Of a stretch of 41,210 bases of DNA, positions 1 through 41,210 are shown one piece after another. The notes below the pieces were generated by a model that was not told where the DNA came from, searched no databases, and worked only from the letters and a program-made list of their open reading frames with translations. Position numbers and translations under genes: made by a program. This stretch comes from a virus: the IMG/VR virus record IMGVR_UViG_3300007522_000028, positions 1-41,210 of that record. One strand, written 5' to 3'. Position 1 is the stretch's first letter, and each line of letters begins with the position of its first letter.

Positions 1-262
1 AGGAAGTCTAGACCTTAGGAATACTCCGATTACTGGGCTTCCAGATAATCTTAGTGTTAGAGGAAGTCTTTACCTTATGAATACTCCTATTACTGAGCTT
101 CCGGATAATCTTAGTGTTAGAGGAAATCTCGACCTTAGTGGTACTCCGATTACTGGGCTTCCAGATAATCTTAGTGTTGGAGGAAATCTTTACCTTATTG
201 GTACTCAGATTACTGAACTTCCAGATAATCTTAATGTTGGAGGAGAAATCTATAGAACGTGA
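1..262 (+). CDS. Leucine-rich-repeat protein, C-terminal end (partial, 5' end outside window)
   Basis: The reading frame is open from the first base (frame starting at base 2) to the TGA at 260-262, so only the C-terminal 86 residues are present. They form four 20-residue repeats of the pattern GxLxLxxTxIxxLPDNLxVx, then a short tail (GGEIYRT) without a recognisable LRR cap. This is the 20-residue bacterial/viral type of leucine-rich repeat, a solenoid usually used for binding protein or glycan. An internal ATG at 77 is not a convincing start because the repeat pattern continues upstream of it. In a phage such a protein could be a virion adhesin or an effector; nothing here decides between them. 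It converges on the glycan operon with only 6 nt between stop codons, and no terminator hairpin is visible. LRR assignment is secure; function is unknown. Confidence 0.75.
   Translation, partial: GSLDLRNTPITGLPDNLSVRGSLYLMNTPITELPDNLSVRGNLDLSGTPITGLPDNLSVGGNLYLIGTQITELPDNLNVGGEIYRT
2..241 (+). repeat. 60-bp tandem repeat, four copies (LRR-encoding)
   Basis: Units at 2-61, 62-121, 122-181 and 182-241 are nearly identical in DNA, differing by a few point changes each. The period is exactly 60 bp, in frame with the 20-residue protein repeat. Such high identity suggests recent expansion by unequal recombination or slippage. The array probably continues upstream of the window. Confidence 0.9.
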
Positions 263-268
263 TCAATG

Positions 269-874
269 TTATTTAGTATAGAGATTGGCAACATTCTCAT
301 ATCTCATCATCTTGTTGAGCATTGAGTTCGGAGTAACTGATATCATATTATATCCAGTAGATTTAAGATCACGGAAATTCTCAAACATCTTTAGGAATCT
401 TGGATGATACCATTTGTGATCATTAGTATTCAACGAGTAATATTCCATTGTTTTCCAAAAATGAGATGGATCAGACCACTTTAGATTTATTCCAGCCATA
501 TAAAATGTATAGTCACCAATTTTTCCATGTAATATCTGTGATCCTAGTATGTGTAATCCTGTTGTTACTGAATCTGGAAACTGTCGTCTATTCTTTCTTG
601 TGTATTTTCGTAACCAATGTGGAGTGGATGATAACGATCTATTGATCCAATCACTTGAATAACATATACTATTTGCAACGAGTTTACTTTTTGCAACGTG
701 ATTAGTTTCTAGTTCTCGTAGAATATCAAGGTCATGAAAGAAGTAATATGTAGGATTATGTTTTAACCATATTCTATTGACGCCAAAAGTTATAACACTA
801 GGATCTAATTTACTAAAGTCAATATCATTAATCGACGTTCCATTACCTAGCACTAATACTCTCTTCTTAATCAT
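269..874 (-). CDS. GT42-like (sialyltransferase-fold) glycosyltransferase
   Basis: 201 residues. The N-terminus VLGNGTSINDIDFSKL followed by ITFGVNR resembles the nucleotide-binding start of Campylobacter CST-I/CST-II sialyltransferases (GNGPSL...N). The middle has TTGLHILGSQ followed by DYTFYMAGINL, matching the family's TSG...GIDFY region. The C-terminal TPNSMLNKMM resembles the CST CPNSLLANF segment. GT42 enzymes transfer sialic acid from CMP-sialic acid to a galactoside acceptor. It is the last gene of the minus-strand operon, overlapping the HAD gene by 8 nt. The presence of NeuA- and NeuB-like genes in the same operon supports the reading. The related DUF115/MAF-type fold is the main alternative. 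Acceptor is unknown. Confidence 0.55.
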   Translation of the reverse strand: MIKKRVLVLGNGTSINDIDFSKLDPSVITFGVNRIWLKHNPTYYFFHDLDILRELETNHVAKSKLVANSICYSSDWINRSLSSTPHWLRKYTRKNRRQFPDSVTTGLHILGSQILHGKIGDYTFYMAGINLKWSDPSHFWKTMEYYSLNTNDHKWYHPRFLKMFENFRDLKSTGYNMISVTPNSMLNKMMRYENVANLYTK

Positions 875-1163
875 CTAATAATATATCTGCATTTTGTGCA
901 AGATCATCAATAAATAGGTCGAAAACAGGTTTACCAAATTTAAGTTCATGGTATATTGCTCCCCATATGTTTAATTGACGAGTTGTTTCTTCTGTCCAGT
1001 CTATACCAGATCCTGTTCCACGTGCAGTCCAATATACGATAGTGTCTCCTCTCTTATAATATGAATTTACTTTATCGATAGCCTCTTGAATAGGTTCGGC
1101 ATTTGCGTAATCTGTTCCATTAGTTTTACAAATGGTATGATCTATGTCTACGTATATTATCAT
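867..1163 (-). CDS. Small HAD-superfamily phosphatase
   Basis: 98 residues with the HAD motifs in order: DIDHT at residues 6-10 (nucleophile D6, acid D8), YWTARG as motif II, a Lys in the HELKFGKP stretch, and FIDD near the C-terminus as motif IV. Its size and the TARG signature resemble short HAD phosphatases found in capsule or LPS gene clusters (BcbF-like). It lacks a large cap domain, so the substrate could be a phosphosugar or another phosphorylated intermediate. It overlaps both neighbours by 4-8 nt, so it is translationally coupled within the glycan operon. A role in removing phosphate from a nonulosonic acid precursor is attractive but is inference. Confidence 0.65.
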   Translation of the reverse strand: MIIYVDIDHTICKTNGTDYANAEPIQEAIDKVNSYYKRGDTIVYWTARGTGSGIDWTEETTRQLNIWGAIYHELKFGKPVFDLFIDDLAQNADILLDD

Positions 1164-1462
1164 TCGAAATTTATGTTGTTCTCTTTTTTATATTTATTCC
1201 ACGATTCGCCATCCATTATATCAGGAAACCTTCCACCTGCATTACAAGACTTTTTAACATAGAATTTGCCAGGAAGATCACATCCACAATTTACACAATA
1301 TCCATATTTAACACAATCATTCTTGCATATTTCCGCACGGTACATAACCTGTTCACTTTCATGCTCAGGAATTATGTTAAGTTTATCGCCTAACATTTTA
1401 ATGTTTCCTTCAATGTATTGCTGAATTGCGCTTATTGTAATTTTTGGCTTAGGTCGCTTCAC
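1160..1462 (-). CDS. Cys-rich putative zinc-binding protein
   Basis: 100 residues. A helical N-terminal half precedes a Cys cluster, ICKNDC then YCVNCGC and KSCN, which could hold one or two zinc ions or another metal. I do not recognise a characterised family, although similar small Cys-cluster proteins occur in phage glycan-type loci. It overlaps NeuB upstream and the HAD gene downstream by 4 nt each (ATGA-type junctions), so it belongs to the operon. Function is unknown. Confidence 0.6.
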   Translation of the reverse strand: MKRPKPKITISAIQQYIEGNIKMLGDKLNIIPEHESEQVMYRAEICKNDCVKYGYCVNCGCDLPGKFYVKKSCNAGGRFPDIMDGESWNKYKKENNINFE

Positions 1463-2313
1463 TTTCCTCTTAAAGATTTACGTTTTGATAATTCTGATCC
1501 CATCACAACTCGTGGATAATTTCCTCCCATTGCTTTTTCAATATCGCGAATTCCTTTGACTAATTTCATAAGTCCACTAGGTTCCACAGATGAAGATTGA
1601 TCACTTCCCCAATTGGTTCTATCAAGTGTGATGTGTCGTTCAACCCACGTTGCCCCAAGTGTCACAGCGGCCATTGTAGTAATAAGTCCATACTCATGTC
1701 CTGAATATCCGATGTCAGTATCATGACCGTAGTTGTCTTTAAGCCAAGTAATATACTCTAATCTTAATTCCTCTACGTTAGATGGGTATGTAGAATTACT
1801 ATGCATTACTACACTGGGCTGAACTGCCTTCATACATCGGGTTATCTCTTCTTCAGTACTCATTCCAGTACTTATAATTAGACAATCAAATCGGTCTCTT
1901 GCATATGAACATAGATCAATATCGGTGATTAGAGCAGATGGAATTTTAGTAATTTGAAAATCAAAAGTATTCATAAATTCAACAGATTGTTTGTCCCAAA
2001 CTGATGCAAATATACCAATCTCTTTATCTTCACAATATCTATATAATTCTTTCCATTCTTCCTCATTGAATTCAATATCATGTTTATATTGAATATAAGC
2101 AGTTGGTTCAGTTCTCCACGGAACGATCTTTGATAAATTCTTTTGTTCCTCAGGAACGCAATGTTCTGGAGATCTCTTTTGGAATTTAACCCAGTCACAT
2201 CCTGCGACTACCGCTACATCTATTAGTTTCTTTGCATTATCTAGGAATTTAGATTTATCTGTGCCATATGCATAGTTTATTCCAATTTCAGCTATTATCT
2301 TTGTGTGTTCCAT
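1459..2313 (-). CDS. neuB: NeuB-like nonulosonic acid synthase (TIM barrel only)
   Basis: 284 residues. Condenses phosphoenolpyruvate with an N-acylated hexosamine to form a sialic-type nine-carbon sugar. Visible family marks: IIAEIGINYAYG at the N-terminus, DWVKFQKR, FASVWD, KIPSALITD, ISTGMS, HSNSTYPS, DIGYSGHE, and ERHITLDR with WGSDQSSSVEP. The protein ends right after SKRKSLRGK, where a typical synthase (about 340-350 residues) would continue into the C-terminal SAF antifreeze-like domain; that domain is absent. The start overlaps the upstream methyltransferase by 26 nt. Whether the product is Neu5Ac, legionaminic or pseudaminic acid cannot be told. No NeuC-type epimerase is in the window, so the hexosamine precursor presumably comes from the host or from genes elsewhere. 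Confidence 0.85.
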   Translation of the reverse strand: MEHTKIIAEIGINYAYGTDKSKFLDNAKKLIDVAVVAGCDWVKFQKRSPEHCVPEEQKNLSKIVPWRTEPTAYIQYKHDIEFNEEEWKELYRYCEDKEIGIFASVWDKQSVEFMNTFDFQITKIPSALITDIDLCSYARDRFDCLIISTGMSTEEEITRCMKAVQPSVVMHSNSTYPSNVEELRLEYITWLKDNYGHDTDIGYSGHEYGLITTMAAVTLGATWVERHITLDRTNWGSDQSSSVEPSGLMKLVKGIRDIEKAMGGNYPRVVMGSELSKRKSLRGK

Positions 2314-2962
2314 AATTTATTTTATTTTTTATAAGTGTCCAAGTATTTTGAATAGACATAATTTGATATCCGTGATTATTAGCAAAATCTATAACTGCTT
2401 CTCTTACCGGAAATTCTCGTCCTTTATATTTTACATGTGATGAAGTAAAATTCCAATCATCTCCAAATACAATTGATTCAGGGTAATATGAGTGGATTGC
2501 ATTAAGATCTTCCATTACTCCTTCATATCTATGATCTCCATCTACGTAAACTAAATATGGAACTATTCCAGCATTAAATACTTCCTTAATCATTTTATCT
2601 GAAAATCCAATCACTGGAAATATTCTATCTCCATATGATTCCATATATTTTAAAAATACTGGAAATAGAGATCCATTCGGTGATAAGTAAGGTAATATAT
2701 CAGTCCAGTCTGGATGAATTGGGTAATTATCTACCCATGAATCAATACAATATATTTTAGAGGTTGGAAATACATCAGCCATCATTCTAGTTGAGGTTCC
2801 AAGCTCGGTTCCTATTTCTAATATGATATTGACACTCGATATATTTAAGAAATCAAGAATTTCATTAAATCCAGTGCTCGTATTACTTCTTCCACATATT
2901 GGAATATCATCTTTAGTTATTCCAATTTCATTAATGTGATTTGATACTGATTTATATGTCAT
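2288..2962 (-). CDS. Class I SAM-dependent methyltransferase (Methyltransf_24-like)
   Basis: 224 residues. The SAM-binding region reads ILEIGTELGTSTRMMADVFP, then YCIDSW (acidic residue after strand 2) and VYVDGDHRYEGVMEDL, a signature of the Methyltransf_24/O-methyltransferase group often found in polysaccharide clusters. A late FGDDW supports the same fold. It lies between a second methyltransferase (11-nt gap) and NeuB (26-nt overlap) in the glycan operon, so O-methylation of a sugar is plausible. The substrate is not determinable. Some members of this fold act as sugar hydroxylases (CmcI-like), which is the main alternative. Confidence 0.7.
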   Translation of the reverse strand: MTYKSVSNHINEIGITKDDIPICGRSNTSTGFNEILDFLNISSVNIILEIGTELGTSTRMMADVFPTSKIYCIDSWVDNYPIHPDWTDILPYLSPNGSLFPVFLKYMESYGDRIFPVIGFSDKMIKEVFNAGIVPYLVYVDGDHRYEGVMEDLNAIHSYYPESIVFGDDWNFTSSHVKYKGREFPVREAVIDFANNHGYQIMSIQNTWTLIKNKINYGTHKDNS

Positions 2963-2973
2963 ATTTGTATTTA

Positions 2974-3585
2974 TTATTTTTTAATTTTGAAATATACATA
3001 CTGATAATCATTATCATCAGATACATCACCTTCGTGAATACATTCATAATTACTTAAGTGATCCATTAAATACGATGGGTTAGTTACACATGATAATCTA
3101 ACATCCTTAATGGTATCATACTTATTTGAGAATTTAGTTTCTTTATTATATCTAATTTGTAGAATAATTTCACTAATTCCGCTATCATTTAAATTCTTTA
3201 AGAAGCTATTTAAGTATTCTACATCTGGAAAATGTTGAATTATTGCAAACGACGCAAATATATCAGCATTAAGTTTTGAAAAATCAACTGGCGTAAGTTT
3301 AAACTCAGCGTTGTGCCCAGCTAGTGCTTCCTTTGCAGACTTAATAGAACGCTCAGCAATATCAATTCCAATATACTTAGATATATTATGATTTTTAAAT
3401 AGATATCTTCCAAAATATCCTGCGCCTGTTCCATAGTCAACTATTACTTTATCAGTTGGATCTATTTTCCATAGGTGTCGTTTAAATGAATTAGTTAGTG
3501 CGTCATTATTATGTAACCATTCATTTGCCTCTAAGTGGGCGAAAGTTTCATCACATTTTTCCCAGAAATCTTTTACATTCTTCAT
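2974..3585 (-). CDS. Class I SAM-dependent methyltransferase
   Basis: 203 residues. Motif I is VIVDYGTGAGYFGRYL, followed by YIGIDIAERSIKSAKEAL (motif II) and FASFAIIQHFPDVEYL (post-II). The start gives MKNVKDFWEKCDETFAHLEANEWL, typical of sugar or small-molecule methyltransferases rather than DNA methyltransferases: no DPPY/NPPF motif or target-recognition region is seen. It overlaps the end of the large glycosyltransferase by 4 nt and so is co-translated with it. Likely modifies a glycan or sugar nucleotide; inferred from context. Confidence 0.75.
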   Translation of the reverse strand: MKNVKDFWEKCDETFAHLEANEWLHNNDALTNSFKRHLWKIDPTDKVIVDYGTGAGYFGRYLFKNHNISKYIGIDIAERSIKSAKEALAGHNAEFKLTPVDFSKLNADIFASFAIIQHFPDVEYLNSFLKNLNDSGISEIILQIRYNKETKFSNKYDTIKDVRLSCVTNPSYLMDHLSNYECIHEGDVSDDNDYQYVYFKIKK

Positions 3586-5927
3586 TGCATGCTTTTTATT
3601 TTTTGTGTTATTTCAATTACAGTACTTCCACCGGCTACCATGTCTCTTACTGTTTCAAGTGCCTTGGTATCTACATTAATTTTTATATTTTTCGACATAA
3701 GTCTGTTAAATGAGTCATTTAGAAATAATATATCGGTGGCTAAATCGTGAGGTTTATTTTTCATTAAATAAGGGTTATCCTTAGATGATGATCCTATCTT
3801 CTTGTAGTTTCCATCACCGTCTGATTCAGTATAAAGATTAATACCATATATATTAAGTTCAGTTATATCCGCGTATGATGCCATATAAATCATTTGAACC
3901 CCGGACGTCGGTAAATTTAAAGATTTACGAGCTTCCTTAGATCGCATATGCATTTTACCTAGATTTCCAAGACTTCCCATATATTCAAAATGATTAATTG
4001 AGTTGTCAATTCCCAATTTATCTTTAACATTATATGTCAGCATATGTACCCTAGGTTTAAGTTGACTCGCCTTAATATTTCTAAATAGGTCTAAATCAAT
4101 AGTTGAGCATATATAATAATCTATTTTAGGAAGTTTAGATATTATTCCCCAATTGGCAGTCATAATAAATGAATTATCTAATCCAGTTATCATTTCATCA
4201 GTCATATTACAAGATGATGTAACAATTGACATTGATTTAACCTTATCGTATTTAGGAATTTCATTATTAGCCTTTATCCAAAACTCTTCAAGTTTAGTGT
4301 ACTTAGATTCATTATTATCTTTATTAGTGTGCCATGGTTTTGCACCAACATAATGAATTATTTTTACATCATGTTTAAAGTTTGAAAAATTTGAATCTGG
4401 AAAACATCTCTTTAGACAATTATAATTTGTATTAATCATTGTTACATTACCGTTAAAGTAATCGTTCATTATTCCCTGTTCAGCAATGGATATATCTTCT
4501 GATATTAATGAATATCCAAGTAAATTACGTTTATGATCTGATTGATCACCATTACATAGTATAAATCCTCCATTAAATGTTTTATATTCTGAAATTATGT
4601 TATAAACTCCAGCGTCTGGAGTAACTATAATATTATCAGTTAGGTGAAATATTTCTGAAACATCAGATAATATAACCATGTCGGCATCCAAGAAAAGAAG
4701 TTTATTGTATTTTTTAGAAAGTTCGAATGCATCATATGTAAAAAATGACGGTAGGAAACGTTCACGCTTCGTTCCTTTGTACATTTTAATAAATCTATTA
4801 AATACTCCTTCGTAGTCTCTTTCGTCTATATTTTTAAATATAATTTTGTCGTATAACTTAGATAATCTATCCATGTTGCCAATAGAGAGATCTGAGTGTT
4901 TAGAATTATATAAGACTATTATATCCCCATTGTACCATTTGTTGTTTTTTACAAATGATGATATCATCACACATGCACCATCTATAAAACTATCATTACA
5001 TACCGTACATAACCCAATTTTTATATTTTTTAGATCCAAGGTGGAATTAACTACTATATTATTAATGTGTTTTATACTTCTACCGTTTAATTTTCTAGCA
5101 TTTATATTAATTGATTTAGCATATAGTGTTTTAATCGCGATATGCCTCGGATTATTTAATACGCTTTGTGATTTATGTAATAAATGATTCCAGTATGTTT
5201 GTATTCTAGTATAATTACTACTCGAAAGTACTGATATTTCAACAAGTATTGCACTAATTGCATTAGAATATCTTACTAGGTTAGAGTACTTATTATTAGG
5301 AAATATTGATGCGTTTACTAAAGTAGAAGAGGACAATATATTAAATTCAATTCCTACCTCAATTGCGAATGTCTCAATGTATTCAAATGTTCCGTCTAGG
5401 ACTGATCCTACTAATTTTGAGTATATACAATTAAAATTATCATCACATATATATGATTCCGGAATAAACATTAAATTTGCATCGATATTTGATCCAATAT
5501 TTGGGAATCTATCAGATGTTGATGCAACTGATACAGTATCACCATTTAGGATCGTATGAATACTATTATTATTAAATACTACATTCTTGGAAATGTAAAT
5601 ATTACCCATTGATTTAATCTTAAACGCAAATATTTTAAAGTAGTCCTGAATCGTTACATATCCGTTTCTAATATCAACCTTGCGTTTTAATTCATATACA
5701 AATTCATCCGGTATTATAATAACTTCAACATCTTGATATATTAATTTAAGAATATTAACATTAGAATCATCTAATGGTTCAGATTCTAGTACTAATATTA
5801 TTATTTTTCCATCGAACCAAGTGTTATGATGGAAAAATGTAGTAAGCATCACTTTAAGTTGATGAAATGATTTATTATTACATTCACTTATTAAGCAAAT
5901 ATTATTTATATAGGTTTGATTATCCAT
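3582..5927 (-). CDS. Three-domain glycosyltransferase: degenerate GT8 + GT8 + GT42-like
   Basis: 781 residues, the largest protein of the cassette. Residues 8-290 and 303-555 start with similar sequence (ICLISECNNKSF... and IGLCTVCNDSF..., each followed by NxxW[FY][DN]G[KD]III) and appear to be a tandem GT8 duplication. Only the second copy keeps the catalytic marks: FLDADMVIL at 412-420 (DxD), FNGGFILCN at 451-459, EQGIMNDYF at 483-491 and IIHYVGAKPWH at 523-533. The first has lost DxD and may be structural. Residues 565-781 resemble GT42 sialyltransferases: LPTSGVQM, then ELNIYGINLY, then PHDLATDI (H727 sits where CST-II has its catalytic His). It could add a hexose and then cap it with a nonulosonic acid. 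Acceptor is unknown. Confidence 0.7.
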   Translation of the reverse strand: MDNQTYINNICLISECNNKSFHQLKVMLTTFFHHNTWFDGKIIILVLESEPLDDSNVNILKLIYQDVEVIIIPDEFVYELKRKVDIRNGYVTIQDYFKIFAFKIKSMGNIYISKNVVFNNNSIHTILNGDTVSVASTSDRFPNIGSNIDANLMFIPESYICDDNFNCIYSKLVGSVLDGTFEYIETFAIEVGIEFNILSSSTLVNASIFPNNKYSNLVRYSNAISAILVEISVLSSSNYTRIQTYWNHLLHKSQSVLNNPRHIAIKTLYAKSININARKLNGRSIKHINNIVVNSTLDLKNIKIGLCTVCNDSFIDGACVMISSFVKNNKWYNGDIIVLYNSKHSDLSIGNMDRLSKLYDKIIFKNIDERDYEGVFNRFIKMYKGTKRERFLPSFFTYDAFELSKKYNKLLFLDADMVILSDVSEIFHLTDNIIVTPDAGVYNIISEYKTFNGGFILCNGDQSDHKRNLLGYSLISEDISIAEQGIMNDYFNGNVTMINTNYNCLKRCFPDSNFSNFKHDVKIIHYVGAKPWHTNKDNNESKYTKLEEFWIKANNEIPKYDKVKSMSIVTSSCNMTDEMITGLDNSFIMTANWGIISKLPKIDYYICSTIDLDLFRNIKASQLKPRVHMLTYNVKDKLGIDNSINHFEYMGSLGNLGKMHMRSKEARKSLNLPTSGVQMIYMASYADITELNIYGINLYTESDGDGNYKKIGSSSKDNPYLMKNKPHDLATDILFLNDSFNRLMSKNIKINVDTKALETVRDMVAGGSTVIEITQKIKSMQ

Positions 5928-6549
5928 TTAGTTTATCTAAGTCATGTTGAGTATCAACATCAATTACATTATTTTTTATCTCCATGAACATCGTGTCCTT
6001 ATTATATAAGTTGTCATTTAATTTATTTAATACAGAAGGTCTGAATATCGCAATAAAGTGACTGATTTCAAAACACGTTGGGTAATCTTGACGTCTATAT
6101 AGATTATGATAGAATAGCTGTGATCCTTTATTATCATCATCTTCCTTCAACATTAGAAATGGAGATGTTTCTAATTCTTTTTTACAAAGTACTGAATCTG
6201 CATTATTATCAAACATAAATTTCCACGCATTAGTAACGTCTTTCCATGTTCGTTCAGGATATGTTAGGTACAACATACATGTGTCAGCATATCGATTTGG
6301 TCCAAGTTGAGATACTAAATATTCCATGACTTCTTTAGTTGATGTGGTATCAGTTGATATTTCATCAGGGCGAATTACAACATTAAAGTTATATGTCTCA
6401 GCCAATGTAGCTATTTCCATATCATCGGTTATAACATATACTAAATTTGCCATTTCTACTGGAATAATATCAGCAGTATGCTGAAATAACTTTCTATTCT
6501 TAAATGGAAGACCCTTTGATCCCTTTCGTGCAGGTATTGCTATTATCAT
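5920..6549 (-). CDS. neuA: NeuA-like CMP-nonulosonic acid cytidylyltransferase
   Basis: 209 residues. The N-terminus IIAIPARKGSKGLPFKN is the diagnostic nucleotide-binding P-loop of CMP-sialic acid synthetases. It is followed by LVYVITDDMEIATLAETY, VIRPDEISTDTTSTKEVM and LYLTYPERT in the family order, and ends with VIDVDTQHDLDKL, a typical family C-terminus. It activates a nine-carbon acid with CTP to the CMP-sugar donor used by sialyltransferases. It overlaps its upstream neighbour by 4 nt and the glycosyltransferase by 8 nt. CMP-Kdo synthetases are related, but together with NeuB and GT42-like domains a nonulosonic acid substrate is the better fit. Confidence 0.85.
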   Translation of the reverse strand: MIIAIPARKGSKGLPFKNRKLFQHTADIIPVEMANLVYVITDDMEIATLAETYNFNVVIRPDEISTDTTSTKEVMEYLVSQLGPNRYADTCMLYLTYPERTWKDVTNAWKFMFDNNADSVLCKKELETSPFLMLKEDDDNKGSQLFYHNLYRRQDYPTCFEISHFIAIFRPSVLNKLNDNLYNKDTMFMEIKNNVIDVDTQHDLDKLNG

Positions 6550-7160
6550 AATTCTTTAAATTCTTCGATGCTCATATATGGAATAACATCTATTTTACTT
6601 TGTTTACTTAAGTTGTATAATTCAACTCCTCTCTTTGCCAGTTCTTCTTTAATGTGATTATATCCCCATAATAAATCTGGAAGATACCTCATTCTAGCTA
6701 ATGAATGCTGACCATCCCTTTGAGCATAGAAATGTCCATCCGTAAAATCTACTCCGATTATTCCTATTTTCTTTGCACCTAATTTATATGCTACATTAAT
6801 TGCAGTATATGGTGAGTTTAAAAAATGGTCAACTTTATCTGGAACATCTAGATGAGCTGCTCCCTTTGCTCCTAAATCAAAATGAACTAGTCTTGGATGT
6901 CTCCATCCTCCAACACATGTAAGCAGATATTTATAATCTGTTTCATTTATTGCTTTCTTTCTTTTATCATTAAATCGATTAGGATGATCAGTTACTAAAT
7001 TGTAGGTCGGAGGAAATAATGCCGGTACATCATTTACTCCAATAGTAATGAAATCCATATAATATGGCTCAAAATCAATTAGTGATATTCCACATCCACA
7101 GACGACTATTTTTTCGCCTTCGTGAATATTGTGAAAGTCTATAAATTTCTTTGGCAACAT
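6546..7160 (-). CDS. GT42/DUF115-like Rossmann-fold protein, first gene of glycan operon
   Basis: 204 residues. GEKIVVCGCGISLIDF followed by DFITIGVNDV...PTYNLVTDHP gives the N-terminal nucleotide-binding pattern. SPYTAINVAYKLGAKKIGIIGVDFT and a following GQH parallel the TSG...GIDFY...H layout of CST-type sialyltransferases. ELYNLSKQSKIDVIPY aligns with their C-terminal strand. It may be a third sialyltransferase-like enzyme or a DUF115/MAF-type glycosylation factor. Its start at 7160 is 67 nt from the divergent J-domain gene, so the operon promoter should lie at 7161-7228. Confidence 0.5.
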   Translation of the reverse strand: MLPKKFIDFHNIHEGEKIVVCGCGISLIDFEPYYMDFITIGVNDVPALFPPTYNLVTDHPNRFNDKRKKAINETDYKYLLTCVGGWRHPRLVHFDLGAKGAAHLDVPDKVDHFLNSPYTAINVAYKLGAKKIGIIGVDFTDGHFYAQRDGQHSLARMRYLPDLLWGYNHIKEELAKRGVELYNLSKQSKIDVIPYMSIEEFKEL

Positions 7161-7228
7161 ATATTTAATTATTCAAAACCTTAGTTATACTATTATATAC
7201 AATATTAAATAACTATAGTTTAACTATT
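7161..7228. promoter_or_regulatory. Divergent intergenic region between glycan operon and dnaJ-like gene
   Basis: 68 bases, strongly AT-rich. On the plus strand ATTAAATA at 7204-7211 is a weaker match to the late-promoter octamer seen elsewhere and lies 17 nt before the TTG start at 7229. On the minus strand the region holds TATATAAT and GTATAAC elements 24-40 nt before the ATG at 7160, possible -10 boxes. Neither start has a Shine-Dalgarno sequence. The assignment rests on position and similarity only. Confidence 0.35.
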
Positions 7229-8185
7229 TTGACAGATTATTATAAAATATTGGGAGTTGATAAGACCTCTACATCAGACGAGATAAAGAAGGCGTTCCGT
7301 AAATTATCTAAACAGTATCATCCTGATGTTAACTTAACACATGGTTCCGAGGAAAAATTCAAGGAAGTAGCAAACGCATACGAGACACTAGGAGACGAAA
7401 CGAAACGAAAGGCATATGATTTATCTAGAAATCCTAGTAGTGGAAATGGGGGTAAGGGAACGTCATTTGACGACTGGGTAAATGATTTCAGTAAAAAGGA
7501 TTCCGGCTTTGGAAGAGGATCTTCACGTGGAGGATTCGGAAGAACTACTCCTAATCTACCAGACACAGGGTACCTAAATGTTAATAAAACAATAGAGGTA
7601 AATTTAAAGGATCTTATACTTGGAACTGAAGTAGAAGTTAGATATGATAGATGGTCAGTAGATGGAAGATTCCTTAAAAATAAAGGAGAAAAGATTTTAA
7701 ATATCCATTTAGATTTAAGAAAGAAATTCCTACCGATCACTCAATCTGGAGATAATTATATCATCAATATTAAACTTGAAAAACTAGGAAGCGAGGACGT
7801 ACATCGTCGTCCTAATCTATGGGGAGACATGGAGAATGTATTATTAAACGGAGACTTTATACTTGAAGTTATGGTAATTATGCCTGATGAAGTATCAGTA
7901 GAAGATGGTAATATTATTCAATACATAGACATCCCGTTATATAAAGCACTATTCAGTGGAGAGAAAGTAAGAATCTCTACGATATTAGATAAGTCATACG
8001 ATGCAGAAATATCATCGCCTAAAAAACTTAATGATTTGAAATTTAATATTAAAGATAAAGGAATAAAGGGTAAATCTGGAAACATCGGAAATTACATCAT
8101 TAAGTTTAATATCATACCGCCCGATCTAACTAAGATCAATAAATCTACATTAAATTCGATAAAAGAGTCTTTTATACAAGAATAG
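7229..8185 (+). CDS. J-domain co-chaperone, DnaJ/CbpA type without zinc finger
   Basis: 318 residues. Residues 1-65 are a J domain with the essential HPD triad at 31-33 and flanking helices (EIKKAFRKLSKQY, FKEVANAYETLGDETKRKAYD). A short Gly/Phe-rich linker (about 85-110) precedes two CTD-like beta domains starting near VNKTIEVNLKDLILGTEVEV. The CxxCxGxG zinc-finger repeats of type I DnaJ are absent, making it type II (CbpA-like, about 306 residues). The start is TTG at 7229, since no ATG precedes the J domain. It should recruit a host DnaK to phage clients. Its place directly before the prohead and capsid genes suggests help with head assembly, which is inference. Confidence 0.85.
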   Translation: MTDYYKILGVDKTSTSDEIKKAFRKLSKQYHPDVNLTHGSEEKFKEVANAYETLGDETKRKAYDLSRNPSSGNGGKGTSFDDWVNDFSKKDSGFGRGSSRGGFGRTTPNLPDTGYLNVNKTIEVNLKDLILGTEVEVRYDRWSVDGRFLKNKGEKILNIHLDLRKKFLPITQSGDNYIINIKLEKLGSEDVHRRPNLWGDMENVLLNGDFILEVMVIMPDEVSVEDGNIIQYIDIPLYKALFSGEKVRISTILDKSYDAEISSPKKLNDLKFNIKDKGIKGKSGNIGNYIIKFNIIPPDLTKINKSTLNSIKESFIQE

Positions 8186-8219
8186 AGGAAAAACTTTAAT
8201 TTTTTTTTATTACGTCTAA

Positions 8220-8227
8220 TATAAATA
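8220..8227 (+). promoter_or_regulatory. T4-type late promoter, TATAAATA
   Basis: An exact match to the T4 late-promoter octamer, followed by ATAAAAAA, 21 nt before the ATG at 8249. The same extended motif precedes other plus-strand late genes in this window. In T4 it is read by RNA polymerase carrying the late sigma gp55 with gp33 and the gp45 clamp; the equivalent factors are not in the window. Confidence 0.7.
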
Positions 8228-8248
8228 ATAAAAAATTGCAGACGAATA

Positions 8249-10213
8249 ATGGACTTATCGAATAATAACTCTTTAGACGAATTTGTACTAATAGTAGAAA
8301 ACGTTGGTAAAGACTTAAAAATGAAGAAGGCATCTAATGATTATATCTTAGAAGGTGTTTGTGCTGTATTCGGTGCTAAGAATAACAACAATAGGGTTTA
8401 CGAAAAAGAAGAGTATCTTCCTCACTTAAGCTACCTACAAGATAAGATCGACAAAGGTCAATTGGTTGGAGATTTAGATCACCCTCCACATTTCGATGTA
8501 ACACTTAAAAGTGCATCACACATTATCGAAGCGTTAGAATATGACGGCGCTGATAAAGTAAACATCAAATTAAGAATTTTAAATAACACTCCAAATGGAA
8601 AGATCGCAAGAGCTTTATTAGATGGAGGAGTTAATTTATCAATTTCATCTAGAGCAGCAGGACAGGTTCTAGAATCTAGCAAAGTTAAACTTCACAAAAT
8701 CTTTACTTACGATTTAGTAGGAGAGCCTGGTTTTACCGAAGCAATCTTAAGAAAAACTTTAAACGAGTCTCTAAAAAGCGACTTCCAAATGATTACAGAA
8801 AGTTATAGTCATTTAAAAGAAGATTCATTTGTAGAAAAGCAACATTTAGTTAATATTTCAGAAAGTTTAAACTTTAGTGATAATATTAAAATATATAAAA
8901 TAAATAATCCTATAGAATCTATGTTTGAGAGCTCTATACAACCTGAAAAAAATATTAAAACAATGGCCGAAAATAAAGATTTTGTAACCAAAGAGAGCAT
9001 GAACAGGTACTCTGAAGTTGTTAAAGAAAACTTTGATACTTTGAAAACAGAAATAAAAAATCATAAGGCCCTATTGGAGTCTGCTGGAAACAATGAGGGA
9101 CATAATCTTTCTAGCTTATATAATTTTGTTTCTTATTTAGCAGAGCACCTAGAAGGAGTTATTAATTATTCAGATTATCTTTCTGAAATGGTTAATAAGA
9201 ACGTAGCTTATACAGAGCACGTAGCAGAGACTACTAATCACGCTATAGAATATACTAGTTATGTTGGAGAAAAGTTAAATACTTCGATCAAGCACAATGA
9301 CTATATCACAGAGAAATTAAATCAAACAATTAATTACGCTGAATATATTAAAGAGAGCTTAAACGGTTCTATTACTTACCAAAACTATTTAGCAGAAGAA
9401 TTAGATAAAGGCATTCAATACACTGAATATGTAGCTGAAGGAGCTAACAACGGTATTCAATTCTCAGAATATCTTTCTAAATCAATTAATGAAAACAGAC
9501 AATATGCTCAATACGTAGCAGAAAAAACTACTCAAGGAATTGGTTATACTGAATATGTTGCAGAACAAATGAATTCAGGATTATCTGCTCCAGCTAAGAG
9601 AAGTCTATTAGATAACGTAGAAAGATTAACAGAATCTAAATCTATTGATAACTTAGTATCTAGCGTAGATGCAGTTATTGCAGAAGTTATTTCGACATCA
9701 GCTAAGTCCGTATTAGAAAGCAGACATCCTTTCTTAAAGGTTTTATCTGAATCTAATAGAGCAGGTTTTTACAAACTAGATTCTAGCAAGAAACAAGCAA
9801 TTGTTGAAGCGTTAGGAGCTACAATTTGGTTCAGTGAATCAGATGTTCTAGGAATTATGGAAGCAGTAGTTAATGAATCAACTAAAGATTTACACATTCT
9901 TGAGAAATTCATGCCAGATACAATGAAACCGATCTGGGGAAAAATGAATGAATCAGAAAAGAACAGAATTTTCGCTAAATCTCAATTATATAACTTAAAT
10001 ACTCCTTATCAAGTTAAATCATTTTTCGATGAGCAAGACTTTAGAGGAATTAACGAAAGAGTTGCGATTGAAGCACAAAATATTAAAAGTATACAAAAAC
10101 TTAACGAAAGCCAAAGTACAGAAGGTATGATATCCGTTGAAAGGGTAGTTGAGTCAAGTAGAGGATATTCCTCAAATTACCTAGCTAATATGCAAAGACG
10201 AGCTAACAACTAA
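8249..10213 (+). CDS. Prohead core protease fused to repeat-rich scaffold (gp21-gp22-like)
   Basis: 654 residues. Residues 1-190 look like a T4 gp21-type (S80) prohead protease: ILEGVCAVFGAKNNNNRVY, GDLDHP at 74-79 (candidate catalytic H78) and LSISSRAAG at 130-138 (candidate Ser 133 or 134). The rest is acidic, helical and scaffold-like. Residues 292-445 are eleven consecutive 14-residue repeats of about NYxEYVAExLNxxI, followed by a helical tail. T4 encodes protease and scaffold separately; here they are one chain. Most repeats carry a [LIV]-x-E triplet like the T4 protease site ([LI]xE). It is followed 16 nt later by the capsid gene, as expected for head assembly. Protease assignment is moderately strong; scaffold role rests on position, repeats and composition. 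Confidence 0.75.
   Translation: MDLSNNNSLDEFVLIVENVGKDLKMKKASNDYILEGVCAVFGAKNNNNRVYEKEEYLPHLSYLQDKIDKGQLVGDLDHPPHFDVTLKSASHIIEALEYDGADKVNIKLRILNNTPNGKIARALLDGGVNLSISSRAAGQVLESSKVKLHKIFTYDLVGEPGFTEAILRKTLNESLKSDFQMITESYSHLKEDSFVEKQHLVNISESLNFSDNIKIYKINNPIESMFESSIQPEKNIKTMAENKDFVTKESMNRYSEVVKENFDTLKTEIKNHKALLESAGNNEGHNLSSLYNFVSYLAEHLEGVINYSDYLSEMVNKNVAYTEHVAETTNHAIEYTSYVGEKLNTSIKHNDYITEKLNQTINYAEYIKESLNGSITYQNYLAEELDKGIQYTEYVAEGANNGIQFSEYLSKSINENRQYAQYVAEKTTQGIGYTEYVAEQMNSGLSAPAKRSLLDNVERLTESKSIDNLVSSVDAVIAEVISTSAKSVLESRHPFLKVLSESNRAGFYKLDSSKKQAIVEALGATIWFSESDVLGIMEAVVNESTKDLHILEKFMPDTMKPIWGKMNESEKNRIFAKSQLYNLNTPYQVKSFFDEQDFRGINERVAIEAQNIKSIQKLNESQSTEGMISVERVVESSRGYSSNYLANMQRRANN
9122..9583 (+). 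repeat. Eleven 42-bp (14-residue) in-frame repeats in scaffold region
   Basis: Eleven successive 14-residue units starting at residues 292, 306, 320 and so on to 432. The consensus is [NQT]Y-x-[ED]-Y-[VLI]-[AST]-E-x-x-N-x-x-I. Two heptads per unit fit a coiled coil. The DNA is diverged, so the repeat is ancient and kept at protein level. In ten of eleven units position 8 is Glu preceded by [AGSTK] and a branched or aliphatic residue. Confidence 0.85.
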
Positions 10214-10229
10214 AAAAACCATATTTAAA

Positions 10230-11882
10230 ATGGCTAAGACTAAAATTTTTAGACGTACGAATGACGCAAGTCTAAACAACACATGGGCACCTATCTTGGA
10301 GTCTCATGGAGCTGATATGAGTAAGACACCATGGTTAGCAGAATATGCTCACAACCACGCAATATTTGATAATAGTGCACCGTTGTTTGAGCAAGCTGGA
10401 CCAGGTCAATTCCTTCAAACTCCAGGAGCTTTACCAGGAATGGGAGCAGCGTTTGCACCAACACCAGGTCAAACACCCTTCACCGCAGGTGGAGCAAAAA
10501 ACTCTTACGGAGATTCAGGATCTGGTGATAAATTCCCTTCATTACTTCCTGTAGCAATTCAAGTAGCAGCAAAAACGATCGGTTTCGATTTAGTACCTGT
10601 TGTTCCTATGGATTCTCCAGTAGGATTCTTACCTTACCTTGATTACCTTTACACAGGTGGTAGAACAGAAGATACTTCTTTCGAACCATACATGGTGAAG
10701 TTACAAGGAGTTACTGCAGCTAATTTAGCTGGAGGTACATTAGTACCAGGAACTGCACTTACTATATCAGGAGTTTCTGCTAGAACTTATGACTTCGTTG
10801 GATTCTCAAGAGTTGATGGACATTTGATCGTTAAAGTAAGAACTGATTCTGATGAAGTATCTGTAGCAGGAGATTTAGAAGGAAACACAATTAATACTAT
10901 CGGAGCAGCAGTTACTGTACCGCCTACAATCGCTGCAGGAGCAGTACAATTAGTATCTGCTTTAGAAAACCACATTTCTGGATTTACTTCGGTAAGTGAT
11001 GATGATTATGCTACTACACCATTCTCTGGTCCTTACTTAGGAGCTAACGGATCTGTGCCGGGTTCAATGAAAAGAGAGCAAGGAGAGCAATCAAGATTCC
11101 GTCAAATGGGTCTTAGAATGTTCACAAAATTCATCGAAGCTGAAACTGATCAAGTTGCGATCTCTGCATCTGTAGAGCAAATCCAAGATTTGAACAGAGT
11201 TTGGAACTATGACGTAATCTCTATGTTAGAGAACGTTGCAGTGAATGACTTAGCTCAGTCTATCAACAAAAGATTAGTTGATAGAGTATTCCAAATGGCA
11301 GATGCTCACAACGTTGAGGTTAATGCTGTAGAGGGAACTGGAATCACTTCTTTAGACTTGCTTGCAGGTACTGGTGGGTTCGAAAATGTTTCTACTCTTC
11401 AAAGAAGATTAGTTACAAAAATTCTTGAATTATCTAACTTAATTTACCACAGAGGTAGATTCGGAGCTGGTACGTTCATGGTAACAAATGGTAGAGTTGC
11501 TTCTGCTTTAGCTGATGTAGCTGGTTACTCAATTGCACAAGTACCTACGGATATGAGTGGAGTTGCTGGAAACCTTTACCCAGCTGGAAAAGTATACGGA
11601 GTACAAGTATACGTTGATCCTAACTTATCGTTCGGAGATACTAGAATTGTAATTGGTAGAAAAGGAGCTGATGAAGAGCCGGGAGTTAAATTCATGCCTT
11701 ACATCATGGCTGAGTCTCTACAGACTATAGCCGAAGGAACATTCTCTCCAAAAATCGGAATGAAATCTCGTTACGCGATTACGGAAGCAGGATGGCACCC
11801 AGAAACACAATATATCAACATGGAAGTTAGTGGAGATATGGCAGTGTTAACTGGAGGAGTTGCACCTTCAAACACTCTTTAA
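10230..11882 (+). CDS. 23: Major capsid protein, T4 gp23-like
   Basis: 550 residues (T4 gp23 is 521). The segment SRFRQMGLRMFTKFIEAETDQVAISASVEQIQDLNRVW and the C-terminal KIGMKSRYAITEAGWHPE are characteristic of the T4-type HK97-fold capsid protein. The N-terminal region, rich in Gly/Pro after residue 55, looks like a propeptide: LAE at 36-38 and LFE at 52-54 are candidate cleavage sites for the upstream protease, with LFE followed by QAGPG the better one. It has no Shine-Dalgarno sequence, is co-transcribed with the protease-scaffold gene 16 nt upstream, and is followed by a strong terminator. G+C at third positions looks higher than in neighbours, as in other highly expressed phage genes. 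Confidence 0.93.
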   Translation: MAKTKIFRRTNDASLNNTWAPILESHGADMSKTPWLAEYAHNHAIFDNSAPLFEQAGPGQFLQTPGALPGMGAAFAPTPGQTPFTAGGAKNSYGDSGSGDKFPSLLPVAIQVAAKTIGFDLVPVVPMDSPVGFLPYLDYLYTGGRTEDTSFEPYMVKLQGVTAANLAGGTLVPGTALTISGVSARTYDFVGFSRVDGHLIVKVRTDSDEVSVAGDLEGNTINTIGAAVTVPPTIAAGAVQLVSALENHISGFTSVSDDDYATTPFSGPYLGANGSVPGSMKREQGEQSRFRQMGLRMFTKFIEAETDQVAISASVEQIQDLNRVWNYDVISMLENVAVNDLAQSINKRLVDRVFQMADAHNVEVNAVEGTGITSLDLLAGTGGFENVSTLQRRLVTKILELSNLIYHRGRFGAGTFMVTNGRVASALADVAGYSIAQVPTDMSGVAGNLYPAGKVYGVQVYVDPNLSFGDTRIVIGRKGADEEPGVKFMPYIMAESLQTIAEGTFSPKIGMKSRYAITEAGWHPETQYINMEVSGDMAVLTGGVAPSNTL

Positions 11883-11906
11883 TCGATAGATTAACTAGAA
11901 TATAAG

Positions 11907-11934
11907 AAAGGAAGACTACGGTCTTCCTTTTTTT
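11907..11934 (+). terminator. Rho-independent terminator after capsid gene
   Basis: A perfect 10-bp stem (AAAGGAAGAC pairing with GTCTTCCTTT) closes a TACG loop, giving the very stable C(UACG)G tetraloop, and runs into a T tract to 11934. It lies 25 nt after the capsid stop and closes the head operon. Confidence 0.9.
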
Positions 11935-11967
11935 ATGTGTAAACTTTGGGATATAGAGTATTTCCAG

Positions 11968-11975
11968 GATAAATA
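11968..11975 (+). promoter_or_regulatory. T4-type late promoter, GATAAATA
   Basis: GATAAATA followed by ATTAAAA, 18 nt before the ATG at 11994 and just after the capsid terminator. It matches the repeated late motif of this window with one change from TATAAATA. Confidence 0.6.
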
Positions 11976-11993
11976 ATTAAAAGTACGTATATC

Positions 11994-12464
11994 ATGAAGC
12001 ATATAACGATAGAAAAATATCAATATCTTCTTAGAATAGTGGTTATTATATTAGCCGCTATTTTTCCGTTTATATGTTTAATATCCCATGGATATCTTCC
12101 TTCGCTATCTAGCTATTGGAATACTGAATTACAACCTCTATTTATTATAGCAAATGCAGCTACTGCGTATTATTTATATTCTCTACCAAAATGGAGAATG
12201 TCAGCATTGATGCTATTAATGTTGACGTCATTCTCGTTAACGTTATTTCCAGGAATGCATAATATACTAGCAGTACTATTCTTTATTATTAACGTGTACC
12301 CATTGGTTAAAACGAATCATTTTAGATGGTGCATATCGATATACTTAGTATCTCTATTAGCGTTACCGTTTAGTATGATGATTGCAGAAATTATAGCGAT
12401 TGATACACTTTGCTTATATCACCTTTTATTTTTAAATAAGGCATATTCTCTTTCTATTCATTAA
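11994..12464 (+). CDS. Integral membrane protein, about five transmembrane segments
   Basis: 156 residues, mostly hydrophobic. Probable membrane segments are near residues 12-33, 45-62, 68-85, 88-104 and 112-145, with few charged loops. There is no signal-peptide cleavage site and no recognised catalytic motif. It has its own late promoter and stands alone between the capsid terminator and the convergent thymidylate synthase gene, whose end it overlaps by 4 nt. Possible roles are a holin-like or superinfection-exclusion protein, but it is larger and has more membrane segments than most holins. Not recognised. Confidence 0.65.
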   Translation: MKHITIEKYQYLLRIVVIILAAIFPFICLISHGYLPSLSSYWNTELQPLFIIANAATAYYLYSLPKWRMSALMLLMLTSFSLTLFPGMHNILAVLFFIINVYPLVKTNHFRWCISIYLVSLLALPFSMMIAEIIAIDTLCLYHLLFLNKAYSLSIH

Positions 12465-13552
12465 ACTGCCATACGTACGTTTTTCCAATTAGGATAAGAT
12501 TCATATCCTTCAATTGTGAAATCTTCTAATTTATATTCGAAGATATTCTTTTTGACATATGTTGCAGATATCGAACATTCGGACTCGTCCACATTTCTAT
12601 GTCCGTTTAATTTTAAAGTAGGGGCTTTATATTTAAATGCATCACGAGTTAATTGCTCTTTAGCCAGGTCAATATGATTCTCGTATATATGTACATTAGT
12701 AAGATCTCCAATAAGTTTACCAGGGATCATGTTTGATTGATCCGCAAGCATGTGTAATAGGAATGCGTAAGATGCTATATTAAAAGGTAATCCTAGGAAA
12801 GTATCTACAGATCTTTGGTGCCATTTTAAAGATATTCTTCGTTTAGGAATTCCAGCTTTATCCATATCATCTGAATATGTATCGCTATTATTAATCTCCC
12901 ATTTAGCATCAGTATCTTCTACAGTTTCTCCAAAATTAGCGGTGTATATTTCGTTTCGTTCAGCGTGAGTTAATTCATCAGTATAGACTTCAAATGCCCA
13001 GTGACAAGGAGGAAGACACATACCAGGAATATCTGCAATGTTCCATGCTGATACCATCATTCGTCTATCGTCTGGACTATTCTTCAACTTATCCATTAAT
13101 TGAGAAATTTGATTGATACTATCAGTGTGGAGTTTTATTTCTGATCTATCAATAGTTTCCCAATTGACCCACTGCTTTCCATATACTGGTCCCATGTCCC
13201 ATACTTTAGGATCCATTGAAGTATCATCAACTTTAGCTTTCATCTCTTCTAGAGAATATGGACTAGAACATGATTTAGCATACTTGTCGTACCAATTACC
13301 ATCCCACACTTTAATATCACGAGCCCATAGATCTCTAATGTCAGTGGATCCAGTTAGGAACCATAACAATTCTCCAATAATTCCTTTAGTATACATCTTC
13401 TTTGTAGTAATCATGGGAAATCCCTGATTCATGTCGAGTTCTAATGTATGGTTGAATATTGAAACCGTGTCGATTCCAGTTCTGTTTTCTTTTACTGTTC
13501 CTTCATCAAGGATACGTTGTAATAGCTTGTGATATTCGTGAGTTGCTTGCAT
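12461..13552 (-). CDS. thyA: Thymidylate synthase ThyA
   Basis: 363 residues. Converts dUMP to dTMP with methylenetetrahydrofolate. Conserved blocks: ELLWFLTGSTD, GPVYGKQWVNW, PDDRRMMVSAWN, CLPPCHWAFEVY with catalytic C183, QRSVDTFLGLPFNIASYA with the dUMP-specifying N258, and DVHIY-type NVHIYENHIDLAKEQL. E. coli ThyA is 264 residues. The extra length includes an insertion at about residues 190-237, between the catalytic Cys and the QRS motif, plus a longer N-terminal central loop. The residues needed for catalysis are intact. It begins the minus-strand end of the operon running from 24290 and converges on the membrane gene. T4 also carries a thymidylate synthase gene (td). Confidence 0.95.
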   Translation of the reverse strand: MQATHEYHKLLQRILDEGTVKENRTGIDTVSIFNHTLELDMNQGFPMITTKKMYTKGIIGELLWFLTGSTDIRDLWARDIKVWDGNWYDKYAKSCSSPYSLEEMKAKVDDTSMDPKVWDMGPVYGKQWVNWETIDRSEIKLHTDSINQISQLMDKLKNSPDDRRMMVSAWNIADIPGMCLPPCHWAFEVYTDELTHAERNEIYTANFGETVEDTDAKWEINNSDTYSDDMDKAGIPKRRISLKWHQRSVDTFLGLPFNIASYAFLLHMLADQSNMIPGKLIGDLTNVHIYENHIDLAKEQLTRDAFKYKAPTLKLNGHRNVDESECSISATYVKKNIFEYKLEDFTIEGYESYPNWKNVRMAV

Positions 13553-13555
13553 AAT

Positions 13556-13813
13556 TTAGAATCGTTTCTTGGTTATTATATCAAGAATCAGCCCATTAGT
13601 TTTCTTTCTTATGTCCTCTGGTATATCTTCAATATTATAACATTCAAACTCTATGTGTTTACTCTCACCTGATGCAAACAGAACATGATACTGTTCAAAT
13701 AGTTCTGGCATTTCACGTTCTATGACAGCAAAGATCTGTGCCCTTGCTTCCATCTCAGTGTTTTTATTTAGTCGTATTACGAATATTGGTTTAACGTTCA
13801 TCTTCTTTATCAA
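13556..13813 (-). CDS. Hypothetical protein, 85 residues
   Basis: A small protein with an alternating beta/helix pattern (PIFVIRL, then TEMEARAQIFAVIEREM, then HVLFASGESKHIEFECYN). No known motif is seen. The start at 13813 overlaps the upstream gene by 23 nt; the internal Met at 13801 would cut the overlap to 11 nt and is a reasonable alternative. It is 3 nt from the thyA start, so co-expressed with it. Confidence 0.55.
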   Translation of the reverse strand: MIKKMNVKPIFVIRLNKNTEMEARAQIFAVIEREMPELFEQYHVLFASGESKHIEFECYNIEDIPEDIRKKTNGLILDIITKKRF

Positions 13814-14639
13814 AATCTGTGTATCTATTTTTTCTTACCCAATTCATGCATTCAATAATTCCTGGATCTATTTCTTCTAGGAATATTGAGTATGCTTTTG
13901 CGAATACTAAATCCTTTGACCATGATAAATTTTCAAGATCACATGGAGTATTACATGCATCATAATATCCATGTCCACCTATCGCCAACACTCGACATAC
14001 TCCGTTCATATATTCTCTATGACGCTGACTAACATTACGAAAAACATCACAGTGATCTAGTTCAGGATGATGTCTTCCATTCAAGTCATATGAATCTCTG
14101 ATATCATTAAGTAGCGGTTGAACAAGTTGGCTGAATAATTCTTTTATTACACCAATTGATTCTTTTCTGCTACTTAAATTAATTGGGTTGGAGTATTGAT
14201 TTCTACGATATTTAGGAGCCCACTTAACTTTTGTTTCTGAATCTATCATCCATAGGTGCGCTAGATATATTGATGCGGAATAGTCTTGTTTCTGGTATGA
14301 GATTGCTACTCTCATGAATTTATCCTTTTGTTCTTGTGTCTTTCCACGAACAACTCGACCGGTTCCATTTGCCCAGTCTATAAAATCCAAGTGAGTTAAA
14401 TGTGCTGAATCAAAACATTCTTGTTGATTAGGATTCATCCAATATGTATCACCATTAAACAATAAGCCCCTTGACATTTTTGGAAATTTACGGGCAACTC
14501 CAAGAGCTTTCCAATCCTGTATTATACCTTCACTATTCATTGGATTAACGTGAGCAACTGATTGTATAAGCTCAGGAATTGTTCTTTCTTTGATTGGCTT
14601 ATTAATTACCTTTAATGTTCGACTTCCAAATATTCCCAT
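13791..14639 (-). CDS. Hypothetical protein, 282 residues
   Basis: A soluble protein rich in Trp, His and Tyr, without membrane segments. Notable stretches are GLLFNGDTYWMNPNQQECFD, a RHHPELDHCD cluster near residue 195 and GGHGYYDACNTPCD, which could bind metal. I do not recognise the family. It sits between the gp52-like topoisomerase gene (19 nt upstream) and a small gene, in the operon leading to thyA. Confidence 0.6.
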   Translation of the reverse strand: MGIFGSRTLKVINKPIKERTIPELIQSVAHVNPMNSEGIIQDWKALGVARKFPKMSRGLLFNGDTYWMNPNQQECFDSAHLTHLDFIDWANGTGRVVRGKTQEQKDKFMRVAISYQKQDYSASIYLAHLWMIDSETKVKWAPKYRRNQYSNPINLSSRKESIGVIKELFSQLVQPLLNDIRDSYDLNGRHHPELDHCDVFRNVSQRHREYMNGVCRVLAIGGHGYYDACNTPCDLENLSWSKDLVFAKAYSIFLEEIDPGIIECMNWVRKNRYTDFDKEDER

Positions 14640-14658
14640 AGTATGAAAATTAGGTATT

Positions 14659-16020
14659 TTAAGAATTATACTCTTTCTTCAATCCTTTTTTAAGATCATT
14701 TAAATCATCTACATACATATCAGCAGGTTCAAGCGTTTGCATTGCTGCTAATTCTTTCTTTTTCTCAGCTTCTTGTAAAAGCAATTCTTGATACTTTTCT
14801 TTGGTAAGATTATGAATTGCCATTGATAATAGATATGAGTATGATCCATCAACTTCGTCAAATTTATTGGTTTCCAACCATGATATGATTTGTTTCTGAG
14901 GAACATTATTTACTTTCAACTTTCCATCAATAATAGCCTTGATGAATGCCGCTTTATTTGATATTCTAACCAATTGTCTTTTTAGACTCTGGATTATATA
15001 TGCTTTTCTCTTAATATAGAATTTCATTCTGAATGCTACAAAATATTGTATGATCTCAGTTGCTGAATTAAATATTTTAAGTTTTCCATGTTCATCAAGA
15101 ACAGTGAGGTTCTCAGTTTGCCTTTCCTCCATTTTAAGGAATCTGATAAGTCTATCACCTGCACCTAATGCTGTTAATTGAGATCTACTCATCTTCAGAG
15201 TATAGTTGATATCAGATTTACAATTGTTATCGTAGCTTGTGATTCTTTTTTCGTCCTCTAATTTATTTAAGTAAGCATCAAATTTCTCATATGTAATAGA
15301 AGGAGGAAGCTCTGTAATATCTACTGTTGTAGTATTCTTAACGTCGAACTTTCCTTTAAATATCCATGAATTATCTCCGTCTGGATTTGGAACAACATCA
15401 CCCGTAAATCCATTTATCCATGGAGTTGGATCTTTAAATTTCTTTCCACTTAATTCTTTAAGGCAACAATCAATTAATTCAATTGGATTCCTGTTTAGAA
15501 TATTAGTAGCGAATCCTACGGCAATTCCTGATGATCCGTTCAATAAAACTGTAGGAATTATTGGAAGGAAGTATTCAGGTTCTATCTGGGACCCTTCTTC
15601 ATATCTAGGTGATAGCAATTCAAAGTCCTTATAGATTAATCTGAAATTCTCATGGAGTTTAGTAGACACGTACCTAGGTGCACCGGCGTCTGGAGACCTT
15701 AGAGATCCAAACTGTCCAATCTCTTGAAGTAACGGCATTGAGTTCTTAAACTTCTGTGCCATTCCAATGATTGCTGAATTTAGAGATGAATCACCATGGT
15801 GATAATGTGCATCTGCCGCGATACGCCCAGTAAGCTGGAATACCTTATATGATTTCTCGTTTCCGTTCTTCCAGACCTTATTGGCGATGAAAACAACTTT
15901 ACGCTGTGTTGGCTTTAATCCATCTATTACAGACGGAATAGCTCTATTTTCAATTACATACGTTGCATATTCGTGGTAATCGTTATCTAAGTACTCTGTT
16001 ATTGTCGATTGTGTATTCAT
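14659..16020 (-). CDS. 52: DNA topoisomerase II subunit, gp52-like (GyrA/ParC type)
   Basis: 453 residues (T4 gp52 is 442). The breakage-reunion subunit: AIPSVIDGLKPTQRKVVF, the winged-helix region with AADAHYHHGDSSL, and SPDAGAPRYVST, where Y117 next to R116 is the catalytic tyrosine forming the DNA-phosphotyrosyl bond. PTVLLNGSSGIAVGFATNI is also conserved. The C-terminal part is a coiled-coil-forming arm, and no gyrase-type wrapping domain is present, as in other T4-like phages. It acts with the gp39-like subunit at 17742-19601. It overlaps the next upstream small gene by 4 nt. Confidence 0.93.
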   Translation of the reverse strand: MNTQSTITEYLDNDYHEYATYVIENRAIPSVIDGLKPTQRKVVFIANKVWKNGNEKSYKVFQLTGRIAADAHYHHGDSSLNSAIIGMAQKFKNSMPLLQEIGQFGSLRSPDAGAPRYVSTKLHENFRLIYKDFELLSPRYEEGSQIEPEYFLPIIPTVLLNGSSGIAVGFATNILNRNPIELIDCCLKELSGKKFKDPTPWINGFTGDVVPNPDGDNSWIFKGKFDVKNTTTVDITELPPSITYEKFDAYLNKLEDEKRITSYDNNCKSDINYTLKMSRSQLTALGAGDRLIRFLKMEERQTENLTVLDEHGKLKIFNSATEIIQYFVAFRMKFYIKRKAYIIQSLKRQLVRISNKAAFIKAIIDGKLKVNNVPQKQIISWLETNKFDEVDGSYSYLLSMAIHNLTKEKYQELLLQEAEKKKELAAMQTLEPADMYVDDLNDLKKGLKKEYNS

Positions 16021-16292
16021 AATGAGAATATAATATTTTTCATGTTTCTTCTGTCAGCTAGTGTATGTAGTAATAAGTCACTTATTATATTTTTACAATG
16101 TCCTAAGTGATCCATTTTAGTTGAATTGGATATAATTGATCTGATATCTTCAATCTCCCGACTATATCTTACTAACTCTTCTTTGGTAAGTTCTGCAGTT
16201 GCACGCTGTAAAGACAGGTCTAGTGATCTTATCCCCATGAATAATGGATTAAGTTCTTTGAATAGTCCCTTTGTTTGTGCGTCGTGCGTCAT
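16017..16292 (-). CDS. Hypothetical helical protein, 91 residues
   Basis: Predominantly helical (QRATAELTKEELVRYSREIEDIRSII, then HCKNIISDLLLHTLADRRNMKNII) with no recognised motif. It is coupled on both sides by 4-nt overlaps, to the SLOG gene upstream and the topoisomerase subunit downstream. A plus-strand frame over the same bases is a shadow. Confidence 0.55.
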   Translation of the reverse strand: MTHDAQTKGLFKELNPLFMGIRSLDLSLQRATAELTKEELVRYSREIEDIRSIISNSTKMDHLGHCKNIISDLLLHTLADRRNMKNIIFSL

Positions 16293-16684
16293 ATTCCTTT
16301 TATATGGTCTCTACTTGGTGATGTAACTGGTGTATATCCTACTACCTTCACTTGTAAGCCTTTCTTTTTTGCTATATTAATCATGTGCATTGTTCCCCTA
16401 GAATTACCATCCCAGAATGCAATTAATGCGTCGGCATATTCTGCCATTTCTGTATTTCTTTTAAAGCCTGCTCCTTTTCCAAATTTATCCCAGTCTGCAG
16501 GGAATTCTGCAATTTTGTATTTTCTGAGTTTTGCATATTCCTCGCCTAATGAATCTGCTCCATTTGCCTTACCACTTACTATTTCAATATCCATATGAGT
16601 AGATTTAGATAAAAATAAGTCCATCTTCTTAGTCATTAAATTTAGATCATTGAATTCTCTACCACCTGCTATTATTATCTTCAT
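16289..16684 (-). CDS. SLOG-superfamily protein, DUF2493/YspA-like
   Basis: 131 residues. MKIIIAGGREFND at the N-terminus, IEIVSGKANGADSLGEEYA, EFPADWDKFGKGAGFKRNTEMAEYADALIAFWDGNSRGT and the final strand follow the DUF2493 pattern closely. This Rossmann-like fold belongs to the SLOG superfamily, whose members bind nucleotides or nucleotide-derived ligands. The same group occurs on phages and plasmids, sometimes near NAD- or nucleotide-signalling systems. It lies in the topoisomerase operon, coupled by 4-nt overlaps. The ligand is unknown. Confidence 0.8.
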   Translation of the reverse strand: MKIIIAGGREFNDLNLMTKKMDLFLSKSTHMDIEIVSGKANGADSLGEEYAKLRKYKIAEFPADWDKFGKGAGFKRNTEMAEYADALIAFWDGNSRGTMHMINIAKKKGLQVKVVGYTPVTSPSRDHIKGI

Positions 16685-16929
16685 TTACCGTAATATTCAT
16701 TTTGGCTTTCCATATTACTATCATCTCTAAAGTCTCCGCTACTTTTAGTAGATACTGGTTCGTCTATAAATTTTCGAATATCATCTGCGTCCATTCCATT
16801 TGGAAAACAAATGTACTTAGATTTATCAGGATGCATATTTGAAATATTATCCTTATCCGATTGGTTTAATATGATGACGATAGGCTCGTTCTCCGCATCA
16901 TGTATCTTATTTCCTATTTTTACTTTCAT
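16681..16929 (-). CDS. Hypothetical protein, 82 residues
   Basis: A small acidic protein with an N-terminal beta region (MKVKIGNKIHDAENEPIVIILNQSDKDNI), a CFPNGMDADDIRKFID segment and a disordered Ser/Asn-rich tail. No function is recognised. Its start overlaps the end of the HNH endonuclease gene by 23 nt, which suggests the endonuclease was inserted upstream of an existing gene or its 3' end extended into it. It couples to the SLOG gene by a 4-nt overlap. Confidence 0.55.
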   Translation of the reverse strand: MKVKIGNKIHDAENEPIVIILNQSDKDNISNMHPDKSKYICFPNGMDADDIRKFIDEPVSTKSSGDFRDDSNMESQNEYYGK

Positions 16930-17695
16930 GATAGTAATCTTTCTTTTCTAGGTTGTGAATCTTTTCGTTTAATTCCTCTATTGTTATCCACGAATCAATA
17001 CCCTTACTTATATTAATTTTTGAATCTAATATCTGAAGATTTAATAAATGACCTATTATATTAGGTTTGATATTATTTTTAAATCCTTCATAGATTGAAT
17101 ATATATGATCTAAGTGGTTTCCAGTTCTAGATCTTCCTTCTAATAGCCAGCTAGCGTTGTATTTAAGTATAGATTTGTTAGTTTCTCTCCATACTTTCTT
17201 TTTATACAAATCAAAAGGTTTACGATTTTCATCCGATATCCAATTTCCATTCTCAATATTAGTATTCTTAGTTTTAGCAGTTCTAGTTTCTACGTTTAAT
17301 TGATACGGATTTTCAACTCCATATGTTAATATGAGATACTGACGTCGTTTATCGTTTAATTCCGTAACCTTAGATGGATTATCTTCTCCATATTTGTCAA
17401 TCATCCCCTGTCGAATAATAGGCAGATTCTTTTTCATATTATTAGAAGCATGTTTTCTCCATTTTGGATCTTTCATATAGTTGCCATTAGTATCTTCTAA
17501 ATAACATTTTCTACAGTTTTGTCCCCTTAAATGATTCTTAGGAGTCTGTTTAAATTCACCATGTCTATCGCATATAATAGATATCTTTGAATGTAATGTT
17601 AAATATTCAATATTATCATAATTATATCTGTTTCCGTGTATTTCTTTAAATCGCATCACTATTTCTTCCGTTGTTAATCTTCTACCACTTGCCAT
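16907..17695 (-). CDS. HNH homing endonuclease with N-terminal zinc-binding repeat domain
   Basis: 262 residues. Residues 1-70 have FKEIHGNRYNYDNIEYLTLHSKISIIC then RHGEFKQTPKNHLRGQNCRKC, the Cys-containing module (DUF723-like) common to phage HNH endonucleases. A basic linker contains two similar segments (MIDKYGEDNPSK and ILTYGVENPYQ), likely DNA-binding units. The C-terminal half has VWRETN...GNHLDHIYSIYEGF...GHLLNLQIL...NISKG, an HNH-type fold with the central DH pair. It lies directly downstream of the gp39-like topoisomerase gene, between it and gp52; T4 carries mobE near the corresponding place between genes 39 and 60. Probably a selfish element that spreads by cutting relatives without the insertion. 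Confidence 0.8.
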   Translation of the reverse strand: MASGRRLTTEEIVMRFKEIHGNRYNYDNIEYLTLHSKISIICDRHGEFKQTPKNHLRGQNCRKCYLEDTNGNYMKDPKWRKHASNNMKKNLPIIRQGMIDKYGEDNPSKVTELNDKRRQYLILTYGVENPYQLNVETRTAKTKNTNIENGNWISDENRKPFDLYKKKVWRETNKSILKYNASWLLEGRSRTGNHLDHIYSIYEGFKNNIKPNIIGHLLNLQILDSKINISKGIDSWITIEELNEKIHNLEKKDYYHESKNRK

Positions 17696-17741
17696 AAGGA
17701 CCTTGCTACTTTTAGTTATTTATAAGAGTAGCGAGTTATTT

Positions 17742-19601
17742 TTATAAAAGCCTATCCTTTCTAGGCTGAGAGTCTTTTCCGAACCATGCCTCTAGTGAAT
17801 CTTTAGAATTTTTGTCGAATTTAATCTGGACAGTTTTTGGATTCTTAATTATTTCTTCATATTCAAAATCAGACAATGCAGCTAATCCTTTTTTATATTC
17901 AATATCCCATCCTATCCTATCCGCAGAATTTAACCATTTATCAAAATCTCCGGAATTATAAAAATTAATGGATTGTTTTCCTTTCTTTACTACAACAAGT
18001 GGAGTCATTACTTTGTAAATGATACCCATTTCAAATAATTCTGGCCAATATTTAGCAAAGAAGTTCATAAGTTGTGCAGCAATAGAGTTTCCATCGGGAT
18101 CCGCATCGGTGTATATGTATACTTTACCATATCGTAAATCCTTAGGCTCTTCTCCTAATTTTAATCCAATAGATCCCATTAATCCCTTAGCTTCTTCGTT
18201 TTGAATTACCTTTGAATTAGGAAGTTCATGAACATTCATAAATTTACCTTTCAATGGGAATGCTCCCATGTCTTGTGTATTTCTAAATTTACGCACGGCA
18301 GATAATGCTGACATTCCCTCATATATTCCAAGAATACATTTAGATCTATCACCTTTCTTTTGAGCATCAATTAGTTTTTCAACTCTTCCACGATCAAGTG
18401 ACTTATTTAACTTTCTAAGTTCAGCACGTTCATCAGCCAAAGATTTCTTCTCAACCCAATCAAGTACAGATTGTATTATTTCAGATTTAAATATCAGCTT
18501 TGCAATTCTCTCAGTTACTTCATGTGAAGTTTTGAATTTTCTTTGTTCAGTGATTAGCTTCTCTTTAGTTTGAGAACTAAATGCAGGATTAACTACCATA
18601 CAATCTATGAATACATATAGATGATTACGAATATCATTAGGCTTAACATCAACTTTATGTTTCTTTTTAATCATCTCACGTAAATGAAATATTAATTGAT
18701 TTGTAATATAATCGACATGAATTCCACCCTCTTTAGTGTGAACTGAATTTACAAAACTGACATTTGTAAATCCATCTTGGGATTTAGCAAATCCTATTCT
18801 CCAATCCTTTGATTCTTCGTAGAAATACTCATTCTCACCGACATATAATTTAATATAGTCTTCAAATTTTCTAAATTTGATTTCGCTATCAGTAGTTTTA
18901 CCATCCTTTATTGTGGTAACTTTGATTTTGAGTCTAGGATTACATGCCGCTGCGTCTAAACATCTCTTATATAGAATCTTATAACTATCCCAATCGATTA
19001 CTTTCATTTGGAATCTTTCAAGATCTGTGATGTATGATATTTCAGTGAATCCGCGCGATGCTTTACTTATTTTTGCTTTAGATCGACTACTCATGTTGTT
19101 AGTAAACGTTTGTTCGTACTTATCAGTACCATCACATGTTTTAACTACAAATCTTTTACTGAATATATTTGTTAAAGTTGCACCAACTCCATTTGTTCCA
19201 GCGGTGTCTCGATCTTTACTATCATCGAAGCTACTTCCAGCTTTTAGATTTGCGAAAATCATTTCTGGAATCCACTCCTTATGAATTGCATGCTTTTTAA
19301 CGGGTATTCCACCGTTGTCCCATACTGTAATTTCTCCTCCGTCTAAATTAAATGTAACTCGGATTTCATTTAGGCTTTTGGTCTTTCGATGTTCATCAAC
19401 TGAGTTAGATAGAATCTCATCGAATATTTTAAGGAACGCAGGATTGTAAGTTACTTTCTTGTATTCTATTTCATCACCATCAAATAAATGATGATCTCCG
19501 GTATGAGGTTCTGTTGAACCAACATACATATATGGTCGATGGAGAACATGTTCCCTATCTGTCAATTTCTGATACTGTTGTTCTATTTTAGTTTTAGCCA
19601 T
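17742..19601 (-). CDS. 39: DNA topoisomerase II ATPase/TOPRIM subunit (gp39+gp60-like, unsplit)
   Basis: 619 residues. GHKL ATPase marks: DEILSNSVDE at 61-70, VWDNGGIP at 93-100, GTNGVGATLTN at 135-145. The transducer domain ends with QTKEKL near 344. The TOPRIM domain has EGMSA with catalytic E428 and YTDADPDG with D499, D501 and D503. The C-terminus EAWFGKDSQPRKDRLL is the normal family end. In T4 these functions are split between gp39 and gp60; here they are one chain. It couples with the gp52-like subunit downstream. A TATAAT box lies only 5 nt before the ATG, leaving little room for a leader, so its main expression may come from upstream read-through. Confidence 0.93.
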   Translation of the reverse strand: MAKTKIEQQYQKLTDREHVLHRPYMYVGSTEPHTGDHHLFDGDEIEYKKVTYNPAFLKIFDEILSNSVDEHRKTKSLNEIRVTFNLDGGEITVWDNGGIPVKKHAIHKEWIPEMIFANLKAGSSFDDSKDRDTAGTNGVGATLTNIFSKRFVVKTCDGTDKYEQTFTNNMSSRSKAKISKASRGFTEISYITDLERFQMKVIDWDSYKILYKRCLDAAACNPRLKIKVTTIKDGKTTDSEIKFRKFEDYIKLYVGENEYFYEESKDWRIGFAKSQDGFTNVSFVNSVHTKEGGIHVDYITNQLIFHLREMIKKKHKVDVKPNDIRNHLYVFIDCMVVNPAFSSQTKEKLITEQRKFKTSHEVTERIAKLIFKSEIIQSVLDWVEKKSLADERAELRKLNKSLDRGRVEKLIDAQKKGDRSKCILGIYEGMSALSAVRKFRNTQDMGAFPLKGKFMNVHELPNSKVIQNEEAKGLMGSIGLKLGEEPKDLRYGKVYIYTDADPDGNSIAAQLMNFFAKYWPELFEMGIIYKVMTPLVVVKKGKQSINFYNSGDFDKWLNSADRIGWDIEYKKGLAALSDFEYEEIIKNPKTVQIKFDKNSKDSLEAWFGKDSQPRKDRLL

Positions 19602-19605
19602 ATTA

Positions 19606-19632
19606 ATTATACACTATTTTTTACTTCAAGTT
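19606..19632 (-). promoter_or_regulatory. Putative promoter elements before gp39-like gene
   Basis: On the minus strand AACTTG (19632-19627), 15 nt, then TATAAT (19611-19606). Similar AACTTT...TATAAT pairs are found before two other minus-strand genes. The -10 box is so near the ATG at 19601 that the transcript would be almost leaderless, which lowers confidence. Confidence 0.25.
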
Positions 19633-20040
19633 TTACCAGTCCATTACACATTCCTTAGTAAAGTTGTCTAATATGAACTCTTTAAAGCTTACTAGGACTT
19701 CATTTGAGAATTTTCCAAACTTGTTTTTCTGAGAGTCAGGTAACTGTTCTTCTGACATAGATCCATACCTTTCAATCCAATCTGATATTCGATCTACCAT
19801 ATCGGTCAGATCAATATGTTGATATTTTCTAACCTCATATAGAACATCTTCATATTCGAATCCAAACTGTTCAATGCTCATAATATAATCATCGATTTTT
19901 CCAAGTCCTGATTCTACAAATAATTTCCATCGGGTATCTAAATCAACAGATACATCAGAACAAAAGGCTTCTACATCATTTTGTAAATCTTCTCGCTCAG
20001 TGTTAAAGTTAGAGATTCTCTCTCGTAATTCATTTTCCAT
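19633..20040 (-). CDS. Hypothetical acidic helical protein, 135 residues
   Basis: Very acidic, helix-rich and probably partly coiled-coil (ELRERISNFNTEREDLQNDVEAF). No motif is recognised. It lies between the Fe-S helicase gene (1-nt gap) and the gp39-like gene, in the same direction. A partner or regulator of the helicase is possible from position alone. Confidence 0.55.
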   Translation of the reverse strand: MENELRERISNFNTEREDLQNDVEAFCSDVSVDLDTRWKLFVESGLGKIDDYIMSIEQFGFEYEDVLYEVRKYQHIDLTDMVDRISDWIERYGSMSEEQLPDSQKNKFGKFSNEVLVSFKEFILDNFTKECVMDW

Positions 20041-20041
20041 A

Positions 20042-21631
20042 TTACTTCTTTTTTAAGTGCTTTATTATAAGAGCGTCTCTGAAATATTGAGGAACTCTTT
20101 TTTGCAATACTTGATCAAAACATGCATCTAATACGTATGTTTCGGCCCAATCGTCTTCATTCCTAATGGATCTTCCGTATGCTTGCATGATTTCTATCAG
20201 TGTCTTCCAGTTATACCAATCAGGCTTAGTCTCTAGTCTTCTCTTAGTTTTACTACTTTGAAGATTTGGGAATGGCACCTTTAATATAATTTGGAACCTA
20301 GATAGATCATCTTTTAAATCTATTCCATTCATCATTGAAGGGGAAACTAAAACAGTCTCAAATTCAGATTTAATGTGATGTTCTAGAGTATTCTCTCTAG
20401 TCGATGAATCATGTATTAATAATCTATCATCCTTGATATTTCTCCTAATCCAATCACTGAATTGATAATTACCAGTATGGATTATTCCTTTATTGTTTTT
20501 ATTCTTTTCAAGAATCTTCTTCATAACAGGAATTGCGGTTCTAAATGTTTCTTGCTTATCATAATATGACATCTTTCCGAATTTCACATAGATAATTGGT
20601 CTATTCTCAGGTTTAAATGGACATGGTAATTCTAAATAAGAATATTCATCGTCATCTAATCCCATTAGAAATGCCATCATTGAAGGTTCCAATATTGTTC
20701 CAGACATCATGATGACGTGATCATATTTGTTGAAGAACATTTCTTTCATGTATGCATTTCCCCAAATTGGTTCAACTAATATTCTAGCTTTTCCGTTCTG
20801 ATCTAAATCTTTTTCAAATACCCAGTTTGATTCGTAATTTGCTTTATCATTGATGAATCTATTATATTTGCACATAGATTTATCACAGTGATCAGCTTTA
20901 TTTACTAACTCTGCTCGTTTCTTCTTAGATCTAGTTTCCTTTGCGTCTTCTACTAGTTCAGTGATTTGACTTACTAATTTTGGGATTATAAGTTTTGATA
21001 CGTATTCTGAAAGTTGAGTAAGGTTTGTAATGCCATCAAAATCAGCGGCCATCCATGGTTCCCATATTCCTAATTTCTCCAAACTTCGTTCTGAGAACGT
21101 AGACGATACGAAATCACAGAATGCTTCTTCAAATGAGTGAGCCTCATCAATGATTAATACATTAGCTCCACGATCTGCCAATTTATCAGGAGCATACATT
21201 GCATATGCTGTAAGTAAGTGATAATTTGTTAGTCCAATTCTTTCACGTTGGAATTGAGATGACGCTATTGTATGAGAACATGATCCACATTTCTTTCCTT
21301 TAACCTTATTGAGCATCTTAGATTCCCCACATGGCATTAAATTAGTCTTACACCAATAACTATTGCTTCCCTTTAGGGATGCCATGAAATCGAAATCTCG
21401 AGTATATTGGTCTTGTAATAATTTAGTATTAGTGATTATGTCGAACTTTGCATCTCGATTAACTTCCTTTGAATACCAATCGGCTATCATAACCGCGGCA
21501 TATGATTTTCCGACTCCAGTAGGAGCATCAATCATCATAAATTTTTTGTCTTTGTCTATAGAATCTTTTACGAAATCTAAGATCTCTACTTGTTGTGGCC
21601 GTGGATCATGGTCTAGCTTGATATCCTTCAT
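20042..21631 (-). CDS. XPD/DinG-like superfamily 2 helicase with Fe-S cysteines
   Basis: 529 residues. Walker A APTGVGKS at 36-43, DEAH at 162-165, YGRSIRNEDD as motif VI, and an SGTI motif (MMSGTILEP). Between motifs I and II four cysteines, C94, C101, C115 and C118, occupy the place of the 4Fe-4S cluster in XPD and DinG helicases. Such enzymes unwind DNA 5' to 3' and act on R-loops, G-quadruplexes or stalled forks. It may replace T4 Dda/UvsW-type functions, which are not seen in the window. It overlaps the radical SAM gene by 1 nt, so two Fe-S proteins are encoded side by side. Confidence 0.88.
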   Translation of the reverse strand: MKDIKLDHDPRPQQVEILDFVKDSIDKDKKFMMIDAPTGVGKSYAAVMIADWYSKEVNRDAKFDIITNTKLLQDQYTRDFDFMASLKGSNSYWCKTNLMPCGESKMLNKVKGKKCGSCSHTIASSQFQRERIGLTNYHLLTAYAMYAPDKLADRGANVLIIDEAHSFEEAFCDFVSSTFSERSLEKLGIWEPWMAADFDGITNLTQLSEYVSKLIIPKLVSQITELVEDAKETRSKKKRAELVNKADHCDKSMCKYNRFINDKANYESNWVFEKDLDQNGKARILVEPIWGNAYMKEMFFNKYDHVIMMSGTILEPSMMAFLMGLDDDEYSYLELPCPFKPENRPIIYVKFGKMSYYDKQETFRTAIPVMKKILEKNKNNKGIIHTGNYQFSDWIRRNIKDDRLLIHDSSTRENTLEHHIKSEFETVLVSPSMMNGIDLKDDLSRFQIILKVPFPNLQSSKTKRRLETKPDWYNWKTLIEIMQAYGRSIRNEDDWAETYVLDACFDQVLQKRVPQYFRDALIIKHLKKK

Positions 21632-22506
21632 TATATAACTGGTTCTTTTATTGGATGAGTAGAAATTACATCATTTGAAAAGCTACTATTGAACATTTCC
21701 ATTTTATCATTCATGACTAAATACTTCGACATAATTTCTGGCTCATATAAAGATATGTCCAGCCATTTAACATCGTGTGATATTAGATAGGGATGAAAGT
21801 TTGCACCGAATGCAATATCATTAACATTATCCATTTCCTTGAGTCTAGCGAATAGATCATCAAACCTAAGTTCAGTTTCCTTTGCTCTACCGAATAAGGT
21901 GTATGGTAACAATACAAAATAATCGATTTTTCCTTTATATTCATTGTATATCTCAAAGAAAGTATCAATACTTGCTTCGTCTGATATAATGCAATGGAAA
22001 TTAGTTGTGATTCCTGCGTCAATATACATATCAGCAGCTTTTTTCCAAACCTTAGTAAGATGAGGATGACAACTTAAGGCAACTCCTCCAGAATATTCTT
22101 TAGTAGCATCTACAATCTTGCTGTTAATATGCATTCCATTCGTCGTGTAATTAGGAACGATTCCTAAGTTATGAAACGTTTTAAGAACTTCTGTAAATTC
22201 AGGATGCATAGTTGGTTCTCCAGCACCTCCAATTGCTACTTGATATGGCTTTTGATTTTCAGTCATTGTTCCAAAGAAACTATGGATTTTATCGTGAATG
22301 TTATCAAAATTAACCCCAGATTTAAGGGCACTTACATAACAGAATGAACAGTTAGCTAAACACTTGGTGTTGATAGCAACATCATAAAATTCTGGCCATT
22401 CAAGTTCTGTAATTGGTTCATTAGATCGATGTGTCATTCTAATCGTTTTATGATTATGAAAGACTGACTTGTAATTACTTTCTGGAAACGTTCTTGTTTT
22501 TATCAT
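21631..22506 (-). CDS. Radical SAM enzyme
   Basis: 291 residues. The cluster-binding CLANCSFC (C49, C53, C56; CxxxCxxC) is followed by the SAM-contacting GGAGEP at 93-98 (GGE-type motif) and a TTNGMHI strand. No C-terminal SPASM/Twitch cysteine set is seen; only two scattered cysteines remain. It is neither NrdG nor QueE by motif spacing. Directly upstream, in the same operon with a 4-nt overlap, are three paralogues sharing an N-terminal DVITNSST segment, which could be its substrates. In T4-like phages radical SAM genes other than NrdG are uncommon, to my knowledge. Reaction is unknown. Confidence 0.85.
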   Translation of the reverse strand: MIKTRTFPESNYKSVFHNHKTIRMTHRSNEPITELEWPEFYDVAINTKCLANCSFCYVSALKSGVNFDNIHDKIHSFFGTMTENQKPYQVAIGGAGEPTMHPEFTEVLKTFHNLGIVPNYTTNGMHINSKIVDATKEYSGGVALSCHPHLTKVWKKAADMYIDAGITTNFHCIISDEASIDTFFEIYNEYKGKIDYFVLLPYTLFGRAKETELRFDDLFARLKEMDNVNDIAFGANFHPYLISHDVKWLDISLYEPEIMSKYLVMNDKMEMFNSSFSNDVISTHPIKEPVI

Positions 22507-22904
22507 GCTTCTGTGTCGTAGTGAATCACATTAAATGTAGATTCGATGAATTCTTTTACTCTTGGATCTAAACCTCCTCGTTCAGCTGATATCGATATGT
22601 ATTTAGATACTGGCGTTTCAGATGGTTTAGTTACTTTATACCCTTTCATTTCTAAATATTTAACAATATCTTCTTCCTCAGCATATACGTTTGTTAATTC
22701 TTGAATCCTCCAATCGTCGGTGCTCATTGAATCAGTATGAAGTCTGTGCCCATATTCATTAGGGTATCGGTTTTGCATTTCATCTACCATTGCTCTAACT
22801 GTTTCTACTGACTTATCAGTATCACATACGAACAGTTCAGTAGAACTATTTGTGATTACATCTACAAATGAATGCACGCTAATTATAATTGTGTCTCTTT
22901 TCAT
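22503..22904 (-). CDS. DVITNSST-motif paralogue A
   Basis: 133 residues. Residues 10-29 contain HSFVDVITNSSTELFVCDTD, almost identical to paralogue B and close to C. The rest is acidic and divergent (KSVETVRAMVDEMQNRYP, EEDIVKYLEMKGYKVTKP, RVKEFIESTFNVI). The conserved stretch resembles the N-terminal VTNSSSSSF-type motif of many uncharacterised bacterial proteins. It overlaps the radical SAM gene by 4 nt and the upstream paralogue by 1 nt. No enzyme motif is seen. It may be a modified peptide or protein substrate, but that is inferred from gene order only. Confidence 0.7.
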   Translation of the reverse strand: MKRDTIIISVHSFVDVITNSSTELFVCDTDKSVETVRAMVDEMQNRYPNEYGHRLHTDSMSTDDWRIQELTNVYAEEEDIVKYLEMKGYKVTKPSETPVSKYISISAERGGLDPRVKEFIESTFNVIHYDTEA

Positions 22905-23272
22905 TATCCTAAGTGATGATTTATTCCGTCAAATAGATCGTTGATTAGATCCCATAGATCATACGGGATAGTGTTGTCACATGCACTCTCAATAATGATT
23001 TTGCCTACATTACTTGAGTTTTCATATCCCCAAGCGTATCCATCAGACTGTGCCTTATCTGCCATTTCTTTAGTATAGATATAAACAGGACGAAAACATT
23101 CTTCGTAAATGTATTCTCTATCATTAAGTGCGCCAAATTGTTTTAGTTTCTCTCTTAGGATAGATTCAACTGTTTCAATTGACTTATTAGTATCACATAC
23201 GAATAATTCAGTAGAACTATTGGTGATAACATCTACAAATGAATGTAGATTAATTGCGGTTGCTTTTTTCAT
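22904..23272 (-). CDS. DVITNSST-motif paralogue B
   Basis: 122 residues when started at the ATG at 23272, which I prefer: it leaves nine residues before HSF, as in paralogues A and C, and avoids overlap with C. An upstream ATG at 23326 would add 18 residues and overlap C by 41 nt. The segment LHSFVDVITNSSTELFVCDT is nearly identical to A, and the DNA over it is also highly similar, showing a fairly recent duplication. The C-terminal part is different (YIYEECFRPVYIYTKE, YDLWDLINDLFDGINHHLG). Function is unknown. Confidence 0.7.
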   Translation of the reverse strand: MKKATAINLHSFVDVITNSSTELFVCDTNKSIETVESILREKLKQFGALNDREYIYEECFRPVYIYTKEMADKAQSDGYAWGYENSSNVGKIIIESACDNTIPYDLWDLINDLFDGINHHLG

Positions 23273-23285
23273 TGTATTATTTATT

Positions 23286-23750
23286 TTATCCATCATATCC
23301 TCCTTCAATTGAGAAGATACTTTCAATTCTTGATCCTAGATCAATTGAAAATTGATCGTCCGTTTTAGATGTTATGATAAGGGTTCTAGTATCATAATCA
23401 TCATAGTTTTGTCCCCAGTTACTTAGCTGTTCTATTTCTCCAGATATCATTTTATTGAATATCTCCTTTGCTAATGCATTCTTAACAGTGTAGTCTTTTC
23501 CTTCTAGTTCTTCTTCTGAATAATATTCTTCAAGGTTTCCATAAATTTTATCACATTCAGAATCAAAATCCGCTTGAATTTTAAATTCAAATACATCATC
23601 TGCTAATTTATCTGAGCTTGCTGCTTTTAGTAAATCGTCAACTAGTTCGTTTGCGAACTTTATTGAATTATCATGACATCCTACATAAACTGAAGTAGAA
23701 CTATTTGTGATTACATCAATAAAACTGTGGATTGGTATTATAATTTGCAT
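23286..23750 (-). CDS. DVITNSST-motif paralogue C
   Basis: 154 residues. IHSFIDVITNSSTSVYVGCHD is the diverged third copy of the motif; the body is acidic and helix-rich. It is the first of the three paralogues and has a candidate promoter just upstream (AACTTT, 14 nt, TATAAT ending 20 nt before the ATG). With the other two and the radical SAM gene it forms one unit. Function is unknown. Confidence 0.7.
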   Translation of the reverse strand: MQIIIPIHSFIDVITNSSTSVYVGCHDNSIKFANELVDDLLKAASSDKLADDVFEFKIQADFDSECDKIYGNLEEYYSEEELEGKDYTVKNALAKEIFNKMISGEIEQLSNWGQNYDDYDTRTLIITSKTDDQFSIDLGSRIESIFSIEGGYDG

Positions 23751-23770
23751 CGTAATTGATTATTTTACTT

Positions 23771-23796
23771 ATTATACCGCATTTATAAGTAAAGTT
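23771..23796 (-). promoter_or_regulatory. Putative early/middle promoter before the DVITNSST operon
   Basis: Minus strand: AACTTT (23796-23791), a 14-nt spacer, TATAAT (23776-23771), then 20 nt to the ATG at 23750. The same hexamers with the same spacer occur before uvsX (36971-36946). The spacer is shorter than the usual sigma-70 17 nt, so the upstream element may be an activator or Bacteroidota-type site. Confidence 0.4.
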
Positions 23797-24290
23797 TATG
23801 CTTCTGGATCTTCAATTACAATATTGTTATCAGAACGATATTTCATCTCCTGAATATAATACTTTCTATGTGTATGGTTTTCTGGTACGAAGTTAATTGA
23901 TGCGTTTACCCAGTTATCATTCATTTTTGAAAGAGAAGCTTCTCTATATTCACCCTTTTGATCTTTGCCGTATCCTGATCTTCCAATTTTTTCTCTAATC
24001 TCTTCAAATGTAAACATTTCATCTAGTGAAACAATCTCGACCTCAGTCCATATGGCAGGATGCAGTACAACTGAGCTTAATTCTAATGTTTCTTCATCTA
24101 CCGGGTGACAGAATGAATACATTCCATCAATATGATCAAAGAATATCAACTGACCTACTTTCATATCCACGTGAGCAATTGGAACATTAACTTCGGCAGA
24201 TTCTCCCTTTGATCTAGTATCGTCAGATTTTTCATTTTGAATAGGAGAGATCCTAACGTAAGATTCTCTAGGTACATCGTATAATTTCAT
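23796..24290 (-). CDS. Hypothetical protein, 164 residues
   Basis: Soluble, begins MKLYDVPRESYVRISPI and contains VDMKVGQLIFFDHIDGMYSFC, a beta-rich arrangement like small conserved phage proteins that I cannot name. The tail is charged. It is the first gene of the minus-strand block and diverges from the late gene at 24366 across 75 nt. Function is unknown. Confidence 0.6.
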   Translation of the reverse strand: MKLYDVPRESYVRISPIQNEKSDDTRSKGESAEVNVPIAHVDMKVGQLIFFDHIDGMYSFCHPVDEETLELSSVVLHPAIWTEVEIVSLDEMFTFEEIREKIGRSGYGKDQKGEYREASLSKMNDNWVNASINFVPENHTHRKYYIQEMKYRSDNNIVIEDPEA

Positions 24291-24336
24291 AATTTACAAT
24301 TTTAGATATTTTACTAAAATTTTACCCAACTTTATA

Positions 24337-24344
24337 GATAAATA
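24337..24344 (+). promoter_or_regulatory. T4-type late promoter, GATAAATA
   Basis: GATAAATA followed by ATAAAAAA, 21 nt before the ATG at 24366. Same extended motif and spacing as before the prohead protease gene. Confidence 0.65.
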
Positions 24345-24365
24345 ATAAAAAATAATCTGGATATC

Positions 24366-24596
24366 ATGAAGAAAAATCCTGTAATGAATTACAATTCTTT
24401 TATGTCAGCCTTTAAAGGCGCTGAAGGGAAATACTCGAAAAAAGCTAATATCGCTAACAAAGATGCTGGTGAAAAGAAAATTGACCAGGAATTAGCTGAA
24501 GATCAAGTTAAGGGTAACGGAACTGCTCCACTTGGTAAATTTACTAAAGAACATTTAGCTAAAACTACTAAGAAGAACATCGTTAACGAAAAATAA
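24366..24596 (+). CDS. Small basic late protein, 76 residues
   Basis: Lys-rich with an N-terminal MNYNSFMSAFKGAEGKYSKK and no hydrophobic segment. Size, charge and a late promoter are what would be expected of an internal head or DNA-associated protein, but there is no recognisable family. It is followed 9 nt later by another small basic gene. Confidence 0.6.
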   Translation: MKKNPVMNYNSFMSAFKGAEGKYSKKANIANKDAGEKKIDQELAEDQVKGNGTAPLGKFTKEHLAKTTKKNIVNEK

Positions 24597-24605
24597 TTAA
24601 CCACT

Positions 24606-24881
24606 GTGGATAAAGCATTTGAAAGCTTCGACGACTTTACTCTATTTGAGAAAAAGGGAGATTTAAAGAAACTAGTCGGTAAAAAAGAAAAAGAAGAATT
24701 AACAACTAACGATGCTAAGAAAATTGGTATTAAAGTTGCTAACATGGACGGTCTTGAAAAAAAGAAATACGTCGGAATAATCAACTTCTTAGGAGCATCA
24801 TGTGATATATATAATTCAATGTGGTCTAATTACGAAAGAACTAGAGATAGTAAAGAACGTAAAGAGAAGAAGAAAAAGTAA
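24606..24881 (+). CDS. Small basic late protein, 91 residues (GTG start)
   Basis: Starts at GTG 24606. Begins MDKAFESFDDFTLFEKKGDLKKLV and ends in a strongly basic tail (KERKEKKKK). The KKYVGIINFLGASCDIYNSM segment is mildly hydrophobic. Not recognised. It is in the same late transcript as the preceding gene and is followed by a hairpin. Confidence 0.55.
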   Translation: MDKAFESFDDFTLFEKKGDLKKLVGKKEKEELTTNDAKKIGIKVANMDGLEKKKYVGIINFLGASCDIYNSMWSNYERTRDSKERKEKKKK

Positions 24882-24896
24882 TTTTTAAAACATTAT

Positions 24897-24932
24897 AAAG
24901 GTGAGATCTGGTAAACATTTCTCACTTTTGTT
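24897..24932 (+). terminator. Probable terminator after the small late genes
   Basis: AAAGGTGAGA pairs with TCTCACTTTT (one G-T wobble) across a 13-nt loop, with the T tract forming part of the right arm. It lies 15 nt after the stop and before the tail tube promoter. It is weaker than the capsid terminator. Confidence 0.55.
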
Positions 24933-25003
24933 GTATTTGGAGTCCAGTGTTCTATATTTAATCATAAAGAAATCAAAATCGGAAAAACTTGATTGCTATA
25001 TCA

Positions 25004-25011
25004 AATAAATA
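25004..25011 (+). promoter_or_regulatory. T4-type late promoter, AATAAATA
   Basis: AATAAATA followed by ATTAAAA, 20 nt before the tail tube ATG at 25032. Same extended motif as the other late starts. Confidence 0.6.
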
Positions 25012-25031
25012 ATTAAAATAATCTAATTAAA

Positions 25032-25601
25032 ATGGCTGGATTACCACATTGGGATAACGCACGGGCTGCTAGAAATTATTATGAACCGATTTTTCAAAAT
25101 CAGTTTGAAGTTATTATCACTCCACCCGCTGCTATTACAGATAACGTTGATCTATTAGTAGAACAAATTTTATCAATAACGGGACTACCTGAGTTCTTTA
25201 CTTCAGGAAAAACGATACAAAATTACAAATTCGCTAAGCGTGCTTATGCTGAGGCAACTCCAAATGATACATTAACACATTTGGAGATTGAATTTGAAGT
25301 TAACCTTAACGAGGATAATAATATGTACGTTTATAACACATTAAGAGGATGGGCAGATTTAATCTACGATCCACTTACTGGTAGACAAGGATTAAAGAAG
25401 GATTATGTTGGAGAAATCGCAGTATTCATTTTTAATAAAGCAGGAGATATTTTTAGAGAGTTTAAATTCTCACCAGCGTTCTTAGAAGAACCGCTTAATC
25501 CAATTGACTTAACATACACAACAAACGATATTTACAGAATAAAAGCTAAGTTTGTTTGTGATACATTTAGAGAGACTAGAGTTGGTCAAATCGAAGTATA
25601 A
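25032..25601 (+). CDS. 19: Tail tube protein, T4 gp19-like
   Basis: 189 residues (T4 gp19 is 163). The N-terminus PHWDNARAARNYYEPIFQNQFEVIITPP, the middle FAKRAYAEATPNDTLTHLEIEFEVNLNED and the C-terminal LTYTTNDIYRIKAKFVCDTF fit the beta-barrel tube fold of contractile tails. It stacks as hexamers inside the sheath. It has its own late promoter and is followed by three probably co-transcribed genes. The sheath gene lies 15 kb away rather than adjacent as in T4. Confidence 0.85.
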   Translation: MAGLPHWDNARAARNYYEPIFQNQFEVIITPPAAITDNVDLLVEQILSITGLPEFFTSGKTIQNYKFAKRAYAEATPNDTLTHLEIEFEVNLNEDNNMYVYNTLRGWADLIYDPLTGRQGLKKDYVGEIAVFIFNKAGDIFREFKFSPAFLEEPLNPIDLTYTTNDIYRIKAKFVCDTFRETRVGQIEV

Positions 25602-25618
25602 AAAAATTATAAGTTATA

Positions 25619-26086
25619 ATGGAAATTTTTGATGTACATAGAAGAGACGTTTATAATTTTGATGATTATATGGATTTGAAGAAGCCAGGATTTGGTGGAC
25701 CTAGTTCTGGTAAATTATTAAAGGATGATAAAGGAAACTACGTGAATAAAGATCGTAAATTAGAAGAGTATCAAAGAACAGTAAAACGTCACGATGCTTT
25801 TGGAAATCAAGTATATGATCCTACATACAAAGCTATGGGAGGAGATATAGTTCATAAACAAGATAATAAAGGTAAGAACCCTTATGATTATCCAGATTCT
25901 TACGATGAAATGGGAATTCCTGTGGTTAATGTTGGGAATGCTGGAAAACCTTGTAAAACTAACGAAGGATTTTGTAATACTGACTTTTCAAGTTTTGTAT
26001 TAGAATCTGCAGTAATTAACGATGAAGAATCTAAAAAAGATTGTGATTGTGAAGATGATTGTGAATGTAATTACGAGAATAATTAA
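25619..26086 (+). CDS. Hypothetical late protein with Cys/Asp-rich C-terminus
   Basis: 155 residues, hydrophilic, with many Gly, Asp and Lys and probably largely disordered. The last residues form a striking cluster, KKDCDCEDDCECNYENN, preceded by CKTNEGFCN. The Cys/Asp mix suggests metal binding or disulfide cross-linking. It sits 17 nt after the tail tube gene and is presumably virion-associated. No family recognised. Confidence 0.6.
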   Translation: MEIFDVHRRDVYNFDDYMDLKKPGFGGPSSGKLLKDDKGNYVNKDRKLEEYQRTVKRHDAFGNQVYDPTYKAMGGDIVHKQDNKGKNPYDYPDSYDEMGIPVVNVGNAGKPCKTNEGFCNTDFSSFVLESAVINDEESKKDCDCEDDCECNYENN

Positions 26087-26088
26087 TC

Positions 26089-26448
26089 ATGGCAGACGCA
26101 AACGAAAACATATCTAAAAATGGTTGGTCTGAATATGGCCGATTAGTATTAGCAGAACTCCAGCGATTAAATCAGGGTCAAGATGATATGAAAAAAGATC
26201 TAGATTCTAAATTCATAGAGCTTAACAATAAGATATCTGCATTCAACTCTATGGAAAAAGAAATCCATGAATTAGGTGAATGGAAATCTCGTGTTATTGA
26301 CGTATGGTCAATCACTCAAATGCAACAATCAAAGGACGAATTATATAAACAAAAGGGACATTATCAAAGAATGATTGGTATTGTAATCGGAGTTCAAGTT
26401 ATATTCACGCTAATAATGGCATTCAAAGATCAAATATTTGGACACTAG
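26089..26448 (+). CDS. Coiled-coil protein with C-terminal membrane anchor
   Basis: 119 residues. Residues 18-60 are a charged, coiled-coil-like helix (LAELQRLNQGQDDMKKDLDSKFIELNNKI). One hydrophobic segment lies near the C-terminus (MIGIVIGVQVIFTLIMAF). It resembles in layout the small tail-anchored proteins found near phage tail or lysis genes, such as haemolysin XhlA-type proteins, but identity is not certain. It lies 2 nt after the Cys-rich gene and 2 nt before the PAS gene. Confidence 0.6.
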   Translation: MADANENISKNGWSEYGRLVLAELQRLNQGQDDMKKDLDSKFIELNNKISAFNSMEKEIHELGEWKSRVIDVWSITQMQQSKDELYKQKGHYQRMIGIVIGVQVIFTLIMAFKDQIFGH

Positions 26449-26450
26449 TA

Positions 26451-26888
26451 ATGAGTCAATTAAATAAGATAATAGAGATGACTGATACTTTAAGTAGAGT
26501 TGAGGCAAATCTAAAGGAAGAAATGGAAATTCTATCATTTGTTCTTGAATTATCAATGGATGGATATTGGGATGTTGATTTCACAACCGGATATGCTTAC
26601 TACAGCAATAAGTGGAAATCACTATTAGGATACGCAGACGAAGAACTTGAAAATAATGAAGATACTTGGAAGAAAGTAATTGATCCAGATCATATTAAAG
26701 TAGTCGAGGACAGTCTAAATGAACATTTTTCATCAAATGGAGATATACCATTTGATGTCAACGTAACATATTTACATAAGGATGGACATGGCGTATCTTT
26801 AAGATGTAGAGGAAAAGTAGTTACGTGGACAGAAGACGGATCTCAAATACGAATGGTAGGAACTCATCAGTTCATTAAAGTTGTGTAA
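26451..26888 (+). CDS. Single PAS-domain protein
   Basis: 145 residues. After a short helical lead (1-30), residues 31-143 form a complete PAS_3-type domain: LELSMDGYWDVDFTTG, YYSNKWKSLLGY, DTWKKVIDPDHIKVVEDSL, FDVNVTYLHKDGHGVSLRCRGKVV, and TEDGSQIRMVGTHQFI. No kinase, GGDEF or other output domain follows, so it could act by binding a host signalling protein, or be a structural domain. It is the last gene of the plus-strand late block and overlaps the convergent gene by 14 nt. The fold is clear; ligand and role are unknown. Confidence 0.82.
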   Translation: MSQLNKIIEMTDTLSRVEANLKEEMEILSFVLELSMDGYWDVDFTTGYAYYSNKWKSLLGYADEELENNEDTWKKVIDPDHIKVVEDSLNEHFSSNGDIPFDVNVTYLHKDGHGVSLRCRGKVVTWTEDGSQIRMVGTHQFIKVV

Positions 26889-27297
26889 TATCCAACTGTT
26901 TAATTCTTTCCAATCCTTCATTATCAAACTCTTTAGGCTCAATTAAATTATATTCAAATTGTATAGGGTGATACTCATCATTTATAAACTGAATTGCATT
27001 ATCAATTAGTGTAATTGATAGATTTGAATTCAGATATATAATATTCTTATATTTCTTATTTTTAATGTGAATGGCCTTATCCAATAGCTTTTTAATCTCA
27101 TAATTAATTAGGAATGATTGTACCTTATTTGGAACAATAAATTTTGAATCAAATTTATCCTTTATAATCTTATTGACATTTAAAATATAGTCCTCTTTTC
27201 CTTTCTTGGAATGAACCGTTGTGAAACTTCTAAATTCTCTTATGAAAATTATCTTTAGTTTTCTTATTTCTTCGATTTCTTCATATTCCTCAGCCAT
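26875..27297 (-). CDS. Hypothetical protein, 140 residues
   Basis: Lys- and Ile-rich, with an acidic start (MAEEYEEIEEIRKLKIIFIREF) and alternating helices and strands. No motif recognised. It is the last gene of the long minus-strand operon and its 3' end overlaps the PAS gene tail-to-tail by 14 nt. It is 1 nt from the dCMP deaminase gene. Confidence 0.5.
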   Translation of the reverse strand: MAEEYEEIEEIRKLKIIFIREFRSFTTVHSKKGKEDYILNVNKIIKDKFDSKFIVPNKVQSFLINYEIKKLLDKAIHIKNKKYKNIIYLNSNLSITLIDNAIQFINDEYHPIQFEYNLIEPKEFDNEGLERIKQLDITQL

Positions 27298-27298
27298 A

Positions 27299-27721
27299 TT
27301 AGTAATTTAATTGTTGTATTTGGATCCCTGCTTCTTTTAATATCAATAGACCCTTTGTATCTCTATACTCTTCTTTGTAGAATAGTTTTTTAATACCGGT
27401 TTGAATGATCAACTTAGAACACTCTGTGCACGGTGACAGTGTTACATATAAGGTAGATCCTTCTGCTGTCCCAGATGGATTCTTAGCAAGCTTTGTTATT
27501 GCATTAGCTTCTGCGTGAAGTACATACCAATTTGTATTTCCATCCATATCCTCACAATCATTGTTGAATCCGCTTGGAGTACCATTATATCCATCTGATA
27601 TAATCATTTGATCTTTTACAATCAATGCTCCTACTTTCTTACGATTGCAACATGAATTAACTGACCATTCGCTGGCCATCTTCAAGTACGATAAGTGTTT
27701 GTTGTGTTCTTTAATTGTCAT
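27299..27721 (-). CDS. cd: dCMP deaminase
   Basis: 140 residues. Converts dCMP to dUMP, feeding thymidylate synthase. Zinc motifs HAEA (H69, E71) and PCTEC (C98, C101), plus GYNGTPSGFNND and a CCNRKKVGALIV lead typical of phage and bacterial dCMP deaminases. T4 Cd is 193 residues; this shorter form matches other phage enzymes. It overlaps the small membrane gene by 4 nt. With thyA and the second TS-fold enzyme it controls the dCMP/dUMP/dTMP balance. Confidence 0.92.
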   Translation of the reverse strand: MTIKEHNKHLSYLKMASEWSVNSCCNRKKVGALIVKDQMIISDGYNGTPSGFNNDCEDMDGNTNWYVLHAEANAITKLAKNPSGTAEGSTLYVTLSPCTECSKLIIQTGIKKLFYKEEYRDTKGLLILKEAGIQIQQLNY

Positions 27722-27969
27722 TTTTTCTTTGTCATTGATGATATGAATGTCTCTATTCTAGACTTCGCATCTGGTTCATTACTAGTTTTTGCCTTCTTTG
27801 GCGTCGGTAATATACAAGCAGATATGATTATAATTCCAAGCCATTGTATATAGCTTATTTCAACTGAAAATAAATCAACTAGTATGTAATTATAAACAAT
27901 CGTGCATATCAAGGATAAGATTCCTTGGCTTATTGCCCATGGTATAGCGTTATTAAATATAAACTTCAT
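27718..27969 (-). CDS. Small membrane protein, two transmembrane segments
   Basis: 83 residues. Hydrophobic segments near 8-30 and 40-55, then a basic cytoplasmic-type tail (PKKAKTSNEPDAKSR...TKKK). It lies between the TS-fold enzyme (17-nt overlap) and dCMP deaminase (4-nt overlap). Could be an early inner-membrane protein; no family recognised. Confidence 0.55.
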   Translation of the reverse strand: MKFIFNNAIPWAISQGILSLICTIVYNYILVDLFSVEISYIQWLGIIIISACILPTPKKAKTSNEPDAKSRIETFISSMTKKK

Positions 27970-28831
27970 CTCTCATATTATTTTGGATCCAACTTATTAA
28001 TGCATCAGAAGATACTGGTGTCGGATCATTATAGTATTCTTCAAGAAAATGTAACACACTAGATGGTTTTCCGTTTTGACTTATTAAATTCTCATTTAAT
28101 TTAGGAAATTCAACAGGGGTCCATTTTTTACTAATCATATCTTTTACAAGATCAAAATGTCTCTCATATATATGATATGAATCAACACTATGAGTATATG
28201 ATCCCATTTCTAAATCTGGATAGTATTTATGTAAGTGACTTAATGCCTGTTGTTGAAGGACGGTAAAGAATGCAATATCAGTCGCCGTTCCGAGAATAGC
28301 ATCATTACTTCGCATATTGATTGTTAGAAATAATTTATTATCTCTAATATGAAATATTCCATACATAGTACATACAAAATCCTTATTTGTACTGTATTGA
28401 TGTTCCGGAAGATTAAAGTGCATAATTGCCTGTCTTGAATCCTTATCCGCAATTAGTGAATCTAATGCCCATTCATATTGTGTATGTCCAAACCTATTTT
28501 TATTTTTAAATAATAGATTTCCATATGATGAATTAACTGTTCCATCTTCATTTTGAATCTGCTTCCAAAATGCTGCGTATTTACTGATGAATTCTACATC
28601 ATTTCTTCCAAGAAAATACCAAAGTAATTCTGCGGCTACATACTTATTTTGAGATCCTCGTCTTTCATTTTCATACATAGAAAGTAGAGGATTTTTAATC
28701 TCAAGTGAAACTTGAAGATTCTCTTTAATCTTCATTCCTCTCGGTTTAGTTTCAAATTGTGGATTTAAATATAAATCATTTAAGCTTTGTGAATATACTT
28801 CAGCAAAGCTATCTCCAGAATAAATTCTCAT
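27953..28831 (-). CDS. Thymidylate-synthase-fold enzyme, probable dCMP hydroxymethylase
   Basis: 292 residues. ELLWYFLGRND, catalytic C154 in FVCTMYGIFHI, MRSNDAILG at 173-181 and HSVDSYHIYERH follow the TS family order. The key residue is D185 in GTATDIA: canonical TS has Asn here (N258 in the thyA gene of this window) to bind uracil, while T4 gp42 dCMP hydroxymethylase has Asp (D179, 31 residues after C148). Here the spacing C154 to D185 is also 31. It may therefore make 5-hydroxymethyl-dCMP for modified phage DNA. Gp1-type kinase, dCTPase and DNA glucosyltransferase are not in the window, so a diverged TS remains possible. Confidence 0.65.
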   Translation of the reverse strand: MRIYSGDSFAEVYSQSLNDLYLNPQFETKPRGMKIKENLQVSLEIKNPLLSMYENERRGSQNKYVAAELLWYFLGRNDVEFISKYAAFWKQIQNEDGTVNSSYGNLLFKNKNRFGHTQYEWALDSLIADKDSRQAIMHFNLPEHQYSTNKDFVCTMYGIFHIRDNKLFLTINMRSNDAILGTATDIAFFTVLQQQALSHLHKYYPDLEMGSYTHSVDSYHIYERHFDLVKDMISKKWTPVEFPKLNENLISQNGKPSSVLHFLEEYYNDPTPVSSDALISWIQNNMRDEVYI

Positions 28832-28849
28832 ATCTACACGTTTGTTATT

Positions 28850-30559
28850 TTATACCTTGCTTGACATCACTGGTTCTTTAATTTTGTTACTATTAGAGAC
28901 GATTTTCATCTCTGAAAAGTGATTAGGCATTGTGACTTCGATACGCTGATCAAAGAACTCCTCGGGCAGTGACTCGTGTGATACGACGAAGATCGTCATT
29001 TTATACTTATCTGCATATTCCCGAAGTATTTCAATAGCCATATAAACGTTTCTTTTATCTAGTCCACTGAATATTTCATCAAGGAACATTACGTTCATAT
29101 TATTATGTTTTAGTTTGATTAATTCAATGAATGATAGTAGAACTATTAAGTTCATTTTCTTTCTCTGTCCAGTTGATAAACTTTCAGGAGATATATCCAT
29201 TCCTAAATATCTAATGTTTGGATTAAATTCATTATCGAATTCGAAGTTAAATTTAAACTCTAATCTAGTTGATATTTCAGTTATTCTATTATTAAGTAGT
29301 GGAATAACTCTATCAATTAACACCCTTTTGATTCCTCTATCTGACAATATCTCATCTAGCATTCCAAATAACTCTAAATTATCAGAATATTCCTTTGAAT
29401 CTGTTTTAGACTGTTGAATGTCCTCTTCGATTGCTCGTATTATATTATTGATAGATTCCTCTTGTCCATCTGGTTTTTTAGTGTTGGCTGCATTCTGGAT
29501 CTCTACCTGTAGACTTTTAATACTTGCATTTATTTCATAAAATGCATCTTTTTCTACATCTTGATCTTTTGTTAGCTCTAATATTAGTTCTTTTACCTTT
29601 TCTTGGTTTCTGCCAATCTTTTCAAGTAATTCATTTTCTGCGAGTCTTTGTTCAGTGATAGAATTCTTTATTTGCAGTGCACTATCACCTGTAAGATCGC
29701 TTAAACAGTGGGGACATTGATTATTTTCAAATAATTTAAGCTTTCTATTGTAATCTGATATCTTAGCGTTGCTATCAGCTGATCTTTGACCGAATTCAGT
29801 AGCTTTTAGCTTAATTCCATCAATTTTAGATTTGATTTCAGTATATTTATCTTGTCTTTCTCCTAATGTTACTTGCTTAATTGATATTTCTTCGTTTATT
29901 TCTTTAGATCTATCTTCTACTGCTTCGTTCAGTTTCTCTCTAAGTTCAGTAAGCTGATTAATCGATTTTTCTAGTAAGATATTATTCTTATTGATCCCAC
30001 TGTCTAATATTTCTAGTTGTTTTTTATTTTCCTTTAGATCATCTTTGATATTTGTCTTCATATCAGTTAGAAGATCTATTCCAAACATTGGATCTACTAT
30101 CTTTCTTTTATCTGCAGCGCTTAAATTAACAAATGATTTGAAATCGTCAAATGATAGACTAATAGTGTTGCAAAATATCGGAAAATTTAATCCAAGTAAT
30201 TCATATTCTACAAAGTCATCCACCTTTCTCTTATCTGGAAGATTATAAGGAACATCATTAATTTTAATTGAGCTAAAGTTTGGATCTATTCCACGTTCAA
30301 TAACAACTCGATCTCCTTTTGAAGTTTCAAATTCATTATACGTATAACAATTCTTATTTCTCCAGTTTGGAATGTCTTTCATCTTACGAATAGCAGATTT
30401 TCCATATGCAGATACGGTTAATGCTTCTTTTATTGAACTCTTACCTGAGCCATTCTCTCCTTGAACGTGGACCAAAGTTGGCTCCGTATTGAAGGTGTAT
30501 TCTTGAACCATATTGCCATACGACAATAGATTCTTCCATCTCATTTTTACAAATTTCAT
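28850..30559 (-). CDS. 46: Recombination nuclease ATPase subunit, gp46-like (Rad50/SbcC)
   Basis: 569 residues (T4 gp46 is 560). Walker A GENGSGKS at 34-41, a long coiled coil broken by the zinc hook CPHC at 282-285, ABC signature SLSTGQRKKMN near 458 and Walker B VMFLDEIFSGLD near 490. Works with gp47 to resect DNA ends for recombination-dependent replication. The start overlaps the gp47 stop by 1 nt, so subunits are made in step. Confidence 0.95.
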   Translation of the reverse strand: MKFVKMRWKNLLSYGNMVQEYTFNTEPTLVHVQGENGSGKSSIKEALTVSAYGKSAIRKMKDIPNWRNKNCYTYNEFETSKGDRVVIERGIDPNFSSIKINDVPYNLPDKRKVDDFVEYELLGLNFPIFCNTISLSFDDFKSFVNLSAADKRKIVDPMFGIDLLTDMKTNIKDDLKENKKQLEILDSGINKNNILLEKSINQLTELREKLNEAVEDRSKEINEEISIKQVTLGERQDKYTEIKSKIDGIKLKATEFGQRSADSNAKISDYNRKLKLFENNQCPHCLSDLTGDSALQIKNSITEQRLAENELLEKIGRNQEKVKELILELTKDQDVEKDAFYEINASIKSLQVEIQNAANTKKPDGQEESINNIIRAIEEDIQQSKTDSKEYSDNLELFGMLDEILSDRGIKRVLIDRVIPLLNNRITEISTRLEFKFNFEFDNEFNPNIRYLGMDISPESLSTGQRKKMNLIVLLSFIELIKLKHNNMNVMFLDEIFSGLDKRNVYMAIEILREYADKYKMTIFVVSHESLPEEFFDQRIEVTMPNHFSEMKIVSNSNKIKEPVMSSKV

Positions 30560-31671
30560 TATTCGTAGTAATTTTTAGAGTTCTTAATTGTGTCGTGTAT
30601 CTCTTTAAACTTAGAAGATACTTTAGCAGATAATTGTGAAGGTACTTCTCTTACTTTTAGATATTCATTCAATACGTCGAATATGTTATAGTCATATGAA
30701 TCTTGAATAACTACTCCATCAACATCGGTTTCAGATGAATATGGATAAAATTCTATTTTTCTATGACCACTTCCCTGTATTAAATCAACAAATTGAGTTA
30801 TTGGGAAAACTTTAGCAAGTTCACTATCGATTAATATATCTACATAGTTATTATTGAATAGGTATTTAACGTCAGCTAGCGTTTTATTAAGGATATCATT
30901 TGCGTTATATTTAACAAAACAAGGAGAGAATGTATTCTCAATAAACGTCTCGACTATCTCGGGACCTTCCATGTTTAGTTTATAGAATCCTTTAGTGTTA
31001 CCGTTATCTCCGCGATCTAAGTGATATGGTGTCCCTATATAGTTCATGTTATCAGACTCCTGTCTAATATGAATATGTCCAGAATAAATCTTTTTAAATC
31101 CAGATAATTCGCTCTTATCCAATCCATGTTCTAATTTAGTCCATTTATTAAGTTGGAATTCTTTGATATCCGCGTGACATAATATATAATCCGCAATACC
31201 ATTAAAGTGCTTTACTTTTCTAGATAATTCAGCGACATCATGCTCCCATGGTAACATTAAGAATTTATGCTTACCGTTGATGTTTAGAAGTTCTGGAGTT
31301 TCGTATACTTTTATATTATCAAATATACGATCTACATCCTTTAAAGAATGTACGTCGGTTCTATCTTTATAATAAACATCATGGTTTCCTAGAATAATAT
31401 GAATTCCCTTTTTGAAAGTATTTGATAATATTTCAAAAATTTCATGAGAAGCGTTTGATATTCTAACATTCATTGATTCTCTAACGTGATTCCAGTCACC
31501 TGCCTGCATTAAAATATCTTTATCTGGATCGAATCCATCTTCGATTATCTTATCAAGGAACCATTTAATTAAAAATTCCCTTTGGATATCGAACCATTCA
31601 TTGGAGTTATTCTTAACTCCAATGTGTAGATCTCCAAGTAAGTAAATATTTCTAATATTATTTAAATCCAT
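30559..31671 (-). CDS. 47: Recombination nuclease subunit, gp47-like (Mre11/SbcD)
   Basis: 370 residues (T4 gp47 is 339). Metallophosphoesterase motifs GDLHIG near 13-18, AGDWNHVRES, GNHD, CHAD and SGHIHI give the two-metal nuclease site. The C-terminal part should contact the coiled-coil base of gp46. It overlaps the upstream gene by 1 nt and gp46 by 1 nt. Confidence 0.94.
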   Translation of the reverse strand: MDLNNIRNIYLLGDLHIGVKNNSNEWFDIQREFLIKWFLDKIIEDGFDPDKDILMQAGDWNHVRESMNVRISNASHEIFEILSNTFKKGIHIILGNHDVYYKDRTDVHSLKDVDRIFDNIKVYETPELLNINGKHKFLMLPWEHDVAELSRKVKHFNGIADYILCHADIKEFQLNKWTKLEHGLDKSELSGFKKIYSGHIHIRQESDNMNYIGTPYHLDRGDNGNTKGFYKLNMEGPEIVETFIENTFSPCFVKYNANDILNKTLADVKYLFNNNYVDILIDSELAKVFPITQFVDLIQGSGHRKIEFYPYSSETDVDGVVIQDSYDYNIFDVLNEYLKVREVPSQLSAKVSSKFKEIHDTIKNSKNYYE

Positions 31672-32231
31672 TAATGTATTTTTCGTTTATTCATTTTTCC
31701 TTCTAGGAAACTATATTTCTTATTCAGTTCTTCTACTAGCTCAACTTGAATTTCAACATCTAAAGAATCAAATATTTTTTTGTAATCCTTTATTGGATCA
31801 TTTGAGTTAACATTTAATATGGAAGATAGTGCTTCTAATACATAAATTGGATTATAAAATGATTCTGTTGATCCATCCCCGTCTTTACTAACTTCCAATA
31901 TGTTCAGTATCTTAGAGAAACACCAATTGATCTCTTCTTTTGATAGTTTAAGTTTAGTATTTGAGTCCAGTTTATGTAATAAACTTCTTAGTTCTTTATT
32001 TCCTTCAATTAGTTTAAATATCTTAGTTAACCCTATATTATAATCTAGTGTTTCCTCATATTCATAGACATCCTTTAGATAATTATCTGCATAATTCGCA
32101 TTTACTGAAATAGATTGACTATATTCATAGTCATCTTCTCGATATCCATTGGCTTGCTTATATCCATTGTTGAATATTTTATCATCCTTTATTTTCTGTC
32201 TTCTTAGTTTTTCTTTATCATCATTTGTCAT
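31671..32231 (-). CDS. Hypothetical protein between helicase and gp47 genes
   Basis: 186 residues. A basic, Tyr-rich N-terminal third (MTNDDKEKLRRQKIKDDK, then YADNYLKDVYEYEE) is followed by a helical, acidic C-terminal part. No motif is recognised. It is coupled to gp47 by a 1-nt overlap and follows the helicase C-part by 15 nt, which suggests a replication or recombination accessory role without proving one. Confidence 0.55.
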   Translation of the reverse strand: MTNDDKEKLRRQKIKDDKIFNNGYKQANGYREDDYEYSQSISVNANYADNYLKDVYEYEETLDYNIGLTKIFKLIEGNKELRSLLHKLDSNTKLKLSKEEINWCFSKILNILEVSKDGDGSTESFYNPIYVLEALSSILNVNSNDPIKDYKKIFDSLDVEIQVELVEELNKKYSFLEGKMNKRKIH

Positions 32232-32246
32232 GTGTTAATGATTATT

Positions 32247-33473
32247 TTAAATCTGACTAAATAGTGCGTCATAATCATCATCTGGCATTTCGGCAGTAGT
32301 CTTAGACATAATACCTGAATTATCAGTTAATGCTGACATTTGTGGCTGAGTAGCATGATTCATTTCTGCTCTTACTTGATCAACCATTCCTGCTCCACTA
32401 TCGTCATCACTGTAATATTCGCTATTCATTCCAGATTCTTCTTCTAGTCTAAAGTGATCCTTATTCATAGCGTAAAATTTATAACTTTCTTCGTATCCGT
32501 TATCACGATTTGCGATAACTTTAATTTTCATTCTTCCTTCTAATGGACTTCTCATTAATCCATAAAGTGCATCTACTGTATGTACTAACCCGAACGATTC
32601 AGCAACTGAATCCATTCCTAAATCGAAGTTATCTACATCATCTCTTCTAATTTGAGTAGCTGATATAACGCACCATTCATTTCTCATTGCTACTCCTCTT
32701 AACTCCTCACATATACACTTTACCTTTTCATATAGACCAGCTTGATCTTTTATAGGTTTAAGTAAGTTTAGGTAATCTACGACAATAACTTTGAATTTCC
32801 TATTCAATTTTGTTTCAAGTCTAAGGAAATAATTTTCGATATCGATTGCAGTTGCTCCCCCTGTTGGGAACTCAACTATTTCTAAATGTCCAATATTCTT
32901 TCCTGAGTCCTTTAATTCCTGGATTCTCTTAGAAACTAATCCCATTTGAGTCTCATCATTGATATTCTCATATTCGTCCTTTGTAATATTAAGAATATTT
33001 GAACCGATACGTTTCATATAACTTCTATCAGCTAACTCAACTGTGACGAGACCTGTGTTATTTCCTGCTAGGAATGATCTGGCTGCACAATTTCCAAGGA
33101 CCATAGAATTATGTGATAATATGCCATTGGTATACATTCTATGGTTATCATCATTTATTGCTAAGTCATACATAATTTCAGAATATCCTAATGACTCACA
33201 TGATATAACTTCGTCTAATCCAGTTTCAGTTATTATAATATCTCCTGGCTTTAAATCTTTGGTAAATATTTCAGAATAATCTTCTAAAAATACAATATGA
33301 TCATCGGCACATTTTAAAGAATAATCAGGTGTTTTAATTTCCCATACTTCATACTCAGGAGTAACCATGATATTAGCAATATCAGACCATCCGGTATCAG
33401 TTAATATTTCATAATCGCCTACTTCTTCAACGCTTGTATATTCTCTGCGTATATTATCACTTTTATTAATCAT
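32247..33473 (-). CDS. 41: Split-intein C-part + C-terminal half of gp41/DnaB-type helicase
   Basis: 408 residues. Residues 1-122 are the C-fragment of an intein: block B CADDHIVF (H59), block F MYDLAINDDNHRMYTNGI and block G LSHN, then the +1 Ser123. Residues 123-408 are the helicase C-half: SMVLGN finishing the P-loop, Walker B FKVIVVDYLNLL, ISATQIRRDD, and the C-terminal KVIANRDNGYEES arginine-finger region. Splicing with the N-part at 34594-35361 would give GRPKVGK-S, a complete Walker A, and a helicase of about 504 residues (T4 gp41 is 475). Neither half alone has a working P-loop, so trans-splicing seems required for a functional replicative helicase. Ends in a disordered acidic tail. 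Confidence 0.9.
   Translation of the reverse strand: MINKSDNIRREYTSVEEVGDYEILTDTGWSDIANIMVTPEYEVWEIKTPDYSLKCADDHIVFLEDYSEIFTKDLKPGDIIITETGLDEVISCESLGYSEIMYDLAINDDNHRMYTNGILSHNSMVLGNCAARSFLAGNNTGLVTVELADRSYMKRIGSNILNITKDEYENINDETQMGLVSKRIQELKDSGKNIGHLEIVEFPTGGATAIDIENYFLRLETKLNRKFKVIVVDYLNLLKPIKDQAGLYEKVKCICEELRGVAMRNEWCVISATQIRRDDVDNFDLGMDSVAESFGLVHTVDALYGLMRSPLEGRMKIKVIANRDNGYEESYKFYAMNKDHFRLEEESGMNSEYYSDDDSGAGMVDQVRAEMNHATQPQMSALTDNSGIMSKTTAEMPDDDYDALFSQI
33108..33473 (-). other. IntC: C-terminal intein fragment, 122 residues
   Basis: From the ATG to the codon for the terminal Asn (33108-33110); the +1 Ser codon is 33105-33107. It carries blocks B, F and G including the penultimate His121 and Asn122 needed for C-terminal cleavage. 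It is much longer than the usual 35-45-residue IntC, so most of the intein fold lies in this fragment. Confidence 0.9.
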
Positions 33474-34575
33474 ATATAAATTTTAAACATCTGTTAATTT
33501 CTTCTTCTGGATTATTATAATAATCACGTTCCCATATCGTAATTATTTTATACCCATATTGTTCCGCAAGTTTAATCTTATTATCATCATACTTCCATAT
33601 CTCAAGAGCGGTCATCTTTTTAACACTATGATAATAATCCTTTTCGTATTTAAACGGATTACAGTGCCAGTAGTCTCCGTTGAATTCTATTATTTTCTTA
33701 GCATTTTTTAAAGTAAAGTCATATTTGAATGCTCCATTTTTATGTCTTATAAATTTTTCATCTTTACCACTTAATATTTCATATGAGTCATATAATTTAC
33801 TTTCTAGTATTTTGAAAAATTTATCAGATACAATAGATGTTCCTCTTCCTATATAAGTATCTTTATTAAATACTTTAGCTTTCCATATATCCTGTCTATT
33901 ATTCCATCGCTCTAGGCCGTTTTCTTCCCCGTACTTTTCAATACATATTTCTTTACTAAATGTAACTTGTCTATTTTTTAATCTGATCGCCGCTTCCTTT
34001 TTAGAATATCCTTTCTCTAGCCAGTATTCTATACAGCATGAGTTTCTTTTCTTAAACCATTCACTTCCTTCAGTTTCAAGTTTTTCCTTAAATTTATTTC
34101 TATTGTATTCCCCTTCATTCCATGCAAGTTTAATAGATTCTTCTTCTGAATGTCCTTTCTTTATCCAGAATTCTTTACAATACCTAGACATTGCCTTTAA
34201 ATAATCGGGATCCTCTTTTACGTTTTTAGCAAATGTTTCTTTTACTCCTATCGCCATTTGTGCATTAGAATCATTCATCTTATTATTGGCATCTTCTAGA
34301 CTTAATCCATTAACTTTCATTTGAAATTCAATAGAATTAGAAGCAAATGATTTTTTTCTAACTTCAGGAGTATTTAAATATTTTTTATATCCAAGTTTAA
34401 TACCATTAAATTCCGTTTCCTCATTAGAGAATGGACATATTCCTTCTCCTTCCTTTTTATAGTATTTATCGTAATAATCTTTTATCTCAGGAGTCGATAG
34501 TTTATGCGACCCTCTGATATGACGCTGTATATTATACATACTAAATTCTTTATCACAAATTTTACAGACTTCCAT
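33466..34575 (-). CDS. Free-standing homing endonuclease, Vsr-like, inside fractured gp41
   Basis: 369 residues. An N-terminal CxxC...HIRGSH element (C4, C7, H18, H23) looks like a C2H2 zinc finger. A central basic region repeats EYWLEKGYSKKEAAIRLK-type units (also FWIKKGHSEEESIKLAW), probably DNA binding. The C-terminal 85 residues have FKYDF, KIIEFNGDYWHCNP, KIKLAEQYGYKIITIWERDY, the pattern of very-short-patch-repair (Vsr/EDxHD-like) nucleases. This endonuclease family was described in fractured genes that carry split inteins. It lies exactly between the two gp41-intein genes and overlaps the downstream one by 8 nt. Probably mobilises the element into intein-free gp41 genes. Confidence 0.85.
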   Translation of the reverse strand: MEVCKICDKEFSMYNIQRHIRGSHKLSTPEIKDYYDKYYKKEGEGICPFSNEETEFNGIKLGYKKYLNTPEVRKKSFASNSIEFQMKVNGLSLEDANNKMNDSNAQMAIGVKETFAKNVKEDPDYLKAMSRYCKEFWIKKGHSEEESIKLAWNEGEYNRNKFKEKLETEGSEWFKKRNSCCIEYWLEKGYSKKEAAIRLKNRQVTFSKEICIEKYGEENGLERWNNRQDIWKAKVFNKDTYIGRGTSIVSDKFFKILESKLYDSYEILSGKDEKFIRHKNGAFKYDFTLKNAKKIIEFNGDYWHCNPFKYEKDYYHSVKKMTALEIWKYDDNKIKLAEQYGYKIITIWERDYYNNPEEEINRCLKFIYD

Positions 34576-34593
34576 ATCTTTATTTTTATTTAT

Positions 34594-35361
34594 CTATTTA
34601 GGCACGGCTAAATTAGGGAAACGTCTGCTAAACTCATATATTGTTATTTCTTCAACGATATTAGTAGTTTTGTTACGTATTTTCACTAACATATCGGAGG
34701 TCAGACATTTACCAACCTTCGGTCTTCCTTGGAATACTACTAATGTTTTAAGGTTCCATCCTCCACCTTGAGACTTATCAATAAATTCAAATCCAGATGG
34801 GGTTCCAATTTTAGCAATTTGAACGTGGGATTTTGGATCTAGGAAATTTAATCCATGTCCAGCATTACTAAAGCTTACTGATAATTTACCGTTTATATCA
34901 TTTCTAATCTTATCAGTTATTGAATCGATATTCTCCGGATTAATAGACGCAGTTTTCAAGAACGCTATCATATCAAACATCGTCAAATTCAGATTCCTTA
35001 GAAGCACGAATGACTTCACATATTTGTATAGGAAGTCGTAATTATAATCTCTAAGATTGAATAAATACAATTCGTCGAATGCATCATCATCTATGAAATA
35101 ATTATTAATTTCTAGATGTTTCTTTAGTTCGCTTCTATTTGGAATTTTGGAATGTTCCTTGAAAAACTTAAGAGCAAATTTATAGGCTTCATTTCGGTTT
35201 TCGCTACCAAAATATTTAGGAAGAATCATTGTGATCAACTCTTCTCTAGTAAGAGATGCATGATTATGAGGTTTTAGCTCATTCATGTCATTGTCTGGAT
35301 TCAGTACGAAATTCCAAACCATCGTTTCTAGGGAGTCAATATTTTCTGCGAAATCTATCAT
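34594..35361 (-). CDS. 41: N-terminal half of gp41/DnaB-type helicase + split-intein N-part
   Basis: 255 residues. Residues 1-218 are the helicase N-half ending in LVVFQGRPKVGK, which stops inside the Walker A P-loop. Residues 219-255 start with the intein nucleophile Cys (C219) in CLTSDMLVKIRNK and end at the stop codon, giving an IntN of 37 residues. The helicase part is helical (SLTREELITMILPKYF, YKFALKFFKEHSKIPNR) as in gp41/DnaB N-domains. It overlaps the upstream hypothetical gene by 4 nt. The endonuclease gene follows after 18 nt. It has to splice in trans with the 32247-33473 product. Confidence 0.9.
   Translation of the reverse strand: MIDFAENIDSLETMVWNFVLNPDNDMNELKPHNHASLTREELITMILPKYFGSENRNEAYKFALKFFKEHSKIPNRSELKKHLEINNYFIDDDAFDELYLFNLRDYNYDFLYKYVKSFVLLRNLNLTMFDMIAFLKTASINPENIDSITDKIRNDINGKLSVSFSNAGHGLNFLDPKSHVQIAKIGTPSGFEFIDKSQGGGWNLKTLVVFQGRPKVGKCLTSDMLVKIRNKTTNIVEEITIYEFSRRFPNLAVPK
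34597..34707 (-). other. IntN: N-terminal intein fragment, 37 residues
   Basis: Begins with the TGT codon for Cys at 34705-34707, right after the Lys of the P-loop, and ends in AVPK before the stop. It holds block A only. Canonical split inteins such as gp41-1 have an IntN of about 90 residues, so this is split far closer to the N-terminus. Confidence 0.9.
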
Positions 35362-35720
35362 TTACTTATGTTATAAAATTTATTAATCATTTTTTCGGTA
35401 ATGTACATGGATTTGTTATTCGGTTCAATTAAGTTTAGTGATATCATCTCCTTTATTTTGGACACTACGTATTCTTTAAACGCATCATCATTTAATTTAT
35501 CTCCAAATATATATTTTAAAGTTTTTGATGTAAACTTCATATTATCAAGACTAATAGTCTTTTTGTGATTGGATTCAATGACGCTAATTGTATACTTGAT
35601 TAACTCAAACCCAATGGAGTCCATGTCAATAAAGGAATCCATTAGGTGCATATTAAGGTGATATTTAATTTGTATATCTTCTTTAATTTTGAGATTCATC
35701 TGCTGAGTTTTCAAGTTCAT
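35358..35720 (-). CDS. Hypothetical protein between uvsX and helicase genes
   Basis: 120 residues, helical, basic and Ile/Lys-rich, no motif recognised. T4 places gene 40 (a small head-vertex factor) at the corresponding place between uvsX and 41, but I see no sequence evidence that this is the same. The start overlaps uvsX by 38 nt; an internal ATG at 35699 would shorten that. Coupled to the helicase N-part by 4 nt. Confidence 0.5.
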   Translation of the reverse strand: MNLKTQQMNLKIKEDIQIKYHLNMHLMDSFIDMDSIGFELIKYTISVIESNHKKTISLDNMKFTSKTLKYIFGDKLNDDAFKEYVVSKIKEMISLNLIEPNNKSMYITEKMINKFYNISK

Positions 35721-36924
35721 CTAATTCATTCTCAATTTGTAATTCTAATTGCTCGACCGCTTCGATATCAGCAAGCGAACTGTATTTGAATTTAGGCTGT
35801 ATTACATTTATATCTAATTCATCGATAACTGCGTCAGTAAATACTCTGCTTGTGAATATTTCTCTCCATGGAACAACATCTCCATTACATCTAAGAATAA
35901 AATTACGAGCTGATGCTTTAGGTAAGAAATAGAATTTCTCTTCATCTACTGTGAATTCAGAACATGATTCAGCTTCTGCTCCTTTTAGTTTTCCAAATTC
36001 CTTCTCAGTTAATTTGTTTCCTCTTTCTACTCCACAATTTTCCCATGATAGATAATCTTGTAATCCAACATATGGATTCATACCCTTGTGGAATGAAATA
36101 TGGATTTCAATCTTTTCAGGTTTAGCAATACGGTTCTTATCAGTTAAACATCTAACCTTTACACCAGTTCTATCTTTTCCAGTTTCATCTGACGATACAT
36201 CATCTTCTGCTTTCAATGCTCCTTTAGATAACATCAATACAACTGATGCAGAGTATAAAGGACCAGATCCTCCACTCATTGCCTTTGGAGTATATTGATC
36301 CATACTTGCATATGTATGAGATGTGAAAATCAATGGAATTTTTAAATTGGATAATTCTAATGTAAATGACTTGAATAATTGTCTAAGTTCTTTTGCTCTA
36401 AGGCCCATATCCTGAGCATTACTTCCCTTTGCTCTATCTTCAACTTCCTTATTAGTTTCAAGATGAGTAAGTGAATCAACGATTAACATTATTTTAATGT
36501 CTGGATTCTCTTCCTTCATTTTAACAATATCGTGGATAAAGAATTTAACTTCTGATATAACACCGATTCTTTTGTAATTCAAAAGATCCATATTAATTCC
36601 AAAGTTAGCGAAATCCTTTTTATCTAATGCTCCCTCTGTATCTATATAGAATACTGCGTAATCCATAATTTGAGCGTTTTTAATTGCGTTTAGACAAAGG
36701 AATGTTTTACCGGTTCCTGAGTCTCCTCCTATTCCTAAGCTTCTTGCGTTTGGATATCCTCCTTTAAGGGAGCCTGACATTTGAGCATTTAATAGATAAT
36801 TCCCAGTTGGAATAAATTCCGTGACGTCTGAGAATCCCATAAGTTTTACTCTTTTCTTGGTGATATTTTCCAGCTTATCATTAAATCTGCTAAATGCCGA
36901 TATTAAATCTTTAGTATTTGACAT
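35683..36924 (-). CDS. uvsX: Recombinase UvsX (RecA family)
   Basis: 413 residues (T4 UvsX is 391). Walker A GDSGTGKT at 67-74, YIDTEGALD near 93-101, Walker B IMLIVDSL at 145-152, LIFTSHTYASMDQYTPKAMSGGSGPLYSASVVLML covering the DNA-binding loop L2 region and nearby. Forms the presynaptic filament for strand exchange and recombination-dependent replication, with gp46/47 and gp41 encoded downstream. The acidic C-terminal tail resembles that of T4 UvsX. A candidate promoter lies 21 nt upstream. Confidence 0.95.
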   Translation of the reverse strand: MSNTKDLISAFSRFNDKLENITKKRVKLMGFSDVTEFIPTGNYLLNAQMSGSLKGGYPNARSLGIGGDSGTGKTFLCLNAIKNAQIMDYAVFYIDTEGALDKKDFANFGINMDLLNYKRIGVISEVKFFIHDIVKMKEENPDIKIMLIVDSLTHLETNKEVEDRAKGSNAQDMGLRAKELRQLFKSFTLELSNLKIPLIFTSHTYASMDQYTPKAMSGGSGPLYSASVVLMLSKGALKAEDDVSSDETGKDRTGVKVRCLTDKNRIAKPEKIEIHISFHKGMNPYVGLQDYLSWENCGVERGNKLTEKEFGKLKGAEAESCSEFTVDEEKFYFLPKASARNFILRCNGDVVPWREIFTSRVFTDAVIDELDINVIQPKFKYSSLADIEAVEQLELQIENELDELENSADESQN

Positions 36925-36945
36925 AGTATTCTTCTTTTTAATAAT

Positions 36946-36971
36946 ATTATACTACGGAATACCCGAAAGTT
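36946..36971 (-). promoter_or_regulatory. Putative early/middle promoter before uvsX
   Basis: Minus strand: AACTTT (36971-36966), 14-nt spacer, TATAAT (36951-36946), then 21 nt to the ATG at 36924. Same elements and spacing as at 23796-23771. It lies in the 50-nt gap after the Nudix-like gene, so it may allow uvsX to be expressed apart from the polymerase operon. Confidence 0.4.
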
Positions 36972-36974
36972 TTG

Positions 36975-37529
36975 TTATTCTACATATGAAATTAATAGAA
37001 GCGCGGCAGACATTGCTAATGAATCTTCGATGTCCCCTCTTAAAACCCTGGTCAACTTTATCTTGTCCAAGATATATAATTTTTTATCCTTTTCGTCATC
37101 AGATAAATCAATAGAAAATCCATTAAGATCCTTTGAATGATTATCTAAATTTAACCCATAGCATTTGTATGTTTTTGAGAACGGTAAATTATGTTTTATG
37201 TTTCCTAAAAAGTAAAGATCGTTAACATCAGCGTCTACTCCTAGCTCTCCATTGACTAATTCATGTAGCTCTTCAAACATAGTATCTGTGTTTTCTTTAA
37301 AATCTGAAGTAATGCACGTGTGTCCTTGGTCATTACTTAAATAATCAACGTACCGTGCGAGATATACGTTTTTCACTTTGTCACCTTGTGTATCGAATGG
37401 AATTAAACATATTCCATCTACATCACATACAACACGTCTTAAATTAGACTTGCCATTTGACATACTAACAACACGGTATTTACCATCTTGATATTCTTCC
37501 TTTGATTCGAATTTACTCTTTTCCATCAA
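36975..37529 (-). CDS. Nudix-like protein with degenerate Nudix box
   Basis: 184 residues. The N-terminal half reads GKYRVVSM...RRVVCDVDGICLIPF...VYLARYVDYL and then EELHELVNGELGVDADVNDLYFLGNI, the order of strands and helix in Nudix hydrolases. The box (GX5EX7REUXEEXGU) is imperfect: the leading Gly and the REUxEE core are changed. The C-terminal half is helical and unmatched. It may be an inactive or atypical Nudix member, or an unrelated protein. It overlaps the upstream gene by 17 nt. Confidence 0.4.
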   Translation of the reverse strand: MMEKSKFESKEEYQDGKYRVVSMSNGKSNLRRVVCDVDGICLIPFDTQGDKVKNVYLARYVDYLSNDQGHTCITSDFKENTDTMFEELHELVNGELGVDADVNDLYFLGNIKHNLPFSKTYKCYGLNLDNHSKDLNGFSIDLSDDEKDKKLYILDKIKLTRVLRGDIEDSLAMSAALLLISYVE

Positions 37530-38253
37530 CTTCTGTTAGATTTACCTCAGGGGTAGATGCCTTCGGTGTAGTCTTCTTAGGATCAAGCATTTTAGTGATT
37601 GATTCATTTACTACACTATTATTTATCATTGATGTTACGTATTTAGACAATTGGTCTATAAATACATCTTTATCTTCAGCACTGCTATACATCATTTTTA
37701 AAAGCTTTTTATCTGGCATTTTAATATTGACTTTGATTGTAAGTTCAGTTTCATCTGAATTAAACATTGCGAATGGATTTACAATAGGAGCAGCAGCAAC
37801 ATGAGCAGCGATTGGTGAGATTGGTAATCCAGTTTTAGTGTCAAAATTAGCAGTTGGAACATTTGGTGCAACCACTGGTTCTCTTGCTGGTATCACTTCT
37901 CCATTTTCAAGTTTAGTTTCAGGCAATCCAGTTGGAGGTTTAGTTTTGTATATCGCGTCAACTTCTTCTCTACTCATTGGAGGCATATCACCGTGAATCA
38001 TCATTAGCTTATTGTTAATTTCCTTAACATTTACTTGAGATCCATCATCGAATATTGCCATCACTTGTCCAGTTGGAGTAGGTCTAAGATCTCTGACCTT
38101 AACGACTTTACCTTTTAATTCAGGTCGATCTGTTTTAATCCATTGAAATTGTTGGCCTGCAAAATTTTGCTGATAACTTATTAATTGTTCTTCTGAAATC
38201 ATATCTTTTTTATTTTTTTGTAGAATATTTTGAATCCACTTTTTTAATTTCAT
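37513..38253 (-). CDS. Hypothetical protein with Pro/Ala-rich linker
   Basis: 246 residues from the ATG at 38253 (MKLKKWIQNILQKNKKD). An upstream ATG at 38295 or a downstream one at 38202 (MISEEQL) are alternatives; none has a Shine-Dalgarno sequence. An N-terminal region with ELKGKVVKVRDLRPTPTGQVMAIFDDGSQV suggests a small beta barrel. A Pro/Ala-rich linker follows, then an acidic region and a helical C-terminal segment (DKDVFIDQLSKYVTSMINNSV). No family recognised. It follows the truncated polymerase gene and does not contain polymerase motifs. Confidence 0.55.
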   Translation of the reverse strand: MKLKKWIQNILQKNKKDMISEEQLISYQQNFAGQQFQWIKTDRPELKGKVVKVRDLRPTPTGQVMAIFDDGSQVNVKEINNKLMMIHGDMPPMSREEVDAIYKTKPPTGLPETKLENGEVIPAREPVVAPNVPTANFDTKTGLPISPIAAHVAAAPIVNPFAMFNSDETELTIKVNIKMPDKKLLKMMYSSAEDKDVFIDQLSKYVTSMINNSVVNESITKMLDPKKTTPKASTPEVNLTEVDGKE

Positions 38254-38319
38254 ATTTATAGTGATTTTTGAATGTAGAAGTAGATATCCATTCAATATTT
38301 TTCATATATATCGTATACA

Positions 38320-39762
38320 TCATTTTCTATTGAATTTTAAATCTTTAATTTCGTCCTGTGTAGTTATCCTAGCATTGTATAATCTATCTAGAATAACTCG
38401 AGCAACCGAGTCCTTTTGACTATCGAATAGTGTATCATTCTTAGTTGTAATTTCAGTTCCGTTGGTTTTAACCATTCCGATTTTTCCAAGGTAAGCAGAT
38501 GGACAACAGTTGAATTGCATCTGAATATTAGGGTACATAGATTTGAAATCATAACATGACACATATTTATAATATCCAGGAACTGGTGGCATTACGTATG
38601 CTCCAGCATAAGTTGAATCCTCTTCTCCATCATCGGATTTACTTTCATATCCTTTCTTAAGCATCTTTAATCCTGAATTTAGAAATTGGCGACACATTAG
38701 AACCTCGGTAATATGAACCGGACTGAATACTTTATTTACTTCAACTTCTGCGACGTTTGCAGTAGAGAATGCTACTTCTAATAATCCAAATTTATCTTCT
38801 AATAATTTAACAAGGATATTATCAATGATATTATAGAGTGTAAACATATACACATCTTGTTGGAATTCTCTAAAGCTTTTATATGGATGCTTTAATTTAG
38901 AAGTATTTAATGCTTTGGTCGCAATATAATCAAGAGTATAATTCTCAACTACTTTATAAGGCTTATATCCTGGATCAATGAACAGTTGCATATAATCTAC
39001 GATACCCATGTGAGTAGGTAATTTATGACGCTTGGAGAATGTTTTTCTAGATGTCATATTCTGTAATGAATCAACTCCTATTTTAGAAGTTCGATTCATT
39101 AGGTACTGCCAGTCAAAGTCAATAACATTCCATCCTGTTAAAAATGGTTGCCTAGGTAATACTTGATGGAAATAGAATTCTAATAATTCCTTTTCACTAT
39201 TAAAAAATTTATGCTTGATTGTGAAGTTCTGATCTAATATCTTTCTATCCCTTGGATCATGTGGAATTGTGTTCTTAAAGTACTCATTTACTTCAATTTC
39301 CATTCTACTTATATCATCATCACTTAATCCATCTGGATGCTCTTCTGAGTCCATGATTGATAGAACATAATTTACTCCCTCTTCATTACAAAATGATATC
39401 ATACCAACTGGCATTTTAACCTCTTCAGGTTTTGGAAATTCATCACTTGTTAATTTAATCTCGATATCAATGTAGTCCTTTCTTGGGAAATTATCGAAGT
39501 TATAGATTAGAGCTTTTTCATCTGGAGATAATTTATCGATAATTAACTCTTCTAATCTAGTTCGAGTCAGCCATTTAGGATCTGATGATTCCTGTTTAAT
39601 GAATGTACCGTCCCAGTTTTTATACTGAGATGGTCGGTTGTGTTGTACCCAATTAAATATTTCATGATCAGCTAAACGCTTTCGTATATATGCTATTTTT
39701 CCATCTGCATCATAATACGAAATCATTAAATCGTGATCCTGTACCTCTACTCCAATTATCAT
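38320..39762 (-). CDS. 43: DNA polymerase B family, gp43-like, N-terminal half only
   Basis: 480 residues; T4/RB69 gp43 is about 900. Exonuclease motifs are in place: YIDIEI (Exo I), GWNVIDFDWQYLMNR (Exo II) and YNIID near 310 (Exo III). The polymerase motif A, CYDFKSMYPNIQMQ, is present near residue 410. The protein ends 70 residues later (KDLKFNRK then TGA), inside the region that would be the fingers domain, so motif B (KxxxNSxYG), motif C (DTD) and the thumb are missing. No such motifs are seen in any other frame of the window. Some Aeromonas T4-like phages have gene 43 split into 43A and 43B; this would be a 43A with 43B elsewhere. No intein start is seen at the end. Confidence 0.88.
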   Translation of the reverse strand: MIIGVEVQDHDLMISYYDADGKIAYIRKRLADHEIFNWVQHNRPSQYKNWDGTFIKQESSDPKWLTRTRLEELIIDKLSPDEKALIYNFDNFPRKDYIDIEIKLTSDEFPKPEEVKMPVGMISFCNEEGVNYVLSIMDSEEHPDGLSDDDISRMEIEVNEYFKNTIPHDPRDRKILDQNFTIKHKFFNSEKELLEFYFHQVLPRQPFLTGWNVIDFDWQYLMNRTSKIGVDSLQNMTSRKTFSKRHKLPTHMGIVDYMQLFIDPGYKPYKVVENYTLDYIATKALNTSKLKHPYKSFREFQQDVYMFTLYNIIDNILVKLLEDKFGLLEVAFSTANVAEVEVNKVFSPVHITEVLMCRQFLNSGLKMLKKGYESKSDDGEEDSTYAGAYVMPPVPGYYKYVSCYDFKSMYPNIQMQFNCCPSAYLGKIGMVKTNGTEITTKNDTLFDSQKDSVARVILDRLYNARITTQDEIKDLKFNRK

Positions 39763-39765
39763 ATT

Positions 39766-40014
39766 TTAAAATTTAGGAATGAACATTTCATTTACGTGAT
39801 TACATGATGCACATGCTATTACCGGAATTGGCGTGATGCTATCTTTATCGCTTCCAGTAACGAATTTTGATACTTTCTTCATCATTATTTTTTCTTCAAA
39901 TACTAGCCCTTCGCAGTTCTCGCATTTAACGTCTTCTGCTTCCCTTAGATGTGCATTTGGATTTGGTATTTGATCCTCATATCCTGTATTCGAGTTGTCT
40001 CCTCCCATGTGCAT
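39766..40014 (-). CDS. Small zinc-ribbon protein
   Basis: 82 residues. CENC in the middle and CASC near the C-terminus, 38 residues apart, make a four-Cys zinc ribbon, after an acidic N-terminal part (HMGGDNSNTGYEDQIPNPNAHL). It is the first gene of the long minus-strand replication operon and lies 3 nt before the polymerase start. Possibly a transcription or replication accessory factor. Not further identified. Confidence 0.6.
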   Translation of the reverse strand: MHMGGDNSNTGYEDQIPNPNAHLREAEDVKCENCEGLVFEEKIMMKKVSKFVTGSDKDSITPIPVIACASCNHVNEMFIPKF

Positions 40015-40034
40015 ATTATCAATTTTTTTACGTT

Positions 40035-40081
40035 ACTGTACTTAATTATACAATTAGGTACTATCAATTAGTTTATTATAC
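40035..40081 (-). promoter_or_regulatory. Putative promoter(s) of the replication operon
   Basis: Two GTATAAT boxes on the minus strand, at 40041-40035 (20 nt before the ATG at 40014) and 40081-40075. The first has the same position relative to the start codon as the boxes before uvsX and the DVITNSST operon, but its upstream hexamer is TAATTG rather than AACTTT. Confidence 0.35.
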
Positions 40082-40144
40082 TGTGGTACGGCTGCTCGGA
40101 TCTTCAAAATTAGATATTTTTTAGGTTTATTATAGATTGTATTG

Positions 40145-40152
40145 AATAAATA
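40145..40152 (+). promoter_or_regulatory. T4-type late promoter, AATAAATA
   Basis: AATAAATA followed by ATAAAAAA, 21 nt before the sheath ATG at 40174. Same extended motif and spacing as at 8220 and 24337. Confidence 0.65.
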
Positions 40153-40173
40153 ATAAAAAAATATCTTTGAAAA

Positions 40174-41210
40174 ATGGCCGAACGAATGATCAATTTAAAT
40201 AATTACAAGGCAAGTGGTGTATATACCATAGAGATAGATGAAAGTGCTAACGTAGCTCTTCCATTGACATCAGGGAGACTTGTAGTAGGTTCAAGCAGAG
40301 TTGGACCGTTCAACACGATCGTTTTAGTTAACGATTTAAGAACACTAAAAGCAGTATTTGGGGAAATAGACCCGAAACTGGAAAAAGCTGGTGGATTTTT
40401 CCACAGATCAATAGAAGTAGCGCTTAGAGAAGGTCCAGTATTTGCATTGAATGTATTACCACTGGACACTGAAACAGATATAAATTTAAACTTAGATCAA
40501 GCTACGTTTACAACGTTTAATACAGAAGCATCTGCGAATAACGAGGGTGGAAATCCTTTAACAAATCCAATGGTTAACTTCTTCAATAAGAGAAGACTAT
40601 GGTTTGCTGATGCAGAAGAACTTAATAAAACTAAGAATTTAGTTACAGGTGATGATTTTATTACTAATCCAGGTGGATTTGGAAATTCATCAATTGCGTC
40701 TAATAAATTATTATCTTTTGTTAACACAGGAAAAACGAATACGACGGTATGGGTAAGAAAAGCATCTACAACTGGATTTGACATCACGGCTAAAGAATGG
40801 TACAATACTATTGGAGGTGGAGAAGAAATTCAATTCCCTGCTTATGTTAATAATGACGATTTCATCTCAGATTACATGGTTGAAGTAATGATGGTAACTG
40901 GAGACTGGAATAACTACTTAAAGTTATCTAAGGATCCTATTTACAAACAATTCTTTGATGCATCTGGTTTAATCGATTCTAAAACTGCAGACTTCTTTTC
41001 ATTAAGAGAAATTAAAGTTGTTAGTAGAACAGTTGGATGTTTAATCCCAGACTTCTTAGATCAAACTGGAAATTCAATTTCAATTGATAGATTAGTTAAT
41101 AGGTCATTCCCAACAACTGGAATAATGTGTGCTATCGATGCTGATAAATTAGATCTTATGGATCTTGAGAATACGGCATTTAATGATATTGAAGTAGATA
41201 CGCATAGAAT
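40174..41210 (+). CDS. 18: Tail sheath protein, T4 gp18-like (partial, 3' end outside window)
   Basis: The frame opens at ATG 40174 (MAERMINLNNYKASGVYTIEID) and stays open to the last base, 345 codons; T4 gp18 is 659 residues. The region ALPLTSGRLVVGSSRVGPFNTIVLVNDLRTLKAVFGEID is the typical N-terminal domain of contractile-tail sheath proteins, and RSIEVALREGPVFALNVLPL follows as in T4-like sheaths. The sheath encloses the gp19 tube and contracts on infection. Two minus-strand frames inside it (near 40203-40469 and 40497-40805) are shadows. Confidence 0.88.
   Translation, partial: MAERMINLNNYKASGVYTIEIDESANVALPLTSGRLVVGSSRVGPFNTIVLVNDLRTLKAVFGEIDPKLEKAGGFFHRSIEVALREGPVFALNVLPLDTETDINLNLDQATFTTFNTEASANNEGGNPLTNPMVNFFNKRRLWFADAEELNKTKNLVTGDDFITNPGGFGNSSIASNKLLSFVNTGKTNTTVWVRKASTTGFDITAKEWYNTIGGGEEIQFPAYVNNDDFISDYMVEVMMVTGDWNNYLKLSKDPIYKQFFDASGLIDSKTADFFSLREIKVVSRTVGCLIPDFLDQTGNSISIDRLVNRSFPTTGIMCAIDADKLDLMDLENTAFNDIEVDTHR

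What the first reader, a model, noticed from the sequence alone, without database searches (positions are those of the whole stretch)
32247..35361. Replicative helicase gene fractured by an N-terminally split intein with a Vsr-like endonuclease between the halves
The gp41/DnaB helicase is encoded as two genes. The upstream one stops 37 residues after the P-loop Lys with an intein-type start (Cys219). The downstream one starts with 122 residues bearing intein blocks B, F and G, ending HN before Ser. Joining them restores GRPKVGK-S, a full Walker A. A free-standing zinc-finger plus Vsr-like endonuclease lies between. Known fractured gp41 genes have inteins split near the usual endonuclease site (about 88 + 37 residues). 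Here the split is 37 + 122, like the rare atypical split inteins reported from phage terminase genes (AceL-TerL type). To my knowledge such a split has rarely been reported in gp41.
Basis: partly seen in the sequence, partly recalled or inferred. Interest (0 to 1): 0.92.

Follow-up and report, generated by a model that had tools for sequence, protein, structure and literature searches.

The report
Split-intein fractured phage replicative helicase gene
In this phage the DNA-replication helicase is made as two separate proteins that a self-splicing 'split intein' almost certainly joins, with a homing-nuclease gene lying between the two halves; the reading is right, but the same arrangement turns out to be widespread in phage ATPase genes.

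Summary
On the minus strand, one gene encodes helicase residues 1-218 (…GRPKVGK) plus a 37-aa intein fragment. A 369-aa free-standing nuclease follows. The third gene starts with a 122-aa intein fragment and then the rest of the helicase (SMVLGN…). Seventeen relatives (helicase 61-94% identical) have one uninterrupted gene joined exactly at GK|S, so the cassette is an insertion in Walker A. Both halves look selected to work (68 synonymous to 7 non-synonymous codon changes on this branch). The nuclease model matches Vsr (Z 11.7) and the Vsr-like homing endonuclease I-Bth0305I (Z 10.7). Best explanation: protein trans-splicing by an N-terminally ('atypically') split class 1 intein, spread by its nuclease; splicing and homing are inferred. 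It is not rare: 20 other distinct environmental gp41/DnaB-like loci carry the same split (fragment 32-47 aa) at the same GK|S, mostly with the same nuclease family. Related split inteins sit in Walker A of terminase, clamp-loader, SbcC/gp46 and ClpB genes; VidaL-type relatives lie in UvsX, PhoH and other gp41 genes, including Vibrio phage vB_VmeM-32. Verdict: real, correctly interpreted, new member of a known kind; the spread across P-loop ATPases is the more interesting part.

The parts
34708..35361 (-). N-extein: helicase residues 1-218, ending in Walker A lysine (GRPKVGK)
   Evidence: phrog_19 positions 180-366; uninterrupted continuation in 17 relatives
34597..34707 (-). IntN, 37 aa (CLTSDMLVKIRNKTTNIVEEITIYEFSRRFPNLAVPK), block A with Cys1
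   Evidence: 57% identical to L018 IntN over 30 aa; aligns with 20 other gp41 IntN of 32-47 aa
34594..34596 (-). stop codon (TAG) that ends the upstream half after IntN
33466..34575 (-). free-standing homing endonuclease gene, 369 aa, pI 8.7
   Evidence: family of 263 stretches in IMG/VR; in the kept loci nearly always followed by an IntC
34504..34566 (-). N-terminal C2H2-type zinc finger of the endonuclease (CKIC...HIRGSH)
   Evidence: weak Pfam match (E 0.013, below cut-off); Cys/His pattern kept in most full-length relatives
33469..33843 (-). C-terminal Vsr-like nuclease domain (residues 245-369; invariant D286, E297, D301, H304, E349)
   Evidence: model pLDDT 89; Vsr 1cw0 Z 11.7, I-Bth0305I 3r3p Z 10.7
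33108..33473 (-). IntC, 122 aa, blocks N2 to G, ending SHN; its ATG overlaps the endonuclease stop by 8 nt
   Evidence: (TIGR01443 above cut-off)
32250..33107 (-). C-extein: helicase residues 219-504, starting with Ser+1 of Walker A
   Evidence: (DnaB_C, 34.9 bits, cut-off 27)

Best explanation
A mobile cassette (IntN + free-standing Vsr-like homing endonuclease + IntC) has inserted between Lys and Ser of the Walker A motif of the phage's gp41/DnaB-type replicative helicase gene. The two helicase halves are translated from separate genes. IntN (37 aa) and IntC (122 aa) bind and fold into one class 1 intein (Cys1, block-B His, block-F His, penultimate His, C-terminal Asn, Ser+1), which splices the halves in trans into an intact 504-aa helicase with a complete Walker A (GRPKVGKS). 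The nuclease cuts cassette-free alleles in co-infecting phages so that repair copies the cassette in. Shown here: gene anatomy, exact empty-site alleles, conserved splice residues, purifying selection on both halves, Vsr-like fold, family membership. Inferred: trans-splicing in the cell and homing.
For: Exact anatomy. 17 relatives with a continuous gene at GK|S. Intein profile and PDB intein matches (VidaL, gp41-1, CatC, NrdJ-1). Aligned family of joined inteins with all splice residues. IntC is 48-56% identical to the inteins of 12 of 15 compared gp41 loci with the same site, whose C-exteins are only 31-40% identical, which points to horizontal movement. The helicase of this phage is closest to cassette-free genes, so the cassette is a gain. 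dN/dS 0.025-0.087 against intact relatives and 68 synonymous: 7 non-synonymous changes on the window branch. Endonuclease family invariants and Vsr / I-Bth0305I fold. Only one gp41-type gene in 138-207 kb relatives. No intron or other RNA family in the region. Net charge at pH 7 of IntN +1.8, IntC -19.
Against: No expression, proteomic or splicing data. The window is a 41-kb fragment, so a second intact helicase elsewhere in this genome cannot be excluded directly. No co-conversion tract is seen against the closest cassette-free alleles, so recent homing is not shown.
Confidence: 0.9

Rival explanations
1. The two pieces are decayed relics of a broken helicase gene, and replication uses another helicase.
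For: The window is a fragment, so another helicase gene cannot be ruled out; a gene matching phage DNA helicase families phrog_2488 and phrog_16 lies at 20042..21631, but it is not a DnaB type.
Against: Both frames are intact and under strong purifying selection. Splice residues are conserved across a family. Relatives of 138-207 kb have a single gp41-type gene.
Confidence: 0.04
2. The halves work as two non-covalently associated subunits without splicing, like natural gene fission.
For: Some phage genes are simply split in two.
Against: The split is inside the P-loop between Lys and Ser, so each half has only part of the ATP site. The intein fragments are conserved with all catalytic residues. 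All close relatives without the cassette are continuous.
Confidence: 0.03
3. The intervening DNA is an intron removed at RNA level, with an intron-type homing endonuclease.
For: Vsr-like I-Bth0305I is, from own knowledge, associated with a phage intron.
Against: No intron family match in 32000..36000; coding continues as intein on both sides up to the exact junction; homologous cassettes have the same protein-level junctions.
Confidence: 0.01
4. The halves splice in trans, but the endonuclease between them is no longer active and the cassette no longer moves.
For: No co-conversion tract relative to empty alleles; the endonuclease is lost in some relatives while the split is kept (L173, L174, L027).
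Against: The endonuclease frame is intact and keeps the invariant D286, E297, D301, H304 and E349.
Confidence: 0.2

Closest known systems
Fractured phage genes with split inteins and Vsr-like homing endonucleases (Dassa et al. 2009, NAR 37:2560; not held here, known from citations in PMC6892783 and PMC7090010 and own knowledge)
   Same: Host gene in two pieces, split intein halves at the break, free-standing endonuclease between
   Different: The known gp41 examples (gp41-1 88+37, gp41-8 94+50; PMC11766414) are split at the usual endonuclease position; gp41-1 sits at SGY|SSSD, not at Walker A
GOS-TerL and AceL-TerL inteins (PMC11766414)
   Same: N-terminal split; GOS-TerL IntN is also 37 aa; terminase inteins of the family found here are also at Walker A GK|T
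   Different: Host gene is terminase; GOS-TerL uses Ser1/Cys+1, here Cys1/Ser+1
VidaL intein (PDB 6vgv; 16-aa IntN)
   Same: Best solved relative (E 2.6e-9 with the family profile); fractured gene with a Vsr-like endonuclease between
   Different: In the contigs found here VidaL lies in UvsX, three residues upstream (GES|SGKS); IntN 16 aa
Fractured gp41 of Vibrio phage vB_VmeM-32 (KU160494)
   Same: gp41 in two pieces with a short IntN and a Vsr-like endonuclease between
   Different: IntN 27 aa, junction GVN|TGKS upstream of this site, intein only distantly related; the halves are not annotated
L018, L177 and 18 other environmental gp41/DnaB-like loci
   Same: Same GK|S site, IntN 32-47 aa, same intein family and mostly the same endonuclease family
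   Different: C-exteins only 31-40% identical to this one in the compared set

Membership tests
Class 1 split intein | Cys/Ser at position 1, block-B His, penultimate His + C-terminal Asn, Ser/Thr/Cys at +1 | tested here: met
   C1, CADDH, SHN|S, aligned with 21 others; TIGR01443 19.1 bits, cut-off 15.6
Class 1 split intein | Joining the exteins restores an intact host protein | tested here: met
   17 intact homologues continuous at the junction
Class 1 split intein | Trans-splicing activity | not testable with these tools
   Needs expression
Atypically (N-terminally) split intein | Short IntN (15-37 aa in known cases, PMC13014065) split between block A and block N2 | tested here: met
   37 aa; the alignment shows the break just after the block A strands
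Fractured gene with Vsr-like homing endonuclease | Free-standing endonuclease ORF between the two gene halves | tested here: met
Fractured gene with Vsr-like homing endonuclease | Vsr / EDxHD-type nuclease fold and acidic/His active-site residues | tested here: met
   Z 11.7 to Vsr and 10.7 to I-Bth0305I; invariant D286, E297, D301, H304, E349. Foldseek alone only E 0.04-0.06
Fractured gene with Vsr-like homing endonuclease | Cleavage of the cassette-free allele | not testable with these tools
   Needs enzyme assay
[quoted passage not shown]
   37 + 122 aa, site GK|S
gp41/DnaB-type replicative helicase | Homology over both halves and complete Walker A after joining | tested here: met
   phrog_19 E 3e-14 and 1e-29; DnaB-like helicase 8dtp E 2.9e-26 over residues 49-480

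The most novel reading that the evidence does not exclude
The gene is one instance of a single, largely undescribed lineage of N-terminally split inteins with Vsr-like endonucleases that has spread to the same Lys|Ser/Thr position of the Walker A motif in several unrelated or distantly related P-loop ATPase groups of phages (gp41/DnaB, TerL, gp44, SbcC/gp46-like, ClpB D1 and D2), with a sister VidaL-type branch a few residues upstream in UvsX, PhoH and gp41. Jumps between genes happened several times, perhaps because the endonuclease or the repair step tolerates different P-loop coding sequences.
Probability: 0.4. Interest if true: 0.65.

Novelty: new member of a known kind. Interest (0 to 1): 0.42.

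Why it matters
It adds natural short-IntN split inteins with Cys1/Ser+1, of the kind used for protein labelling and semisynthesis, from a gene where canonical splits are the textbook case. The census suggests that selfish cassettes repeatedly settle in the ATP-binding loop of several essential phage motors, where imprecise removal would inactivate the protein. That makes two questions testable: how such a cassette moves between unrelated ATPase genes, and whether splitting replication proteins gives the phage any control over their assembly.

Tried and rejected
Single-sequence AlphaFold2 of the endonuclease was useless (pLDDT 35); the alignment-based model worked. Searching the endonuclease by sequence against PDB found nothing relevant. 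Looking for a co-conversion tract around the insertion against empty alleles gave a flat identity profile. An intron explanation was tested with Rfam and dropped. The IntC tree could not place this intein: no well-supported set holds it, although labels cluster by host gene (10 changes against 29.7 shuffled). Papers that would settle prior art (Dassa 2009; Bachmann 2015) are not held, and Neugebauer 2017 could not be found in the library. From memory only, a 'VidaL T4Lh-1' intein in Neugebauer 2017 may already be an atypically split T4-like helicase intein. Host labels in the census rest on regular expressions plus Pfam checks of ten representatives; 'terL' there is a catch-all class. My motif search for the endonuclease undercounts it (L166, L167, L177, L179 and L196 have one on inspection).

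Full report
OBSERVATION. The upstream gene (34594..35361) encodes 218 residues ending GRPKVGK, then CLTSDMLVKIRNKTTNIVEEITIYEFSRRFPNLAVPK and a stop. The middle gene (33466..34575) encodes 369 residues. The downstream gene (32247..33473) encodes 122 residues ending ILSHN and then SMVLGN.... Its ATG overlaps the stop of the middle gene by 8 nt, which suggests translational coupling. The pieces match consecutive parts of one DnaB-like helicase profile (phrog_19 positions 180-366 and 367-592). Joined, they align with solved phage DnaB-like helicases over residues 49-480 (8dtp, E 2.9e-26).

EMPTY SITES. Seventeen IMG/VR loci (L001-L017) encode helicases 61-94% identical to the N part and 65-91% identical to the C part as one uninterrupted gene, joined exactly where the cassette sits. 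Relatives of 138, 176 and 207 kb each have a single gp41-type gene. The cassette is therefore an insertion, and this phage's helicase lineage is otherwise cassette-free in the loci seen. L002, 85% identical in gp41, has an empty gp41 but a related cassette in the uvsX gene next door.

SELECTION. Against intact relatives dN/dS is 0.025-0.087 for the halves (dS is near saturation, so these are rough). On the window's own branch, parsimony gives 68 synonymous and 7 non-synonymous codon changes. The insertion may be younger than part of that branch, so this supports but does not prove that the fractured gene is functional.

INTEIN. The C fragment matches the NCBI intein C-terminal profile above cut-off. 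A profile of the family finds VidaL, gp41-1, DnaX, CatC, NrdJ-1, a PolB intein (9hth, the Aes123 PolB1 intein according to PMC13014065) and PolB16 in the PDB. Aligning this joined intein with 21 others shows Cys1, the CADxH-like block B, and the SHN end followed by Ser or Thr. The break falls just after block A, as in the rare atypical split inteins, whose IntN is 15-37 aa (PMC13014065; GOS-TerL has exactly 37, PMC11766414).

ENDONUCLEASE. With 28 relatives the model reaches pLDDT 89. Residues 245-369 match Vsr (1cw0, Z 11.7, 2.6 A over 111 residues) and the catalytic domain of the homing endonuclease I-Bth0305I (3r3p, Z 10.7); another endonuclease-like protein (3hrl) also scores 10.7, and mitoribosomal or RAP-domain proteins follow at about 9. 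Foldseek alone gave E 0.04-0.06 for Vsr and I-Bth0305I as its first three rows. D286, E297, D301, H304 and E349 are invariant in the family. An N-terminal C2H2 finger is weakly supported.

HOW COMMON. Searching with the endonuclease and with the IntC profile gave 263 related stretches each (80 loci kept per search). In the kept endonuclease loci nearly every endonuclease is followed by an IntC. A de-duplicated count finds 21 gp41/DnaB-like loci including this one with IntN of 32-47 aa at the same GK|S, eight SbcC/gp46-like, six ClpB-like, four gp44-like, one other and 45 in a remaining class that is mainly terminase. Pfam checks of ten C-exteins confirmed ClpB, DnaB_C and terminase; SbcC-like ones gave only weak AAA_23/SMC matches and L241 none. 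A second branch, including VidaL, sits 3-5 residues upstream in UvsX, PhoH and three gp41 genes (L032, L104, L113; IntN 22-27 aa). L032 is the cultured Vibrio phage vB_VmeM-32, where neither half is annotated. gp41-1-bearing gp41 genes (L120) have a contiguous mini-intein at the upstream Walker A site as well as the canonical gp41-1 split at SGY|SSSD. In GenBank phages the closest inteins to this IntC are in terminase genes.

HORIZONTAL MOVEMENT. For 12 of 15 compared gp41 loci with the same site the IntC is 48-56% identical to this one while the C-exteins are 31-40% identical (the other three have IntC 36-40%). The IntC tree clusters by host gene (10 changes against 29.7 in shuffles) yet needs several changes of gene. 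So cassettes mostly move between equivalent genes of different phages and occasionally to new genes.

KNOWN OR NEW. Insertion between the invariant Lys and Thr of the P-loop is described as the 'classic' P-loop intein site (PMC5050341). Fractured genes with a new endonuclease family were described in 2009 (Dassa et al., cited in PMC6892783). Atypically split inteins are known in TerL and PolB and as VidaL (PMC13014065), which lies in UvsX in the contigs found here. The combination in gp41 at GK|S was not found in the papers held here, but key papers are not held, and from memory one (Neugebauer 2017) may report an atypically split T4-like helicase intein. I therefore call it a new member of a known kind. 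The breadth of the Walker A family is the part that a specialist might find new.

LIMITS. No splicing or homing experiment was possible; the genome is incomplete; census labels are partly by motif; the tree placement of this intein is unresolved.

Noticed in passing
L018 (3300042558_005120) 1488..3154 and 3453..7056: uvsX immediately upstream of the fractured gp41 is itself split by a canonical-type intein, so two neighbouring replication genes are fractured; the same contig (G004:C1:11968-12342) has a further IntC-like match in another ORF.
   Followed up: partly
L002 (3300027976_000150) 1982..5016: A close relative of this phage has an empty gp41 but carries a related IntN + endonuclease + IntC cassette in the adjacent uvsX gene.
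   Followed up: partly
L032 (KU160494.1, Vibrio phage vB_VmeM-32) 628..6005: The deposited annotation misses both halves of the gp41 helicase (fractured, 27-aa IntN) and calls the Vsr-like endonuclease hypothetical; uvsX is also split, with a SegG-like gene between its halves.
   Followed up: partly
L027, L173, L174: Split retained but endonuclease apparently lost (uvsX/VidaL, gp41 and SbcC-like cases); in L174 the IntN and IntC frames overlap.
   Followed up: partly
L120 1480..3267: gp41 with a contiguous mini-intein at the upstream Walker A site plus a canonical gp41-1 IntN in the same ORF: cis and split inteins in one gene.
   Followed up: no
window 12461..13552 and 27953..28831: Two separate genes matching thymidylate synthase families in one phage fragment (phrog_160, E 1e-96 and 4e-41).
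   Followed up: no
window 38320..39762: DNA polymerase gene of only 480 aa that matches the N-terminal half of phrog_262 but nearly all of phrog_2062 (502 aa); the polymerase may be encoded in two genes. No intein signature was seen at its C-terminal end.
   Followed up: no
window 16907..17695: HNH-type endonuclease-like gene lying between the topoisomerase II subunit genes, another likely homing gene.
   Followed up: no
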